From: Oscillospiraceae bacterium
GTDB taxonomy: Bacteria; Bacillota; Clostridia; Oscillospirales; Oscillospiraceae
Assembly (NCBI GenBank): GCA_017861365.1
Contig: JAGFXR010000003.1
Span: 1-64,000 of the forward strand
Length of the DNA stretch: 64,000 nucleotides
Direction: 5' to 3'
Below, piece after piece: positions 1 to 64,000 of the stretch; position 1 is the first letter of the stretch, and every line of letters starts with the position of its first letter. Under the pieces are notes generated by a model. The model was given only the letters and a program-made list of their open reading frames with translations. It had not been told where the DNA came from and ran no database searches. The translations under genes were made by a program, and so were the position numbers.

Positions 1-1618
1 CATCGTGGCCTGTGTCGAACACCACGGTGCCCAGTCGATCGCTCATGCCGTATTTCGTCACCATGGCTCTGGCAATGCTGGTGGCTCGCTCCAGGTCGTT
101 GGAGGCGCCGGTAGAGATATCCCCCAACATCAGCTGCTCCGCGACCCGTCCGCCGAGACAGACCGCAACCCTCTCGTTAAGCTCCTGCTTGGACTGATAG
201 CTCTTATCCTCCTGAGGCAGGGAGATGGTCATGCCGCCTGCCGCGCCCCGAGGGATGATGGTAATCTGATGCACGGGATCGGGAGTCTCCAGCTCGTGAA
301 TGACAATGGCGTGACCTGCCTCGTGGAATGCGGTCAGCTTTTTGGCGTGCTCCGTTACCACACGGCTGCGTTTTTCAGGTCCGGCGATGATTTTCATCAT
401 CGCGTCATGGATATCCACCATGGCGATCATCAGCTGCTGCCGCCGTGTGGCCAGCAGCGCGGCTTCGTTCATCAGATTTTCCAAATCCGCGCCGGTAAAG
501 CCGCTGGTGGCCCGGGCAACGGTGGTCAGCACCACGTCCTCGCCCAGAGGCTTGCCCTTGGAGTGAACCTTCAGGATATCCTCACGGCCTTTGATATCGG
601 GCAGTCCGACATAGATCTGCCGGTCGAAGCGGCCCGGGCGCAGCAGAGCGGGATCCAGAATATCGCGGCGGTTGGTAGCCGCCATGACGATTACGCCCTC
701 ATTGTGGGTGAAACCGTCCATTTCCACCAGAAGCTGATTCAAAGTCTGCTCGCGCTCGTCGTGTCCGCCGCCGAGGCCCGCGCCACGCTGGCGGCCCACG
801 GCATCAATCTCATCGATAAATACAATAGCAGGAGATTCCTTCTTCGCCTGCTCAAACAGATCGCGCACGCGGGATGCACCCACGCCTACATAGAGCTCGA
901 CGAAATCCGAACCGGAGATGGAGAGGAACCGGACGCCTGCCTCACCGGCGACCGCCTTGGCCAACAGGGTTTTACCCGTACCTGGCGGGCCCACCAGAAG
1001 AATGCCCTTCGGCACTCTGGCGCCCATCTTGAAATAGCGGGAGGGATCCTTGAGAAAATCAACGATTTCCTCCAGCTCCGCCTTTTCCTCGTCAGCTCCG
1101 GCCACATCGCGGAAGGTTACTTTGTTCTTCTCGTTGTCCAGGGTGACGGTACGGGCACGGCCGAATTTCGAGGTGCGGTCCGGCGTACTGCTGCCCCCTG
1201 TCCCCTGACGGCGCAGGATAAAAAACCACAGCGCGGCAAAGGCAATGATCAGAACCACCCAAGGGAGCACGGAGGCCCACCACGGATTTTGAAGCGAGGT
1301 GCCGTAATCGTAGTCTTGAATGATTCCCTGGTCATACTGGGACACAATCAGGTTGTTAAGATCATCGTAAAACAGCTGAACATCGTAGAGCTGGTAAGTA
1401 ACCGTAGTGGAACCTTCCACCTGCTCTTTCAGCTTCAGCGTAATGGTATTATCCTTGATACTGAAGGAGTCCACCTGCTGCTGAACAAACAGTGTGCGCA
1501 TGGAAGCATAAGAAAGGTCTGCCCCACTGTCAATATTTTTCAGCGTAATAAAGGTGAAGATAATCAGTATGCCAACCAGAGCGTATAAAACAAGATCCCG
1601 TTTGCTGAAATGTTTCAA
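1..1618 (-). CDS. ftsH: ATP-dependent zinc metalloprotease FtsH (3' end outside window)
   Basis: Membrane-anchored AAA+ protease that extracts and degrades membrane and short-lived soluble proteins. About 539 residues are present and the C-terminus lies beyond base 1. The start is a TTG ([12 protein letters not shown]...) with AAAGGGGTG upstream. Order: an N-terminal membrane segment (about residues 8-25), an extracytoplasmic domain, a second membrane segment (about 115-135), the AAA module with Walker A GPPGTGKT near residue 210 and Walker B FIDEID, the second region of homology ([11 protein letters not shown]), then the zinc site HEAGH at residues 432-436. It is last in the gdpP-rplI-dnaB-tilS-hpt-ftsH run, 54 bases after hpt; tilS-hpt-ftsH is a conserved order in Bacillota. 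The frame looks intact. The TTG start and the missing end are the only points of note. Confidence 0.97.
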
Positions 1619-1672
1619 AAGATAAAACACCCCTTTTTCAGATTTTACGGAGTCGGAAGCACTCCGGTGGGT

Positions 1673-2218
1673 TCATCGCTTCCCAGTGTAAACAAAAGGC
1701 TTTAAAATGCCTATGTACGGCAGATTGCGGTAGCGCTCGTTATAATCAAGACCGTAGCCCACCACAAACGCGTCGGGAATGGAAAAGCCGCTGTAGGTCA
1801 CATCAACCTCCTTGACCCGCCGTTCCGGCTTGTTGAGGAGGGTGCACAGACGAACGGAGGAAGGTTTCCTCGCCGCTAAAATTTGCAGTAAATAATAAAG
1901 GGTATTGCCGCTGTCCAGAATATCCTCCACCACAATGATATCTCTGCCTTCAATATCGTCGCTTAAATCCTTGGTAATCTGTACCTGACCGGAGCTGGTG
2001 GTACCCGAGCCGTAGGAGGACACCGCCATAAAATCAATGGTGCACGGTACCTCTATGCTGCGAACCAGATCCGCCATAAAAATGAAAGCGCCGCGCAAAA
2101 TGCTGATCAGCATAGGCTGCCTGCCCTGGTAGTCCCGGGAAATTTCTGCCCCCAGCTCGGTCACACGCCGGTGTAGCTCCTCGGCACTGAACAAAACGGA
2201 TTCAATGTCCTGGTGCAT
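1673..2218 (-). CDS. hpt: Hypoxanthine phosphoribosyltransferase
   Basis: Purine salvage enzyme that joins hypoxanthine or guanine to PRPP to form IMP or GMP in the cytoplasm. The 181-residue length is normal. The PRPP-binding signature VVEDILDSGNTLYY lies at about residues 96-109, with LRGAFIF near residue 41 and the base-recognition region VVGYGLDYNERYRNLPYIG near the C-terminus. Its start overlaps the end of tilS by 17 bases, so the two are translationally linked. The tilS-hpt-ftsH arrangement is conserved in Bacillota, which supports the call beyond the motif alone. Confidence 0.97.
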   Translation of the reverse strand: MHQDIESVLFSAEELHRRVTELGAEISRDYQGRQPMLISILRGAFIFMADLVRSIEVPCTIDFMAVSSYGSGTTSSGQVQITKDLSDDIEGRDIIVVEDILDSGNTLYYLLQILAARKPSSVRLCTLLNKPERRVKEVDVTYSGFSIPDAFVVGYGLDYNERYRNLPYIGILKPFVYTGKR

Positions 2219-3566
2219 CTCTATCTTCTCCCTGCTTCAAAAGTAACAATTCATAGGCCTCGTCACCGGGGCTGGCCAGCCGGTTCTCCTCCGGGCCAAA
2301 GCCCGCGACGGCAATCACTCCGAGGTCGTCCGCCAGAACAGGAATCCTACCGCGCAGCCGCCGCGGAATTTTTTCATCGGAAAACAGTTTTTTCAAAGGT
2401 TTTGAAGGGCGGTGCGGCAACCGGATGCTGTCGCCGGAGCGCCGGGGACGTGCCATAATTGCTCCGTTCAGCATATCACATTTTATAAAAAATGTCTCAT
2501 CCTTTTTTTGTTTTTCGGAGGGACAAATGGTTTTTTTGCAGAGAACCATCCAGTTCGTTCCGAAAATCTCAGTCATTCCCTCCCGAAGCGCAACCGGGGA
2601 AAAGCCGTCCTGAGCCAGTGTATGAGAAAACAGCAGCGTGTGGTAGCTTCTGGTCACCGTGACCGCTCCGGGCAGGCTGACCTGCGCTGAGCCCTCTGCG
2701 CTGGAGGCCAGCGTGAGAATGGCGCCGATGTGCCGGGCGGAACCGCTCCCACCCAGCCGCTCCAGCGCCAGTTTCACCACGCGGCTTGCGATGGCGGGCG
2801 GCTGCGCTGTCAGCGCGGTTCGGGGCAGGGTAATGCCTTCGCCCGATTCTTGAAGTGCCGACCGAAACACGGAGGCCGCCCGGGCGTTGAGTACATCGTG
2901 ATCGGCCCTCAGGCGGCGGATGCCGTCGGAGGCATGTTCCAAAAAGCGGGGATTCAACTCCCCCAGCAGCGGCATGATCCGGTGCCGGATCTGATTGCGG
3001 GTGTAATCAAGGCAGTCATTGGAGGAATCGCTGCGGTAGGGAATATCGTGTGTATTCAAAAAGGCCATGATTTCCCGGCGCTGGGTTGTCAGCAGAGGAC
3101 GCACGATGCTGCCCCTGCGGGGCGGGATACCGCAGAGTCCCTGCAGACCCGCGCCACGGATAAAATTCAGCATAAACGTCTCCGCGTTGTCATCGGCGTT
3201 GTGGGCCGTGGCGATGCGGACAGCGCCGACTCGTTCCGCCGCCTGCCGCAAAAAGGCGTACCGCAGTTCCCGGCCGGTTTCCTCGATTCCGCGTTTGCGC
3301 CGTGCCGCCTCGGCGGACACATCGCCGGAGCCAAGCTCCAGAGGAATGCCGTGCGCTCGGCAGAAATCGTTCACAAATTCCGCGTCTGCGTCGGATTCCG
3401 AGCCCCGCAGGCGATGATTATAATGAGCGGCGGTCACATCTAGCCCCGCCTTGCAAAGCGCCACCAGAAGGCACATGGAGTCGGGTCCGCCGGAAACAGC
3501 ACACAAAATCCGCCCTCCGGCAGGAAGCATATCGTATTCCTCCGCCAGCGCGAATAGCTTTTCCAT
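2202..3566 (-). CDS. tilS: tRNA(Ile)-lysidine synthase
   Basis: ATP-dependent enzyme that attaches lysine to C34 of the CAU-anticodon isoleucine tRNA, changing both codon reading (AUA) and charging specificity; it is usually essential. The PP-loop motif SGGPDS is at residues 25-30. The family block HNADDNAETFMLNFIRGAG follows near residue 120, and RNQIRHRIMPLL near 190. The 454-residue length fits the long form, with a C-terminal tRNA-contacting domain containing RPRRSGDSIRLP. It starts at ATG behind AAAGGAGACGGGGT, 12 bases after dnaB, and overlaps hpt by 17 bases. Confidence 0.97.
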   Translation of the reverse strand: MEKLFALAEEYDMLPAGGRILCAVSGGPDSMCLLVALCKAGLDVTAAHYNHRLRGSESDADAEFVNDFCRAHGIPLELGSGDVSAEAARRKRGIEETGRELRYAFLRQAAERVGAVRIATAHNADDNAETFMLNFIRGAGLQGLCGIPPRRGSIVRPLLTTQRREIMAFLNTHDIPYRSDSSNDCLDYTRNQIRHRIMPLLGELNPRFLEHASDGIRRLRADHDVLNARAASVFRSALQESGEGITLPRTALTAQPPAIASRVVKLALERLGGSGSARHIGAILTLASSAEGSAQVSLPGAVTVTRSYHTLLFSHTLAQDGFSPVALREGMTEIFGTNWMVLCKKTICPSEKQKKDETFFIKCDMLNGAIMARPRRSGDSIRLPHRPSKPLKKLFSDEKIPRRLRGRIPVLADDLGVIAVAGFGPEENRLASPGDEAYELLLLKQGEDRDAPGH

Positions 3567-3578
3567 ACCCCGTCTCCT

Positions 3579-4931
3579 TTAATATTCCGAGTGCCGTGTA
3601 TCGAGATTGCGGAACACCGTATATTCCGGAATCCACTGCATCTCCACCACGCCCGTTTCGCCGTGGCGGTTTTTCGCGATCACCAGCTCTGCAATATTCT
3701 GATTTTCGCTGTCCTCCCCGAAGGCGTCCTCCCGGTGAATGAACAGCACAATGTCCGCGTCCTGCTCGATGGCGCCCGATTCGCGAAGGTCGGATAATCT
3801 GGGCCTGCGCACTTTGGTGCTGTCCTTCTCGTTGGCGCGGGAGAGCTGGGAGAGGCAGAGCACGGGGACATTTAACTCCTTTGCCATAATCTTCATGGCT
3901 CGGGAGATATCGGACACCGCCTGCTGGCGGTTCTCACTGCCGGAGGAGTGCCCCCCCGCCGACTGCATCAGCTGGAGGTAGTCCACGACGATTAGCCCCA
4001 GATTGTCCACACGGCGGCACTTTGCGTTCATATCTGCCACCGTGAGAGAGGGGTTGTCATCCATCAGTAGGTTACTTTTGTTCAGAGCCTTGGTGGCCTC
4101 GTAGATTTTATCCCAGTCCTCATCGGTCAGGCCACGCCCGGTGACCAGCTTTTTGTTGTTGACAAAGCATTCGGCGGCGATAAGACGCATGGCCAGCTGC
4201 AGCTTCGCCATTTCCAGGGAAAATACCACCACCGCCTTGCCGGAAAATTTGGCGGCGTTGAGAGCCATGTTCAGGGCGAGAGAGGTTTTGCCCATACCGG
4301 GCCGGGCGGCCAGAATGATCAAATCCGACTTGTTGAGGCCGGAGATACAGCGGTCTACGTCGGGAAGACCGGTGGAGAGTCCGGGAACCTCGCTGTCACT
4401 GGAGGCCAGTTCCTCCAGACGGTCGTAAACGGACTGAATAACATGGGAAATATGCTCCAGTCCCTGGGCGGCCCGTCCCTGCCGGATGGCATAGATGCGC
4501 TGCTCCGCCGCCTCAAGGACGGCGGAACCGGTTTCCGTACCCTCGCGCACCATACCAGTGATGTCTCCCGCTGTTTCCGCCACCCGGCGCAGCAGGGATT
4601 TATCCTTGACAATGGCAATATATTCGCCCACGTTAGCCGAGGTGGGGGTAATCTCCATCAGCTGAAGCAGATAGCCGCGGGAGGAGTTCTCGTCGTACAC
4701 GCCGTTCTGCCGCATATGATCCAGAATGGTAATCGGGTCGATCACAGCGGAAAAGTTAAACATGGAATAGACGGTCTCATAGATATCCCTGTTCTGCCGG
4801 AGATAAAAGTCCTCGGGCTTCAGCGCCTCGATGACCACCGCGATGCACCGGGAGTCAATCAGCATGGAGCCGATCACCGCCTGCTCCGCCTCAACGCTGT
4901 GGGGCATCTGACGGGAAAGCAATTCATCCAT
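3579..4931 (-). CDS. dnaB: Replicative DNA helicase DnaB
   Basis: Hexameric 5'-3' helicase at the replication fork (called DnaC in Bacillus). The N-terminal primase-interaction domain (PHSVEAEQAVIGSML, residues 10-24) is followed by a linker and the RecA-like motor. Walker A ARPGMGKTSLAL lies at about residues 209-220, Walker B LIVVDYLQLM near 315, and the arginine-finger region KNRHGETG near the C-terminus. No intein is seen: 450 residues is the ordinary length. The gene starts 7 bases after rplI, a conserved pairing. The ribosome-binding site is weak (AAAGCGG), which suggests coupling to rplI translation. Confidence 0.98.
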   Translation of the reverse strand: MDELLSRQMPHSVEAEQAVIGSMLIDSRCIAVVIEALKPEDFYLRQNRDIYETVYSMFNFSAVIDPITILDHMRQNGVYDENSSRGYLLQLMEITPTSANVGEYIAIVKDKSLLRRVAETAGDITGMVREGTETGSAVLEAAEQRIYAIRQGRAAQGLEHISHVIQSVYDRLEELASSDSEVPGLSTGLPDVDRCISGLNKSDLIILAARPGMGKTSLALNMALNAAKFSGKAVVVFSLEMAKLQLAMRLIAAECFVNNKKLVTGRGLTDEDWDKIYEATKALNKSNLLMDDNPSLTVADMNAKCRRVDNLGLIVVDYLQLMQSAGGHSSGSENRQQAVSDISRAMKIMAKELNVPVLCLSQLSRANEKDSTKVRRPRLSDLRESGAIEQDADIVLFIHREDAFGEDSENQNIAELVIAKNRHGETGVVEMQWIPEYTVFRNLDTRHSEY

Positions 4932-4938
4932 GTCCGCT

Positions 4939-5388
4939 TTATTTTGCTTCGGTGACCATGGCGTAAATGGTACCTACCACCTCGTAGCCCAGCTTGCACT
5001 TGAGTTCGTAGGAGCCGAAGCTCTTGATGGGCTCCTCCTGAACGATTTTTGCCTTGTTGATCTCAATTCCGAACTGAGCCTTTAATTCATCCGCGATTTC
5101 CTTGGAGGTGACGGAGCCGAACAGCTTTCCACCGGCGCCCGCCTTGGCAGGAATCTTCACCGGGCAGTTTTTCAAACGCTCCGCCAATGCCTCCGCCTCC
5201 GCCTTCTCCGCCGCTTCTCTGGCAAGCCGCGCCTTCTCCTGGAGCTTGAGTGTATTCACATTGTCAGTGGTGGCGGTGACCGCCAGCTTTTTCGGCAGAA
5301 GAAAATTCCTTGCGTAGCCATCGGAAACCTCCACCAGCTGTCCCTTTTTTCCCTGACCTTTTACATCCTGCTGCAAAATAACCTTCAT
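4939..5388 (-). CDS. rplI: 50S ribosomal protein L9
   Basis: Large-subunit protein at the base of the L1 stalk. The 149 residues begin with the typical N-terminal domain (MKVILQQDVKGQGKKGQLVE, then GYARNFLLPKKLA). A long connecting helix rich in A, E, R and K follows, and then the C-terminal domain (GKLFGSVTSKEIAD). The ATG start is behind GGAGGTTTTTGAT. It lies between gdpP (18 bases upstream) and dnaB (7 bases downstream), the usual Bacillota order. Confidence 0.98.
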   Translation of the reverse strand: MKVILQQDVKGQGKKGQLVEVSDGYARNFLLPKKLAVTATTDNVNTLKLQEKARLAREAAEKAEAEALAERLKNCPVKIPAKAGAGGKLFGSVTSKEIADELKAQFGIEINKAKIVQEEPIKSFGSYELKCKLGYEVVGTIYAMVTEAK

Positions 5389-5406
5389 ATCAAAAACCTC
5401 CGATTT

Positions 5407-7416
5407 TTATGTTGTTTTATTGGTCTGCGGCTCGGGTTTGACGCACTCGTCAATGGCCCGAAGCAGCATGGTATGCACCTCATCCGGTGTGGAGTCCACA
5501 ATCTGCGCCCCGGCGTTGATGGCATTTCCGCCGCCGCCCAGCTTTTCCACAATCATCTGGACATTGGTCACGCCAAGGCTTCGGGCGGAGACAATCACCC
5601 GGTCGCCGTCGGGGAAGATCACAAAAGAAGACTCAATGCCGGAAATGTTCAACAGCTCGTCGGCGGCCTGCGCCGCCGAAACGCGGCTGACGGTACGGTC
5701 CAGCTTCACCACCGCGATGGTACCATGATACATTCTGGCCGCCTTGACGATTTCGAAGCGGGCCAGCGTCTCCGCCAGATTGTTCTGAAACAGCTTTTTC
5801 ACTTCCTCGGTGTCCGCACCGCAGCGGCGGAGAAAGGCTGCGGTCTCAAAGGTGCGCCCGCCGGTTCGCATGGTAAAATTCTTTGTATCCAGATAAATTC
5901 CCGCCAGAAGCGCCTCCGCCTCTACATTCAGAAGTCCGTCCGAGTCCATAATATACTCGATGAGCTCCGTGACCAATTCACAGGCGGAGGATGCCGACGG
6001 CTCGTGAAAATTCAGCGCCGCGTCGGCGATATAGGCCGCCGCCCTCCTGTGATGGTCGATGACCACCACCCGGTTGCAGCAACTCAGCAAATTTTCCGCC
6101 TGGACCTGCCCGGGACGGTTGGTGTCCACCACCACCAGCAGCGTCCGCGGGTCGGCCGCCACAATGGCGTCCTGAGCCGAGATAAAAACAGTCTCATAAG
6201 CCGGATGGCGGCTGAGCTTCTCCACCATCACCTTAGCCGGGTTCTCTCCCGGTTCCTTGACGATAAAGGCGGGTACGCCGCGCTTGCGGGCAATGGCGCA
6301 AACGCCGGCGGCGGCACCGATGGAGTCCAGATCAGGGAATTTGTGACCCATGACAAAGACCTGGGAGGAGTCGCCGATGAGCTCACCCACCGCGTTTGCC
6401 ATCACCCGGCTCTTGACTTTGGTTCGCTTTTCCATTTCCTTGGCTCGTCCGCCGTAGAACTCAAAGTTGTTCCGGTTTTTGACCACCACCTGATCCCCGC
6501 CCCGGGACAACGCCATTTCGATGGAGAGGCTGGCGTTTTGATACAGCTCCTTAAAGCTGTCCGCGTCCTTCCCCACCCCGATGGACAGCGTCACGGGAAT
6601 ATTCGTGGGATTTTGAATTTCATGGACGCGATCCAAAACGGAAAATTTTCCGTCCTTCAGCTGCTGGTAATGCTGCTCCGTCAGCACCAGAAGAAAGCGG
6701 TCCCGGTCGAACCGGGAGAACAGCGGCTCTGTAAGCTCAATCCAGGCCGAGATACGATGATAAATCTCGTTATGCATGGCGGTACGCACATTATCCGGCA
6801 CATTTTTCATGGTTTCTTCATAATTGTCAAGCAGAAGAATGGCCACCACCGGTCTCGTTTCATCGTGGAATTTACGCAGACGGATAAATTCCGTGACGTC
6901 AATCCAGTAGGTGGTTGCCAGCAGTCCCTGCCCGTCCCGGCTTCCCGTCCGAACAAGGGTTCCCACTACACGGAAGGTGCGGTCGCGGAGGGGAACCTCC
7001 TTGGGACTCTCGCTTTTTCCCTCCATGAGCCAGCGGGTGCTGAAGTCGGGAACCACCTTCTTCAGCTTCGTGTCAAACATATGCTCACGCTCGCCGGTAA
7101 TCTGCAAGAACCGCTCGTTACTCCAGATCACCTCACCGGTGTCCGGACGGAAAATTACCATGGGCAGAGGGGAATTAAGCATACTGTCCTTGCTGGCGAG
7201 ATCCATATCCATGGATACGCTCTCCATGTACTGCCGTATGGTCCGCTGCCGGGACTGCGTGCTGTGCCGGTAGAAAAAAAACAGGCACACCACCACAACC
7301 ACCTCCCCGGCGGCAAGGTGGAGATCATAAAAACCTGCCGCCGCCGCGAACAGCAGCAGGCAGATGAAGTACAGCTCGAAGCGAGGCTCCAGAAGTTTTG
7401 TAATTTTTTTGTTCAT
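5407..7416 (-). CDS. gdpP: Cyclic-di-AMP phosphodiesterase GdpP (PAS, degenerate GGDEF, DHH/DHHA1)
   Basis: Membrane-bound enzyme that hydrolyses c-di-AMP to pApA, lowering the second messenger that controls potassium and osmolyte transport. Two N-terminal membrane segments (about residues 15-50) are followed by a PAS-like domain (about 80-180) and a degenerate GGDEF domain (about 185-320). The DHH phosphoesterase has GHKFPDLDS (H358, D362, D364) and the signature D454-H455-H456 (VVVIDHHRR). The C-terminal DHHA1 part contains GGGGNAINAGAQI. The 669-residue length is normal. ATG start behind GAGAGGTGAGCGG. It is the first gene of the housekeeping operon and has its own clear promoter. A KimA-type potassium importer, a usual c-di-AMP target, lies 45 kb away. 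Confidence 0.96.
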   Translation of the reverse strand: MNKKITKLLEPRFELYFICLLLFAAAAGFYDLHLAAGEVVVVVCLFFFYRHSTQSRQRTIRQYMESVSMDMDLASKDSMLNSPLPMVIFRPDTGEVIWSNERFLQITGEREHMFDTKLKKVVPDFSTRWLMEGKSESPKEVPLRDRTFRVVGTLVRTGSRDGQGLLATTYWIDVTEFIRLRKFHDETRPVVAILLLDNYEETMKNVPDNVRTAMHNEIYHRISAWIELTEPLFSRFDRDRFLLVLTEQHYQQLKDGKFSVLDRVHEIQNPTNIPVTLSIGVGKDADSFKELYQNASLSIEMALSRGGDQVVVKNRNNFEFYGGRAKEMEKRTKVKSRVMANAVGELIGDSSQVFVMGHKFPDLDSIGAAAGVCAIARKRGVPAFIVKEPGENPAKVMVEKLSRHPAYETVFISAQDAIVAADPRTLLVVVDTNRPGQVQAENLLSCCNRVVVIDHHRRAAAYIADAALNFHEPSASSACELVTELIEYIMDSDGLLNVEAEALLAGIYLDTKNFTMRTGGRTFETAAFLRRCGADTEEVKKLFQNNLAETLARFEIVKAARMYHGTIAVVKLDRTVSRVSAAQAADELLNISGIESSFVIFPDGDRVIVSARSLGVTNVQMIVEKLGGGGNAINAGAQIVDSTPDEVHTMLLRAIDECVKPEPQTNKTT

Positions 7417-7435
7417 CCGCTCACCTCTCTGCGCA

Positions 7436-7486
7436 TATAATACCTGCTTTTTCAGGTATTATATCATACTTTTTTCATTTGCTCAA
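7436..7486 (-). promoter_or_regulatory. gdpP operon promoter with palindrome over the -10
   Basis: Read on the minus strand: -35 TTGAGC (7486-7481), a 17-base spacer, and an extended -10 TGATATAAT (TATAAT at 7463-7458). A perfect 11-base inverted repeat, TATAATACCTG/CAGGTATTATA (7453-7463 and 7436-7446, 6-base spacer), includes the whole -10 hexamer. Its position suggests a repressor site or a 5'-end hairpin; no known regulator is recognised. Confidence 0.7.
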
Positions 7487-7694
7487 TCATATTCCTTTGA
7501 CAGTTTGCCGGAAAACGCCGGGAACTATGACGGCTCTCGTCCAAAATTGAGAGGAAAGCGCTCCGTTGTCCCCGGCGGATGGCTCACCGGATGAAAAATA
7601 GTTGCTCCCGCAGGAGAATGGCCGGCGCGTTTCGGCACAACCGACAAAAAAACGCCGCAAACTCTCATACGCCGTGATTTCATGGGCAGTTCCC
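7487..7694. other. Non-coding spacer between divergent gdpP and ilvE promoters
   Basis: About 210 bases with no supportable gene. Short open frames here have no family match that I can recognise. No T-box or riboswitch signature was seen. The ilvE promoter lies downstream of this stretch, so it is not part of the ilvE leader. Confidence 0.5.
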
Positions 7695-7723
7695 TTGCAA
7701 TACACAAAATACCCTGCTATAAT
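7695..7723 (+). promoter_or_regulatory. Promoter of ilvE-thioesterase
   Basis: TTGCAA (7695-7700), a 17-base spacer, and TATAAT (7718-7723) with an extended TGC. Transcription should begin near 7730, leaving a leader of only about 40 bases before the ilvE start. That leaves no room for a T-box. Confidence 0.75.
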
Positions 7724-7768
7724 GATGCACTATAAAAATGTTTTATCACCATTGTAGGAGGGAGTTTT

Positions 7769-8833
7769 ATGTCTCAATTTCCCGTCACCCCGGCACAGAC
7801 GCTCAAAACCAAGCCCGATCCCGCTACCCTGAGCTTCGGCAAGCTGTTTACGGACTATATGTTCGTGATGGATTACCACACAGGCAAGGGCTGGCACGAT
7901 GGGCGTATCATACCTTACGGTCCGTTCACGCTGGAACCCTCCGCCATGGTATTCCACTATGCTCAGGAAATTTTTGAGGGACTCAAGGCGTACCGTATCC
8001 CAGACGGCAGCGTGCAGCTGTTCCGCCCCATTGAAAATATCCGCCGTCTGAACAGCTCCTGTGAGCGCATGTGTATTCCGCCTATCGACGAGCAGCTGGC
8101 TCTCTCCGCCATTCATGAGCTGGTCAGTCTGGAGCGGGACTGGGTGCCCTCCGCACCGGAGACCTCCCTCTACATCCGCCCCTTTATCATTGCCACCGAT
8201 GAAAATCTGGGAGTTCACGCCTCCCACAGCTACGTGTTCTGTATTATCCTCTCCCCCGTGGGCTGCTATTACCCCGAGGGGATTAATCCGGTTAAGATCT
8301 ATGTGGAGGATGACGACGTGCGTACGGTCAAGGGCGGAACAGGCTATGCGAAGACCGGAGGCAACTATGCCGCCTCCATCCGCGCGGGCGAGCGGGCCGC
8401 GGAAGCGGGCTATACCCAGGTGCTCTGGCTGGATGGCATCCACCGTAAGTACATCGAAGAGGTGGGCTCCATGAATGTACTGTTCAAGCTGGACGGTACG
8501 GTGGTTACTCCCGACCTCACCGGCTCCGTACTCCCGGGCATTACCCGCAAATCCTGCCTGGAGCTGCTCCAGTCCTGGGGCATACCCACACAGGAGCGCC
8601 TGATTTCCGCCGAGGAGCTGTTTGAGGCGGGCGCGAGCGGCAAGCTGGAGGAGGCGTTTGGCTCCGGCACTGCTGCGGTTGTTTCCCCCATCGGCGAGAT
8701 GGGCTGGGGAGATCAGAAAATCGTCATTAACAACGGCAACATTGGCCCGCTGACCCAAAAGCTGTACGATACCCTCACGGGCATCCAGTGGGGCACCCTG
8801 CCCGATCCCTTCGGCTGGACGGTGAAGGTGTGA
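7769..8833 (+). CDS. ilvE: Branched-chain amino acid aminotransferase
   Basis: PLP enzyme interconverting leucine, isoleucine and valine with their 2-oxo acids; glutamate is the usual amino donor. The 354 residues match the class II (eukaryotic-like) BCAT length. The PLP lysine is probably K195 in GGTGYAKTGGNYA, a close match to the family motif. Substrate-side motifs include FEGLKAYR (near 70) and the cofactor-binding EEVGSMNV (near 230). ATG start behind GGAGGGAG. Its stop codon overlaps the GTG of the thioesterase gene (GTGA). Confidence 0.96.
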   Translation: MSQFPVTPAQTLKTKPDPATLSFGKLFTDYMFVMDYHTGKGWHDGRIIPYGPFTLEPSAMVFHYAQEIFEGLKAYRIPDGSVQLFRPIENIRRLNSSCERMCIPPIDEQLALSAIHELVSLERDWVPSAPETSLYIRPFIIATDENLGVHASHSYVFCIILSPVGCYYPEGINPVKIYVEDDDVRTVKGGTGYAKTGGNYAASIRAGERAAEAGYTQVLWLDGIHRKYIEEVGSMNVLFKLDGTVVTPDLTGSVLPGITRKSCLELLQSWGIPTQERLISAEELFEAGASGKLEEAFGSGTAAVVSPIGEMGWGDQKIVINNGNIGPLTQKLYDTLTGIQWGTLPDPFGWTVKV

Positions 8834-9261
8834 ACCAGTCAAAGGAAGCGTTTTATGAAGCGCTGTTGGCCCACATCAACCACCCCGGAGAATTTTCCTC
8901 CTATAACAACATTCGCATGACACGGGTAGCCGAGCACTATGCCGAGGGGGAGCTGACCATCCGGCCGGAGAGCCTGAACTATCTCGGTTATGTGCACGGC
9001 GGATGCCTTGCCGCCCTGGCGGATACTGTGGCGGGGGTTGCTGTCTGTACCTCAGGTATGGGCTGTGTCACGCTCAACTACGGACTGAATTTTCTCCGCC
9101 CGGCCTGCGGCTCCAAAATTAAATGTGTCGCGCGGCCCGAGAAAACAGGAAAAACCATCTGCGTCTATCAGATTGCCCTGACGGATGACCAGGAGCGGAT
9201 GGTGGCCACCGGCGAATTTACGTTTTTTATCACCAAGCCGCTGGAACTGCCCCAGCGATAA
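8830..9261 (+). CDS. PaaI-family hotdog thioesterase
   Basis: Small hotdog-fold acyl-CoA thioesterase of the PaaI type, 143 residues. The family motif VHGGCLAALADTVAG lies around residues 52-66; in PaaI enzymes the HGG and D(T) region form the active site at the dimer interface. I chose the GTG at 8830 because it overlaps the ilvE stop (GTGA) and follows GAAGG; an in-frame ATG at 8788 would give a 45-base overlap. Co-translation with ilvE hints at a link to branched-chain acyl-CoA metabolism. The substrate cannot be named from sequence. Confidence 0.88.
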   Translation: MNQSKEAFYEALLAHINHPGEFSSYNNIRMTRVAEHYAEGELTIRPESLNYLGYVHGGCLAALADTVAGVAVCTSGMGCVTLNYGLNFLRPACGSKIKCVARPEKTGKTICVYQIALTDDQERMVATGEFTFFITKPLELPQR

Positions 9262-9270
9262 TACCGACTG

Positions 9271-9312
9271 ATACAACCCTGCGGTATCTGCGCCGCAGGG
9301 TTGTATTTTTAA
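9271..9312 (+). terminator. Rho-independent terminator after ilvE-thioesterase
   Basis: A 14-base perfect stem (9271-9284 with 9293-9306) closes an 8-base loop and runs into TATTTTT. It lies 10 bases after the thioesterase stop. Confidence 0.85.
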
Positions 9313-9328
9313 GTTTTTGTGTTATACT
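9301..9328 (+). promoter_or_regulatory. Probable promoter of the DEAD-box helicase
   Basis: TTGTAT (9301-9306), a 16-base spacer, and TATACT (9323-9328) with an extended TGT. The -35 overlaps the preceding terminator. The leader before the helicase start is about 95 bases. Confidence 0.5.
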
Positions 9329-9430
9329 GATAACTACTTAAAAAAACAGGAAAAAACTGTTCCTCCCCATTACCTTAATTTAAGGCTGCGTTTCTCGCAA
9401 AGAGAAGCGTCAGAAAGGAAATCGTCATCC

Positions 9431-10609
9431 ATGGAAATCAACGGCGTTGAAATCAACGAAAGAGTTACCTATCAACAGCTGCCCCTCTCCCAAGAGCTGC
9501 GGAAGGCAATTGAACGGAAAGGGTTTACAGAGACCACACCGATACAGGCTGGCGCCATTCCACCCCTTCTGGAGTGGAAGGACGTCATCGCCAAGGCACC
9601 CACAGGCACCGGAAAAACGCTGGCCTTCGGCGTTCCCATCACTGAGCATGTCAGTCCGGAGGCTTCGGAGGTGCAGGCACTGATTCTCGCCCCCACCCGG
9701 GAGCTGGCCATTCAGATTACCGACGAGCTGCGGGATCTTTATGCCTTTAAAGAAGGGGTGCGCTCTGTTTGCCTCTATGGGGGACAACCCATCGACCGGC
9801 AGATTCTTCAGCTCAAAAAGAAGCCTCAGATTGTCGTTGCCACGCCGGGACGGCTGATGGATCATATGAAGCGCCGCACCGTCCGGCTGGATAAGGTGGA
9901 AACCGTGGTGCTGGACGAGGCCGACCGGATGCTGGACATGGGATTCGTCCATGACGTCACCCAGATTTTAAATAAAATGCCGAACCGCAGAAACCTGGGG
10001 ATGTTTTCCGCTACCATCTCCCGGGAGGTGATGGATATCTCCTGGGTATACCAGCGCGATCCCGTGGAAATCACGGTGCGGCCCGTGGAGGAAAACAAAC
10101 CTGACATCCAGCAAATCCGCATTGACCTGGATTCCCGCAACAGCAAGGTGGACACCATAGACGCGCTGCTGAAGGCGGGCGGCTATGACCGTGCCATCGC
10201 ATTCTGCAATACCAAAAATATGACCGACCGGCTGACCGGCCTGTTAAAGATGCGGGGTTACAGCGCGGAGCCTATTCACGGCGACATACAGCAGCGGGTG
10301 CGCGAGAAAACCCTGGACCGATTCAAGGCGGGCGAGGTGAATATCCTGGTCGCCACAGATGTTGCCGCCAGAGGTCTGGATATTGACGATGTAGACGCGG
10401 TGTTTAACTATGACGTTCCCGATGAGCAGGAATATTATGTCCACCGTATCGGGCGGACGGGCCGGGCAAAAAAGCACGGCGTGGCTTATTCCCTGGTATC
10501 TAACATCACCGAGGGCATCCGGATGGACGATATCGCCCGGAACACCAGGGCGGATATGGTGAAGCTCCGGTATGATCAGGACGGCTGTCTGCTGCCCTGC
10601 GAAAAATAA
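9431..10609 (+). CDS. DEAD-box ATP-dependent RNA helicase (short core form)
   Basis: RNA helicase with essentially only the two RecA-like core domains, 392 residues. Q motif GFTETTPIQ is at residues 31-39 and Walker A APTGTGKT at 56-63. Further motifs are PTRELA, TPGRLMDHM, DEAD in VLDEADRMLDMGF, FSATISREV, the domain-2 block ATDVAARGLDI, and HRIGRTGR. ATG start at 9431 with AGAAAGGA upstream; the frame is open further upstream but without a better site. Unlike CshA or DeaD it lacks a long basic C-terminal tail, so the RNA target is not predictable. It is single-gene between two terminators. Confidence 0.95.
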   Translation: MEINGVEINERVTYQQLPLSQELRKAIERKGFTETTPIQAGAIPPLLEWKDVIAKAPTGTGKTLAFGVPITEHVSPEASEVQALILAPTRELAIQITDELRDLYAFKEGVRSVCLYGGQPIDRQILQLKKKPQIVVATPGRLMDHMKRRTVRLDKVETVVLDEADRMLDMGFVHDVTQILNKMPNRRNLGMFSATISREVMDISWVYQRDPVEITVRPVEENKPDIQQIRIDLDSRNSKVDTIDALLKAGGYDRAIAFCNTKNMTDRLTGLLKMRGYSAEPIHGDIQQRVREKTLDRFKAGEVNILVATDVAARGLDIDDVDAVFNYDVPDEQEYYVHRIGRTGRAKKHGVAYSLVSNITEGIRMDDIARNTRADMVKLRYDQDGCLLPCEK

Positions 10610-10629
10610 TGGCATAAAGTGCCCAGAGG

Positions 10630-10672
10630 CACCTCGGCATCTCCGCGTTTCAGGCGGGCCGGGGTGTTTTTT
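10630..10672 (+). terminator. Terminator after the DEAD-box helicase
   Basis: Stem CACCTCGGC (10630-10638) with GCCGGGGTG (10658-10666), one G-T pair, followed by TTTTTT (10667-10672). Confidence 0.75.
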
Positions 10673-10772
10673 GAAACAATCGCTCCTCCCTTCAGCACCG
10701 CCCGGGGCGGAAGTTTCGCATTGGATCAGGCAGAGCTGCCTGGGGTTTTGCAATCCCGGGCGTGACTTGTCC

Positions 10773-10801
10773 TTGCGTTACATTTCGCGCCGTGGTAAAA
10801 T
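10773..10801 (+). promoter_or_regulatory. Promoter of the DUF2156-GNAT pair
   Basis: TTGCGT (10773-10778), a 17-base spacer and TAAAAT (10796-10801). A 16-base palindrome (CAGGCAGAGCTGCCTG, 10727-10742) lies 30 bases upstream, role unknown. Confidence 0.55.
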
Positions 10802-10839
10802 AGATCCACCAATTACAGTTTGAATAGAGGCAACAGAGA

Positions 10840-11757
10840 ATGATAGACTTCAAAACGCCTGAACCCTCCGACCGTTCTTGGGTCAACGACTGTCTGGAAC
10901 GAGCGAAGGAGCGGGGCTGTGAATATAATTTCATCAATTTAGTTGCGTGGCAGCAGGAATACAAGCAGGTTTGCGCTCAGGTAGATGGCTTTTTTGTTGA
11001 ACGGCTGTGCGGAAGCCTTGGCGGCTCTTATCTGTTTCCCGTGGGGGGAACGGATTTGGAGGGAGTGGTCGGCAAACTGACCGAGGATGCAAACGCGCAG
11101 GGCCAGCCCCTGCGCCTGATCTGTGTCACCCCAGACCACATCAAGGAGCTGGAGGCGCGGTTTCCCGGGGAGTTTGAGTACACCACGGATCGCTTCGGGT
11201 TCGACTATCTCTATGAGATTGACCGGCTTGCCGATTTAAATGGGAAAAAGCTGCACGCAAAGCGCAATCACATCAACAGCTTTCAGCAGGAGTATCCCGA
11301 CTGGACGTTTGAGCTCATCACGCCTGAAAACCTGCCGGAGTGTATGGAAATGGACGAACAGTGGTACCGGCTGAACCGGGGATACGACGGTGACGAGACA
11401 CTGGGCGCGGAGGGCATCGCGCTGCGCACCGCGATGCAGCATTACTATGAGCTGGGGCTGGACGGCGGCTTGCTTCGGGCGGGCGGCAGGGTGGTCGCCT
11501 TTACCGTCGGGTCGGCTATGTTTGGCGACACGTATGACGTTCACTTTGAAAAGGCGTTCAGTGACGTCCGCGGCGCTTACGCCATGATCAATCGGGAATT
11601 TGTCCGATGGATCCGGGAACACTATCCTCAGGTGCGCTATATCAACCGGGAGGACGACATGGGTGTGGAGGGACTGCGAAAGGCAAAGGAATCCTACTAT
11701 CCCGATCTGATGGTGGAAAAGCACAGCGCGATCCGGAAAAGTGAGGGACTCAAATGA
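10840..11757 (+). CDS. DUF2156 (phosphatidylglycerol lysyltransferase-like) domain protein
   Basis: A 305-residue soluble protein of the DUF2156 family, which has a double GNAT fold related to the aminoacyl-transferase domain of MprF. Recognisable blocks are KKLHAKRNHINSFQQEYP (about residues 135-152), EMDEQWYRLNRGYD, a central FTVGSAMFGDTYDVHFEKA and the C-terminal YINREDDMGVEGLRKAKESY. No membrane segments are seen, unlike full MprF. It is translationally coupled (ATGA) to the GNAT gene that follows, a pairing common in Clostridia. The acceptor substrate is unknown. Confidence 0.85.
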   Translation: MIDFKTPEPSDRSWVNDCLERAKERGCEYNFINLVAWQQEYKQVCAQVDGFFVERLCGSLGGSYLFPVGGTDLEGVVGKLTEDANAQGQPLRLICVTPDHIKELEARFPGEFEYTTDRFGFDYLYEIDRLADLNGKKLHAKRNHINSFQQEYPDWTFELITPENLPECMEMDEQWYRLNRGYDGDETLGAEGIALRTAMQHYYELGLDGGLLRAGGRVVAFTVGSAMFGDTYDVHFEKAFSDVRGAYAMINREFVRWIREHYPQVRYINREDDMGVEGLRKAKESYYPDLMVEKHSAIRKSEGLK

Positions 11758-12608
11758 TTCAGATACGGCAGGCGCAAAAAGAGGACTATCCGCGGATGAA
11801 AGAGCTCTGGCAGCTTGCCTTTGGGGACAGCTCCGCCTTTATTGACGGTTTTTTTAACCGCGTCAATGGGGAGGAGCTGTTTCTCCTTTTGGAGGCCGAT
11901 GCGCTTTGCAGTATGATGACGCTCATCCCGCACCAGATTGTCACGACTGATGGGCAGCGCTGGAACAGTGGATATGTCTATGGGCTGGCAACCCGGCCGG
12001 AGGCACGGGGAAAGGGCAGCGCATCCATGCTGCTGCGCTACGCGGATACTCAGCTTTCCCGCCGTGGCTGCGCCTGCATTACCACGGTTCCGGCTTCTCC
12101 GGAGCTGTTTCCCTTTTTTCAAGCGTCGGGATACGAGCCTGCATTTTTTCAAACAGAACGAGAGTTTTCAGCGCCTTCTGAGCTGCCCACCGCCCGCTGG
12201 GAGGCGCTACCCCCAGAGGTTTATGCCGAAAAACGGGAACGCTTTTTGCAGGGAATGTACAGCTATGGCTCCTGCCGGGGAGAATTGGCGGCTCTGCAGC
12301 ATTGGATGAGCTTGCTCTCCGGCGGGAATCTTTATGAATTGACTGCTGAGAGCGGCAGTGCCATCGCTGCGGTGGAGTTGCTTTCTGACGGTACCGCCCT
12401 GGCAAAGGAGCTGCTTTCTGACCAAGATGGTTCCGCTGCCTGTGACTTGCTGGCCGGGGCTGTCCGGGCGCCCCGGTACCGGGCGCGTCTGGTACCGGCG
12501 GACGAAGCCGAGAGCCAGTCCTTTGCGTTTGTAAAATACTATTTTGACCCGCTCCGGCGCATATTAAAAGACAGTCGGCCGCTATATTTCGGGCTCGGCT
12601 TGGACTGA
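11754..12608 (+). CDS. GNAT-family N-acetyltransferase (two-domain, Eis-like)
   Basis: A 284-residue acetyltransferase. The acetyl-CoA-binding motif is GLATRPEARGKGSAS (about residues 77-91), typical of the R-G-x-G/A pyrophosphate loop. The region after about residue 150 resembles the second half of Eis-type enzymes rather than a minimal GNAT. Start ATG overlaps the preceding stop (ATGA). The substrate is not predictable. It is the last gene before a 480-base AT-rich spacer, and no strong terminator was seen. Confidence 0.85.
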   Translation: MIQIRQAQKEDYPRMKELWQLAFGDSSAFIDGFFNRVNGEELFLLLEADALCSMMTLIPHQIVTTDGQRWNSGYVYGLATRPEARGKGSASMLLRYADTQLSRRGCACITTVPASPELFPFFQASGYEPAFFQTEREFSAPSELPTARWEALPPEVYAEKRERFLQGMYSYGSCRGELAALQHWMSLLSGGNLYELTAESGSAIAAVELLSDGTALAKELLSDQDGSAACDLLAGAVRAPRYRARLVPADEAESQSFAFVKYYFDPLRRILKDSRPLYFGLGLD

Positions 12609-12963
12609 CGGGCTGCGGAGCGGAATATGGCCTCAAACGGAGCAGGCTGTGAATGGAATCCACCGATGAACCCAGAGGATGACATCTTCGCAACAAATTT
12701 TTTCTGCGTATGAGTAACAATATTTACGGATGCAACAAAAACATTCACTTTTTTTGCCATAAATGGATAAAACGTATATTTATTGCCCTTATTAATTCAA
12801 AAAAATTTTGTCATTACTAACAAAGAAATTGCCAATATTTTGCCTATTGTGCGGGCATAATCGCGCCCTTATGTACTTTCTGGGGAAGAATAGGCTTGTT
12901 TTAAGACTTTGTTAATGTTTTGTCAAACTATACAGTTTTGTTAATTAGCTTATTTATTTTTTG
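12609..12963. other. AT-rich non-coding spacer upstream of the sugar-type ABC operon
   Basis: About 350 bases, very AT-rich from 12,720. It has two copies of TTTGTTAAT (12908-12916 and 12937-12945). The first copy starts an 18-base block (12909-12926) that matches 12 of 14 fixed positions of the clostridial Rex consensus, too weak to call. No gene or terminator was found. Confidence 0.4.
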
Positions 12964-12992
12964 TTGCAATTTTACGTTTTGTGCGATACAAT
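12964..12992 (+). promoter_or_regulatory. Promoter of the ABC transporter operon
   Basis: TTGCAA (12964-12969), a 17-base spacer and TACAAT (12987-12992). The predicted leader is about 90 bases. Confidence 0.6.
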
Positions 12993-13092
12993 GTGAGAAG
13001 TTCTGGTGTCGTTTTATTGACTTTCCAGGCAAAATCACGAAACCATCCTGCTTAGTAAATGCATTGGGGATGGAAAAGAGGAGGTTATCGGA

Positions 13093-14628
13093 TTGGGCGA
13101 ACGGAAAACGTTTATCACGCTGGACGGCATTATCAAGCTGTTTCCCGGCGTAAAAGCGCTTGACGGAGTTTCCTTTGACATCCAGGAGGGGGAAGTACAC
13201 TCTCTCTGTGGTGAAAACGGAGCCGGAAAATCCACCCTCATTAAAGTCATGACGGGCGCGCATCGGCGGGACAGCGGCCATTACCTGATTGACGGAAATG
13301 AAGTCGATTTTCATAACACTCAGGAGGCAATCGCGCTGGGCGTGTCCTGTGTCTATCAGGAGCTGTCCATTGCGCCTCAGCTGGATGTCGCAAAGAACCT
13401 GTTCATCGGAAATCTTCCTATGAACGGACCGCTGGTAGATCATAAAACCCTGTATGCAAAGGCCAAAGAAATATTGGCGGAGCTGGACATGCCCGTTTCC
13501 CCCAAAACGATTGCAGGTGAGTTGTCTGTGGGGCAGCAGCAGATGATCGAAATCGGCCGCGCCCTTACCCGGAACGCCCGCCTGATTATTATGGACGAAC
13601 CGACTTCTTCGCTCTCGGAAAAAGAGGCGGACACGCTGTTTTCCATTATCCGAAAGCTTCAGGCGAAAAATATCGCCATTGTTTATATCAGCCATAAGCT
13701 GGACGAGGTGCTGGAGCTCTCCGACCGCATTACCGTCATCCGCGACGGTAAAAATATCATCAGCATGGACAAGGCCGACTGTACGAAGGAAACTTTGATC
13801 GCCCACATGATCGGCCGTTCGCTGGAGAACCTCTATCAGAAGGAACCCGCCGAGATCGGCAAGCAGGTGCTTGAGGTGAAAAACCTTACCCGCAAGGGCG
13901 TGTTTCAGGATGTGTCCTTCACGCTGAAGGCAGGTGAGATCGTAGGCTTTTTCGGTCTGGTGGGCGCGGGCCGTTCCGAGATCATGCGTGCGATCTTCGG
14001 TGTGGACAAGTATCAGAGCGGCGAAGTGGTTGTCGATGGCAAAAAGCTGCGGGGCGGAAGCCCGGCTCAGTCCATTGCAGCGGGTATCGGTTTCTGCACG
14101 GAGGACCGCAAGCAGGAGGGCCTGGCGCTCCGGCTGTCCATTCTTTTGAATATGACGCTGGTCAAGCTGCCGCTGCTGAGTACCCTGGGAGTCATCAATA
14201 AGCAGAAGCAGCGGGAGGCCGCGGATGAATATATGAAGAGCATTTCCATCAAGGCGCCCTCCGTGACTCAGCTGGTGGGGAACCTCTCCGGCGGAAACCA
14301 GCAGAAGGTGGTGGTCGCCAAGTGGCTGATGATAAATCCCAAGGTTCTCATTGTGGACGAGCCCACCCGGGGAATCGACGTGGGTTCCAAGTCTGAAATT
14401 TACGGTTTGCTGAGCAATCTGGCGAAAAGCGGTATGGCGATTATTGTGGTATCTTCTGAGATTGAAGAAATTATGGGAATTTGCGACGACGTTGTCACCA
14501 TCTGTGAAGGCAGGCTTACCGGCCGCGTGAAGATTACCGAAAGCCTGAGCCGCGAAACGGTTTTGGCCGCCGCGCTCGGTGTGACCGGCGGTATGGCAGA
14601 CACAGACAACGGAGGTGAGGTCGGATGA
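13093..14628 (+). CDS. Sugar-type ABC transporter ATP-binding protein (RbsA/MglA/LsrA family, two NBDs)
   Basis: Fused double nucleotide-binding protein that powers import by the CUT2 class of carbohydrate transporters, 511 residues. First cassette: Walker A GENGAGKSTL (about 39-48), signature LSVGQQQM, Walker B LIIMDEPTSSLSE. Second cassette: degenerate Walker A GLVGAGRSE (about 292-300), signature LSGGNQQKVVVAK, Walker B LIVDEPTRGID. The start is a TTG with GAGGAGG eight bases upstream. The ATGA overlap with the first permease gene shows an operon. The class is clear, but the substrate cannot be read from the ATPase. Confidence 0.93.
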   Translation: MGERKTFITLDGIIKLFPGVKALDGVSFDIQEGEVHSLCGENGAGKSTLIKVMTGAHRRDSGHYLIDGNEVDFHNTQEAIALGVSCVYQELSIAPQLDVAKNLFIGNLPMNGPLVDHKTLYAKAKEILAELDMPVSPKTIAGELSVGQQQMIEIGRALTRNARLIIMDEPTSSLSEKEADTLFSIIRKLQAKNIAIVYISHKLDEVLELSDRITVIRDGKNIISMDKADCTKETLIAHMIGRSLENLYQKEPAEIGKQVLEVKNLTRKGVFQDVSFTLKAGEIVGFFGLVGAGRSEIMRAIFGVDKYQSGEVVVDGKKLRGGSPAQSIAAGIGFCTEDRKQEGLALRLSILLNMTLVKLPLLSTLGVINKQKQREAADEYMKSISIKAPSVTQLVGNLSGGNQQKVVVAKWLMINPKVLIVDEPTRGIDVGSKSEIYGLLSNLAKSGMAIIVVSSEIEEIMGICDDVVTICEGRLTGRVKITESLSRETVLAAALGVTGGMADTDNGGEVG

Positions 14629-15647
14629 TTGAAAAGAATTCCATCAGCGTGGCAAAGGATCCCCGCAGCCCGCTGAAGAAATTTATGGGCATCAGCGGCA
14701 GCGGTGTTTTCATCGCTTTGATTATCTGGATTGTTCTGGTGTGCATCCTGTCGCCGATTGTAAACCCGGCGGGCAACGGATTTAATGTCGCTACCAATAT
14801 CATCAGCGTGTTAAAGCAGCAGACCTATATCGGCATTGTCGCCTGCGCCCTGACGCTGGTGATTATTACGGGTAACATTGACCTCTCCGTGGGTTCGATG
14901 CTGACGCTGACTGCCTGCGTCTGTGCCAGTCTGGTGCAGTATGGGTTTGCCGCGGCGGTGTTCGGGACTATTTTGGTCGGAGCGCTGCTTGGACTGGTCA
15001 ACGGTATTTTGGTCAGCGGCCTGCAGCTGAACTCCTTTATTACTACGCTGGGTACAGGCTCCATTTACGGCTCCTTTGCTATTATTTATTGCAGCGGCGG
15101 CTCCATTGTCCCGCCGTCCCTGGCCGCGTTTGAGTTTCTCGGAAAGGGCAGCGTGGGCATTATTCCGATGCCCGTGATTATTTTAGCGGTTGTGGTTGCC
15201 ATTTTCGCGTTTGTTCTGATGAAGACCGTGTTTGGGCAGCGGCTCTACGTCATCGGCGCAAACCCTGTGGCGGCTCGCTATTCGGGTATTTCAGCCCGCC
15301 GCGACATGGCGCTGACGTATGTATTCACCGGCGCTGCCGTGGGTCTTGCCGCAGTGATTATGGTTGCCAACGTCATGAGTGCCAAACCGCAGGCCGCCTC
15401 CGGCAAGGAAATGGAAATCATTATGGCCGTGGTGCTGGGCGGTACCAGCATTATGGGCGGCAAGGGAACCATTTTGGGTACCGTTCTCGGCTTTGCATTC
15501 ATCGGCTTCCTCGCCAATGGCTCCACAGCGCTGGGCCTGAACCAGTATCTCCAGTGGGTCATTATGGGCATCATTCTCGTGGCGGCGCTCTCTGCCGACA
15601 TTATGAAAGAAAAGGGGGTTGTTCTGCCATGGAAAAAAAGCAAGTGA
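14625..15647 (+). CDS. CUT2-type ABC transporter permease, first copy
   Basis: Membrane subunit of the RbsC/MglC/LsrC family, 340 residues and about 8-10 hydrophobic segments. The family signature VIITGNIDLSVGSMLTL is near residues 80-96, and the cytoplasmic loop contacting the ATPase (TVFGQRLYVIGANPVAARYSG) follows near 205. The GGTSIMGGKGTI motif near 278 is typical. It overlaps the ATPase gene by four bases and the next permease gene by 19 bases. Two different permeases in one operon imply a heterodimeric channel, as in LsrCD. Confidence 0.92.
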   Translation: MIEKNSISVAKDPRSPLKKFMGISGSGVFIALIIWIVLVCILSPIVNPAGNGFNVATNIISVLKQQTYIGIVACALTLVIITGNIDLSVGSMLTLTACVCASLVQYGFAAAVFGTILVGALLGLVNGILVSGLQLNSFITTLGTGSIYGSFAIIYCSGGSIVPPSLAAFEFLGKGSVGIIPMPVIILAVVVAIFAFVLMKTVFGQRLYVIGANPVAARYSGISARRDMALTYVFTGAAVGLAAVIMVANVMSAKPQAASGKEMEIIMAVVLGGTSIMGGKGTILGTVLGFAFIGFLANGSTALGLNQYLQWVIMGIILVAALSADIMKEKGVVLPWKKSK

Positions 15648-16615
15648 CGGCCCTGGGCGGTGTGAACTACCGGAAGCTGCTGGTGGACAACAACTCCGCA
15701 GTCATTCTTCTGATCCTGCTTGTGGTGGGCGTGTTTGGAATTGACAAGTTTATCAAAACGTTCCCCAGCGTTGTGGTGCAGGCCAGCCTTTACGGGCTGC
15801 TTGCCGTGGGACTCGGATTGGTGATGATTACCGGCAATATCGACCTTTCCGTGGGTTATCAGGCCGGACTTGCCGCCGTGGTCACCGTGATGGTGCTAAA
15901 TGCTACCGGCAGTTTGGCGATTGCCGTTGTCGCTGCCCTGGCGGCGGGCGCCCTGTGCGGTGTGCTCAACGGATTTGTTGTCACTCAGATCGGAGTCAGT
16001 CCTCTGATTGCCACCATTGCCACCAACTATATTTTCAAAGGGCTAACTTACGCGAAAACCTCCACCGGCTCCTATTCTCCCACCGACAACAGCCTGAAGG
16101 ACACGCTCAAAGCCCTGTATGATTTCAAGGTGGTGGACGGCAGCAAGTTCATGACGCTCACGGTTTTGATCGTAGCCGTCATTTTTATTCTTCTTTTGTT
16201 TGTGCTCCGCAAGACCCGATATGGAAACAGCGTCTATATCACGGGAGATAATGTTGAGGCCGGTGAGTACGCCGGGATACACACTAAGCGTGTTGCCATG
16301 ATTACCTATATCCTCTGCGGCATTCTGTGTGCGCTGGCAGGTGTGTTTATGGCATCTCGCAGCGGCGGCGCGCAGTACACCCAGGGGGACGGTATGGACG
16401 TGCTCGCGGTTTCCATCTGCGTCATCGGCGGCATTAAGATGACCGGCGGCAAGGGAACCATGGTTCATGTACTCATGGGCTTGTTCATTATGCGCATCAT
16501 CACCAATATCCTCAATCTGGTGCGGGTGGAAGCGACGTATATGGACTTGACCTCCGGAATTCTGCTCATCGCGGTTCTGATCATAGACCGTTTTACCAGC
16601 CGAAAGAAAGCATAG
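15629..16615 (+). CDS. CUT2-type ABC transporter permease, second copy
   Basis: Second permease of the same family, 328 residues, clearly divergent from the first. Family signature VMITGNIDLSVGYQAGL near residue 70, ATPase-contact loop KTRYGNSVYITGDNVEAGEYAG near 196, and GGIKMTGGKGTM near 269. The ATG at 15629 follows AAGGGGG and lies inside the end of the first permease gene, a strong sign of translational coupling. The order ATPase-permease-permease-binding protein matches lsrACDB, but this alone does not show an AI-2 substrate. Confidence 0.92.
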   Translation: MEKKQVTALGGVNYRKLLVDNNSAVILLILLVVGVFGIDKFIKTFPSVVVQASLYGLLAVGLGLVMITGNIDLSVGYQAGLAAVVTVMVLNATGSLAIAVVAALAAGALCGVLNGFVVTQIGVSPLIATIATNYIFKGLTYAKTSTGSYSPTDNSLKDTLKALYDFKVVDGSKFMTLTVLIVAVIFILLLFVLRKTRYGNSVYITGDNVEAGEYAGIHTKRVAMITYILCGILCALAGVFMASRSGGAQYTQGDGMDVLAVSICVIGGIKMTGGKGTMVHVLMGLFIMRIITNILNLVRVEATYMDLTSGILLIAVLIIDRFTSRKKA

Positions 16616-16683
16616 GTATGAACTCCGAAGAAACTTCGGTAGTCATAAAAGAAACTGTATTTGTTGAAAGGTGAGGAATTATT

Positions 16684-17721
16684 ATGAGAAAAAAAAGTCT
16701 ACTGGCGCTGCTGCTGTCTCTTTCGATGATTTTTGCGCTGTCCGCCTGTGGTACCAGTTCTTCCGGCAGCAGCTCCACTGCCAGCGGGGGATCTTCCACA
16801 GCTGAAGGCGACTCTTCCGCCGCTGAAAGCGAAGTACCCTCTGATTTGACCATTGCCTACTCTGCCATTGCCGGCTCCGACCTTGCTCCGTGGACCGGTG
16901 CGATCTGGAACACGCTGCAGAGCGAGTGTGACGAAAAGGGCTGGGATTTCTATCCCCTCTCCGCCGCCGGAAGCGTTGACACCCAGGCTGAGCAGATCGA
17001 AAGCCTGATCGCTCAGGAGCCCGATTACTTCCTTCTCTTCGCCGGTGACGTGAACATGGCGGTTGACTGGGTGAAGGAAATCAGCGAGGCTGGTATTCCT
17101 GTGATCATGGTGGCGCTTGACGTAGCCGAAGAGGGCCAGCAGTATGTGTCGGCCTTTGTGGGACCGGATCAGGAGGCGATGACTCAGAAAGTTGCCCAGA
17201 CCATCATTGACAAGAACGGCGCGGACGCTGGCCTGAATATCGTCTGTATCTCCGGTGTACCCGTTCAGCAGGACTATATTGTCCGCGAAGCAGGCTTCAC
17301 AGAGACGATCAAGGCAAACAGCAATTACACTATTTTGGATACGCAGTATGCCATGTCCAGCCGAGATCAAGCAAAGGCTTATATGGAGCAGTATCTTTCC
17401 ACCTACGGTGATAAAATCGACGTTGTCATGGGCTATGACGACGATCTGACCATGGGCGCCATTCAGGCCATCGACGAGGCTGGAAAGACCGGTGAGATCC
17501 AGGTTTACTCCATCACCGGTCAGAACGAGGCTCTGACCGCCATTTCCGAGGGCAAGCTGGAAATGACCGTTATGAACCGCGCGGATCTCGTGGCAAAGAA
17601 ATCCATCGATGTGGTGGAGGCGCTGGCCAAGGGTGAGACGGTTGAGTACAACCAGCCCACTGAGCTGACCTATATCGACTCCACCAATATTGCCCAGTAT
17701 CTCGGCACCGGCGAGTTCTAA
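16684..17721 (+). CDS. Sugar-type ABC transporter substrate-binding lipoprotein
   Basis: Extracytoplasmic receptor of the Peripla_BP_4 (ribose/galactose-binding) class, 345 residues. A lipoprotein signal peptide ends in the lipobox LSAC (Cys21), followed by a Ser/Gly-rich tether to about residue 50. The ligand-binding fold contains YPLSAAGSVDTQAEQIESL, a hinge region ending in VVMGYDDDLTMGAIQAI, and YSITGQNEALTAI. It closes the operon and is followed by a strong terminator. The binding pocket is not close enough to any known member for me to name the ligand. Confidence 0.92.
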   Translation: MRKKSLLALLLSLSMIFALSACGTSSSGSSSTASGGSSTAEGDSSAAESEVPSDLTIAYSAIAGSDLAPWTGAIWNTLQSECDEKGWDFYPLSAAGSVDTQAEQIESLIAQEPDYFLLFAGDVNMAVDWVKEISEAGIPVIMVALDVAEEGQQYVSAFVGPDQEAMTQKVAQTIIDKNGADAGLNIVCISGVPVQQDYIVREAGFTETIKANSNYTILDTQYAMSSRDQAKAYMEQYLSTYGDKIDVVMGYDDDLTMGAIQAIDEAGKTGEIQVYSITGQNEALTAISEGKLEMTVMNRADLVAKKSIDVVEALAKGETVEYNQPTELTYIDSTNIAQYLGTGEF

Positions 17722-17752
17722 GCCGTTCCGTATTAAACCTGAACCTATTAAG

Positions 17753-17790
17753 AGGAGCTCCGCGCATCGTGCGCGGGGCTCCTATTTTTT
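17753..17790 (+). terminator. Terminator of the ABC transporter operon
   Basis: A 14-base stem with one G-T pair (17753-17766 with 17770-17783), a 3-base loop, and TTTTTT at 17785-17790. Confidence 0.88.
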
Positions 17791-17948
17791 GTCTATTATG
17801 CCAAAATAGCTGGTTTACCTGGCCCACTATGTAGATTTGGGTATACAAATCAGACAGCATGAAATAATAAGAAGTGCAGGTAAATAATTGAAACTATCAT
17901 TTTTTGCTCAAAACGCAAAAAAGGGTTGACGGCAGGAGAACAGCAAGC

Positions 17949-18758
17949 ATGGATGAGAGAGGTTATCTGATTATTATTGGCGGCGCGGAGGACAAGCATG
18001 GGGAAAGTGAAATTTTACGGCAGGCGCCTCAAATGCTGTCCGAGGGAGAACTGCTCACCGTTTTGACAACGGCGACAGAGCATCCAGAGGAAGCGGGAGC
18101 GAATTATGAGCGGACGTTTCGGCGGCTGGGGGTCAGGCGGATTCAGATTCTGCATATTGAAACCCGGTGTGACGCTGAGGAGGAGAGCAACTGTGAGCTC
18201 ATCCGTGCGTCAAAATGTATTTTCATCACCGGCGGCGATCAGCTGCGCATCACCAGTATTTTGGGAGGGACAAGGGCGTACACAGAGCTGAAAAATTGCT
18301 ACGCCAGAGGCGGAATTATCATCGGCACCAGCGCCGGGGCGTCAGTCATGAGCTCCACCATGGTGGTGGAAGGAATGGACAATGAACCCGCCAGAAAATG
18401 CACCCTGAAAATGGCGCCGGGGCTGGGTCTTGTGGGCGGAGTCATCATTGACCAGCACTTTGACCAGCGGGGCAGATTCGGACGGCTGCTCTGCGGAGTG
18501 GCGGAAAATCCCGATGTGTTGGGGATCGGAATTGACGAGGATACCGCAATTAAGCTCTATCCCGACCTGCATTTTGAAATTTTGGGGTCCAACGCTGTGA
18601 CCATCATCGACGGGAGTTCCATTCAAGGTTCCAATGTCTCTGAGTCAAACGCGAATGAAATCCTCGCAATTATGGGTGTGACAGTTCACGCGCTGCCCAA
18701 GGGCTATGGCTTTACTTTATCGGATAGAAAGGTTTTACGATTGAACGATGGAAACTGA
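17949..18758 (+). CDS. cphB: Cyanophycinase (serine peptidase family S51)
   Basis: Intracellular exopeptidase that splits cyanophycin (multi-L-arginyl-poly-L-aspartate) into beta-Asp-Arg dipeptides. 269 residues is the usual length. The nucleophile is Ser128 in GTSAGASVM, the conserved S51 nucleophile elbow; IIIGGAEDK at the N-terminus and FITGGDQLR near 92 are family blocks. The ATG at 17949 has AGGAGA ten bases upstream. The last 11 bases overlap cphA, so degradation and synthesis genes are co-transcribed. A short inverted repeat (GATTTG/CAAATC, 17834-17851) lies upstream and might be an operator. Confidence 0.94.
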   Translation: MDERGYLIIIGGAEDKHGESEILRQAPQMLSEGELLTVLTTATEHPEEAGANYERTFRRLGVRRIQILHIETRCDAEEESNCELIRASKCIFITGGDQLRITSILGGTRAYTELKNCYARGGIIIGTSAGASVMSSTMVVEGMDNEPARKCTLKMAPGLGLVGGVIIDQHFDQRGRFGRLLCGVAENPDVLGIGIDEDTAIKLYPDLHFEILGSNAVTIIDGSSIQGSNVSESNANEILAIMGVTVHALPKGYGFTLSDRKVLRLNDGN

Positions 18759-21414
18759 TAAAATTGTGATATGCGACGATACCGTTTATTCAGGCCGGAA
18801 TATTTACAGTCACAAGCCCGTCATCAAAATGATTGTTGACATCGGGTGTTATGGAAATATCCCAACCAAGGATATCAGCGGCTTCCACACGCGCCTGCTG
18901 GAGGCTTTTCCGGGGCTTAAGACCAACTGCTGCGGATTGGGGTACGAGGGTGGTTTTCTGGAGCGGCTGAATGAGGGCACCTATCTGGCTCATGTGCTGG
19001 AGCATGTAATTCTGGAGCTGCAGGCCATGCTGGGTTATGACGTGACCTATGGGAAAACCCGCGTGATCAAAGAACCCTCCGTCTACTATCTCGTGTATCG
19101 GTATCAGAATGAGGTCTGCGGGCTGGAGTGCGGCAAAGCGGCCGTTTTTATTCTCAATTCATTTCTAAGAGGAGTGGATGTCTGCCTTGAGGAATTTATA
19201 GACTACCTGAAACGGGCCTCCGCTGAGGCGGAGCTGGGGCCAAGCACCTCCGCCATTGTGAAGGAAGCGAGAGTGAGAGGGCTTCCCGTCACCAGAATCG
19301 GCCATGAGAGCATGGTTCGGCTGGGCTATGGAGCTTTCAGCAGGGTGATTGAGTCCACCTTGACCGACGCAACCTCCTGCATCGCTGCCGATATTTCCTG
19401 CAACAAGCAGCTTACCAAGGCGCTGCTCTCGGAGCAGCATATTCCCGTTCCTTATGGCAGGACGGTTTATTCCGAGCTGTCGGCTGTTGTCGCGGCGGAG
19501 GAGCTGGGGTACCCCGTGGTCATCAAACCCAGTGACGGCAACCAGGGAAAGGGTGTGTTTCTCAACCTGACCGGCCCGGAGGAAATCAGAAACGCGTATG
19601 CCGAGGCCGCCCCACACGGAAAAGGGGTCATTGTCGAGCGGTTTATTCAGGGGAATGATTATCGCGTCCTGGTGGTGGGAGGCAGGGTGAGCGCGGTGGC
19701 CAGACGGCTGCCCGCGATGGTGATCGGAGACGGAACAAATACGGTCAGGCAGCTGGTGGAGTTGGTCAACGAAGACGAGACCCGGGGGGAGCGGCACGAA
19801 AAGCCGCTCACCAAAATAAAGCTGGATGGGGTTGCGGAGCGCATACTGGACAGGCAGGGACTGACAGCCGAGTCTGTTCCGGAGCGGGGAGAAGCTGTTG
19901 TGCTGCGGGCAAACGGAAATTTGAGCACCGGCGGTACAGCTGTTGACGAGACGCAGCGCATTCATCCGGAAAACGCTGCTCTGGCGGTATTGGCGGCCAA
20001 GGTGATCGGTGTGGACGTGGCAGGAATTGATTTCGTGGCGGAGGATATCTCCCGGTCCATACGGGAGACCGGGGGCGCCATTGTGGAAGTCAACGCGTCG
20101 CCGGGTATCCGGATGCACCTCTACCCCAGTCAGGGCGCGCCCCGCAATGTGGCCCGGGACATTGTCAGGAATCTGTTCCCCACGGAGGAGAGCTGCCGGT
20201 TTCCATTGGTGTCGGTGACTGGTACGAACGGAAAAACCACCACGGCTCGCCTGATTGCCCATGGACTGATGGCGGCGGGCAGGCGTGTGGGTTTGACCTG
20301 TACCAGCGGCACATTTATCAATGAGAACTGCGTCTTCGAGGGAGATCATTCCGGCCCGCGAAGCGCCCGGGCACTGCTGGGCAGCAGGGAGATCGACTGC
20401 GCCGTACTGGAAACCGCCCGAGGAGGAATTCTGCGGGAGGGGCTGGGCTACGATTTGGCCGATGTGGGCATGGTGCTCAACATTGCAGAGGATCATCTGG
20501 ATATGGACGGGGCCAAAACGCTGGAGGATCTTGCGTTTGTAAAATCCCTGGTGACCGAGGCCGTCAAGGAAAACGGTTATGCCGTGTTCAATGCAGAGGA
20601 CGCCATGCTGCCCTATTTGATGAAGCGCACAAAAGCGCGGGTGATCTTGTTTTCCCGAAACAATTGCTTTGCACAGGCCGGCTGTGAGCGGGTAGACATC
20701 AGGGTGTTCCAGCAGGATGGAAGCATCAAAATTCAGGAGGGGTCAACGGTTTCTCCGGTGGCCGCTGTTGCGGACATTCCCATCACCCGCAGAGGAAAAA
20801 TTGAATGCAACATTGAAAACGCGATAGCAGCGGCAGCGGCGTTGTATGGGTTGGGGCTTCCGGTGGATGTGATTGGCCGGGGACTAACCAGCTTCCGCAA
20901 TAATACGGGTCGGTTTCAGCTGTACCGCGTAGGAAATTTCCGCGTCATGCTGGATTACGGCCATAATTTGCCGGGCTACCGGGAAGTGATCCAGGCATGC
21001 GGTGCGTTGGGCCACACCAGACTGGTGGGGATCGTCGGTATGCCGGGTGACCGGGGCGACGCCGCCATCCGGGCGGTGGGAGACCTGTGTGCCAAAGCGT
21101 TTGACCAGATTTATGTCAAAGAGGATAGGGACAGGCGGGGGCGGGCGCGCCTTGAGGTGGCTTCCCTGTTTTATGAGGAAATCCGGAGCCACGGCGTCGA
21201 AGAGAATCGCGTCCAGATCATTGAAGATGAGTTGGATGCGCTGAAAGCAGCGGTAAGAAGCGCGGAGGCCGGTGATCTGATCGTGGTTCTCTATGAAACG
21301 CTGGAGCCGCTGACGGAGTATCTCCATGTGATTACCGGAATGGCGGAACCGACGCCCCAGCGGCAGGACGGAATTGCAGCTTACCACATGGATGGTAAAG
21401 GAAATGTCATATAA
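18748..21414 (+). CDS. cphA: Cyanophycin synthetase
   Basis: Makes the storage polymer cyanophycin by alternately adding aspartate to the backbone and arginine to its side chains, using ATP for both. 888 residues is the normal size. Order: an N-terminal domain (1 to about 160), an ATP-grasp domain (about 215-475; VVIKPSDGNQGKGV and EVNASPGIRMHLYPSQG), then a Mur-ligase-like domain with P-loop SVTGTNGKTTTARL near residues 489-502, LNIAEDHLDMDG and a C-terminal segment with MLDYGHN. The AUG lies within the end of cphB. Both catalytic modules look intact. Confidence 0.95.
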   Translation: METDKIVICDDTVYSGRNIYSHKPVIKMIVDIGCYGNIPTKDISGFHTRLLEAFPGLKTNCCGLGYEGGFLERLNEGTYLAHVLEHVILELQAMLGYDVTYGKTRVIKEPSVYYLVYRYQNEVCGLECGKAAVFILNSFLRGVDVCLEEFIDYLKRASAEAELGPSTSAIVKEARVRGLPVTRIGHESMVRLGYGAFSRVIESTLTDATSCIAADISCNKQLTKALLSEQHIPVPYGRTVYSELSAVVAAEELGYPVVIKPSDGNQGKGVFLNLTGPEEIRNAYAEAAPHGKGVIVERFIQGNDYRVLVVGGRVSAVARRLPAMVIGDGTNTVRQLVELVNEDETRGERHEKPLTKIKLDGVAERILDRQGLTAESVPERGEAVVLRANGNLSTGGTAVDETQRIHPENAALAVLAAKVIGVDVAGIDFVAEDISRSIRETGGAIVEVNASPGIRMHLYPSQGAPRNVARDIVRNLFPTEESCRFPLVSVTGTNGKTTTARLIAHGLMAAGRRVGLTCTSGTFINENCVFEGDHSGPRSARALLGSREIDCAVLETARGGILREGLGYDLADVGMVLNIAEDHLDMDGAKTLEDLAFVKSLVTEAVKENGYAVFNAEDAMLPYLMKRTKARVILFSRNNCFAQAGCERVDIRVFQQDGSIKIQEGSTVSPVAAVADIPITRRGKIECNIENAIAAAAALYGLGLPVDVIGRGLTSFRNNTGRFQLYRVGNFRVMLDYGHNLPGYREVIQACGALGHTRLVGIVGMPGDRGDAAIRAVGDLCAKAFDQIYVKEDRDRRGRARLEVASLFYEEIRSHGVEENRVQIIEDELDALKAAVRSAEAGDLIVVLYETLEPLTEYLHVITGMAEPTPQRQDGIAAYHMDGKGNVI

Positions 21415-21505
21415 TCATCTGAAATTTGTAAAATTTTTATATCATTTTACAATGATTCAAAAAATCACAATAGAAAAGTATCATAAAGAGAGGAGGAAAA
21501 AAGAC

Positions 21506-21540
21506 GCGCATTTGAGCGGAGCAAATAAAAATGCGCTTTA
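21506..21540 (+). terminator. Weak terminator candidate after cphA
   Basis: Stem GCGCATTT/AAATGCGC (21506-21513 and 21529-21536) with a 15-base loop, followed by only TTTA. The rest of 21415-21700 is AT-rich with no gene. It holds an imperfect repeat of AAGACGC-n-GCGGAG (21501-21521 and 21652-21671). Confidence 0.35.
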
Positions 21541-21700
21541 AAATGCAGCAGGGCTTGCGTTTTTGAAATTAATTCTTATAATTGGGAATAAGGGAAATCC
21601 AATAAAATCAAAAACAGGGTGGTGAATAAAACTTTAATCATATAAAGGAAGAAGACGCACCTCGGGCGGAGAAGCGAAATTTTCAGGCACGCACAAAAGA

Positions 21701-21718
21701 TTGTTGATTTTTTAACAA
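21701..21718 (+). promoter_or_regulatory. Rex (redox sensor) operator candidate
   Basis: TTGTTGATTTTTTAACAA matches 13 of the 14 fixed positions of the published clostridial Rex consensus TTGTTAANNNNTTAACAA. It covers the -35 region of the butyryl-CoA operon promoter, a classic repressor position. Rex control of the crt operon is established in Clostridium acetobutylicum. That it operates here is inference. Confidence 0.7.
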
Positions 21719-21732
21719 AGGCACTGTATAAT
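21704..21732 (+). promoter_or_regulatory. Promoter of crt-hbd-bcd-etfBA
   Basis: TTGATT (21704-21709), a 17-base spacer and TATAAT (21727-21732). Transcription should start near 21739, giving a leader of about 60 bases. Confidence 0.75.
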
Positions 21733-21742
21733 ATGGTCGTAT

Positions 21743-21772
21743 CGTTAAATATTTAACGTTAATTATTTAACG
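21743..21772 (+). promoter_or_regulatory. Two fused palindromes just downstream of the crt promoter
   Basis: CGTTAAATATTTAACG (21743-21758) is a perfect 16-base palindrome. It shares its last CG with a second near-palindrome, CGTTAATTATTTAACG (21757-21772). Together they form a dyad around the predicted transcription start. The half-site TTAAC resembles that of Rex but has CG where Rex has (C)AA, so either extra Rex contacts or a separate repressor is possible. Confidence 0.6.
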
Positions 21773-21800
21773 ATAAATAAGGAACGAACGGAGGGAAACA

Positions 21801-22577
21801 TTGAAAACCATAGAAATCAGCGGAGACGATCATGTGGGATTGATTACCATCAATCGTCCGGAGGCACTCAATGCGCTTAACCTTGAGGTTTTGGCTGAAC
21901 TGAAGCAGGCCGTTTGCGCGATGGAGCAGAATGACGATGTGTTCGTCGTTGTCCTGACCGGAGCGGGAAAAGCGTTTGTGGCAGGGGCTGATATTGGTCA
22001 GATGAAGGATCTGAGCGCCATAGAAGCAAAGAAATTCAGTGAGCATGGAAACGAAGTATTTCTGATGCTGGAGCAGATGAGCAAACCCGTCATCGCGGCG
22101 GTCAACGGGTTCGCTCTGGGCGGTGGCTGTGAGCTTGCCCTCGCCTGCGATATCCGAATCGCTTCAGAAAAGGCGAAATTCGGACAGCCCGAGGTGGGTC
22201 TGGGGATTACCCCGGGGTTTGGGGGAACCCAGAGGCTGCCGAGAACGGTTGGGGTGTCTAAGGCTAAGGAGCTGATTTTTTCCGCGGGGGTCATTGATGC
22301 GCAGGAGGCGCTGCGCATCGGGCTGGTCAGCCGGGTGGTTCCGGCCGGGACGCTTATGGAGTCCGCACTGGAACTGGCAAAAATCATCGCGGGAAGAGCT
22401 CAGGTCGCGGTGCGGCAGAGTAAAAGCGCCGTCAACCGGGGAATGCAGTGTGACATTGCCACAGGAGCGGCCTATGAAGCAGAAGCCTTTGCGGTGTGCT
22501 TTGCCACGGCGGATCAAAAGGACGCCATGACCGCGTTTGTGGAAAAAAGAAAGCTCTCCGGGTTTCAAAATCGGTAA
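21801..22577 (+). CDS. crt: 3-hydroxybutyryl-CoA dehydratase (crotonase)
   Basis: Dehydrates 3-hydroxybutyryl-CoA to crotonyl-CoA in the butyrate pathway. 258 residues with the crotonase signatures GKAFVAGADIGQM (about 55-67, oxyanion hole) and NGFALGGGCELALACDIR, and the two catalytic glutamates in GGGCE and FGQPEVGLG. The start is a TTG (MKTIEISGDDHVG) behind GGAGGG. It leads the operon, right after the Rex-like promoter. No thiolase gene accompanies it here, so acetoacetyl-CoA must be supplied from elsewhere. Confidence 0.95.
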   Translation: MKTIEISGDDHVGLITINRPEALNALNLEVLAELKQAVCAMEQNDDVFVVVLTGAGKAFVAGADIGQMKDLSAIEAKKFSEHGNEVFLMLEQMSKPVIAAVNGFALGGGCELALACDIRIASEKAKFGQPEVGLGITPGFGGTQRLPRTVGVSKAKELIFSAGVIDAQEALRIGLVSRVVPAGTLMESALELAKIIAGRAQVAVRQSKSAVNRGMQCDIATGAAYEAEAFAVCFATADQKDAMTAFVEKRKLSGFQNR

Positions 22578-22688
22578 TACGCATAATTCCTATCATTTTA
22601 AATGGATCGCTCATTCAAGCCACCATCGGCGGGCGCAAGGGCGCGCCGCGTTTTTGCAAATGAACTAAACGCAGAAAGGATGATCTCC

Positions 22689-23537
22689 ATGAAAAAAGTG
22701 TACATGATTGGGGCGGGCGTCATGGGAACCGACATCGCGCAGCTGCTGTTGCTGAACGGGTATGAGGTTTTCATCCGTGACATCGCGCAGGAATACCTTG
22801 ACAAAGCAAAAAGCCGCATGGAAAAATCCCTGGGCAAGCTGGCGGAAAAGGGAAAACTCACCCAGGAGCAGAAAAACAGCGCCCTGAGCCGCCTGACCCT
22901 GACACTGGAATTGAACGATGCCGCCGACTGTGATCTTGTGATTGAAGCCATTGTGGAGAGCGCGGCCATCAAGAAGGATATCTTCAAAACGCTGGATGGG
23001 CTTTGCAAGCCGGAAACCATTTTGGCCTCCAACACCTCGTCAATTTCCATTACAGAGCTGGCGGGAGCGGTCAAGCGGCAGGATCGATTTATCGGAATGC
23101 ATTTTTTTAATCCCGCCACCGTGATGAAGCTGGTGGAGGTGATTAAGGGAGCCAAGACCTCTCAGGAAACCTTCGATACCATTTACAAGCTCTCCGAGGA
23201 GATTGGCAAGGAGCCGGTGGAGGTCAACGACGGACCTGGCTTTGTGGTAAACAAAATTCTGGTTCCCATGATTAACGAGGCAATCTGCGTCCTGGGAGAT
23301 GGAATTGCCTCCGCGGAAGCGATTGATAAGGCGATGAAGCTGGGCGCGAATCACCCCATGGGCCCGCTGGCTCTGTCTGATTTGATTGGAAACGACGTGG
23401 TGCTGCACATCATGGATACCCTCTATCAGGAAACCGGCGACCCGAAGTACAGGGCGCATTTGCTGCTTCGCAAGATGGTTCGGGCCGGTGAGCTGGGGAA
23501 GAAAGCAGGCAAGGGCTTTTACACCTATACCAATTAA
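22689..23537 (+). CDS. hbd: 3-hydroxybutyryl-CoA dehydrogenase
   Basis: NAD(P)H-dependent reduction of acetoacetyl-CoA to 3-hydroxybutyryl-CoA. 282 residues, identical in length to the C. acetobutylicum enzyme. The Rossmann motif is MIGAGVMGTDIAQL (residues 5-18), the catalytic His lies in GMHFFNPATVMKLVEV, and the C-terminal dimerisation domain contains DGPGFVVNK and HPMGPLALSDLIG. I use the ATG at 22689 (MKKVYMIG) with AGAAAGGA upstream; an in-frame ATG at 22680 would add three residues. Confidence 0.95.
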   Translation: MKKVYMIGAGVMGTDIAQLLLLNGYEVFIRDIAQEYLDKAKSRMEKSLGKLAEKGKLTQEQKNSALSRLTLTLELNDAADCDLVIEAIVESAAIKKDIFKTLDGLCKPETILASNTSSISITELAGAVKRQDRFIGMHFFNPATVMKLVEVIKGAKTSQETFDTIYKLSEEIGKEPVEVNDGPGFVVNKILVPMINEAICVLGDGIASAEAIDKAMKLGANHPMGPLALSDLIGNDVVLHIMDTLYQETGDPKYRAHLLLRKMVRAGELGKKAGKGFYTYTN

Positions 23538-23561
23538 TTGAGAAACGCAGGAGGAAGCTGT

Positions 23562-24704
23562 ATGGAATTCGGGTTATCAAAGGAGCATTTGCTGCTCAGA
23601 GAAATGTTCCGGAAATTTTCTCAGACAGAGGTCAAGCCGCTGGCGGCGGAAATTGACGAGGAGGAGCGTTTTCCGACGGAGACCGTGGAGAAGCTGAAGC
23701 GGTTTGGTTTCTTGGGGATTCCCTTTCCTAAGGAATACGGCGGCCAGGGCGGGGATTATTTGGCTTACGCCATGGCGGTGGAAGAGCTGTCCAAAGTCTG
23801 CGGGTCCACGGGCGTGATTGTATCCGCTCATACCTCTCTGGGTGCGGCGCCTATTTATGAGTCCGGAACAGAGGCTCAGAAGCAGAAATATCTGGTTCCT
23901 CTGGCAAAAGGAGAGCTGCTGGGAGCCTTTGGATTGACCGAACCGGCCGCGGGAACCGATGCGGGAGGTCAGCAGACCAAGGCGGTGCTGGACGGCGACC
24001 ATTACATTTTAAACGGAACCAAGATTTTTATTACAAACGGCGGGCACGCCGATGTGTTTATCATCTTTGCTATGACCGATAAAGCCCAGGGGACCAAGGG
24101 TATCTCCGCCTTTATTGTGGAGAAGAGCTTCCCCGGCTTCTCCATTGGAAAAAAGGAGAAGAAAATGGGTATCCGCGCCTCATCCACCTGCGAGCTGGTG
24201 ATGGAGGATTGCATCGTTCCCAAGGAAAACCTACTGGGCCGGGAGGGCGAGGGCTTTAAAATCGCCATGAAAACCCTGGACGGCGGGCGCATCGGCATTG
24301 CGGCTCAGGCGCTGGGCATCGGCGAGGGTGCGGTGGAGGAGACCATCCACTATGTCAGGGAGCGCAAGCAGTTCAGCAAGCGCATCGCGCAATTTCAGAA
24401 CACCCAGTTCCAGCTGGCCGATATGCACAGCAAAATGGCCGCCTGCCAACTGATGGTCTACAAGGCCGCCTGTGCCAAGCAGGCCAAGGAGCCGTATTCC
24501 GACCTCGCCGCCATGGCAAAACTGCTCGCCTCCGAAACTGCCAGTGATGTGGCCCGCAGGGCGGTGCAGCTCTTCGGAGGGTACGGGTATACCAGAGAGT
24601 ACCCTGTGGAGCGTATGATGCGCGACGCCAAGATTACAGAAATCTACGAGGGCACGTCGGAGGTTCAGAAGATGGTCATTGCCAGCGCGCTGAAGATTAA
24701 TTAA
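23562..24704 (+). CDS. bcd: Butyryl-CoA dehydrogenase
   Basis: FAD acyl-CoA dehydrogenase that reduces crotonyl-CoA to butyryl-CoA, in Clostridia together with an electron-bifurcating ETF. 380 residues. Motifs: AFGLTEPAAGTDAGG (about 124-138), FITNGGHADVFIIFA, and the catalytic base glutamate in EIYEGTSEVQ near the C-terminus, in the position used by short-chain enzymes. ATG 23562 follows AGGAGG, 24 bases after hbd. Placement between hbd and etfBA supports the butyryl-CoA assignment over other acyl-CoA substrates. Confidence 0.95.
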   Translation: MEFGLSKEHLLLREMFRKFSQTEVKPLAAEIDEEERFPTETVEKLKRFGFLGIPFPKEYGGQGGDYLAYAMAVEELSKVCGSTGVIVSAHTSLGAAPIYESGTEAQKQKYLVPLAKGELLGAFGLTEPAAGTDAGGQQTKAVLDGDHYILNGTKIFITNGGHADVFIIFAMTDKAQGTKGISAFIVEKSFPGFSIGKKEKKMGIRASSTCELVMEDCIVPKENLLGREGEGFKIAMKTLDGGRIGIAAQALGIGEGAVEETIHYVRERKQFSKRIAQFQNTQFQLADMHSKMAACQLMVYKAACAKQAKEPYSDLAAMAKLLASETASDVARRAVQLFGGYGYTREYPVERMMRDAKITEIYEGTSEVQKMVIASALKIN

Positions 24705-24719
24705 GTGGGGATTGACAAT

Positions 24720-25514
24720 ATGAAGATCGTAGTTTGTGTCAAGCAGGTGCCCGATACCACGGAGGTTAAGCTCGACCCGGTGAAGGGCACGTTAATCAGA
24801 GAAGGAATTCCCAGTATCATCAATCCCGACGATAAAGCGGGCATTGAGGCTGCCCTGCAGATCAAGGAGATGCTGCCGGGCAGCACGGTGGAGATTCTCA
24901 GTATGGGTCCCGCCCAGGCGGATGTGGCGCTGCGGGAGGCGCTGGCGATGGGAGCGGACAAAGCCACGCTTCTTTCAGACCGGGCCTTTTCCGGCGCGGA
25001 TACCTGGGCTACTTCCTCTACCATCGCCGCCGCCCTGAAGAAGATGGAGTTTGATCTCATTATCTGCGGCAGGCAGGCCATCGATGGCGACACTGCTCAG
25101 GTCGGCCCTCAGATTGCGGAACATCTGGGGCTTCCCCAGATCAGCTATGTGGAGGAAGTCGTCTCCGTCACGGAAGAGAAGATCACGGTCAAACGGCAGT
25201 TTGAGGATCGGTATCATATCGTCGAGGCGACGTATCCATGCCTGATCACCACGCTTTCCGAGCTGAATAAGCCCAGGTACATGTCCGTGGGAGGTATCTT
25301 CGACGCCTACCGGGAAAAGAGTGTCACACTGTGGAATCTGGAAAGTGTGAAGGATACCATTTCCATGGAGAACATCGGGCTTCAGGGCTCTCCCACCCGG
25401 GTCATCAAATCCTTTACCAAGCAGGCCAAGGGGAAGGGCGTCGTCCATGAGGTGGATGCCGATGAGGCAGTAAGTATCATTGTGGAAAAGCTTGCCGAAA
25501 AGTTTTTTATATAA
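24720..25514 (+). CDS. etfB: Electron transfer flavoprotein beta subunit
   Basis: Small subunit of the ETF that partners Bcd; in clostridial Bcd-EtfAB complexes it binds NADH and the bifurcating FAD. 264 residues. It begins MKIVVCVKQVPDTTEVKLD and has the ETF-beta signature region around VEATYPCLITTLSELNKPRYMS (about 165-186). The ATG at 24720 has TGGGG upstream and lies 15 bases after bcd. Co-location with bcd suggests, but does not prove, bifurcation to ferredoxin. Confidence 0.95.
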   Translation: MKIVVCVKQVPDTTEVKLDPVKGTLIREGIPSIINPDDKAGIEAALQIKEMLPGSTVEILSMGPAQADVALREALAMGADKATLLSDRAFSGADTWATSSTIAAALKKMEFDLIICGRQAIDGDTAQVGPQIAEHLGLPQISYVEEVVSVTEEKITVKRQFEDRYHIVEATYPCLITTLSELNKPRYMSVGGIFDAYREKSVTLWNLESVKDTISMENIGLQGSPTRVIKSFTKQAKGKGVVHEVDADEAVSIIVEKLAEKFFI

Positions 25515-25524
25515 GGAGAGCAGC

Positions 25525-26532
25525 ATGAGTAAGGATGTTTTTATCGTTGCGGAGCAGCGGGACGGCGCGATCCAGAAGGTTGCATTTGAACTCCTCGGCA
25601 AGGCGAAGGAACTTGCGGAAACATTGGAGCAGAAAGTGGTTGCCGTTCTGCTGGGCGATCAGATCAGAGGCAGGGCTCAGACCCTGATTGAGCATGGCGC
25701 GGATGAAGTAATCGTGGTGGATCACGCGCTGCTGAAGGATTATAACACCGAGCCGTACGCAAAGGCGCTCACCGCTGTGGTTCGGGAGAGGGAGCCGGAA
25801 ATTCTGCTGTTCGGAGCCACCTCCATCGGACGCGATCTGGCGCCCAGGGTATCCGCCAGAGTACACACCGGGCTGACGGCCGACTGTACCGGATTGGAGA
25901 TTGACGTCACCAGCAAGAATCTGTTTATGACCCGTCCGGCCTTTGGCGGGAACATCATGGCCACCATTCAGTGTGCCAACCATCGGCCTCAGATGGCGAC
26001 GGTCCGCCCGGGCGTGATGAAGGCACTGCCTAAAAATGCGGAGAGTACCGGGGTGATTTCACAGGTCGCCGTGGAGCTGGAAAGCAAGGATGAGGCGGTG
26101 AAGATTGTGGAGGTGGTGAAGGCCACCAAAAAATCCGCCGATATCATCGAAGCAAAGTGTCTCGTGTCTGGCGGCAGAGGCATCGGCAAGCCGGAAAAGT
26201 TCGAGATGCTCCGACAGCTTGCCGACCTGCTGGGGGGAGAGGTCTCGTCCTCCCGGGCCAATGTGGACGCGGGGTGGATCAACCGCGACAAGCAGGTGGG
26301 GCAGACCGGAAAAACCGTCCGTCCCCAGCTCTATGTGGCCTGCGGTATTTCTGGTGCGGTTCAGCATCTGGTAGGCATGGAGAATGCGGATTACATCATT
26401 GCCATTAATAAGGACAGCTCGGCGCCGGTGTTTGACGTTGCGGATCTGGGCATTGTGGGGGATGTCAATGTGATTGTTCCCAAGCTGATTGATGCGATTA
26501 CCAAACGGAAGGCCGAAAAGGAAATTCAATAA
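25525..26532 (+). CDS. etfA: Electron transfer flavoprotein alpha subunit
   Basis: Large ETF subunit carrying the FAD that passes electrons to Bcd. 335 residues. The N-terminal Rossmann-like domain (to about 190) is followed by the FAD domain with VSGGRGIGKPEKFEML, GQTGKTVRPQLYVACGIS and the AINKDSSAPVFDVADLG signature. The ATG at 25525 follows AAGGAGAG, ten bases after etfB. It is the last gene of the operon, before a strong terminator. Confidence 0.95.
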   Translation: MSKDVFIVAEQRDGAIQKVAFELLGKAKELAETLEQKVVAVLLGDQIRGRAQTLIEHGADEVIVVDHALLKDYNTEPYAKALTAVVREREPEILLFGATSIGRDLAPRVSARVHTGLTADCTGLEIDVTSKNLFMTRPAFGGNIMATIQCANHRPQMATVRPGVMKALPKNAESTGVISQVAVELESKDEAVKIVEVVKATKKSADIIEAKCLVSGGRGIGKPEKFEMLRQLADLLGGEVSSSRANVDAGWINRDKQVGQTGKTVRPQLYVACGISGAVQHLVGMENADYIIAINKDSSAPVFDVADLGIVGDVNVIVPKLIDAITKRKAEKEIQ

Positions 26533-26548
26533 TCCAAACAAATTTAAA

Positions 26549-26589
26549 AGGGGCCGCGGCAAAATTACATTGCCGCGGCCCCTTTTTTT
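26549..26589 (+). terminator. Terminator of the crt-etfA operon
   Basis: A perfect 13-base GC-rich stem (26549-26561 with 26571-26583), a 9-base loop, and a run of seven T. In reverse it ends in TTTT and may also serve the small minus-strand gene that stops 9 bases away. Confidence 0.92.
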
Positions 26590-26597
26590 GATGCATT

Positions 26598-26900
26598 TTA
26601 TTCCGCGTGTGCACCGACGGAGCGTACCTTGACACTGATACCCTGCTGTTGGGCAAAGAGCTCCGCCTGCTCCGCCAGCTTCCCGCCGTAGGAATTGATG
26701 AGATCCGCGGTCAGCTGATCCTTGACATCCTGGGGCAGCTTGTGGAGAATGCCCTTTGCCATAGCGGCGGGCATCCCATTGGAGATCAGCAGGGCGACGG
26801 GGTTGCCCGTCTGCCGCAGCTTATCGATCATCGCCGGGAGAAATTGATCCATCAGGGCGTCGTAGTCGAGTGCTTCAAGCTCAAGCTCCAACTTTATCAT
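26598..26900 (-). CDS. Small protein of unknown function
   Basis: 100 residues, not recognised. It is a soluble, helix-rich acidic/basic mix (MIKLELELEALDYDALMDQF...) with no signal peptide, no membrane segment and no cysteine. The ATG is preceded by GCAGGAGGTACCCC, an excellent ribosome-binding site, which argues for a real gene. It lies 69 bases after the metallo-hydrolase gene on the same strand and ends 9 bases from a shared terminator, so it may be the last member of the mnmG-mnmA-hydrolase operon. Confidence 0.75.
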   Translation of the reverse strand: MIKLELELEALDYDALMDQFLPAMIDKLRQTGNPVALLISNGMPAAMAKGILHKLPQDVKDQLTADLINSYGGKLAEQAELFAQQQGISVKVRSVGAHAE

Positions 26901-26969
26901 GGGGTACCTCCTGCAAACAGCTTGTCAGTTAATTTGATGTTAAGCTCCGCGGCCGGGGACGTTATGGAT

Positions 26970-27872
26970 TCACGCATGGCCATCGCCGTCTGTTTCGACC
27001 GAGCGGTAGTAGCGCATCCCGTTGGACACGGTCATGATGAGTGCGCCGCTGTCCAGTAAAAATTCCACGAAGGAGCGGACATTGCGCTCAAACAGCGCCG
27101 CCTTCTGGGGGGAGGAGGATAGAAGAGAGAATTGTCGGCAGACGGCGGAAGTGAGCTCGTCCATGGTCATGGGATGATCCGCCAGAGCGGCGATGCGGGC
27201 GGCACGATCACGAATCATGGCGGAATTACTGTCAATGAGGGAGGCGATTTCGTTGTACACGCCGCGGTGAGCCAGGATATACCGTGGGCAGGCGAGGCTT
27301 CGCAGGCGTTCCATGCTCTCCATGCAATGCCGCTGGGAGAAGGAGTAGGGGAGTTTGGCCGTGAAGTCATCCAGAAGCGCGTCGCCCACATAGCATATAT
27401 TGTCCGGGGTAATCAGGGAGATGTGGTCGGGGGAGTGGCCAGGCGTGTGGAGAATCTGAAATTCCGCACCGCAGAACAGAATGGAATCGTCGGTCCCGGA
27501 AATCAGAACATCCGCACGGCACACCATGGAACCCAGCTCGGCTGCCGTTGTGTCGGGGGAGAGCATAAAGAGATAGGCCTTTAAAGACAAAATGGAAGCG
27601 CACAGCCCCGCCTCTCCGAAGGGGAGTGCCAGGGGAATGCGGTATTTCTCCTGAAAATAGCGATGATTGGGGGAGTGGTCGTTGTGGATATGAGTGCCCA
27701 AAATCCCCACCGGCAGCAGCCCGGCGGTGTGCAGCGCGGCTTCAATGGCTCCGCGCTCCTCCTCCAGGCCGGTGTCCAGGAGGATACAATGGCCGCTGTC
27801 GGTTTTGTAGAGGGGAATCAGCTCATATCCTTCCAAAACCCACGTATTGCCCAGAACCTGCCTCAGCTTCAT
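26970..27872 (-). CDS. MBL-fold metallo-hydrolase
   Basis: Metallo-beta-lactamase-fold hydrolase, 300 residues. The metal motif is H61-x-H63-x-D65-H66 (THIHNDHS), followed by a third-ligand region HTPGHSPDHISL, an Asp ligand in VGDALLDDF and the late His in LAHRG. The C-terminal 80 residues form a helical extension. I use the ATG at 27872, which overlaps the mnmA stop (ATGA); an in-frame GTG at 27881 would add three residues. The substrate is unknown. The fold includes glyoxalase II, lactonases and RNases, and this one most resembles the glyoxalase-II-like group. Confidence 0.88.
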   Translation of the reverse strand: MKLRQVLGNTWVLEGYELIPLYKTDSGHCILLDTGLEEERGAIEAALHTAGLLPVGILGTHIHNDHSPNHRYFQEKYRIPLALPFGEAGLCASILSLKAYLFMLSPDTTAAELGSMVCRADVLISGTDDSILFCGAEFQILHTPGHSPDHISLITPDNICYVGDALLDDFTAKLPYSFSQRHCMESMERLRSLACPRYILAHRGVYNEIASLIDSNSAMIRDRAARIAALADHPMTMDELTSAVCRQFSLLSSSPQKAALFERNVRSFVEFLLDSGALIMTVSNGMRYYRSVETDGDGHA

Positions 27873-28888
27873 ACAATCCACCCGCTTCCCAGAACAAGGT
27901 CCCCCTGATAAAATACCGCCAGCTGTCCCGGTGTGGGAGCCCGGGCGGGCTGTACGGTTTCCACCAGGATGGAGCCATCGTGCTCCGGCGTGACGCGGGC
28001 GGGAAGCTCCTGCCTGGAGTGGCGAAAGCGTACCGTGACGTCAGCCGGCTCCGTCAGCCGCTCCACCGCAATCCAGTTTGGGGAGACGCACCGGGCCGTA
28101 TGGGTGAAAAGGTCGTCCCCAGCGGAGAGAACCACTTCATTGCACCCGGGACGAATGGCCGAGACAAACAGGCGGTGGGCGGCGGAAATGCCCAGACCCC
28201 GCCGCTGACCCAGGGTATAGTGATGAATGCCCTTGTGCCGCCCTAAAACAGCGCCCCGGCTGTCCACAAAGTCGCCGGGCGGCGGCGTGCCGCCCCGCCT
28301 GTCCAGCCAGCGGGCATAGTCCCCGTCGGGGATAAAGCAGATCTCCATACTGTCCGGCTTGTGAGCCACGTGGAGGCCGAGGATTTCAGCTTTGGCCCGG
28401 ACGGCGGTTTTTTCAAGCGCTCCCAGTGGGAACACAACTCGTTGAAGAACGGATTGGGGCAGCCGTGCCAGCATATAGGACTGGTCGTTTGCGGGCATGC
28501 CCTTGTACAGCAGGGCGCGGCCTCCGGTCTGACGGCTGACCTGGGCATAGTGCCCGGTGGCCACAAAATCGGTGCCCATCCGCTCCGCAGCCGCCAGAAG
28601 CGCAGGAAATTTCACCAGGGGATTGCATCGGGCGCAGGGCAGCGGGGTGCGACCGGCGAGATAATCCGCCGCGAAGGGAGCGCAGACATGCCGTTCCAGC
28701 GCGTCCCGGATATCCACGGTTTCAAAGGGCAGATCCATGCGATCCGCCAATGCCGCCGCGTCCTCGCCGGAGCCAAGACCGATATCCAGATACACACAGC
28801 GCACGTTGTAACGCTCCTTGAGCAGCGCCGCGCTGACGGCGGAGTCCACACCGCCGGAAAGACCCAGAATCACGGTTTGCTTCGTCAT
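27869..28888 (-). CDS. mnmA: tRNA-specific 2-thiouridylase MnmA
   Basis: Thiolates U34 at C2 in Lys, Glu and Gln tRNAs. 339 residues. The PP-loop SGGVDS is at residues 11-16 and the catalytic cysteine pair is C88 ([10 protein letters not shown]) and C184 ([10 protein letters not shown]). The [27 protein letters not shown] region (about 205-231) and a C-terminal beta-barrel follow. It overlaps mnmG by four bases and the metallo-hydrolase by four, so the three are one translational unit. Pairing of mnmG and mnmA is meaningful because both modify the same wobble uridine. Confidence 0.95.
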
Positions 28889-30753
28889 GCTTCCTTCTCC
28901 AAATAAATCATCAGCGCCGCAAGGTCGGCGGGGGAGACACCAGAGATGCGGGAGGCCTGCCCCAGATTCAGAGGCCTGATCTGATTGAGCTTCTGCCGTG
29001 CCTCCAGCCGCAGACCGTGGATGCCGCCGTATTCCAGCTCCGGAGGAAGGGCGCGGTGCTCCAGCTTCTTCATTTCCTCTACCTGGCGGGACTGCCGCTG
29101 GATATAGCCCGCGTATTTCACCGAAATTTCCACCTGTTGCGCGGCGGCGGGAGACAGCGGGGGCCGTTCGGCGTCAAAAGGAGCCAGATCGTCATAGGTG
29201 ACGGGGGGACGGCGAAGCAGGTCGGCGAGCCGAGCCCCAGACCGAACGGGGCTCTCGCCCCGGCGTTCCATCAAATCGTCCAGCTCCGGAGAGGGAGCAA
29301 CGCCGGCACGCTCCAGGCGCTCCATTTCCCGGTTCACTTGTTGGTACTTCTCCAAAACAGCCTCATATCGCGCCTGGGGGATCAGGCCGATCCGGTAGCC
29401 TGTGGGCGTGAGCCGCAGGTCGGCGTTGTCCTGCCGGTGGAGCAGGCGGTACTCGGTGCGGGAGGTCATCATCCGGTAAGGCTCGTTGGTGCCCTTGGTG
29501 ACCAGATCGTCAATGAGCACACCGATGTAGCCGCAGGCGCGATCCAAAATCATGGGTGGCCTGCCCAGCAGCTTCAGGGCGGCGTTGATCCCCGCGACGA
29601 GTCCCTGGGCGGCGGCCTCCTCGTAACCGGAGGAGCCGTTAAACTGCCCCGCGCCATAAAGCCCTGACACCTTTTTGCACTCTAGGGTGGGGAGCAGCTC
29701 CGTAGGATCCAGACAGTCATACTCGATGGCGTAGGCCGGGCGGGTCATCTCCGCATGCTCCAGCCCTCCGATGGTGTGGAGCATCTCAAGCTGTACCTCC
29801 TCCGGCAGGGAGGAGGAGAAGCCCTGAATGTACAGCTCTTCGGTATTGAGACCCATGGGTTCGATAAACAATTGATGTCGGGGCTTGTCCGCGAAGCGGA
29901 CGACCTTGTCCTCAATGGAAGGGCAGTACCGGGGACCGACACCTTCAATCACGCCGGAGAACAGGGGAGAGCGGTGCAGGTTGGAACGGATCACCTGATG
30001 GGTGGCGGCGTTGGTGTAAGTCAGATGGCAGACGGCGCGGTTTTCCGGCAGCTGCAGGGTCTCAAAAGAGAAGGGAATGGCGTCCGCTTCGCCCTCCTGC
30101 AACTCCATCTTGGAAAAATCCACCGAGCGGGCGTTGACCCGGGGTGGCGTGCCTGTTTTAAACCGCCGCAGGGAGAGACCGAGACTCCGCAGGGAAGCGG
30201 TGAGCTCGGTGGCTGCCGCCAGTCCGTCGGGGCCGCTCTGACGGGTGACCTCTCCCATGATGGTTCGCCCGCCCAGATAGGTGCCGGAGCAGATGATGGC
30301 CGCGCGGACGCAGTAGACAGCGCCGGTGGCGGTTTTGACGCCCGAGACCGCGCCGTTCTCCGTGAGCAGCTCCGTGACCTCCGCCTGCTTGACGCTCAGG
30401 CGCTCCTGGCGCTCCAGAGCCAGCTTCATCTGTTCCTGATAACGGCGGCGGTCCGCCTGCGCCCGCAGGGACCAGACCGCCGGGCCTTTGCCCCGGTTGA
30501 GCAGGCGGTACTGGATACAGGCATCGTCCGCCGCCCGGGCCATTTCGCCGCCCAGCGCATCGATCTCCCGGACGAGATGACCCTTGCCGGTACCGCCGAT
30601 GGCGGGATTGCAGGGCATGTTGCCCACGGCATCCAGATTGACGGTGAAGCACACGGCGGAGAGCCCCAGCCGGGCTGCGGCGAGAGCGGCCTCAATACCT
30701 GCGTGACCCGCGCCGATCACCGCGATATCAAATTGTCCGGCGAAAAAATCCAT
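28885..30753 (-). CDS. mnmG: tRNA U34 carboxymethylaminomethyl enzyme MnmG (GidA)
   Basis: FAD enzyme that, with MnmE, makes cmnm5U34 in tRNA. 622 residues is typical. The dinucleotide-binding motif [19 protein letters not shown] starts near residue 12, followed by [26 protein letters not shown], the [14 protein letters not shown] cysteine region, [15 protein letters not shown], and the C-terminal helical tRNA/MnmE domain ending [20 protein letters not shown]. It starts 29 bases after the terminator of the upstream helicase gene, so transcription probably depends on partial readthrough or a promoter inside that gene. Confidence 0.97.
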
Positions 30754-30782
30754 ACTAACACCTGATGTCTGTCAATGAAATG

Positions 30783-30816
30783 AAAAAGCAGAAGGGGCGG
30801 GCATATGCCCAGCCCC
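30783..30816 (-). terminator. Terminator after the second DEAD-box helicase
   Basis: On the minus strand GGGGC(T)GGGC, loop ATAT, GCCCGCCCC, followed by TTCTGCTTTTT. A one-base bulge and a broken T run suggest partial termination, leaving readthrough into mnmG. Confidence 0.6.
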
Positions 30817-30910
30817 CACGATGGTCAACCAACTCCGCTGGGGCATGAAAGCCTCCCAGAGGTGCTGCGGCGCAAATGGCAAGAAAGGAAGCGCATCCCG
30901 TCCGCGCCGA

Positions 30911-32563
30911 TCAGTCCTCGTTCCAGTAGTAGGGCTTCATCAGACTCTCTTGCTCGGTGGAGTCCTTCTGAGAGGATTGGGGCGCGGCGGCACGGGAGGG
31001 GCCGCGTCCTTGGGGACGGGAACCTCTGCGCTGGGGCTTCACAGCTGAAACAGGTGCGGGCTGCCGCCGTTCTCCGCCGGGAGCCGGGGTTCTGCGCTGG
31101 GTGGTATGCTTGGCCGGAGAAGCCGCTTTTTGTGCCGGAGCGGCAGAGGGCGCGCGGGGCGCCAGCAGACGCGCGGTAGCATCCATCACGCGGTCGGAGG
31201 AGAGGGGATCGGGGCGGGAAAACTCCGTATTGGGCAGGGATGACGGCTGAGAGGCGGCTTGCTTTGGACGGGATTGCCGCTGCCGTTTCTCCTGGGGGCG
31301 GGCGCCCGGCTGCGGCTCCTGCTGTGCGGGCTTGGAACGTTCAGAGGCTTGTTTGGCGGGCTTGGCGGAGGGCCGTCCCGTCTGGGCGCGGGGGGTACGG
31401 GGAACGCGGGGTTCCTTTTTCTCCACTTCAAAAACCTCCATCGGATAAGCGTGCTGCTCGATCACGGGAAGCGCCCGTCCCAGCAGCGTTTCAATGGACT
31501 TTAGATATACCTTTTCTCCGAAATCGCAGAATGTGATAGCGGTTCCCTCGTGTCCGGCGCGCCCGGTGCGGCCAATCCGGTGGACGTAGGTTTCGGGAAC
31601 CTCGGGCAGGTTATAGTTGAAGACGTGGGACAGCTCGTCGATGTCGATGCCGCGGGCGGCGATATCGGTGGCGACCAGAACCTTGACCCGGCCCAATTTG
31701 AAATCGGCCAGCGCCTGCTGGCGGGCGGTCTGAGATTTGTTCCCGTGGATGGCGGTGGCGGCGATGCCGCAACGAAGCAGTTCATCGGCAATGCGGTTCG
31801 CACCGTGCTTGGTGCGGGAAAATACAAGAGCGTTTTTCACCTCAGGCTGGGACACAAGCTCTGCCAGTAGCCTGCCTTTGTTCACCTTGTCGATGAAATA
31901 GACCGATTGCCGGATGACCTCCACCGGGGAGGAGACGGGATCGACCGCAACCTTGACGGGACTGTGCAGCAGGGAGTCCACCAGCTCCATGATCTCCGGC
32001 GACATGGTGGCGGAGAAAAACAGGGTCTGCTTTTGCTTAGGCAGCACGGTCAGAATGCGGCGGACGTCGTGAATAAAGCCCATGTCCAGCATCCGGTCGG
32101 CCTCATCCAGGACAAAAATTTCAATGCGGGACAGGTCGAGCAGCTTCTGTGACTGCAAATCCAGCAGACGGCCGGGAGTGGCAACCAGAATATCCAGTCC
32201 GGCCTGAATACTATTTACCTGAGAGGCTTGACCCACGCCGCCGAAAATGACAGCGGAGCGGAGGGAAAGCAGGTTGCCGTAAGCCAGAAAGCACTCCTGA
32301 ATTTGGAGCGCCAGCTCCCGGGTGGGAGTGAGCACCAGCGCGCGGATGTGCCTCGGCTTGGGAATGGATGCGGAGAGTCGCTGCAGGATGGGAACGGAAA
32401 AGGCGCAGGTTTTTCCTGTTCCGGTTTGGGCGCAGCCCAGTACATCTAAGCCGCGCAGGGCAGGCGGAATCGCACCGCGCTGTATGGGAGTGGGCGTTTC
32501 GTAGCCCTGAGATTCCAGCGCGGCGGTAATTTGGGGCAGCAGCCCCAGTTCGGAAAAATTCAT
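30911..32563 (-). CDS. DEAD-box RNA helicase with basic C-terminal tail (RhlE/CshA-like)
   Basis: 550 residues. The helicase core occupies about 1-375: Q motif GYETPTPIQ, Walker A AQTGTGKT (residues 44-51), PTRELALQ, DEADRMLDMGF, FSATMSPEI, VLVATDIAARGIDIDEL and YVHRIGRTGRAG. The remaining 170 residues are a low-complexity tail rich in P, R, K, Q and S, expected to bind RNA non-specifically, as in RhlE-type enzymes. ATG start, four bases after aroK. It differs strongly from the tail-less helicase at 9431-10609. Confidence 0.94.
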   Translation of the reverse strand: MNFSELGLLPQITAALESQGYETPTPIQRGAIPPALRGLDVLGCAQTGTGKTCAFSVPILQRLSASIPKPRHIRALVLTPTRELALQIQECFLAYGNLLSLRSAVIFGGVGQASQVNSIQAGLDILVATPGRLLDLQSQKLLDLSRIEIFVLDEADRMLDMGFIHDVRRILTVLPKQKQTLFFSATMSPEIMELVDSLLHSPVKVAVDPVSSPVEVIRQSVYFIDKVNKGRLLAELVSQPEVKNALVFSRTKHGANRIADELLRCGIAATAIHGNKSQTARQQALADFKLGRVKVLVATDIAARGIDIDELSHVFNYNLPEVPETYVHRIGRTGRAGHEGTAITFCDFGEKVYLKSIETLLGRALPVIEQHAYPMEVFEVEKKEPRVPRTPRAQTGRPSAKPAKQASERSKPAQQEPQPGARPQEKRQRQSRPKQAASQPSSLPNTEFSRPDPLSSDRVMDATARLLAPRAPSAAPAQKAASPAKHTTQRRTPAPGGERRQPAPVSAVKPQRRGSRPQGRGPSRAAAPQSSQKDSTEQESLMKPYYWNED

Positions 32564-32567
32564 TGTG

Positions 32568-33077
32568 TCATTCCTTTTTGAAATGTTGTAACGCGAGAAG
32601 AACGGCTGAAACCGTCTGTTCCAGAGTTTGCCCGTCTGATGTCACGGTCATGTCGGCGTAGCGCTCGTAGAGGGGGGCGCGGTATTCATAAAGCTCCTTC
32701 AGGGTCTGCCCGGGAGACATGGCGATGCCCCGCGTCTGGATATTGTCCAGCCGCTGGGTGAGTGTGTCGAGGGTTAGCCGGAGGTAAATCACCGGACCCA
32801 GAGTATTGAGGTGCTCCATAGCGGCTGCGCGGCAGACGCAGCTTCCGCCCGGGGATATCACGCAGGAGGCCGGTGTCAGAGAGCGGATGGCGTCAGCCTC
32901 CGCATCCAGAAAGGCCTCAAGACCCATCCGGTCCAGAATATCCTGAAGCAATGCGCCATACCGCTGCTGCAAGATCAGATCGGTATCAATGAAATCCTTG
33001 CCCAGCGCCTTGGCCAAAAGCACGCCGACGGTGCTTTTACCAGAACCGGGCATTCCGATGAGGGTTATGGTGTTCAC
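32568..33077 (-). CDS. aroK: Shikimate kinase
   Basis: Phosphorylates shikimate to shikimate-3-phosphate on the route to aromatic amino acids. 169 residues when started at the GTG at 33077 (MNTITLIGMPGSGKST), which has AAGGAG seven bases upstream; a frame open further upstream adds an unlikely extension. Walker A GMPGSGKST is at residues 8-16, FIDTDLIL supplies the DxD metal/shikimate site near residue 32, and SPGGS near 79 is the shikimate-contact loop. Confidence 0.93.
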   Translation of the reverse strand: MNTITLIGMPGSGKSTVGVLLAKALGKDFIDTDLILQQRYGALLQDILDRMGLEAFLDAEADAIRSLTPASCVISPGGSCVCRAAAMEHLNTLGPVIYLRLTLDTLTQRLDNIQTRGIAMSPGQTLKELYEYRAPLYERYADMTVTSDGQTLEQTVSAVLLALQHFKKE

Positions 33078-33110
33078 ATGGAGACTCCTTAGCGCATTTA
33101 ATGACAAATC

Positions 33111-33139
33111 ATTATAACAGAAAAAAAGAGGCAAAGCAA
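33111..33139 (-). promoter_or_regulatory. Promoter of aroK and helicase
   Basis: Minus strand: TTGCTT (33139-33134), a 17-base spacer, and TATAAT (33116-33111) with an extended TGT. The leader is about 25-30 bases. Confidence 0.7.
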
Positions 33140-33206
33140 GAAAAAAGCGCCGCACCAAGTGAACTCCGTTGAGGAAAGAAATTCCTGCCGCGCGGATGAG
33201 AGTCGG

Positions 33207-33791
33207 TCAGTCGGTCACGCGCTCCAAAAAGTAGCTGGCTTCCATATCGGCGGTGGCCAGGGCAAAGGCGAGGGGATATTGCTGAAGCGCCTGACCCACC
33301 AAACGGGTGTCCTCCGTGCCGGAAAAACCCATGTGCCAGCGGATGGCCATGGCCTCCTCACGGGACAGACGGAGAAAGCCGTTCACGATGTAAACCGATT
33401 TTTCCCCGTGGCCGTAAGGCAGTGGATCGTCAAAATGAAAAGTGGGAACAGAGGTCCACTTTCCGTCGGCGCCTTTGACGTTGCGGGTGCCCGGTTTGTA
33501 GCAGCCGATTTTACAGGCATCATGGAGCAGGGAGACCAGCGCCACGGTTTCCTCCGGGTAATCCAGTCCGTAAAGCTCCCGTGCCCGTTCCCGGGCGAGA
33601 TAGTCGTGCAGGCAGTGGTAGACGTTCACACTGTGGTCGCACAGACCGCCCGGGTAGGAGCCGTGGAAACGGGCGGAGGCGGGGGCGGTGAAAAAATCAC
33701 TTTTATTTTCCAGATAATCCAGAAGGGCGGCGGAGCCTTCCCGGAGAATATAGGTCTGAAACAGTTCAATAAACTCTTCCTTGGCGGACAT
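33207..33791 (-). CDS. HD-domain protein (putative phosphohydrolase)
   Basis: 194 residues. HD-superfamily pattern: first His in CDHSVNVYHCL (about 60-70), the HD pair in LLHDACKIGCY (about 91-101), and later His residues in RWHMGFSG. This is the compact form often annotated as an HD-domain hydrolase in Clostridia. No partner domain is seen. The ATG at 33791 is preceded by GAGGAGG with ideal spacing; in-frame codons upstream lack a site. It stands alone between AT-rich spacers, and the substrate is unknown. Confidence 0.82.
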   Translation of the reverse strand: MSAKEEFIELFQTYILREGSAALLDYLENKSDFFTAPASARFHGSYPGGLCDHSVNVYHCLHDYLARERARELYGLDYPEETVALVSLLHDACKIGCYKPGTRNVKGADGKWTSVPTFHFDDPLPYGHGEKSVYIVNGFLRLSREEAMAIRWHMGFSGTEDTRLVGQALQQYPLAFALATADMEASYFLERVTD

Positions 33792-33986
33792 ACGGAACCT
33801 CCTCATGCTGAGACTCAATGATAATATCCATCATACCATAGGAACAGGCGTTTGTACAGATACAGCGCGGGAAGAATGAGCCTGCCCCGCAAACCGCGCT
33901 CCAAGGTTAGACGGTATGGCAAACGGCTCAAAATGGCGCCTGTAAACTGCGTGCAGGGCGTGGATCAATATATTATATAATAATGA

Positions 33987-34029
33987 GAGCTCGTTCAGGA
34001 TGCCAATGATGACAATCCCGAACAAGCTC
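33987..34029 (-). terminator. Possible terminator of the reductase operon
   Basis: A 10-base inverted repeat with one mismatch (33987-33996 and 34020-34029), followed on the minus strand by TCATTATTATAT. The T run is poor. The rest of 33792-34074 shows no gene. Confidence 0.35.
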
Positions 34030-34074
34030 GTGTGAATTGTTTAAAATACGCTGAATTCTGTACAAGCCGGCTTT

Positions 34075-36123
34075 TTAAAGAGAAATCGCCTGACCGTAAG
34101 CGGAGCGCATGGCCCGCTGCACGTTTGCGACCTTTTCACAGTCGCCCAGCACCATCATGCGGGGCGCCACACCGGCAAATTCCATGGCCTCGGCCGCCAG
34201 CGGCCTGGAACCGATGGATACCAGAACATCGCCGCAGGTGATTTTATGGGCTTCGCCCCGGTGATCCGTGAAATTCACGCCGTCGGGATCAATCGACGTA
34301 ACCCGCACACCGCACTGGAACCGGAAGTTGGGCTGATTCCGCCAATAATTATGCACCATATTTTTGTAATGGGCATGGGGCGCGTCGGCGATGAGCTCGG
34401 GCAGTATCTCCAGAACGGTCACCTTTTTCCCCAGCTCACAGAGATACAGCGCCGTTTCAACGCCAATTTCGCCGCCGCCCACCATGACGAGCTCATCGGC
34501 CAGCTGACCTTCCATGGTTCCGTAAATCTGAGACGCAAAATGCACATTGGGTCCATCAATGCCGGGAAGCGGAGGTGCTGTCGGCGTGCTGCCGACGGCA
34601 ATGGCCACCACGTCATACTGCTCCGCCTTCAGCAGCTCAGGCGTCGCCTTGGTATTCAGACGGACATCCACTCCGAACTTCTCCATCCGCCCGATCATAA
34701 AGTTTTTAAACTGCTTCAGCGGCCATTTGAATGTGGCGTAATCGGCGTGCTTGAGCTGTCCGCCCAGGCTGTCCGTGGCTTCATACAGAGTGACGGTATG
34801 GCCGTTTTCAGCCGCAACCTGTGCAAATTCCAGGCCGGCGGGGCCTCCGCCCACCACGGCGACCTTCAAATGCTGTCCGGTCGGTACCGCCATCCGCTCC
34901 AGCTTGTCCTCCAACCCTATTTTGGGATTGACCGAACAGATGGAGCGCCACATATCCCTGCCGTTTGGCACATGGCACTTGTTGCAGCGGATGCAGGGTA
35001 CCACGTCCTCGTCCCGGCCTTCCAGCACCAGCTTGCCATAGTCCGAGTTGTTAATCCAGCTTCTTGCCATATAAATCAAGTCGGCAGAGCCGTCTTCCAC
35101 CGCTTGATTGGCCCAGGCGATATCCTGGAATCCGGCTGACGCTCCAACCACCATGTTCAAACCTAATTCATGGACTGTGCGGGTGACGCGCGCCATATCA
35201 TTGAGATAGGGTGTGGGCATCTCTTCTGTGGAGGTAAAGCCGAGGGGATGCTGGGGGTCCATTTCGCCAGACCGCAGATGGATGATGTCAATGAGGCCAT
35301 TGGCCATTTTGCAGAACTCGATGGTGTCTTCCACGGTGTAACCGCCCTCTGGCTCGCTCACTGAATAGACAATTTCCAGGGGCACGTAGTTTCCAACCGC
35401 AGCGCGGATTCCACGGAAAATCTCCAGCATAAAACGGCTGCGGTTTTCCACCGAGCCACCGTACTCATCCGTACGGTGATTGGTCAGGGGCGAGAGGAAT
35501 CTCGCGTGGGGAGAATGCCGATAGCAGCAATGGACGCTGATGATATCAAACCCAAGGCGAACCAGATCGCACGCCTCTGTCGCGGCGTTTTTGATGTAGT
35601 TGTCCATCATTTCCCGGGTAACGGTGCTCACGTCCATGCTCATGGGGGAGTCGTCCTCGGCGGAGCGCTGGCGGTCAGTTTCCGTGCACTCCGGCTCTCT
35701 GGGGCCGCCCGGCAGAGGAGGCATGGGCATATCCTTGGGCGGCTTGCCGTCGGGGAAAAACCATCCCGGGCTGGACATGAGGTAGCCGGTTATCTTCGCG
35801 CCGTAGAAGTGGACGCTGTCCACCAGCTGGCACAGATAGTTCTGGCAGGTATAATCCTCAATGTCAAATAAGTTGAAATGTCCCGGAGGGTTGTCGATGG
35901 ATCTGCCCGGAAACGGAATTTCATCCTTATGGAAATGGTTGATCGCAATGGTGGCGGCGCCGCTTTTCGCGCGGTTGGCAAAGTGGGAGATCACTTTTTC
36001 TGTGGGGTGATCCTGCGTTCCCTGGAGGAAGTGGGGTGTGGAGGGACTGGACATCATACGGTTGCGAAGAATGGTATTTCTAATCTGGATGGGGCTGAGC
36101 AGAGCCTGATATTTGTGGGGCAT
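34075..36123 (-). CDS. Old-yellow-enzyme-type reductase with FMN, [4Fe-4S] and FAD domains
   Basis: 682 residues, in the family of 2,4-dienoyl-CoA reductase, bile-acid BaiCD/BaiH and clostridial enoate reductases. An N-terminal TIM barrel for FMN (to about 375) has FLSPLTNHRTDEYGGSVENR. A four-cysteine cluster site follows (C377, C380, C383, C396). The C-terminal FAD/NAD(P) part starts with VAVVGGGPAGLEFAQ, and has a second Rossmann motif MVGGGEIGVETALYL. ATG at 36123 behind AAAGGAGGT. It is the last gene after oppA, so its substrate may be delivered or produced by the transporter operon. BaiCD-like, cinnamate-reductase-like or another enoate function cannot be separated by eye. Confidence 0.9.
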   Translation of the reverse strand: MPHKYQALLSPIQIRNTILRNRMMSSPSTPHFLQGTQDHPTEKVISHFANRAKSGAATIAINHFHKDEIPFPGRSIDNPPGHFNLFDIEDYTCQNYLCQLVDSVHFYGAKITGYLMSSPGWFFPDGKPPKDMPMPPLPGGPREPECTETDRQRSAEDDSPMSMDVSTVTREMMDNYIKNAATEACDLVRLGFDIISVHCCYRHSPHARFLSPLTNHRTDEYGGSVENRSRFMLEIFRGIRAAVGNYVPLEIVYSVSEPEGGYTVEDTIEFCKMANGLIDIIHLRSGEMDPQHPLGFTSTEEMPTPYLNDMARVTRTVHELGLNMVVGASAGFQDIAWANQAVEDGSADLIYMARSWINNSDYGKLVLEGRDEDVVPCIRCNKCHVPNGRDMWRSICSVNPKIGLEDKLERMAVPTGQHLKVAVVGGGPAGLEFAQVAAENGHTVTLYEATDSLGGQLKHADYATFKWPLKQFKNFMIGRMEKFGVDVRLNTKATPELLKAEQYDVVAIAVGSTPTAPPLPGIDGPNVHFASQIYGTMEGQLADELVMVGGGEIGVETALYLCELGKKVTVLEILPELIADAPHAHYKNMVHNYWRNQPNFRFQCGVRVTSIDPDGVNFTDHRGEAHKITCGDVLVSIGSRPLAAEAMEFAGVAPRMMVLGDCEKVANVQRAMRSAYGQAISL

Positions 36124-36150
36124 GGGTAATACCTCCTTTAGTGGTTCGTG

Positions 36151-36178
36151 GATACGGGCGGCATCAGCCGCCCGTATC
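36151..36178 (-). other. Perfect hairpin between oppA and the reductase gene
   Basis: A 12-base perfect stem with a 4-base loop (36151-36162 and 36167-36178) and no T run. It lies in the 85-base gap after oppA. Such hairpins often stabilise the 3' end of a highly expressed binding-protein message; that role here is inference. Confidence 0.7.
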
Positions 36179-36208
36179 GTTGCTCCCATGTGCTTCTGAT
36201 CGCTGCCA

Positions 36209-37948
36209 TTAGCTGCCGGACTGAACCCAGAGACGGCTCCAAATGGTGCGCATATTCTGATCATAATAAACTTTCTCACCGTTATAGCCGCCGATGCGGT
36301 TGGATACGAAATCATAGGTAGGCTGCATGCCGTCAATAAGGATGGCCCAATGCTTTGCGGGGAATTCCTGATCAATCAGCTGAGCTGCCGCGACCTGCTC
36401 CTCCGCGCTGGTAGCGTCGTTTACCGCATGAAGCTGCGCAAGATATTCGGTGTCTTCATGTCCATAGGCGTTGGGCATGGCGGAGTCGCCGGTCATCATG
36501 AGCGCCAGCGAGTAGCTGGAGAAGCCGCCGCCGTAACCCGCGGACTGACGCACGTCGGTGTAATCCTGAGAGTGGGAAACCGCTTCCATCATTTCAGGAG
36601 CCACGGTAATGTCCACGGTAATGCCAACTGCCTGTAGGTAAGACGCTGCCATCTGGTACAGCTCAAGGTTGGCTGTGGGGTCAAGCTCCAGCTCGAAGGT
36701 GAAGCCGTCGGGATAGCCCGCCTCAGTGAGCAGCTCCTTCGCCTTGTCGGGATCATAGGTATACTGGCTGGTCAGATCGTCCGACCAGGAACCCACCGTG
36801 GACCAGCTCAGCGTGGGACTCCACAGGCCGGGAATTACCACGTCGCCATCCACGCCCATATACTGGTTCATGGCGCTCAGGTCAATGGCATACTGCATGG
36901 CCTGACGCACGCGGATGTCGTTAAAGGGCTCCTGAGTGACCTTCAGAGCAATGGCGGCGGGAGATGAGCTCATATACTCATAGGTCGTTCCGGTGCTTTT
37001 CGCATCAAGCTGTTCCAGCTGATCATAGGTCAGGACATTCTTGCCGTTTTCGCCGAACCAGTCCAGAGACCCGGACATGGCCTGCGCCAGAATGTTGGCG
37101 GAATCCGCGATGTAAACCAAATTAATGGTGTCAATGTAGGGCAGCTTGTTTTCGGGATAGCGCTCATCATAGTCGTAATAATTCTCGTTCTTGGTCAGTG
37201 TCATAGAGTTGTCGGTCACATAGTTGGTCAGAACATACGGGCCGGTTCCCTTGGCATACTCCCAGGTCTGGGGGCAGGAATCCCACTCAGGGCCTGCGAT
37301 ATTAACCTTGGCGTTCATCAGCGCGGCCAGGGAGACGGTATTTGCCATGCCGTCATTGAAGGTAAACACCACGGTGTGGTCGTCGGTTGCCTCGACATTT
37401 TTAATCATGTCCAGCGTTGAGGTCCAGTCATAGTTATCAACTGAGATCTTTGTCTCTCCGTTAATGCCCAGCAGGCGGGAGTAAGACCATACCACGTCGC
37501 TTGCCACCAGCGCGCGTCCGTTGTAGGGCTCGCCGTCCTGGAACTTCACATCGTCCCGGAGGGTAACCGTAAGGGTTCCCGCGGTTTCATCAAATGTGTA
37601 GTCATCCGTTGCCAGCTGGCCCTGAAGATACTCGGCGGGGACCGCACCGGCGTCAAAGCTATATGTGTCGGAATCATTCAGTTGCCAGTCGATGACCCAA
37701 AGTGTCTCATACCAGAAGGAATACTGATACTCATTGGACATGGCGGGATCGAAATAGTTATAGAACTTAGGATAGTAAAGTGTGACAGAACCACCGTATT
37801 GCGGCTCCCCGGAGCTCGCTGCGGTTTCGGTCGCGGTTGTGGCGGAGCTTGAAGATTCCGTGTCCGTGGCCCCGGTCGAGTTGCTGCCGCAGGCGGCCAG
37901 CGCCAGCATCATGGAAAGCGCCAGAAGCAGGGATACATAGCGTTTCAT
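36209..37948 (-). CDS. oppA: Oligopeptide/dipeptide ABC transporter substrate-binding lipoprotein
   Basis: Extracytoplasmic receptor of the SBP_bac_5 family, 579 residues. A lipoprotein signal peptide ends at lipobox LAAC (Cys20), followed by a Ser/Thr-rich tether to about residue 50. Family blocks are TVTLRDDVKFQDGEPYNGRAL (split by a typical KFQDG core), VRQAMQYAID near 350 and YDPDKAKELLTEAGYPDGF near 400. Ligands of this family range from peptides to nickel and plant phenolics, so the oppA symbol is by operon context. RBS AGGAGG. It lies 58 bases after oppC. Confidence 0.92.
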   Translation of the reverse strand: MKRYVSLLLALSMMLALAACGSNSTGATDTESSSSATTATETAASSGEPQYGGSVTLYYPKFYNYFDPAMSNEYQYSFWYETLWVIDWQLNDSDTYSFDAGAVPAEYLQGQLATDDYTFDETAGTLTVTLRDDVKFQDGEPYNGRALVASDVVWSYSRLLGINGETKISVDNYDWTSTLDMIKNVEATDDHTVVFTFNDGMANTVSLAALMNAKVNIAGPEWDSCPQTWEYAKGTGPYVLTNYVTDNSMTLTKNENYYDYDERYPENKLPYIDTINLVYIADSANILAQAMSGSLDWFGENGKNVLTYDQLEQLDAKSTGTTYEYMSSSPAAIALKVTQEPFNDIRVRQAMQYAIDLSAMNQYMGVDGDVVIPGLWSPTLSWSTVGSWSDDLTSQYTYDPDKAKELLTEAGYPDGFTFELELDPTANLELYQMAASYLQAVGITVDITVAPEMMEAVSHSQDYTDVRQSAGYGGGFSSYSLALMMTGDSAMPNAYGHEDTEYLAQLHAVNDATSAEEQVAAAQLIDQEFPAKHWAILIDGMQPTYDFVSNRIGGYNGEKVYYDQNMRTIWSRLWVQSGS

Positions 37949-38006
37949 TTCATTTCCTCCTAACAGTTTTTATTGCACGGAGCTTCTTTGCCCCGAAGCA
38001 AATAAT

Positions 38007-38951
38007 TTAAGCGGCCGCGTTGGGTTTGTTTTTCTTGGCAGAGGAGGCATCCAGCTTGCGGAGTATTTTATCAAGCTTCTTGGTGTTATAGCTGCCGACA
38101 CCGCCCTTCAGGCGGGGATCCAGCAGATCGCGGATGGCGTCGCCGAACATGCAGGCGGAGAAGGTGAGGATGGTAATGGCAAGGCCGGGAACAATGCACA
38201 GCCACGGGGCCTTAAAGAGCATTTCACGTCCCTGACCGGTAATGAGCGCGCCCCAGGAGGGCGTACCGGCGGAAACACCGTAACCAAGGAAGTTCATGGA
38301 GGCTTCCATCATGACGACGCTGCCCAGAGAGCCCGCGGCGTTAATGATGATCAGGGGCATAATATTCGGAACCACATGCTTCACGCTCTTCCAGATGGCC
38401 GTGCCGCCCAGAAGATCGGAGTTGTTGCAGTAACCGCTGTCCTTGACGGAAATGGCCGCTGAGCGCACCATACGGGACCCCGCAATGCCCGAAGGCACCG
38501 CCAGTGCGATGATCAGCTGGGGAATGCCGTTGCCCATCATGCTCATCATCAGCAGTAACAGCAGCATCATGGGGATACAGCCTACCGCGTCAACCACACG
38601 CTGGACAATCAGGTCAAACCAGCCGCCGAACACCGCGGAGAGCACTCCGATCACCAGCTGCATGATGGTGGAGAGGATGGTACAGCACACGCAGAGGATC
38701 ACCGAGGTGCGGGCTCCGTAAATCATGTAGCTGAGCAGATCCTGACCCAGGCGGTCGGTACCCAGAGGATGGCTCCAGTTGGTAAAAGGCGCGATGAGCG
38801 AGTCCTTCACGCTCTTGCTCAGACTGCCGTCCACCATGGGCGTAGGAACGATGACGTCAGCAAAAATGGCCAGGAGCAAAAAAATGATCAGAATGACCAG
38901 GCAGATTCCGCCCAGTGTTTTTTTCTGAAACAGATCTTTTAAAAGCGTCAT
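38007..38951 (-). CDS. oppC: Oligopeptide-type ABC transporter permease (OppC/DppC)
   Basis: Membrane subunit, 314 residues, with an N-terminal membrane segment and five more in the transport domain. The typical luminal motif is HPLGTDRLGQDLLSYMIYGARTS (core LGTDRLGQD), with the EAA loop around SVKDSGYCNNSDLLGGTAIWKSVKHVVPN (core GYCNNSDLLGG) contacting the ATPase. Strong AGGAGG site; 14 bases after oppB. Confidence 0.93.
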   Translation of the reverse strand: MTLLKDLFQKKTLGGICLVILIIFLLLAIFADVIVPTPMVDGSLSKSVKDSLIAPFTNWSHPLGTDRLGQDLLSYMIYGARTSVILCVCCTILSTIMQLVIGVLSAVFGGWFDLIVQRVVDAVGCIPMMLLLLLMMSMMGNGIPQLIIALAVPSGIAGSRMVRSAAISVKDSGYCNNSDLLGGTAIWKSVKHVVPNIMPLIIINAAGSLGSVVMMEASMNFLGYGVSAGTPSWGALITGQGREMLFKAPWLCIVPGLAITILTFSACMFGDAIRDLLDPRLKGGVGSYNTKKLDKILRKLDASSAKKNKPNAAA

Positions 38952-38965
38952 GCCGGCACCTCCTT

Positions 38966-39919
38966 TTAATCATATTTAATGCGGGGATCAATCCATTTAT
39001 AAGCAATATCCACAATCAGATTGACGATCATGACAAAAATGGACATCACCAAAACACTGCCCTGCACCACAGGATAATCTCGCTGCCCCAGCGCGGTCAC
39101 CAGCAGCTGTCCAATTCCCGGAATGTTAAAAATATTCTCCAGCACCACATTGCCGCCGATCAGAGCGCCCACGGAGAAGCCGATCACGGTAATCACGGGA
39201 ATCATTGAGTTGCGAAACGCGTGCTGAAACATGACGTGCGTCTGATTCACACCCTTGGCATAAGCTGTGCGGATATAGTCCTGACGCATGGTGTCCAGCA
39301 CCATGGTGCGCACAATACGCAGCTGCATGCCCGCCTGGGCCAGCGCGCCCAAAATGGATGGGATCAAAAACATTTGCAGATTGGTGAGGGGATCCTCAAA
39401 AAAGCTCACATACTGCACCGGCGGCGAGTAATCCCACCACTGCGCGGGATAAAACAGCACCAGCGTTGCCAGCCAGAATACCGGAATGGCCATAAAAATC
39501 ACGGCAATTATACGAACGGTATAGTCGGGAATGGAGTCCTGCTTGGCGGCGCAGAACAGTCCCAATGGAATGGAAATCAGGTTGGCGAAGATCAGGGTGA
39601 GAATGCCAAGCTCCAGACTCACCGGCAGCTGGCGTGCGATGATGTTGGAAACGGTATCAAACTGGAAAAAGGAATCTCCCAGATTTCCCCGGACGGCATC
39701 GGCAAGCCAGTTGAAAAACTGCTGGGCCGCGGGGACATCCAGCCCCAGCTTGTGACGAACCGCATCCGCGTCCACCGTCTGGCCGGACTGCGTCATGCGG
39801 GTGACGATGGAGTCCACCGCGTCTCCGGGTACGGCGCGCATCAAGGCAAATACAATGAGACACACCAGAAATATGGTTGGAATCAGCAGGAGAACACGCT
39901 TGAGAACATACTTTCCCAT
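38966..39919 (-). CDS. oppB: Oligopeptide-type ABC transporter permease (OppB/DppB)
   Basis: Partner permease, 317 residues from the ATG at 39919 (MGKYVLKRVLLLIPTIF), which has GGAGGTAAATGAC upstream. It has about six membrane segments. Family features: FALMRAVPGDAVDSIV near the N-terminus, LGDSFFQFDTVSNII near residue 100, and the EAA loop DYIRTAYAKGVNQTHVMFQHAFRN (core AYAKGV) near 220. It lies five bases after oppF. Confidence 0.93.
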   Translation of the reverse strand: MGKYVLKRVLLLIPTIFLVCLIVFALMRAVPGDAVDSIVTRMTQSGQTVDADAVRHKLGLDVPAAQQFFNWLADAVRGNLGDSFFQFDTVSNIIARQLPVSLELGILTLIFANLISIPLGLFCAAKQDSIPDYTVRIIAVIFMAIPVFWLATLVLFYPAQWWDYSPPVQYVSFFEDPLTNLQMFLIPSILGALAQAGMQLRIVRTMVLDTMRQDYIRTAYAKGVNQTHVMFQHAFRNSMIPVITVIGFSVGALIGGNVVLENIFNIPGIGQLLVTALGQRDYPVVQGSVLVMSIFVMIVNLIVDIAYKWIDPRIKYD

Positions 39920-39924
39920 GTCAT

Positions 39925-40947
39925 TTACCTCCCCGTCACTTTGTGGCAAGCCACAAAGTGATGATTTCCCACGTCCGCGAACACCGGCTCTTCCTCTCTG
40001 CAGCGGTTGTCCGCATGGGGACACCGGGTGCAGAAATTACAGCCCTTGGGCGGGTTCATTGGGCTTGGAATCTCACCTTTAAGTAAGATGCGCTCCCGTG
40101 CGCGGTCCACGTCGGGATTCGGAATAGGAGCGGCTGAAATCAGAGCCTGTGTGTAGGGGTGCAGCGGATGGTCATAGAGCTCGTCGCTGGAGGTAATCTC
40201 CATGATCTTCCCCAGGTACATCACCGCCACCTCGTGGCTGATGAAGCGTACCACCGACAGGTCATGTCCGATAAAGACATAGGTCAGTCCGATCTCCTGC
40301 TGCAGTTTCATCAGAAGCGACACAATCTGCGCCTGAATGGAAACGTCCAGGGCGGAAACCACCTCGTCGCAGACGATAAACGAGGGCTGGAGCGCCAGCG
40401 CCCGGGCAATGGAGATGCGCTGCCGCTGGCCGCCGGAAAATTCATGGGGAAAGCGATCCGCGAATTCCGGCCGGAGGCCGACCGTGTTCAGCATTTCACT
40501 CACTTTTTCATCAATAGCCTGTTTCCCGGAGATGGTGTTATGGATTTCAATGCCCTCGCTGATGCACTTGCGGATGGTAAACCGGGGATCCAGGGATGCA
40601 AAGGGATCCTGGGTGATCATTTGCAGGGTCTTGCGCATTTTCCGCATGCTGCCGGCGGGGATATTGCGCATATTCACGCCTTCAAACATAATATCTCCGC
40701 CGGTAATGGGAAGACGGGAGAGCAGGCAATTTCCAATGGTGGATTTGCCGGAGCCGGATTCTCCCACAATGCCCAGCGTCTTGCCCCGCTTCACCGCAAA
40801 GGAAACGCCGTCCACAGCCTTTACGGAACCGATCTGACGTCTCAGCAGCCCTTTGGTAACCGGGAAATGCATCTTCAGGTCGTTGACCAGCATGATGTCC
40901 TCCAGTTTTTCATTAAAAGGAACCTGGCTTGGAATGACAGAGCTCAC
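39925..40947 (-). CDS. oppF: Oligopeptide ABC transporter ATPase (OppF/DppF)
   Basis: One of the two ATPases of the peptide importer, 340 residues. Walker A is GESGSGKST (about 62-70), signature EFSGGQRQRISIARAL, Walker B FIVCDEVVSALD. The C-terminal oligopeptide domain has the cysteine-rich CNFCTRCPHADNRC, which in this family can bind an iron-sulfur cluster. The start is a GTG at 40947, overlapping the oppD stop (GTGA), with AAAGGAGG seven bases upstream. Confidence 0.92.
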   Translation of the reverse strand: MSSVIPSQVPFNEKLEDIMLVNDLKMHFPVTKGLLRRQIGSVKAVDGVSFAVKRGKTLGIVGESGSGKSTIGNCLLSRLPITGGDIMFEGVNMRNIPAGSMRKMRKTLQMITQDPFASLDPRFTIRKCISEGIEIHNTISGKQAIDEKVSEMLNTVGLRPEFADRFPHEFSGGQRQRISIARALALQPSFIVCDEVVSALDVSIQAQIVSLLMKLQQEIGLTYVFIGHDLSVVRFISHEVAVMYLGKIMEITSSDELYDHPLHPYTQALISAAPIPNPDVDRARERILLKGEIPSPMNPPKGCNFCTRCPHADNRCREEEPVFADVGNHHFVACHKVTGR

Positions 40948-41951
40948 ATGACAACCTCCTTTGCGCCTTCCTGCGCCTGATTCATGTGGAAGCAGGCACA
41001 GCTGTGACCCTCTCCGACCTCCGTCAGCGGCGGACGCCGGCTGCCGCACTCCTCGGTGGCATACCTGCAGCGCTGCTTGAACGCGCAGGAATCCGGGGCG
41101 ATTTTGGACATATCGGGCGGCTCGCCCTCAATGGTGCGAAGCCCGTGGCTCCGGGGCAGGTCTAGTCGGGGAACAGCGTTAATGAGTCCGATGGTGTAGG
41201 GATGGTGGGGATGGTTGAAAATATCCCTGACACTGCCTTCCTCCACGATCTTTCCGCCGTAGACAATTTTGACGGAGTCTGCGTAGCGGGCCACAATGCC
41301 CAGGTTGTGGGTGATGATAATCAGCGCGGTGCCGTATTCCTGCCGCAATTCGTTTAACTGCTCCAGCACCTGAGCCTGAACAGTAACGTCCAGCGCCGTG
41401 GTGGGTTCGTCCGCAATGAGCAGTGAGGGCTGACAGCTCATTGCCATAGCGATCATGGCCCGCTGCTGCATACCGCCGGAAAACTGATGAGGATATTCCT
41501 TCAGCCGGGCGGCGGGATTGGGAATATCCAGCTTTGCCAGAAGCAGTTCCGCTCGCTGCCAAGCCTCCTGCTTACTCATCGAGGAGTGAAGCAGAATATT
41601 CTCCACAATCTGCTTTCCGATGGGGATGACCGGGTTGAGCGCGGTGCTTGGCTCCTGAAAGATCATACTGATTTCGCTGCCGCGGATTTTTTCCATTTCC
41701 TCATAGGACAGCTTCATCAGATCATGGCCTTTAAACAAAATCTCGCCGCCCCGGATAATCCCCGGCGGATACGGAATTAAACGGAAAATGGACATGGCGC
41801 TGACAGATTTTCCCGAACCGCTCTCCCCGATAATGGCAACACATTCTCCCTGACGCACTTGGTAGGACATATCGTCAACCGCGCGCACTTCCGTTCCGTT
41901 CTGAAAAAAACTAGTGCGCAGGTGGCGGATATCTAATATCACGTCGGACAT
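40944..41951 (-). CDS. oppD: Oligopeptide ABC transporter ATPase (OppD/DppD)
   Basis: Second ATPase, 335 residues from ATG at 41951 (MSDVILDIRHLRTSFF). Walker A GESGSGKSV (42-50), signature QFSGGMQQRAMIAMA, Walker B LLIADEPTTALD, C-terminal cysteines in CAFKQRCRYATEEC and CACF as in the OppD/DppD family. The Shine-Dalgarno GGAGAG is about 12 bases away, somewhat long. The gene follows the beta-helix gene by four bases, so expression is probably coupled. Confidence 0.92.
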   Translation of the reverse strand: MSDVILDIRHLRTSFFQNGTEVRAVDDMSYQVRQGECVAIIGESGSGKSVSAMSIFRLIPYPPGIIRGGEILFKGHDLMKLSYEEMEKIRGSEISMIFQEPSTALNPVIPIGKQIVENILLHSSMSKQEAWQRAELLLAKLDIPNPAARLKEYPHQFSGGMQQRAMIAMAMSCQPSLLIADEPTTALDVTVQAQVLEQLNELRQEYGTALIIITHNLGIVARYADSVKIVYGGKIVEEGSVRDIFNHPHHPYTIGLINAVPRLDLPRSHGLRTIEGEPPDMSKIAPDSCAFKQRCRYATEECGSRRPPLTEVGEGHSCACFHMNQAQEGAKEVVM

Positions 41952-41955
41952 GGGT

Positions 41956-43338
41956 TCATGACTCTCCTTTCTTCCTTTGCCTGACCAGCAAGGTTCCTCC
42001 CAATGGTAATACACAACTTCTCAGGCGGCAGTCCTCTCCGACATCCGCCGTAATGGTAACCCCCGGAGGGGCGTCAAACTGGCTTTCGGCAGCATCGCCC
42101 ATCACAATAACGGTGCTGTCTCCGGATGATATCCATCTTGATGATGGGTCCATAGTGAGGTATGCTTCTTTCACGGCGCCTCGGAGCAGCGTTCCGTTTA
42201 AGGTGACCGTCAGTGTCCGGTCGGTGTCCTCGTTAATGATATCGCCCTCCAGCTCCATATCGCTCAGAACCAGGTTGTTGCCAAAGACAGGCTCGGAGCC
42301 CACCCTGGTGGCGTATTCATCGAAATTGACAGCCGCCCTCAGCAGCACGTTGCAGCCGCTTTTGATGGTCACGCCGACCAAATCCAGATAAGTATTCGCG
42401 CTTTTAAGTAAAAAGCACTCCCGGGCGGTCTCAATCTCGCCGCCGGTTACCGTCAGCTCCGCAACCTCCGTTGGAACCCCTTTCACGTTATGTATCATGG
42501 CAAAATGCCGCCCGGAGCGCACCGAGGTATTACGCAGCGCACATTCGCTCAATCCGGACATAATCAACCCGTGAGACGCTGTTTCCAGCCGGCAGTCGTT
42601 GAGCACCACATGACAGTCGCCGTCCGCGCTGGCGGCATAGCCCGGCGAACGAACCTCAATGCCGCATCGGTTGGCCTCCAGATACACATATCCGTTTCCG
42701 GCGTCGGTGGACAGGGCGCCCCAACCCTCCGCGACGATTTCGGAGTCATAAAAGTAAGTCCGCGAGTGATCCATGGATAGATGTGCCCGGCAGTTGCCGC
42801 TAAGCCCCAGCGCGGGCGGCGGAACCAGCATTCCGCGGCCGGGCCGGAATACATATCCCTCCGGCAGCGTCCCTCCGGAGGCGGTCAGCCTGCAGCCATA
42901 AATTCGAAGAACACCTCCCCGTGTGGCAAGCGTGCACGGGCGAACAACGCCGGCAGTTTGAATGTCACAGCCCCGGAGCACCAGCTCTCCACCCTCGTCA
43001 ACCATGACCCCCGCCCCGACTCCCGTGAAGTCATCGCTGCCGTTACCGATCATCTCAATAGTTGCGCCGGAAAGCACATACTTCTCGCCGCCTTTGACAT
43101 AAAAACCGTTCCGGGCACCGTCTTCACTTTTGATGGTAATGTCCTCCGCCCGGTGCGGCCCAAGTTCTCCCGCCGCCTCGTTTGCGGAACAGCTTCCATA
43201 TTCCAGCTTGACGACAGCGCGGATATCCGTGCGCAAATCAGGCCATGTCCAGTTGTTATCCGGGTAAATGACGGCGGGACGATTTCTTGATCCGCCCGAT
43301 ACCTGCATTCCAAACGGCGGTCTCCCATTCTCAAGCAT
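41956..43338 (-). CDS. Beta-helix protein of unknown function, first gene of the Opp operon
   Basis: 460 residues without a recognisable signal peptide, membrane segment or SLH domain. The sequence is a long run of short strands separated by G, N and D turns, as in right-handed beta-helix proteins (GVMVDEGGELVLRGCDIQTA, then GGVLRIYGCRLTASGG). The last 120 residues carry a block also seen in the two SLH surface proteins: (L/V)EG-I-NE, a valine/threonine-rich strand, then S-x-W-x-(V/S)-(T/S)-G-D-S. ATG at 43338 with AAAGGATG upstream. It lies only four bases before oppD, which is odd for a structural protein. Cellular location and ligand are unknown. Confidence 0.8.
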   Translation of the reverse strand: MLENGRPPFGMQVSGGSRNRPAVIYPDNNWTWPDLRTDIRAVVKLEYGSCSANEAAGELGPHRAEDITIKSEDGARNGFYVKGGEKYVLSGATIEMIGNGSDDFTGVGAGVMVDEGGELVLRGCDIQTAGVVRPCTLATRGGVLRIYGCRLTASGGTLPEGYVFRPGRGMLVPPPALGLSGNCRAHLSMDHSRTYFYDSEIVAEGWGALSTDAGNGYVYLEANRCGIEVRSPGYAASADGDCHVVLNDCRLETASHGLIMSGLSECALRNTSVRSGRHFAMIHNVKGVPTEVAELTVTGGEIETARECFLLKSANTYLDLVGVTIKSGCNVLLRAAVNFDEYATRVGSEPVFGNNLVLSDMELEGDIINEDTDRTLTVTLNGTLLRGAVKEAYLTMDPSSRWISSGDSTVIVMGDAAESQFDAPPGVTITADVGEDCRLRSCVLPLGGTLLVRQRKKGES

Positions 43339-43550
43339 TCTGCAGTCATCCTTTGTTGAATTAATACCAACATCGCCCTCTGTTTATGATTTTTTTACTT
43401 CAACAAGTACAATATAAGGGATGGCCCATGAAGTTGCCATTGAAAAATCAATCATTTACATTTCTTTTTCGATCATTTCCGACTGCGTCATCGTATACAA
43501 AAATAAAACCGAAAATAGATCAATCTATATTCATAATTGCTTAAATTTTT

Positions 43551-45107
43551 TTATTCAAATTGACTGCGGTAATCTGCCGGCGCCAGGCCGGAAACCTTTT
43601 TAAAGGTCTTGTAGAAATGGGAATAATCCTTATAGCCCACCCGCTCCGCAACAACGCCCATGGGGAGGCTGCTGTTTCTCAGCATCTCTTTGGCCAGCTC
43701 TGTGCGCTGTTCCGCGATATAAGAAGAAATGCTGATTCCCATCTCCTCATGAAAGGTTCTGGCAATGTGGCTTTCACTCAGGTGCAGCCGCTTGCACAAA
43801 TCCTGACGGGTAAACGAATGGTTTAAATTCTGACAGACAAAGTGGCAGACCTTCTGGGCGATGGTTCCCGCCTCACAGGAATTCTCAATCCTCGACATAG
43901 CCAGCTCCGCAACCTGCCGCACCCAAACCAGCATATCGGGAACGGAACGGGCGGAGTTGCGCTTGCCCTCCGTCCGCTCCAGGGCCAGAAAGATTTCATG
44001 AGCCGGAACGCCGGCCTGCTTCAGCGCAAATCCAACCTCCTGTGTAAAATCCAGCTGAAACGCCAGCAGAAAATCACCGTCCATTCGGTTGGCCGCTATG
44101 GTCTGGGTGAAGTAGTCCCTGATACACTGATAAAATTCTTCTTTTCTGCCGTTGCTGAACAGAACCATCCAATCTCTCAGCGTCGGACTCGTCAGCGCTT
44201 CCCGCTTCATCATAATGCGCGGCAACAGGAAAACGCCGTTCATCGCCGTTACGTTCTGGTAGTCGCCGAAGTAAAGCTGCTCTACCAGCTCCTTCAGCTC
44301 GCAGGCCAGACACGGCCTGCCGATATAGGCGGATATCTGACACTGAAAGTAGGTCTCCGACAAGGCGCAGATTTCACTGCAGATGGAATAAGCCTCTTTT
44401 TCCTCTGGCAAACGCGCGTCTCCATACAGCAGAACCACCAGAGTGTCGGGATACTGCGAAATTTTGGCGCCTCCAAACACCTGGGTCAGCTTCTTTTTAC
44501 ACAGTATCTGCACGCCGTAGCGCAGGTTCTCCCGCTCCCGGGCGGAGGGCGACGACAGCCACCTTCTCAAGGAGAACAGGATGGGAAACACCTTTTGATG
44601 GTGTTTATAGTCGAAGGAGGTGGGAAAATCCGTATTGCAGTCCCCGTTCTCGTCGATGGTGACAACGGAATCGAGCAAATGCTCCCAGAAATGCCGCTCC
44701 TGCCTCCGGCGAAAATCCGGTTCCATGGTAAACCGCTTTAAATCCGTATGCTGAACCTTGTCCAGGGCAAGCTTGATCGCTTCCACCAGCTCAATCTGCT
44801 CCACCGGCTTCATAATACGGCCCAAATTGCGGCACGTTGTCTGCTGAATGGCAATAAATTTTTCCTCCGGCACCAGCAGTACGGCCTCCATGTCGGGGCG
44901 TTTTTCATTCATCAAATCCAGCAGCGCGATTTCCTGATCCATCGCGCCGGTGCAGTCCAAAACCATGACCTGGATATTAGGGTCCTGAAACAGGGATGCC
45001 GCCCGCTCCAATGTCTCGGTATGTAAAATGCGGATATTCATTTTGATGGTCCCAAAATGGCTGTGAATCAAATCCTGCCCTTTGGAAACAATGAGAATTG
45101 TATTCAT
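43551..45107 (-). CDS. AraC-family regulator with degenerate receiver domain (YesN-like)
   Basis: 518 residues. The N-terminal 125 residues look like a response-regulator receiver: the strand-3 aspartate D51 (VMVLDCTGA) and a conserved lysine (GRIMKPVE) are present, but the acidic pair after strand 1 is replaced (ILIVSKG), so normal phosphorylation is doubtful. A long middle domain (about 130-410) is followed by two AraC helix-turn-helix motifs (about 415-518; LHLSESHIARTFHEEMG and VGYKDYSHFYKTFKKVSG). No histidine kinase gene is nearby. It sits directly upstream of the beta-helix/Opp operon on the same strand, the likely target. Confidence 0.88.
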   Translation of the reverse strand: MNTILIVSKGQDLIHSHFGTIKMNIRILHTETLERAASLFQDPNIQVMVLDCTGAMDQEIALLDLMNEKRPDMEAVLLVPEEKFIAIQQTTCRNLGRIMKPVEQIELVEAIKLALDKVQHTDLKRFTMEPDFRRRQERHFWEHLLDSVVTIDENGDCNTDFPTSFDYKHHQKVFPILFSLRRWLSSPSARERENLRYGVQILCKKKLTQVFGGAKISQYPDTLVVLLYGDARLPEEKEAYSICSEICALSETYFQCQISAYIGRPCLACELKELVEQLYFGDYQNVTAMNGVFLLPRIMMKREALTSPTLRDWMVLFSNGRKEEFYQCIRDYFTQTIAANRMDGDFLLAFQLDFTQEVGFALKQAGVPAHEIFLALERTEGKRNSARSVPDMLVWVRQVAELAMSRIENSCEAGTIAQKVCHFVCQNLNHSFTRQDLCKRLHLSESHIARTFHEEMGISISSYIAEQRTELAKEMLRNSSLPMGVVAERVGYKDYSHFYKTFKKVSGLAPADYRSQFE

Positions 45108-45171
45108 ACAAATTAACCTCTTGCCTGAAGCTGATCAGGCCATGTTCCTTGCCACATTGTCCGTACACAGC

Positions 45172-45215
45172 GCAAAAAGGGTTGCCTCAAATCATTTTGA
45201 GGCGGCCCTTTTTGC
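45172..45215 (-). terminator. Terminator of the minus-strand surface protein
   Basis: A long stem (about 20 bases with mismatches near the middle, 45172-45191 and 45196-45215), with TTTTT at its minus-strand 3' arm. It lies 60 bases after the surface-protein stop. Confidence 0.75.
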
Positions 45216-45273
45216 TTGCACCACGATGATAAAAAAGAGAAAAGAACTCAGGCTTGAAAATGCGGCGGTATCC

Positions 45274-48200
45274 TTACGCCATACCGGCAGGCATCATGCC
45301 CATACCGGAGGAGACGTGATCCAGCGCCTTGGAAATGATGGATGACAGCTCTGCCCAGGTAACAGAAGCCTCGGGATTCAGCGCCCCCGCGCCATTGCCC
45401 ACGATAATGTTCATGCCAGCCAGAGCGTTTACCGCTGCCTCCGCCCAGTCGGAGACCGACGCGCTGTCACTAAAGGAGCTCAGAGGGTCGCCCTCGGAGG
45501 TTTCCGCGGTAATGCTCAGCGCTGAAAACGCGCGATACACCATCGTGATAGCCGTTTCACGATCCACAATGCCGTCAGGATCAAAGGTTTCCGTGCTTGT
45601 GCCGGAGACAATCCCGTTGGTTTCCGCCCAGATGACGGCATTCGCGTAGGAAGAGGACGCATCCACATCAGTGTAGGTCAGGCTGCCGTCCACAGCCGGA
45701 GCACCGGCTGCCTGATAGAGCGTCTCAACCAGTTCAGCCCGGGTCACAGAGGAAGACGCGGTGAAGGTTCCGGCGGCAATGATGCCCTCTGCCGCCAGAT
45801 CGTCGGCATAGGTCGCTGACCACTCGTAGCCTTGGAAATCGCTGTCGCTGAAATAGACGGATTGCGCGCCCACATGGAAGGTAACATTGCCGATGGTGGT
45901 GTCTTCCGTCACCTGCTTGCCCGCGATGGTGAGGGTGCCGTACACCTTCACGGTGACGGCGGAATCGGCCTTGACATTGCCGGAGGAGGCCAGCGTCAGA
46001 TCGCCCACGCCGGTATCGCCGGTAACGGTCCAGACAGAGCTGTCGTCAAAGGCCAGGGACGCGTTGCGCAGATAACCTACCACTTTGCCGTCCCACTCGG
46101 AGTTGTTGAAGGTGACATTGGCGGAGGAGGGGCCGGAGCCTGCGTCGGGGCCTGTCATAGTGACAGTGGACGCAATGTAAATGTCGCCGTTTAATTCTGT
46201 GGTTTCATCAGAAGCACCGGTGAGATCCCACTTGGTGGAGCTGTTCTGATTATTGAAGGTGACAAGGCCAGTGCCCGCGTTGTCCGCGGCAAGGAGGTAG
46301 TTCTTTGCTCCTTCAGAAGCGTACTTGGCATAGTTTTCATTGTAGAAGTAGTTGCTGTTGGAGGTCACGGTGGCGGTTCCGGTGCACAGGATGACCGCCA
46401 TCGCCTCGCCGGTCTGGGGCGCGGTGTTTTTATCCTGGTACCAGTAGGACTGTTCCTTGGAGATATCCTGCCCAAACTGATAGGAGGTCTTGTTGATAAA
46501 GAGGTTCAGCATCTGGGCGTTGACCAGGCTGGTGTCATCGCCCCAGCTCCAGTCGGAGAAGGCGGAGGCATCGTCCCAGCTGTCTTCGTCGGTGGACAGG
46601 TCATAGAAGCTATAGTTGTCGGGATTAAACGCGCAGACCACTTTGCTGTTGTCTACCGTGATGCCGGCAAGCGTGCCGGAGCCGCCGGAGCGGGTCTTGA
46701 TACCCGCAACACCGGTGAGCTCCGTGTTGAAGGCGAAGATGTAGCCAGCGGAAGCGGAGCACAGCGCGGCATCGGCATTGGAGTGCAGAGCGGAGTTAAA
46801 CACATAGACCAGACTCTCGTCGGCGCCAATGCAGTAGACTCCGGCGCAGCCGCGGCCGTATGTGGTGGCGGACAGGCGGTTTGCCACAATGGTTCCGCCG
46901 CCGGTATCAGTGGTCAGGGCGGTTCCGGTTTCGTCCGCGGTCACAATGATCGCGATGTCGTCGGTGCTGCCCTTGTCGGCGGTATTGCCGTTGCTGGCGT
47001 AGGCGGAAAGGTCGCTTGTGTATTCGGGCTGGGCCTCCGAATTCCAGTTGGCGGAAACGGTGGAGGAAACCGCCGTGCCCAGATCGGTGCCGGGACGGGT
47101 ATCCAGCACGTTCTCCACCAGATAATCATAATCCGTGTTGACCGTTCCGTCGGAGGTCAGGATGCCGTTGTCCGCGTTGGAATTGAGGGTAATCTGCCCG
47201 CCCAGGGCGACATACAGTCCGTGTCCGCCGGAGGTGGCTCCGAAGTAACGGCCTCCAGACAGGTGTCCGACGCCGCCGGCCACCGCAAAGATCACGTTCT
47301 CCGCGCCTTCAATGGTGGGGTTGTTCAGCACCACCGAGGAGGTGGAGGAATCGGTGTAGTCGCGGATCTGACCCAGGTATTTGCCTTTTGCGTCCGTGTC
47401 TCCGCCGTCTACCAGAACCGCGGAGCCTAGGCCATAGAAATTACAGGCCTCGGAGGGGCCGTAGGGAATGGTATTATTGTGGGAGATCAGGTTGTTGACC
47501 GTTACCTGCGCGCCCTTCTGCACCATCAGCGTGGCCACGTCGCCCTGAACCACATTGTAGGTGCCGTCGTCATTCACATCCTCGTAGGCGGCCTCATAGG
47601 TATCGTTGCTCTTAATATCGGAAGCGGTGGAGCCGACCGACTTGTAGAGATAAGCGCCATAGATTTTATAATTGCCGGGGCGGGGGCCGTTCTGATAATC
47701 GTGCACATAATTATACAGGCGGATGTAATCATAATCGGTGCCATACACCCAGCCCTTTTCCGCGTACACCGCGTTAATGAGCTCGGCCTTGGAACGGTAT
47801 TCCACGTTCTGGGTGATATAGACCATCTGATAGATGGTTCCGTCGATGGTATAATAAGTACCGGTCATGGCGCCCATAGTGGAGGTGTATTTATTGGTGC
47901 CTTCACCGTCGATATCCGCGACGTAGTCATACACGTCATCCGGCAGGGACGCATCGGACGACACAGCCCCAGTGGTAATGGAGGGCGCCACATAGCTGGC
48001 GGCGGGGTCCGAGTCAGCGGTACGGGTGTCGTCCGGATTTGCGGTAAAGGTGACACTGACCGCCGCGCCGGTGGTTACCGTAAAGCTTCCCTCATAGGAG
48101 GTTTGTCCGGCGGCTTCCGCAACTGCGGTGCCGTTGACCGTCAGGGTATCAATCTTATAACCGATGTCCGCCGTAACTGCGTAGGAGGAGCTTAGTTTCT

Positions 48201-48759
48201 CGCTTACCAGAGCCGCGGGCAGATTGTAGGTTCCGTTGGGATAAACACTGCCGTTGTCACCTGCCGAAACCGTCATTTGGGTCATGGAGTTTTCATCGGT
48301 GGTATACTTCATGCCCTCGGCGTAGGTCTTTGCGGCGGCGGAGAGTCCCACATAAAAGGTGCCTCCGCAGCTTGCGGTGGCGACATCCTCCATCGCAGTC
48401 AGGGTGGAGGGAAAGCTCCAGCCGGGGGTGCGGTTCAAATCGTAGAACGAGGTTGTGGAAATCTTCTTAACGCCCTCCGGGATCACCACCCAGCCATTGG
48501 CGTTGGTGATGACCGCCGTGGACCCTCCGCCGATGGTGGTAACGGGCAGGCCGTCTACCTCAGCGGGGAATAAAATCACGCTCTCATTTTTTACGGTACC
48601 CGAGGACGCGACAACCGTCGCCTCGGTATCCGTGGCGGTGTAGTACCATTCACCCGCTGTTTTGACCGAGCTGTCCGCCAGTACGGGAACGCAGGACAGG
48701 GACAAAACTGTAGCCAGCACCAAAAGCAGGGAAATGGCGCGCTTTGCGTTATGTTTCAT
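45274..48759 (-). CDS. SLH-anchored beta-helix surface protein A
   Basis: 1161 residues. Cleavable signal peptide (residues 1 to about 29, ending VPVLADS). Residues 35-160 resemble the BspA/leucine-rich type seen in gut surface proteins (VILFPAEVDGLPVTTIGGGS, WVVIPEGVKKIS). The centre (about 330-950) is a beta-helix with GIKTRSGGSG and SSVWTVTGDTG blocks. The last 175 residues contain three SLH motifs, which bind pyruvylated cell-wall polymer. It ends MGMMPAGMA. ATG behind GAGGAGG. It is divergent from its relative at 49161 and lies upstream of the AraC regulator on the same strand. It may be an adhesin or carbohydrate-contact protein; no catalytic motif was seen. Confidence 0.88.
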   Translation of the reverse strand: MKHNAKRAISLLLVLATVLSLSCVPVLADSSVKTAGEWYYTATDTEATVVASSGTVKNESVILFPAEVDGLPVTTIGGGSTAVITNANGWVVIPEGVKKISTTSFYDLNRTPGWSFPSTLTAMEDVATASCGGTFYVGLSAAAKTYAEGMKYTTDENSMTQMTVSAGDNGSVYPNGTYNLPAALVSEKLSSSYAVTADIGYKIDTLTVNGTAVAEAAGQTSYEGSFTVTTGAAVSVTFTANPDDTRTADSDPAASYVAPSITTGAVSSDASLPDDVYDYVADIDGEGTNKYTSTMGAMTGTYYTIDGTIYQMVYITQNVEYRSKAELINAVYAEKGWVYGTDYDYIRLYNYVHDYQNGPRPGNYKIYGAYLYKSVGSTASDIKSNDTYEAAYEDVNDDGTYNVVQGDVATLMVQKGAQVTVNNLISHNNTIPYGPSEACNFYGLGSAVLVDGGDTDAKGKYLGQIRDYTDSSTSSVVLNNPTIEGAENVIFAVAGGVGHLSGGRYFGATSGGHGLYVALGGQITLNSNADNGILTSDGTVNTDYDYLVENVLDTRPGTDLGTAVSSTVSANWNSEAQPEYTSDLSAYASNGNTADKGSTDDIAIIVTADETGTALTTDTGGGTIVANRLSATTYGRGCAGVYCIGADESLVYVFNSALHSNADAALCSASAGYIFAFNTELTGVAGIKTRSGGSGTLAGITVDNSKVVCAFNPDNYSFYDLSTDEDSWDDASAFSDWSWGDDTSLVNAQMLNLFINKTSYQFGQDISKEQSYWYQDKNTAPQTGEAMAVILCTGTATVTSNSNYFYNENYAKYASEGAKNYLLAADNAGTGLVTFNNQNSSTKWDLTGASDETTELNGDIYIASTVTMTGPDAGSGPSSANVTFNNSEWDGKVVGYLRNASLAFDDSSVWTVTGDTGVGDLTLASSGNVKADSAVTVKVYGTLTIAGKQVTEDTTIGNVTFHVGAQSVYFSDSDFQGYEWSATYADDLAAEGIIAAGTFTASSSVTRAELVETLYQAAGAPAVDGSLTYTDVDASSSYANAVIWAETNGIVSGTSTETFDPDGIVDRETAITMVYRAFSALSITAETSEGDPLSSFSDSASVSDWAEAAVNALAGMNIIVGNGAGALNPEASVTWAELSSIISKALDHVSSGMGMMPAGMA

Positions 48760-49160
48760 GTATGCTCCTCCTCATTTTATGTTCCATATATAATTGTGCA
48801 CAAAACAACCCTAAATACAATAGAGCAATTGCACGTTAATGCTAGCTCCTGCCTGTGCAGAGAGCACAACACGCACCATGGCATACAAAATTTGGAGATG
48901 CAGAAAATTTCAGTCTATCTCAATGATGTCTGAAATTTACCTGAAAAAAACTTGAAATGAATTCCTTTGCGCGAGATTGATGTTGGGCGCGTCAGCCTGC
49001 CCGCACAACCGGCGGCATGATACTTTGTGCAGCGGTCATATAGCACCACGACCGAAAGTGGAATATAATTTACATGTTACATGCGGATTTTCGGTTCCTG
49101 TGAAAACCGCGGAAACAAAAGGAGTCATTGTTCCAGATATTTTAACGAAGGAGAATATGA
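48760..49160. other. Divergent promoter region between the two surface-protein genes
   Basis: 400 bases without a gene. It contains a perfect 9-base inverted repeat AAATTTCAG/CTGAAATTT (48905-48913 and 48930-48938), a plausible operator for shared control. TATAAT at 49064-49069 may be the -10 for the plus-strand gene, but no good -35 accompanies it. Confidence 0.5.
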
Positions 49161-52100
49161 ATGAAACAGGCAAAGCGCATTCTGTCCCTGCTGTTGGTCA
49201 TGGCTATGACCGCCTCCCTGGGCATTACGGCCGCTATGGCGGCGCCTCCGGGGGACGCCTCCGCAACCACAACCACCGCAACGGTGACCAATCACCGGCA
49301 GGGAGATTGGGTATACAGCATCACCAGCGACGGCACAAACAAGTATGCCACTGTCACTTACTACTATGGTAAGGGCGACACCATCATCATTCCCAGCGTG
49401 CTTGGCGGTGTCAGCGTCACTCACATCGCTTCCCTCGCCTTCAGCCGCTCCAGCGCGACCACTGTCTATGTCCCTGACACGGTGACTGATGTGGCCGACT
49501 GGGCGTTCTATGATCTGAATGAATGCAAGGTGTTTTCGTTTGCCAACGCTCAGGTCTCAATCGACACCAACGCGTTCCAGAGCAGCGGCGCGGAAAACGT
49601 TTATGTTCCCGCCGGTTCCTCCGTCACGCAGGCAAACGGCTCCGCCGTGAAGACCAGCGACACGTTTGTGGAAAACGCCATTGACGATATTACCAAAGCA
49701 TGGATCGCGGGCGGACGCTATCTGGCCGTCTCCGGCTATACCCTGACCACCTCCGACATTGCGGCCATCTGCAACATCTCCGATACCGCAGTGGAGCCTG
49801 AAGAGCTGAGCGTTGAGATCGCGGATGCCTTTCAGAATATCGTTTCCGAGAGTGATCTTGTAAACACCTTCAAGATACTCAATACCCAGGAAAAGCTGAC
49901 TGAATTTCAGGACGAACTGAAGGCGGACAGCTCCTATTCCGCGATTTACGCTGCCCTTCCCTACACTCAGGTGGGTTATTATTTAAATGGCAACCTGGTC
50001 ACTTTGGCTGACGACTGCGTCGCTTACGACGTAGCCACCGGAGATCAGATCGAGATTCAGGACGCCGACTCTGACCAGTACTATCAGTACGTGGCTTACC
50101 AGACCAATGACGCCGGAGAAATCAACGCGCTGTATTATACCGGCGTCGGCGTGACCTATACCTACGATACGCCCACCATCACCGGCACCGATACCAATGT
50201 GGACGGCCTGTCCGGGCGCACGGTGCTGGATCCCACTTATCTGGCCTTTGCCAGCGGTGTGGTTAAGGCCGACGGCGAGGACGTTGCCATGGACTCGCTG
50301 AAGGTCTCCGACACCTCTGCCACCACCATTGTGGTCAACGGCGCGAATCAGGCGGCATCCGATCTGATTTCCGCCTCCGCCAATGAGGAGCGTTCCGTTC
50401 TGTGGGCCACCAACGACGGTTCCATCACTGTGGGAACAGTAGACGTCAACTCCACCTCCACCGCCGACTGGGCCAAAATGTCCTATGAGCACGGCCTGTC
50501 CTCCTACAACGTGGAGATTGCCATGGAGTGGGGCATGAACGCCGTGTTCTACGCCACCAACGGCGGTACGCTGGTGGTGGGCGACGCGGACGGCGACCGC
50601 TCCACCATCACCGCCTCAGGCGACGGCGCCAACGGAATCCTTGCCGGCGGCACCGGAACAAAGACTCTCTCCGCCGACGGCACCACCACCAATTCCACCT
50701 CCAACATCACCGTTTACAATGCCGACTTCACCCTGACCGGCTGGAACAACCATGTGGCGGACGTGGTGTACGGCGGACACGCCGAGCTCTATGACATCAC
50801 CGCCACCACCGGCATCAAGGGCTCCTACGCCGTAGGCCAGGGATCTTCTCTGGCAAACGACTTCGGCAACGGCACCATTTATGCTAAAAACTTCAGCTCC
50901 GTGGTATACGGCAACCGTTCCGCGGGCATCTACGCCATCGGCTCCGGCGTGATTGAGGCGGACAGCTCCTCCGTCACATCCTGGGGAGACGCGGCGGTGG
51001 TTTCCGCCTCCGGCGGGACCGTTAAGCTCACCGATTCTCAGGCCAGGGGTCAGATTGTCCTCCGCAGCCGCGGCGGCAACAGCGGCAACAATGCCATGCA
51101 GATGAAGAATACCACCCTGACTCTGGCCCGCGACTATTCCGCCGAGGGTTCCGGCTATGTTTACGGCGACGAGGCTCTGGCTGCCGTCAATGCCTGGATG
51201 AAGTATGTCTCCTCCGACGGAACCCTCATGCACTATGTGATGAGCGGCATCGGCCGCACCATCGGCGAGGCCGCCACCATCACCGATGCCGACGCTGATG
51301 TGGACGGACTGATCACCGCGCTCAACCAAATCGATGGTGTCTCCGTCACCGCTGACACACTCATCCGCAACAGCGTGCTGGACAACACCTATTACAACTA
51401 CTCCGCGGGCGGCTATAAGGGCGTTAACAACGGCACCGGAACCGATTATTCCGAGGTGCCCTTCCTGCAGGCGGGTTCCAGCTTCGGCGGAATTTACTCC
51501 GCCATCATGGAGCTGGAGAGCGCTGGCGAGACGATGACACTGGACAACACCACCGTGGCGTATGACAGCTCCGTGGGCGCCGACTATCATTATCTGGTCG
51601 CCAACGAGGCGGGCTCCACCGGCACCGCCATTAATCTGGAGAACTCCACTGTGGAGGGAATCATCTGGAACGAGGGTGACGTCACCCGTATGTCCATGGG
51701 TATGCCCTCCGCGTTCTCCTCCGAGATGACGGTCAATCTGGTGAACTCCACCTGGAGCGGCGTATTCGCCGACGGTTCCAACGGCCTGTGGAACGGCTCT
51801 GTATCCTACGCCAACAGCGCAGGCGAGACCACAACCCTCAACGGCAACTATTACGGTGCGGCAGGCAACTACGCGACCACTCTGAACATTGACGCCACCT
51901 CCACCTGGAACGTGACCGGTGACAGCTATATCGGCACCCTGAACATTGCCGACGGCGCAACTGTCACCGCGACCGCTCCCGTCACCGTGTTCTACAAAGA
52001 CGGCACTGTTCCCGCCTCTGCCAACAATGTAACCTTCGTGAAGCTTTCCTCCTTCTCCGACATGACCGGCTATGACTGGGCCAACGAGGAAATCAGCTAT

Positions 52101-52559
52101 CTGGTCAATGACGGCATCCTTTACGGCACCGACGAAACCACCTACACCCCCAGTTCCAACGCTTCCCTGCAGGAGTTCGTTCTGATGCTGTACCGCACCG
52201 TAAACTCCGACACGGGCGCAAGCGATTACCAGACCGCTCTGGCCTGGGCCACCGAGTATGCCACCGCCGCCGGCGTTGATCTGAGCGGAGTGGATACCAC
52301 TGCCGCCATTACCCGTGAAACCGCAATGACCCTCATCGCCTATGTTCTGGGTCTCAGCGACGGCACATCGGACGATCTGGCGGCCTTTACCGATGCTTCC
52401 TCCGTATCCTCCGCCGAGGTTGCCTATATTGGCGCTCTGGCTAAGGCCGGTGTGATTGAGGGCGACGACGCAGGTAAGCTCAATCCCTCCGATCCATTAA
52501 ACCGCGCCGAAATGGCCGTTCTCCTCTACCGCGCACTGACGGTGAGCTCCAACACCTGA
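49161..52559 (+). CDS. SLH-anchored beta-helix surface protein B
   Basis: 1132 residues with the same layout as protein A. Signal peptide (1 to about 27, ending TAAMAAP). The N-terminal BspA-like region has IIIPSVLGGVSVTHIASLAF. The centre is a beta-helix (about 340-950) with IVLRSRGGNSG and STWNVTGDS blocks. The C-terminal 170 residues carry three SLH motifs (AKAGVIEGDDAGKLNPSDPL in the last). Threonine-, serine-, asparagine- and glycine-rich composition and near absence of cysteine fit an exported protein. ATG behind AAGGAG. Its own terminator follows. Confidence 0.88.
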   Translation: MKQAKRILSLLLVMAMTASLGITAAMAAPPGDASATTTTATVTNHRQGDWVYSITSDGTNKYATVTYYYGKGDTIIIPSVLGGVSVTHIASLAFSRSSATTVYVPDTVTDVADWAFYDLNECKVFSFANAQVSIDTNAFQSSGAENVYVPAGSSVTQANGSAVKTSDTFVENAIDDITKAWIAGGRYLAVSGYTLTTSDIAAICNISDTAVEPEELSVEIADAFQNIVSESDLVNTFKILNTQEKLTEFQDELKADSSYSAIYAALPYTQVGYYLNGNLVTLADDCVAYDVATGDQIEIQDADSDQYYQYVAYQTNDAGEINALYYTGVGVTYTYDTPTITGTDTNVDGLSGRTVLDPTYLAFASGVVKADGEDVAMDSLKVSDTSATTIVVNGANQAASDLISASANEERSVLWATNDGSITVGTVDVNSTSTADWAKMSYEHGLSSYNVEIAMEWGMNAVFYATNGGTLVVGDADGDRSTITASGDGANGILAGGTGTKTLSADGTTTNSTSNITVYNADFTLTGWNNHVADVVYGGHAELYDITATTGIKGSYAVGQGSSLANDFGNGTIYAKNFSSVVYGNRSAGIYAIGSGVIEADSSSVTSWGDAAVVSASGGTVKLTDSQARGQIVLRSRGGNSGNNAMQMKNTTLTLARDYSAEGSGYVYGDEALAAVNAWMKYVSSDGTLMHYVMSGIGRTIGEAATITDADADVDGLITALNQIDGVSVTADTLIRNSVLDNTYYNYSAGGYKGVNNGTGTDYSEVPFLQAGSSFGGIYSAIMELESAGETMTLDNTTVAYDSSVGADYHYLVANEAGSTGTAINLENSTVEGIIWNEGDVTRMSMGMPSAFSSEMTVNLVNSTWSGVFADGSNGLWNGSVSYANSAGETTTLNGNYYGAAGNYATTLNIDATSTWNVTGDSYIGTLNIADGATVTATAPVTVFYKDGTVPASANNVTFVKLSSFSDMTGYDWANEEISYLVNDGILYGTDETTYTPSSNASLQEFVLMLYRTVNSDTGASDYQTALAWATEYATAAGVDLSGVDTTAAITRETAMTLIAYVLGLSDGTSDDLAAFTDASSVSSAEVAYIGALAKAGVIEGDDAGKLNPSDPLNRAEMAVLLYRALTVSSNT

Positions 52560-52638
52560 GCGCGTCCTTTTCACGGTATCTGCCGGACATGCGCGGCAGT
52601 GCCGGAATAAATCCCAACAGAATCAGCCCATTCATGAG

Positions 52639-52675
52639 AACCGGCGCGGCCATGCTTTTTGGCCGCGCCGGTTTC
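52639..52675 (+). terminator. Terminator of surface protein B
   Basis: A 13-base stem (52639-52651 with 52661-52673), 9-base loop, then TTTCTT. The remaining 52560-52858 has no recognisable gene or riboswitch. Confidence 0.8.
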
Positions 52676-52858
52676 TTAGCCGTATACTTCTGCGAGTGTT
52701 GTGGCAAGAACGGATTTGCATTTTTTCACCGTTACATGGTCGTACCCGCACGCGCCTGGGCCACGGATTGAGCACGCTGTCACGCGACTCTTTTCGGGTC
52801 TGTTGATAAGCGACAGTTTTTCCGGTTCATTTGAAACATTATTGCTTCAAATTAGGTA

Positions 52859-52887
52859 TTGTTTTTCGAAAAAAGAGCGAATATAAT
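52859..52887 (+). promoter_or_regulatory. Promoter of kimA
   Basis: TTGTTT (52859-52864), a 17-base spacer and TATAAT (52882-52887). The start codon at 52913 leaves a leader of under 20 bases, too short for a c-di-AMP (ydaO) riboswitch. Confidence 0.75.
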
Positions 52888-52912
52888 TACCGTTCGGATA
52901 GGAGGGTGACAA

Positions 52913-54805
52913 ATGATTAATAAAATTCTGAATGTCATCACGGGAGAGCCATTAACAAATGAACAGAGCGCGGGAGAAAAATATAATATTCCCTTTGGAC
53001 TTGCCATTATGGCAAGCGACGCGGTTTCATCAGTGGCCTATGCTGCCCAGGAAATTCTGTTTGTTTTAATTGTATTAGGTGTGGCTGCATATCAGTGGCT
53101 GACCATTACCTCATTCATGATTATCGGTCTTTTGATTATTCTGACCATTGCGTACATTCAAATTATCCGCGCCTATCCCCAGGGTGGCGGGGCGTACAAG
53201 GTGGCCAGAGAGAATCTTGGGGTGTTCCCCGGACTGACTGCCGGCGCGGGACTCATTATCGGATATATCCTCACTGTGGCGGTCAGTGCTTGCGCCGGCG
53301 CGGACGCCATTCTGTCGGCATTTCCCTTTCTGACAGGAGCCAAGGTTGAAATTGTGGTGGGCATTGTGATTGTGCTCACAATTTTAAATCTCCGGGGCAT
53401 CAGTGAGTCTTCTAAAATCTTTGCCATTCCCACCTATATTTTTATTTTCAGCATGCTGGTGATGATTGGGTTCGGTCTGTTTAAGTATTTTGTGCTGCAT
53501 ATTCAGCCGGAGCCGGAATTTGAGATTCCGTCCCAGACCATGGAAAACGTCACCTTCTTTATGATTCTAAGGGCGTTTTCCTCCGGCTGCTCCGCCTTGA
53601 CCGGACTGGAATCGGTCAGCAACTCCGTGCCGAATTTTAAGGAAGACAGCCAGAAAAACGCGAAAACCGTGATGGTTCTGCTGGCCATCCTGATTTTTGT
53701 GATTTTCGGCGGCACCTCCATTCTCACGATCTTTTATCAGGCCGTGCCCAAAACGGAAGGCCCCACTGTCATTTCCCAAATTGCCGCGGCTATTTTTGGC
53801 AAGGGCTTCATGTTTTATCTCATTCAGTTCAGCACCGCGGTGATTTTGCTGATGGCCTGCAACACATCCTACACCGGCTTTCCCATGCTGATGTCTATTA
53901 TGGGGAAGGACGGCTATGCTCCCCGGCAGTTTACCATCCGCGGCAAACGGCTGAGCTTTTCCTTTGGCATCATCGCCCTGTCCTGCGTGGCATGTTTGCT
54001 TGTTCTCCTCTTTCAGGCGAATACCCACAGCCTGATTCCCCTCTATGCCATCGGCGTCTTTACGTCTTTTACGCTGGGGCAGTTCGGTATGGTGAGCCAC
54101 TGGATGAAAAGCCGGGACAAGGGCTGGCGGAAAAGTGTGCTGATCAACGGCATAGGCGCCGTTGTGACGCTGCTGGCCACCGCCATTATTCTGGTGCAGA
54201 AATTTACTGAGGGCGCATTTATCGTGGTCATACTCATCCCCATCATTGTGTTTGTCGCGCTGAAAATCAAATGGCATTACAAAAAGGTTGCGGTGGGACT
54301 CAGTATCAGCGAGATTGATCTAAGCAAGGTGAATCTTCGGAAAAAGTACGAGCATATTGTCATCGTCCCCATTGCCAGCCTGAATAAAGCGACACTGGGC
54401 GCGCTGGAATATGCGCAGAGCATCGGAGGACTGGTTTTCGCACTAAATGTTTCTCCCGATTTGGAGTCCATGGAGAAGCTGAAAAAACGCTGGGCGGAGC
54501 TGGACACTGACATCATGCTGATTGCGAAATATTCCCCCTACCGGGCGGTTGTAACGCCTCTTCTCAACTATATTTCGCTGATCGCGGCCTCCACGGAGGA
54601 GGGCGAGCGGGTAACAGTGATCGTGCCTCAGTTCATGACCGATGAGCGATGGGGCAATATCCTGCATAACCACACCGGCTTTTTCATCCGGGAGACGCTC
54701 CTGAAGAACGACAAGGTGATTGTGGCAACCTATCCTTACCACCTTACCGATGAAGCCAAAGAAAGCTGGAGCTCAGAAAAGCCGGACGCGCCGGGGAAAA
54801 GCTGA
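52913..54805 (+). CDS. kimA: KimA-type APC-family transporter (probable potassium importer)
   Basis: 630 residues, about 12 membrane segments (20-440) and a cytoplasmic C-terminal domain (about 465-630). Strong resemblance to KimA (YdaO) of Bacillus subtilis, a high-affinity K+/H+ symporter: ASDAVSSVAYAAQEIL (34-49), AYPQGGGAYKVARENLG, and LTVAVSACAGADAI match that family. Amino-acid permeases of the same superfamily remain possible but lack this set of blocks. KimA is inhibited by c-di-AMP in Bacillus; gdpP in this window degrades that signal. ATG behind GGAGGGTGAC; monocistronic with its own terminator. Confidence 0.85.
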   Translation: MINKILNVITGEPLTNEQSAGEKYNIPFGLAIMASDAVSSVAYAAQEILFVLIVLGVAAYQWLTITSFMIIGLLIILTIAYIQIIRAYPQGGGAYKVARENLGVFPGLTAGAGLIIGYILTVAVSACAGADAILSAFPFLTGAKVEIVVGIVIVLTILNLRGISESSKIFAIPTYIFIFSMLVMIGFGLFKYFVLHIQPEPEFEIPSQTMENVTFFMILRAFSSGCSALTGLESVSNSVPNFKEDSQKNAKTVMVLLAILIFVIFGGTSILTIFYQAVPKTEGPTVISQIAAAIFGKGFMFYLIQFSTAVILLMACNTSYTGFPMLMSIMGKDGYAPRQFTIRGKRLSFSFGIIALSCVACLLVLLFQANTHSLIPLYAIGVFTSFTLGQFGMVSHWMKSRDKGWRKSVLINGIGAVVTLLATAIILVQKFTEGAFIVVILIPIIVFVALKIKWHYKKVAVGLSISEIDLSKVNLRKKYEHIVIVPIASLNKATLGALEYAQSIGGLVFALNVSPDLESMEKLKKRWAELDTDIMLIAKYSPYRAVVTPLLNYISLIAASTEEGERVTVIVPQFMTDERWGNILHNHTGFFIRETLLKNDKVIVATYPYHLTDEAKESWSSEKPDAPGKS

Positions 54806-54835
54806 TATAACGCACAGAGCCCGGCCGGGGAAACA

Positions 54836-54878
54836 AGAAGGGGAGTCCCGCGCGTAACGCGCCGGACTCCCCTTCTTT
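54836..54878 (+). terminator. Terminator of kimA
   Basis: A 13-base outer stem (54836-54848 with 54864-54876) plus an inner GCGCG/CGCGC helix, ending in TTCTTT. Largely symmetrical, so it may also end the regulator gene reading from the right. Confidence 0.85.
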
Positions 54879-54984
54879 CCTGTACCGCTTATGTTTGAAT
54901 ATTGGAGGGATTGATCAGCTGAGAATAAAGTTGTTCCAAATCCTCGCGGATTGCCGAAATAGAAATCATGAGCTTGACCAACAC

Positions 54985-55983
54985 TTATTGAATTTCTGCT
55001 ATGATTTTGCCGGTATCCGTAATATCATAGCCTCCAATGCCATTGACCTCGCTTAAAAATGCCTGAGAGTTTAAAACATCCATCACGGCGGAAACATATC
55101 CCTCGGGGAGGGTACCTTTGGGGATGATCAAATCCAGGCGCTCCTTGCGGATGGGGATAAAATCCACATTATTGACCATCTGCGCGCTTTTTTCGTTGCC
55201 GACGCCCACATCGGCATCCCCTCTTGCAATACAGCTGGCCACGGATATATGCGTGTTTTCCAGACGGTTGAAATATCCGTCAATGCCGCTTTTGGGAATC
55301 CCCATCTGCTGGAGTGAGGCATCAATCAGGACTCTGACGCCGCAGCCTGCTTCGCGGTTTACAAACCGGATATGATCCCGGGTCAGATCCTGCCAGCTTT
55401 GAATGTTCAGAGGGTTGCCCTTTGCCACGTAAAATCCCTGAATGCGGTGCGCCAGGTTCACCATTAGGCAGGGAATACCCGGCAGCAGATAGGGAATAAA
55501 CGGAACATTGTATTCCCCCGTGGTGCTGTCCCAAAGGTGGGCGGAGGAAATGGACACATTGCCGCGGTACAGCTCCACAAGGGCGTTATAGCTGCCCATA
55601 TAGGAGCGCAGGGCCTTGAGCTGATAGGGAGCAGCACTCAGATACTGAACCAGAACATCCAAAAGCGCGTCCTGTCCACAGAGAATAAATTCCTTTGCCG
55701 CAACCTCATATCTGGAAGGAGGGCTTTTGAGCATGCCCTGAATCCTGGCGGGGGTATAATTGATCTGCGGAGATGCAACCGGCTGGCCTACGGCGGCTTT
55801 CACCGATACGGTCTTTGATTGATTGATATAAGCGTCAATATCCTTTGGATCAATCCGCACCTTCCGCCCCACGCGGTAGGAAACCAACTCGTTTTTGTGG
55901 ATTAGGTCATAGACGGTATTTTTTGAGATGCCCAGCAACTCAGCGGCCTCAATGGCGGAATAATACGGTTTGTCTGTAGTCAT
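54985..55983 (-). CDS. One-component regulator: HTH_17 domain plus PBP-like sensor
   Basis: 332 residues. An excisionase/MerR-type winged helix-turn-helix at the N-terminus (SAIEAAELLGISKNTVYDLI, about 9-28, then YRVGRKVRIDPKDIDAYI) is joined to a periplasmic-binding-protein-like domain (about 95-325) with FVNREAGCGVRVLID, the family block for the PBP_like domain found in molybdate- and molybdopterin-linked proteins. It is divergent from nifB-nifV-nifV. A molybdate/tungstate (or similar oxyanion) sensor is the most economical reading, but the ligand is inferred only from domain family and neighbours. Confidence 0.82.
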   Translation of the reverse strand: MTTDKPYYSAIEAAELLGISKNTVYDLIHKNELVSYRVGRKVRIDPKDIDAYINQSKTVSVKAAVGQPVASPQINYTPARIQGMLKSPPSRYEVAAKEFILCGQDALLDVLVQYLSAAPYQLKALRSYMGSYNALVELYRGNVSISSAHLWDSTTGEYNVPFIPYLLPGIPCLMVNLAHRIQGFYVAKGNPLNIQSWQDLTRDHIRFVNREAGCGVRVLIDASLQQMGIPKSGIDGYFNRLENTHISVASCIARGDADVGVGNEKSAQMVNNVDFIPIRKERLDLIIPKGTLPEGYVSAVMDVLNSQAFLSEVNGIGGYDITDTGKIIAEIQ

Positions 55984-56112
55984 TCGTACACCGGCTCTCT
56001 CATTATATCAAAGAAATAGCTTACGAAGAAAAGCTTAAGACGGCAGTGAGCGGACCTATCTGTGCTCATTCTACACCAAACAACGCCAACGTGTCAAATG
56101 AATTGGTACGAA

Positions 56113-56126
56113 ACGGTATATATCGT
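56113..56126. promoter_or_regulatory. Near-palindromic operator candidate in the divergent nif region
   Basis: ACGGTATATATCGT matches its own reverse complement at 12 of 14 bases and is flanked by two ACGAA half-repeats (56108-56112 and 56128-56132). The TATATA core recalls ModE-type sites. It lies 130 bases upstream of the regulator start. Confidence 0.35.
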
Positions 56127-56218
56127 GACGAATTTAAAAATCATATGGATGAATTGAACAATAGCGGATTCTTACAAACATATTTTTTATCATAAAATAC
56201 GAATTGGGTTATTCCATA

Positions 56219-56246
56219 TTGAAAATCAAAAATATTCTGCTATAAT
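56219..56246 (+). promoter_or_regulatory. Promoter of the nifB-nifV operon
   Basis: TTGAAA (56219-56224), a 16-base spacer, TATAAT (56241-56246) with an extended TGC. Transcription should start near 56253, giving a leader of about 290 bases before the ATG at 56540. Confidence 0.65.
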
Positions 56247-56262
56247 GCAGTAAAACGCAAAG

Positions 56263-56315
56263 GTGCATCACCCTAATTTATGCGAAACAGAACCAAAACT
56301 GTTACGCGGGTGCAC
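56263..56315 (+). promoter_or_regulatory. Structured leader RNA candidate upstream of nifB
   Basis: Starting about 10 bases into the predicted transcript, four nested helices can form: GTGCA/TGCAC (56263-56267, 56311-56315), CCC/GGG (56271-56273, 56308-56310), GCG/CGC (56282-56284, 56305-56307) and ACAG/CTGT (56287-56290, 56299-56302) around an A/C-rich 8-base loop. A T-rich run follows (from 56321). The pattern fits a small ligand-binding or attenuating RNA, but no known riboswitch class was recognised. Confidence 0.4.
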
Positions 56316-56539
56316 ATGAGCGTTTTATTTTTTTATTTAAGCAGGAAATCAGATGATTCACGCTTCATGGGCTGCGCTTATAATACCTGGCACACCAAAC
56401 GCTATCCCGCGTGGCTGCTGTCTATATCGACGACGGCAACGGGCTGGAGGTCAGGGTGGCGTTTGCCAATGACTGGGAGCGGGCGTTCCGCTCTAAAAAA
56501 TGGAATATCCGCACTGCGGAACCTGAGGGAAAGGAAGCG

Positions 56540-57409
56540 ATGGCCATGGACTGCGGTACCCATCAAAAGAAAACAGAGGAGCACCCCTGCTATACCTGCG
56601 GCGGCGCGAAAAATGCACGGCTGCATTTGCCGGTTGCGCCCAAATGCAACATTCAGTGTAATTACTGCGTTCGGAAATTTGACTGCCCCAACGAAAGCCG
56701 GCCTGGGGTTACAACCGAGGTGTTGAGCCCGGCGGAGGCGTTGCTCCGATACCGGAATGTGTACGGTCGGCTGGATAACTTGAAGGTTGTGGGAATTGCC
56801 GGTCCGGGTGACGCTTTGGCTAATCCGGAGGAAACCTTTGAGACCCTGCGGCTGATTCGGGCGGAAAACCCGGACATCACCTTCTGTGTCTCCACCAACG
56901 GGCTTATGCTGCCCCGCTACGCCCAGGAGCTGATTGACTTGGATGTCAGCCATGTGACGGTCACGCTCAATGCAGTGGATCCTGCCATTGGAGCACATAT
57001 TTACCAGTTTGTAAATTATGATGGAATCAGATATACTGGTGAGGAGGCAGCGTCCCTCCTTCTGGAAAACCAGCTGGAGGGACTTAAGAGACTGACGGAG
57101 CGAGGGGTGGTCTGCAAGGTCAACATTGTGGCGCTCAAGGGAATCAATGACGATCACGTGGAAGAGGTCGTCAAAACGGTGAGAGCACTGGGCGTTTATA
57201 TAACCAACATTATGCGGCTTATCCCCGTGGGCGGTTCGGCCTTTGCCCAAATGGAGCCGCTGGCGGAGCAGGACATCATCCACCTGCGCAGCCGCTGTGA
57301 GCAGCATTTGCGGCAGATGTACCACTGTAAGCACTGCCGCGCCGACGCCGCCGGAGCGCTGGGATCGGATATTCCGCTTGAGGGTAAAAAAATGTGTTGT
57401 TCCGGATAG
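56540..57409 (+). CDS. nifB: NifB-type radical SAM protein (nitrogenase cofactor biosynthesis)
   Basis: Radical SAM enzyme that fuses two [4Fe-4S] units and inserts carbide and sulfur to form NifB-co, the 8Fe core of nitrogenase cofactors. 289 residues from the ATG at 56540 (MAMDCGTHQ), with AAGGA upstream. NifB hallmarks: EHPCY, LHLPVAPKCNIQCNYC with C36-x3-C40-x2-C43, RKFDCPNESRPGVT, GIAGPGDALANPEET and the C-terminal HCKHCRADAAGALGSD. It lacks the C-terminal NifX domain of proteobacterial NifB, as is usual in Clostridia. An in-frame GTG at 56411 would add 43 residues but has no ribosome site. It is tightly linked to the two nifV genes. Confidence 0.92.
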   Translation: MAMDCGTHQKKTEEHPCYTCGGAKNARLHLPVAPKCNIQCNYCVRKFDCPNESRPGVTTEVLSPAEALLRYRNVYGRLDNLKVVGIAGPGDALANPEETFETLRLIRAENPDITFCVSTNGLMLPRYAQELIDLDVSHVTVTLNAVDPAIGAHIYQFVNYDGIRYTGEEAASLLLENQLEGLKRLTERGVVCKVNIVALKGINDDHVEEVVKTVRALGVYITNIMRLIPVGGSAFAQMEPLAEQDIIHLRSRCEQHLRQMYHCKHCRADAAGALGSDIPLEGKKMCCSG

Positions 57410-57418
57410 GAGGGTACT

Positions 57419-58453
57419 ATGAAACATGAGGTGCTGCTGATTGATCATACGGCAAACCGGCTGCTGACCGTCCCCGACAGCGCGGCTGCACTGGAGCGGC
57501 TTGGGCACTACCCGGTAACCGCAATGGACTGCGATTTGGCAACGTGGAGCTTGACGGGGCCGTCGTCGCTGCCCATCCGGGTGGAATGCGCTGCGGATGA
57601 GCTGGAAGGACTGCTGAGTGCTGGCTGTCCCGCCGCCATTGTGCGGCTGGAGGATGATCTGGAGGCGGCGCTCTCCCGCGTAAAACACCTCCGTCGGAAA
57701 GATTCTGCTATTTGGCTCAAGGCATCCGGCGCGTCCTCCTTTGGCGTGGAGCAGCTTCGCCGCTGCGCCGCGCTGATCCGCGCTTATGACCTGGCAGGAT
57801 TTATTTACTGTGACGACGGTTATACGGAGCCCTTCGCGCTGGAGGCGCGCATTGCCCAAGCCATAGCGGCTCTGGGCTGTTCGGTGGAGTTTTCTCCCTC
57901 CAACCGTTTCGGACTGGCGACCGCCAACACGCTGACCGCGGTGCGCTGCGGCGTCCGGCGGGTGCATACCTCGGTGGGCGGCATCTGCTGTGACCGCTCC
58001 GCCGCGATGGAGGAGGTGCTACTGTCCCTGAGCACCTTCTACCAGATTGGCGGGCCTCAATTTAGGCAGCTTTCCGGCGACTGCGCGGGCATCCTCGCCG
58101 CGTTGGGTCTTCGGGTGCCGGGAGATAAGGCTGTCATCGGAACGGATATTTTCGCGTTTGAGTCTGGAATTCATGCCTTCGGTATTCGTCAGAATCCGGC
58201 GCTTTACGAGGTCATCGATCCCGAGACGGTGGGACTGCGGCGGCGGCTGGTGCTCGGAAAGCATTCCGGCCGGGCGGCTGTGCGCAGTAAGCTGGAGGAT
58301 ATGAATTTGCCGCTGCCCGACGATCTCATTGCCATCCTGACCGAGCAGGTGGTTCAACTGGCCACAAGGCAAAAGCGCAGCCTGACGGAGCAGCAATTTC
58401 AGACGCTGGCGGCTGCGCTGCTTTCTGAGAGAGGAGATCATGCGGCCGGATGA
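57419..58453 (+). CDS. nifV: Homocitrate synthase omega subunit (split NifV, C-terminal half type)
   Basis: 344 residues, homologous to the HMGL-like/homocitrate synthase family and placed before nifV-alpha, as in Clostridium pasteurianum. The C-terminal domain has FESGIHAFGIRQNP and VLGKHSGRAAV. The N-terminal 200 residues look like a decayed TIM barrel: the catalytic STLRDGEQ start is absent, and the metal-binding HGH of the family is replaced by S159-P-S161 within EFSPSNRFGLATANTL. It should therefore need the alpha subunit for catalysis, supplying the C-terminal accessory domain. ATG behind AGGAGGGTACT, nine bases after nifB; it overlaps nifV-alpha by four bases. Confidence 0.88.
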   Translation: MKHEVLLIDHTANRLLTVPDSAAALERLGHYPVTAMDCDLATWSLTGPSSLPIRVECAADELEGLLSAGCPAAIVRLEDDLEAALSRVKHLRRKDSAIWLKASGASSFGVEQLRRCAALIRAYDLAGFIYCDDGYTEPFALEARIAQAIAALGCSVEFSPSNRFGLATANTLTAVRCGVRRVHTSVGGICCDRSAAMEEVLLSLSTFYQIGGPQFRQLSGDCAGILAALGLRVPGDKAVIGTDIFAFESGIHAFGIRQNPALYEVIDPETVGLRRRLVLGKHSGRAAVRSKLEDMNLPLPDDLIAILTEQVVQLATRQKRSLTEQQFQTLAAALLSERGDHAAG

Positions 58454-59289
58454 AGACATTCGATTTTGTGGACTCCACCCTCCGGGATGGTGAGCAGACC
58501 GCGGGAGTGGTGTTTTCACCTGAGGAGCAGATGGAGATTGCACGGCTGTTGGATCGCGTTGGAATTCGCTGGATTGAGGCGGGCGTCCCCGCCATGGGAT
58601 CCGCCGAGCGCGAATTTTTATCCGAGCTCCACAGGGCCGGGCTGTCCGCGCAGTTGATTTCATGGAACCGCATGAGACGCGAAGATGTTGATTTTGCGCT
58701 TTCCTGCGGCTTTCGTTATATTCATCTGTCCATTCCGCTGTCGGATATACACATTCAATATAAGTTCCAGAAAGACCGGGCATGGGTTTTAAACCAGATT
58801 GAAGATGTGGTGGGGTACGCGGCCTCCTTCGGCGTCAGCGTATTTTTGGGCGGAGAGGATGCGGCGCGGGCAGACCGGGAGTTTTTTTTGCGGGCGGCGG
58901 AGACGGCGGAAAAGGCCGGAGCTTCCCGTATCCGCTACGCCGACACCATCGGCTGTATGGACCCATTCCGGGTGCGCGGCGAGATGGAATACCTCTCCGC
59001 CCGGTGTCCTCTGCCCATTGAATTTCATGGTCACAACGACTTTGGCCTGGCGGCCGCCAATACCCTTGCGGCCTATAAAGGGGGGGCGGCCTTTGTCAGC
59101 GTTACCTCCACCGGAATCGGGGAGCGAGCCGGAAACGCCTGCCTGGAGGAAATCGTAACGGCAATGGAGTGCCTGTACCACTATGACTGTGAACTTCACC
59201 CGGAGCATTTGCCCGCGCTGCGGCAGGCGGTATCCAAGGCCGCGAACCGGGAAAACAACGGCAAACATTTTTGTACAAAAATGAATTGA
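58450..59289 (+). CDS. nifV: Homocitrate synthase alpha subunit (split NifV, catalytic half)
   Basis: 279 residues, the TIM-barrel catalytic half that condenses acetyl-CoA with 2-oxoglutarate to give homocitrate, the organic ligand of FeMo-co. The substrate/metal motif FVDSTLRDGEQTAG lies at residues 6-19 and the metal pair H193-x-H195 in FHGHNDFGLAAANTL; GIGERAGNA near 220 is the family signature. The C-terminal accessory domain is missing and encoded instead by the preceding gene (ATGA overlap). The same frame stays open for 73 codons after the stop, through low-quality sequence. Confidence 0.92.
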   Translation: MKTFDFVDSTLRDGEQTAGVVFSPEEQMEIARLLDRVGIRWIEAGVPAMGSAEREFLSELHRAGLSAQLISWNRMRREDVDFALSCGFRYIHLSIPLSDIHIQYKFQKDRAWVLNQIEDVVGYAASFGVSVFLGGEDAARADREFFLRAAETAEKAGASRIRYADTIGCMDPFRVRGEMEYLSARCPLPIEFHGHNDFGLAAANTLAAYKGGAAFVSVTSTGIGERAGNACLEEIVTAMECLYHYDCELHPEHLPALRQAVSKAANRENNGKHFCTKMN

Positions 59290-59592
59290 GAAAAACAGCG
59301 GATTGGCGACTACTCCGATCTTACCCCGGAGCTGCCAGAGTTGCTTAGGAAAATGTTGCGGTTTACCCAGGAACAGGCCGTAGGGCTAGAACACTTGGCA
59401 CAGGAGGATGCTTTGGGCGGGCGCGGTGCAGGTGTGCCTCAGCGGGGACTTCAGGGAGGCATCCGAAACGGTGAGGCTGCTGTACGGGCAGACGGGACAC
59501 TTTGCGAATGAACAGTGGAAGTATGGGAAATGGCCAGTCGGATGAAGCGGGTAAGCCAATTGCTGGTCAAAGAATGTTAAACGCGGATCACA
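59290..59592 (+). other. Decayed coding-like sequence
   Basis: About 300 bases with no intact gene. One frame is open to 59509 with a protein-like start (DYSDLTPELPELLRKMLRF). A different frame from about 59430 reads SGDFREASETVRLLYGQTG before a stop near 59547. This looks like a frameshifted remnant of an unrecognised gene. No terminator follows nifV-alpha. Confidence 0.4.
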
Positions 59593-59901
59593 GTGCCTAG
59601 CATGGTTGGGATTGAGTCAGGCATTTGGCTTGAAGCCATTGCGGAAGGTGACAGCCTTGACTGGAAGGGGATATCCGCTGATGAAATTACAAAGCGGGTG
59701 GTCAGCAAAGTTTCGTCCGGCTCCATTGTCCTGTTTCACAATGCCGCCATTCATACGCCGGAGGCGCTGCCGGGCATCATTGAGGCGCTGCTGAAGGATG
59801 GTTATACCTTTGTGCCCATATCGCAGCTCATTTTGACCTGTGACTATATCATCGACCACACGGGCCGTCAGATTGCCGCGACACAGTCCACGGAGACTTG
59901 A
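59593..59901 (+). pseudogene. Polysaccharide deacetylase, C-terminal remnant
   Basis: 102 residues matching only the end of a NodB-type polysaccharide deacetylase: GDSLDWKGISADEITKRV, then GSIVLFHNAAIHTPEALP and GYTFVPISQLI. The N-terminal half with the catalytic TFDDGP motif and metal-binding histidines is missing, and no Shine-Dalgarno precedes the GTG. It is therefore most likely a pseudogene fragment, perhaps left by a deletion that joined it to the sequence after nifV-alpha. Confidence 0.75.
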
Positions 59902-60014
59902 TAGTTAAGATCGGGGAGAATGCGGAATCAGGAAGCATGACTAAACATCGCTGCGTCTTGCTTTCGGGCCAAACAGCCCCAGCGGCTCAAAGATATATAG
60001 AACCCTGTTTCAAC

Positions 60015-60050
60015 AAAAAGGACGCTCTGAATTTTCAGAGCGTCCTTTTT
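60015..60050. terminator. Bidirectional terminator near the aldehyde dehydrogenase
   Basis: A perfect 16-base stem (60015-60030 with 60035-60050), loop ATTT, with TTTTT at the 3' end on either strand. It serves the minus-strand dehydrogenase gene that stops 15 bases away. Confidence 0.9.
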
Positions 60051-60064
60051 GAGTTGCTGGTGTC

Positions 60065-61540
60065 TTAATAGAAACCGGAGGGTGACTCCGACAGATTGAT
60101 CATGATATTTTTCTTCTGGGAGTAATGATCCAGCGCCGCCTTATGGGTTTCACGGCCCACGCCTGATTCCTTATACCCGCCGAAGGGTGCGCCCGCCGGA
60201 ATGGCATTATAGGTGTTGACCCACATTCTGCCTGTTTCGATGCCGCGGCACACGCGGATCGCCCGGTTGATGTCCCGTGTCCAGACCGCGCCGCCGAGAC
60301 CGTAATCGCTGTCGTTGGCCATGGCGATGACTTCCTCCTCGGTGCGGAACTTAATGACACTGGCCACCGGCCCAAAGATTTCCTCTCTGGCCACGCGCAT
60401 GTCATTGGTGACATTGCTCAAAAGGGTGGGCTTCATAAAGCAACCCTTTGCCAAATCACCTTCTGCGTACGCCTCACCGCCGCAGGCGATGGTTGCGCCC
60501 TCGGTTTTGGCGACGTCCATGTAGCCCAGAATTTTTTTGACCTGCGCGGCATTGACCTGCGCGCCCATCTGGGTGTCAGGCAGCCAGGGCAGACCGACCT
60601 TAACTTTCTCAAACGCCTCTACCGCGTCGGAGAGGAAACGGTCATAGATGTCCTCGTGAACAAACACACGGGAACCCGCGCAACAGACCTGCCCCTGATT
60701 AAACAGAATGCCCAGCTGCAGTCCGTCCATAGCCATGTCCCACTTGCAGTCGGGGAAGTAGATGTTGGCGCTTTTGCCGCCCAGCTCCAGTGTGGAGGGA
60801 ATCAGCCGGCCGGCCGCAGCCAGAGCTACATCGCGGCCCACCTCAGTGGATCCGGTGAAGGCCAGCTTGCGGAAGCGCTTGTTTTCCAGCATGTAGTTGC
60901 CCGATTTAGAACCCGCGCCGGTGATGACATTCAGCACGCCGGGGGGCAGGAGATCCTCAATCAGCTTCACAAATTCCAGTGTGCTCAGGGGAGTGGAGCT
61001 GGAGGTTTTCAGCACGATGCAGTTGCCTGCCGCCAGCGCAGGAGCAAGCTTCCACGCCACCATCAGGAACGGGAAGTTCCAGGGGACAATCTGACCCACA
61101 ACGCCGAGGGGCTCACGGAGAATCAGGCTCATGGTGTTGCCGTTGAGCAGGGTGGCGGAGCCCTCATCTGCGCGGATGGAGGCCGCGAAATAACGGAAGT
61201 GATCCGCCGAGTAGGGGATATCAATATTACTGGTCTCGCGGATGGGTTTGCCGTTGTCCATGGTCTCGACCAAAGCCAGGTGTGCTGCGTTCTGGTCAAT
61301 TCTGTCCGCAATTTTCAGCAAAATATCCGCACGGGCGGCGACATCCGTCTCCTTCCACGCGGGAAAAGCAGCCCAAGCGGCATCCAGCGCGGAATCCACG
61401 TCCTCACGGGTGGCTTCGGCGCATACGGCCAGCAGTTCCCCGGTGGCGGGGCAGTGGGTTTCAAAGGTGGCGCCGTCGGATGCGGAAACCCACTTCCCGC
61501 CGATGTAAAGTCCATATGTATGATCAAGTTTCAATTCCAT
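60065..61540 (-). CDS. NAD(P)-dependent aldehyde dehydrogenase
   Basis: Class-I/II-type ALDH, 491 residues, oxidising an aldehyde to the acid. Cofactor fold with FTGSTEVG (about 228-235), general base E252 in LELGGKSANI, and catalytic Cys286 in NQGQVCCAGSR. PWNFPFLMVAWKLAPALAAGN (core PWNFPF) is at 153-158. ATG behind AGGAGG. It is close to the phenylacetaldehyde/betaine-aldehyde group, but substrate choice is not readable by eye. The PucR regulator directly upstream on the same strand may control it. Confidence 0.93.
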   Translation of the reverse strand: MELKLDHTYGLYIGGKWVSASDGATFETHCPATGELLAVCAEATREDVDSALDAAWAAFPAWKETDVAARADILLKIADRIDQNAAHLALVETMDNGKPIRETSNIDIPYSADHFRYFAASIRADEGSATLLNGNTMSLILREPLGVVGQIVPWNFPFLMVAWKLAPALAAGNCIVLKTSSSTPLSTLEFVKLIEDLLPPGVLNVITGAGSKSGNYMLENKRFRKLAFTGSTEVGRDVALAAAGRLIPSTLELGGKSANIYFPDCKWDMAMDGLQLGILFNQGQVCCAGSRVFVHEDIYDRFLSDAVEAFEKVKVGLPWLPDTQMGAQVNAAQVKKILGYMDVAKTEGATIACGGEAYAEGDLAKGCFMKPTLLSNVTNDMRVAREEIFGPVASVIKFRTEEEVIAMANDSDYGLGGAVWTRDINRAIRVCRGIETGRMWVNTYNAIPAGAPFGGYKESGVGRETHKAALDHYSQKKNIMINLSESPSGFY

Positions 61541-61584
61541 GTCAATTCCTCCTGTCGGTTTGCTTTGACTCTGAAAGCAACTAC

Positions 61585-61613
61585 ATTATATCGAACGCCT
61601 TGTATTCTGTCTT
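61585..61613 (-). promoter_or_regulatory. Probable promoter of the aldehyde dehydrogenase gene
   Basis: Minus strand: AAGACA (61613-61608), a 17-base spacer and TATAAT (61590-61585). The -10 is perfect, but the -35 matches only four of six, which would suit an activator-dependent promoter. Confidence 0.5.
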
Positions 61614-61770
61614 GTTCCATCAGCCAAAAACAATGGCTGCGGTTGTTATATTTCACAAAGTAAAATCAATAATGTGTTATTTTTTTAACACAATAAAACA
61701 TGGAAAAATTCTCGTGTTCTTGTACAAAGCAAACAAAAATGCCCGGGTTCGATACAAAAAACGCTGCATT

Positions 61771-63057
61771 TCAGTGTTCCAGCAATGCCCTTCGCTGCTC
61801 TTGTGTTCCGAAGGACTCGATTTCCATCAAGAGAAATCCGCACAGCAAATTCAGCGCCATCCGTTCCTCCTCAAAGGGGAGTTCAAACAGATCGCCGATG
61901 CGTGTCAGACGGTATTGCAGGGTATTTTTGTGGATGGAAAGCCGCTCGGCGGTGATATCCCTGTTATGCATGGCCATGCTGTAAGCCCGCAGGGTCTTGT
62001 AATATTCGGTTCCGTGGACGGTATCATATTCCCGGATGTCATGCAGGACAGGGTGCACAAAGGTTCTGGCCTGCTCGGTTTCCAGAACCGCCAAAAAAAT
62101 CGGGGTAGGCATATAATCCATGAAAACCGCCCGCTCCTTTTGATCCATGGCCATGGTGATTTTGGCGGTGAGAAAAGCCTGCCGGTAGCTAATATAGAGG
62201 TCGTTCATGTCAAAGAAGCGGTTGCTCAGGGCGGATTTCATCTCATGCCCCTCAAAAAAATCAAAGAGTTTTCCTACAAAGTTAGTCATTTCCGGACGCA
62301 GACTCTGGGCGCCCCGTGCCGACTTCACCTCGCCAAAGAGCGTGACAATGGTGTTCTGAAAAACAATCGCAATCACATTGCGGTACATCTGATTTAATTG
62401 AGAAACGGCAAACTCCGCGAAAGCCTTCTGGGAGGCCTGCTGGCCCACAGGTGTCACCAGAACCGCGTATTCCGGCGTCAAAGCCAGAGTTAACGCTTCA
62501 GAGGCGAGGCGTTTCAGATGGGGCGGCGTTTTGGGATCAAGCATGGCCTCCAGCTTCGTGGTGATGGCAAGATTCCAGTTGCTCATCCCCTTGATGCGGC
62601 TTTCCAGCTTCAGATTTGCCGCATTCAGGATCAACTCCACGATTTTAAAATCATCGTCCTTCAAGGGACGCTTTCCGAGAAAAATCATCACATGCCCGCT
62701 GACCTGATTGTCTGTAACCAGTTCGCCGAAAATTCTGGGCATGTCTTTGCACGGGCCGGTATTTGCGTAAAACGGTTCGTAAAAGTCCGCCTTTCCAGAC
62801 AGAAATTCGTCCAGAATAGCCCACACCCGTTCACGGTTTAACTGCTTTTTTTCGAAGATATAATCCCATTCCCGCTCCCCGATGACCTCGTTGGGATACA
62901 TAGCCGTGACCTGAAAATACTGATCTGTCATCAGCACCGGGCTTTGAAACAGCGTATAGGCCGCTTTCGCCACGCCCTCCAGCCCTTGCCCTGTCACGGC
63001 CTGAAACAGCAGATAGTAGGCTTGGCTCAGCCGCCCCTTCGGATACCGCGCGGGCAT
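61771..63057 (-). CDS. PucR-family transcriptional regulator
   Basis: 428 residues. The C-terminal 55 residues hold the PucR-type HTH_30 domain (AMHNRDITAERLSIHKNTLQ, then YRLTRIGDLF). The middle GGDEF-like/CdaR region (about 180-350) is typical of this family, and the N-terminal part resembles a sensory domain without membrane segments. ATG with GGGAG upstream. Family members respond to purines, diacids or proline and usually control nearby catabolic genes; here the aldehyde dehydrogenase gene, 230 bases downstream on the same strand, is the obvious candidate. The effector is unknown. Confidence 0.88.
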   Translation of the reverse strand: MPARYPKGRLSQAYYLLFQAVTGQGLEGVAKAAYTLFQSPVLMTDQYFQVTAMYPNEVIGEREWDYIFEKKQLNRERVWAILDEFLSGKADFYEPFYANTGPCKDMPRIFGELVTDNQVSGHVMIFLGKRPLKDDDFKIVELILNAANLKLESRIKGMSNWNLAITTKLEAMLDPKTPPHLKRLASEALTLALTPEYAVLVTPVGQQASQKAFAEFAVSQLNQMYRNVIAIVFQNTIVTLFGEVKSARGAQSLRPEMTNFVGKLFDFFEGHEMKSALSNRFFDMNDLYISYRQAFLTAKITMAMDQKERAVFMDYMPTPIFLAVLETEQARTFVHPVLHDIREYDTVHGTEYYKTLRAYSMAMHNRDITAERLSIHKNTLQYRLTRIGDLFELPFEEERMALNLLCGFLLMEIESFGTQEQRRALLEH

Positions 63058-63224
63058 GGCAGCACTCCCTCTCTCTCAGGAAATTTTGCATCTCATACAT
63101 AGACTAGTATACCATGCTTTTGACAATTTTGTCATCAAAACCTTTGGACAGCCTGTGTGCCTCGTGGGAAACTGAAGGGAAATGGATTTGTAACCTCCGG
63201 ATCAACCTGGTCGTTTAAGCCGTG

Positions 63225-63770
63225 TCAGATAATTTCCTCAATACGCTCCTGAATCGCTGAGATTGGGGCTGTCGGTTCATAGCGGGCCACCACATTACCG
63301 CTGCGGTCAAGGAGAAATTTTGTGAAATTCCACTTGATGTCGTCGGTGTTCTGATAGCCAGGGTTCATAGAGGAAAGAATTTCATCCATGCGCTTTCCCA
63401 TGGCATTGTTGAGATCAAAACCCTGGAAGGGAGCCTGCTCGGTCAGAAATTGATACAGCGGAAGGGCGGTTGGGCCGAGCACATCAATTTTTGCAAATTG
63501 CTCAAACGAAATGTTGTAACGGCTGGTGCAGAAATTATGGATTTCCTCATTGCTGCCAGGCGCTTGGTTCCCGAACTGATTGCAGGGGAAATCCATAATT
63601 TCAAAACCTCTGTCCTGGTATGTCTCATAGAGATTCTGAAGCTCATCGTATTGCGGCGTAAATCCGCAGCCGGTTGCGGTATTGACAATCAGAAGAACCT
63701 TTTTGTCATAGTGGCTGAGAGGCACCTCGCTTCCACCCTGATCCAGCACGGTAAAATCAAACACATTCAT
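63225..63770 (-). CDS. Glutathione peroxidase-family (thiol) peroxidase
   Basis: 181 residues. Reduces peroxides using thioredoxin or another thiol; Clostridia mostly lack glutathione, so a thioredoxin partner is more likely. Catalytic Cys35 in NTATGCGFTPQY (cysteine rather than selenocysteine), Gln65 in FPCNQFGNQAPG, and the Trp-Asn pair in KWNFTKFL complete the tetrad. The ATG at 63770 is preceded by GGAGG with seven-base spacing. It stands alone and suggests exposure to oxidants in an otherwise anaerobic gene set. Confidence 0.93.
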   Translation of the reverse strand: MNVFDFTVLDQGGSEVPLSHYDKKVLLIVNTATGCGFTPQYDELQNLYETYQDRGFEIMDFPCNQFGNQAPGSNEEIHNFCTSRYNISFEQFAKIDVLGPTALPLYQFLTEQAPFQGFDLNNAMGKRMDEILSSMNPGYQNTDDIKWNFTKFLLDRSGNVVARYEPTAPISAIQERIEEII

Positions 63771-63910
63771 TGGAATACCTCCATCAATCAATTAATAGTA
63801 ACCATAAATATTTTTCACAATCATATTGTATAAAATTAAAATAGAAATGTCAAGCGTCTTTTTTACATTTTTGTGCATGGCGTCCTGTGGCATTTAGCAA
63901 AGCGTGGCTT

Positions 63911-63958
63911 GAAGACAAACAGAAGACCGCCCATATGGGCGGTCTTCTGTTTGTCTTC
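63911..63958. terminator. 48-base perfect palindrome, probable transcription end signal
   Basis: Two 24-base arms meet at CAT/ATG (63911-63934 and 63935-63958) with no mismatch. T richness at the 3' arm is modest (TTTGTCTTC), so it may act as a bidirectional terminator for a gene beyond the window edge. No gene is seen in 63771-64000. Confidence 0.55.
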
Positions 63959-64000
63959 ATAATAAATGATTCGCTGAGCGCTGATGCACGCGGGTCATAC

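Follow-up and report, generated by a model that had tools for sequence, protein, structure and literature searches.

The nitrogenase-cofactor island at positions 54985-59289 of the window (the whole stretch of DNA analyzed here, 64 kb at the start of a contig of 164,956 bases) is very probably the 3′ remnant of a vanadium-nitrogenase (vnf) cluster from which the structural genes were deleted. The island consists of a regulator gene, nifB and the two frames of a split nifV, and a vnf 3′ end is its most likely source because of gene scraps that lie upstream of nifB, the clade to which its NifVα belongs and the neighborhoods in which relatives of its regulator are found. An earlier reading of the same DNA, made from the sequence alone, had proposed this gene content (NifB, split NifV and an HTH/PBP-type regulator), and profile matches now confirm it. 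Among the explanations offered by that sequence-only reading was a relic with intact frames; this is now well supported, and its parent can be named as vnf-type.

Gene fragments upstream of nifB

Intact clusters for comparison came from a scan with the window NifB that kept 80 of 584 loci, with neighborhoods read for 53 of them (L097-L149). The great majority (41/53) carry a nifN-nifB fusion, typically in the order nifH-I-I-D-K-E-(N-B-X)-Vω-Vα, an arrangement that we take to resemble that of C. pasteurianum. In one locus, L143 from Ruminococcaceae UBA1320 (genome G151), the genes are instead H, D, G and K, a pair of EN-like genes, nifB-X, Vω and Vα. Its D protein scores 911 bits against VNFD (cut-off 823) and 719 against ANFD (cut-off 873.8), and its G and K proteins score best with vnfG (136.7 bits, cut-off 141.7) and vnfK (837 bits, cut-off 874), in both cases slightly below the cut-off. 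Similar clusters occur in G127 (L203; VnfD 922.6 bits) and G1036 (L237; VnfD 949.2 bits), which brings to three the other genomes, from the order or class, that carry a vnfH-D-G-K-E-N-nifB-X-nifVω-nifVα cluster. Since the L143 D protein lies above the VNFD cut-off and below that of ANFD, the parent type is taken to be vnf, and an Fe-only (anf) parent is rejected. The L143 cluster also contains an AnfO gene and has an assembly gap between H and D.

Three scraps of vnf genes are found on the plus strand directly before the window nifB. Fragment 1 (56349-56413), which corresponds to approximately codons 66-88 of the L143 vnfD with a 1-base indel, is identical to L143 positions 3952-4016 at 53 of 66 sites (E 1.8e-9) and also matches L203 (E 3.4e-8) and L237 (E 1.3e-5), and thus all three vnf clusters compared. 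Its peptide, MGCAYNTWHTKRYPA, has a protein score of 87 against VnfD, and the best of 40 simple shuffles reached 53. Fragment 2 (56418-56448; approximately codons 379-389) matches L143 positions 4890-4920, in vnfD, with 26/31 identities, and fragment 3 (56467-56493), which encodes NDWERAFRS from the 3′ end of vnfN, matches L143 positions 9866-9892 with 23/27. Taken alone, these two matches have E values of 0.005 and 0.036 (the latter also obtained with L237), and their protein scores are 48 (below the best shuffle) and 53 (equal to it). As a control, 95 pieces of the window were searched; none matched at E<=1e-3, and the best reached 0.002. Fragment 1 is therefore significant by itself, and fragments 2 and 3 count mainly through collinearity, that is, through their order, strand and position. 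The three scraps are collinear on one strand and are followed by nifB-Vω-Vα as in the vnf clusters, with the gaps between them amounting to ~0.87 kb and ~4.9 kb on the L143 scale. Also missing are the 5′ part of the cluster, comprising vnfH and the beginning of vnfD, and the NifX tail, and a search for vnf/anf pieces 3′ of the island (59290-60064) gave none that scored above shuffles. The sequence-only reading had stated that the window lacks nifH, D, K, E and N. This holds for intact genes, with every component-1 match lying on other contigs, but the scraps at 56349-56493 had been overlooked.

A remnant of a Mo-nif cluster with a NifN-B fusion was also considered and rejected. The gene order would fit, yet an HMM built from the NifN C-termini of 41 Mo-type NifN-B fusions gave no match 5′ of nifB, where the scraps correspond to vnfD and vnfN. 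That the draft contains a chimeric join here appears very improbable. The draft genome, from a Clostridia bacterium, is fragmentary and incomplete (26 contigs totaling 1.69 Mb; completeness 73.94%), which is what makes such an artefact conceivable at all, but the island is internal to its contig, contamination stands at 0.18%, and a misassembly is an unlikely source of three collinear scraps from one cluster.

We therefore infer a deletion in this lineage from an ancestral layout that would have read regulator / vnfH-D-G-K-E-N-nifB(X)-nifVω-nifVα. The deletions would have taken vnfH, vnfG, vnfK and vnfE, almost the whole of vnfD and vnfN, and from NifB its NifX tail, so that three scraps survive 5′ of nifB. 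What remains can yield no more than NifB-co (the [Fe8S9C] core) and homocitrate, and cannot fix nitrogen unaided.

The remaining genes

The two frames that follow nifB cover both parts of the homocitrate synthase profile TIGR02660, in agreement with the two halves seen in the sequence-only reading. The first, nifVω (57419-58453, plus strand), is the C-terminal half and matches profile positions 125-364; the second, nifVα (58450-59289, plus strand), is the catalytic half and matches positions 4-266. Each half alone falls below the full-length cut-off. The NifVα words DGEQ, HGHND and GERAGN, which were chosen by eye, are intact, and the split enzyme is predicted to make, at most, homocitrate. 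The genes are tightly packed, with 9 bases between nifB and nifVω and a 4-base overlap between nifVω and nifVα.

The window NifVα is vnf-type. In a tree that included L143 and L203 (L237 was found later and left out), it groups with both at an SH-aLRT of 100, although on a long end branch of 0.92, and it is 52-54% identical to the vnf-linked NifVα proteins of G151, G127 and G1036. The scan covered samples of 394 genomes from the order, 400 from the family and 391 from the class, with matches listed to E values of 1e-40, 1e-50 and 1e-60. Among the matches listed, only G151 and G127 (order sample) and G1036 (class sample) have a NifVα more than 50% identical to that of the window, with all remaining matches at <=46%. 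Among the matches listed, a vnf-type NifVα is lacking from all 399 other genomes sampled in the family, and thus no close intact relative was seen.

The regulator gene (54985-55983, minus strand) is divergent from the remnant, and its product matches the Pfam families HTH_17 (57.9 bits) and PBP_like (209.2 bits), which bears out the earlier suggestion of an HTH joined to a binding-protein-like sensor. Between it and the scraps lies a promoter-like candidate (TTGAAA-16-TATAAT; 56219-56246, plus strand) that resembles the consensus by eye. PBP_like matches above 180 bits number eight across the 11 genomes searched, seven of them outside the window. For four of these seven, nifH or anfH lies at a distance of 0.1 to 2.7 kb. 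A fifth is divergent from a run of ABC genes that ends at a nitrogenase-like D/K pair ~5 kb away, a sixth is located at the edge of a contig and shows no nif gene over the 6 kb that were read, and the contig of the seventh lacks nif genes. The L237 vnf cluster is flanked by two relatives (43% and 46% identical), one on each side, and none was found in the stretches read around L143 and L203. These neighborhoods in other genomes support a tie between the regulator and nitrogenase clusters, and members of the family are often neighbors of nif, anf, vnf and nitrogenase-like clusters. A search for an operator shared among the intergenic regions of the regulators returned only AT-rich and -10-like words, and an Rfam search of 54800-60200 returned a single sub-threshold match (E 0.4).

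NifB (56540-57409, plus strand) consists of the radical-SAM domain alone, without a NifN or NifX part. It scores 356 bits against TIGR01290 (curated cut-off 343.65), with only the radical-SAM part matched, and contains all six motifs (HPC, Cx3Cx2C, ExRP, AGPG, TxTxN and Cx2CRxDAxG) given in a published list (PMC5715403), so that the NifB hallmarks named in the sequence-only reading are borne out. By sequence, NifB is predicted to make, at most, NifB-co ([Fe8S9C] core). The frame is open from a GTG at 56411, and 43 residues, part of them scar, precede the ATG at 56540; this ATG, which is preceded by AAAGGAAG, is the likelier start.

Phylogenetic analysis of NifB is less clear. The window protein has a long end branch (0.52) without a settled place in the tree and is not set with the vnf NifBs, but a topology that joins it to the two vnf NifBs included was not rejected (AU p 0.448). 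Its identity to the three vnf NifBs is 56-59% versus 60-68% to many Mo-nif NifBs. Weighing against the remnant interpretation, then, are the NifB tree, the higher identity to Mo-nif NifBs, the weakness of fragments 2 and 3, the lack of a close intact relative, and the absence of any match 5′ of nifB to the HMM of NifN C-termini, which was built from Mo-type fusions.

Set beside the Clostridia vnf clusters (L143, L203 and L237), the island shares the 3′ order nifB-nifVω-nifVα, the NifVα clade (for the two of the three that are in the tree), the vnfD and vnfN sequences that persist as scraps, and the regulator, whose relatives are near the L237 cluster. It differs in having no detected vnfH, G, K or E, in the reduction of vnfD and vnfN to scraps, and in a NifB without the NifX tail. 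With the Clostridia Mo-nif clusters (nifH-I1-I2-D-K-E-(N-B-X)-Vω-Vα) it shares a split homocitrate synthase whose halves are arranged alike and a NifB that is 60-68% identical to the best of theirs, but the window NifB is unfused to NifN and the window NifVα belongs to another clade.

Nitrogenase-like genes elsewhere in the genome

The sequence-only reading had called for a search of the whole genome, and had suggested that the structural genes might lie elsewhere. In the assembly, which is 73.94% complete, no NifH was found above the Pfam cut-off (the single match scored 23.6 bits), nor was any NifD, VnfD or AnfD; intact vnfH, vnfD or vnfK genes were likewise not detected, with vnfD present as scraps only. 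Thus, none of the structural genes was located, but 26% of the genome is missing. It is unlikely that a full nif, vnf or anf nitrogenase in the unassembled portion uses the island genes. The incompleteness of the assembly leaves room for one, and 3 of 120 family genomes have component-1 matches above 400 bits. However, nifB is fused to nifN at 41 of the 53 loci whose neighborhoods were read, so any nif cluster located elsewhere is likely to have its own NifB.

The component-1 matches in the assembly are four in all and form two D/K pairs, on contigs C26 and C19. They score <=82 bits against ANFD (cut-off 873.8) and are far under the NCBIfam cut-offs for nifD, VNFD, nifE, nifK and vnfK. The C26 pair has a NifX-like gene on its 5′ side and, on its 3′ side, genes for an SsuA-like binding protein (144 bits; SsuA family cut-off 163.5), a permease and an ATPase. 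Two ABC systems adjoin the C19 pair, in which a single TAA breaks the K gene. MarD (9FMG) is the best solved relative of both D proteins (260.7 and 171.8 bits), and both keep the cofactor cysteine (MarD Cys270). A D tree with no MarD row groups them with two D proteins of Heliophilum and separates them from NifD, NifE, VnfD and AnfD; the Heliophilum proteins are termed group-IV-like in the published description (PMC9147875). The Arg428-His429 loop of MarD, described as a possible hallmark of methylthio-alkane reductase (PMC12552129), is absent from the C26 D protein (an alignment gap), and in C19 the His is aligned and the Arg is replaced by Asp.

Possible present use of the leftover genes

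The remnant interpretation is compatible with a continuing role for its genes, and it seems quite possible, at somewhat less than an even chance, that NifB (and perhaps NifV) supplies a cluster to the group-IV-like D/K proteins of C26 and C19. The earlier suggestion of a nitrogenase-like reductase as client thus gains two candidate D/K pairs, but no NifH, which D/K proteins need, is assembled. Possible clients exist because both D proteins are nearest to MarD and fall with the group-IV-like Heliophilum D proteins; they are MarD-related with the cofactor cysteine, and Mar is reported to carry [Fe8S9C] (PMC12552129). No second NifB was found in the assembly, and all eight NifB-bearing genomes among 120 of the family (>190 bits) also have component-1 above 190 bits, but 4 of the 12 family genomes with component-1 above 190 bits have no NifB above that score. 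The three frames and the ribosome-site-like sequence before nifB and nifVω appear to have been spared by the deletions. In genome G006, a NifH-NifB(X) pair lies apart from the D/K loci, and a similar pair may therefore be in the missing 26% of this genome. The stop within the C19 K gene speaks against a functional client there. Mar is described as lacking homocitrate (PMC12552129), and supply of a Mar-like client therefore leaves NifV unexplained. A further idea, which we consider improbable, is that the leftover NifB and split NifV have been taken over by group-IV reductases that carry a homocitrate-bearing nitrogenase-type cofactor in this organism.

Alternatively, the deletions may be recent and the three genes unused, with decay still to come, a possibility that we take seriously but hold with less than even confidence. 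GCAYNTWHTKRYP and NDWERAFRS are identical to L143, and these unchanged stretches suggest that the scar may be fresh, though HGPVG, directly before GCAYNTWHTKRYP, is broken, and 5 of 13 residues of fragment 2 differ from L143. Breaks at conserved columns in the window proteins exceed those in most rows of the alignments: NifB breaks 4/95 (95% columns; rank 5 of 50), NifVα 8/58 (90% columns; rank 3 of 41) and NifVω 3/26 (90% columns; tied first of 49). Against disuse are the NifB motifs and the NifVα motifs sought, all intact, and the tight gene spacing. The number of stops expected under neutral decay is 1.8 at an assumed 0.02 changes per nonsynonymous site (P(zero) 0.16), which would accord with disuse, and 6.0 at an assumed 0.065 changes per site (P(zero) 0.003), which would not; both rates were picked by hand, and so short a scar does not pin the rate down. 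Intact frames are therefore no proof of use or of selection.

If the remnant interpretation is correct, the island represents a V-nitrogenase cluster caught mid-loss, with the catalytic genes first out and cofactor synthesis still there. Among the open-access papers listed on remnants of this kind and on gut nitrogenase-like sulfonate systems, none describes such a case. Genomes like this one are open to miscalling, either as those of diazotrophs or as a mystery of NifB without nitrogenase. Should NifB prove to serve the group-IV reductases, cofactor supply would be able to move between nitrogenase families.

A parallel in arrangement is the group IV Nfl of Heliophilum fasciatum, which likewise has divergent D/K pairs, NifB and NifV elsewhere, and no classical nifDK (PMC9147875). 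There, a nifB and a nifH-like gene accompany NflDK1, whereas here nifB is in a vnf remnant and nifH is not assembled. The C26 and C19 loci recall MarBHDK and IsrBHDK through their D proteins, which are related to MarD and encoded next to ABC transporter genes with SsuA-like binding proteins, but neither pair has an H or B gene linked to it. Isr, compared by description only, is a nitrogenase-like system required for growth with isethionate as sulfur source, according to its description (PMC11423573). The C26 D protein has a conserved histidine whose place was read from the alignment.

This histidine lies near what we take to be the nitrogenase ligand position. It is not at the Mar position (PMC12552129). 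Under the improbable idea of a takeover of NifB and NifV by group-IV reductases, the C26 protein would thus reduce sulfonates or C-S bonds at an active site closer to that of nitrogenase.

Nitrogenase-like loci in the genome and its relatives

The genome that holds the window carries MarD-related D proteins (relatives of the methylthio-alkane reductase D protein) on two further contigs. On contig C26 (locus L006, 7001-13042), a NifX-like gene, the D gene and K are followed by genes for an SsuA-like binding protein, a permease and an ATPase. Alignment shows that the loop bearing His429 of MarD is absent from this D protein, and that a histidine lies close to the nitrogenase ligand position; the same histidine is retained in its nearest relative, encoded on contig C94 of comparison genome G092. 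The second locus, on contig C19 (L007, 8321-16770), has a K gene interrupted by a single TAA. It is adjoined by two ABC systems as well as by DUF4418 and a permease of the MacB/FtsX type, and similar gene sets are found in G104 and G006.

The genes labelled vnfEN in vanadium-nitrogenase clusters of other Clostridia lie at 7066-9926 (L143), 9752-12618 (L203) and 7915-10766 (L237). In a tree that included two of their E proteins, those of L143 and L203, both sided with group-IV-like D proteins, apart from NifE, on long branches and under a midpoint root.

In G092, which has nitrogenase-like genes, a NifB (L087, contig C23, 5924-7516) shows two stops within the match, perhaps another decaying nifB or merely the end of its frame. 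In G151, the genome of L143, a nitrogenase-like locus (L218, contig C228, 3271-11948) contains a D/K pair, two more frames, an ATPase-like gene with an adjoining frame, and a divergent PBP-type regulator resembling that of the window.

Other features of the window

Between nifVα and the aldehyde dehydrogenase gene (59290-60064) there is no Pfam-recognised gene, a 102-aa frame lies at 59593, and a search of this stretch for vnf pieces gave none above shuffles. Elsewhere, a cyanophycin synthetase-like protein (18748-21414) combines Cyanophycin_syn, RimK-type ATP-grasp and Mur ligase domains; cyanophycin synthetase is an enzyme of nitrogen storage. At 45274-52559, opposite strands encode two large proteins with SLH domains, one of 1161 aa and one of 1132 aa.
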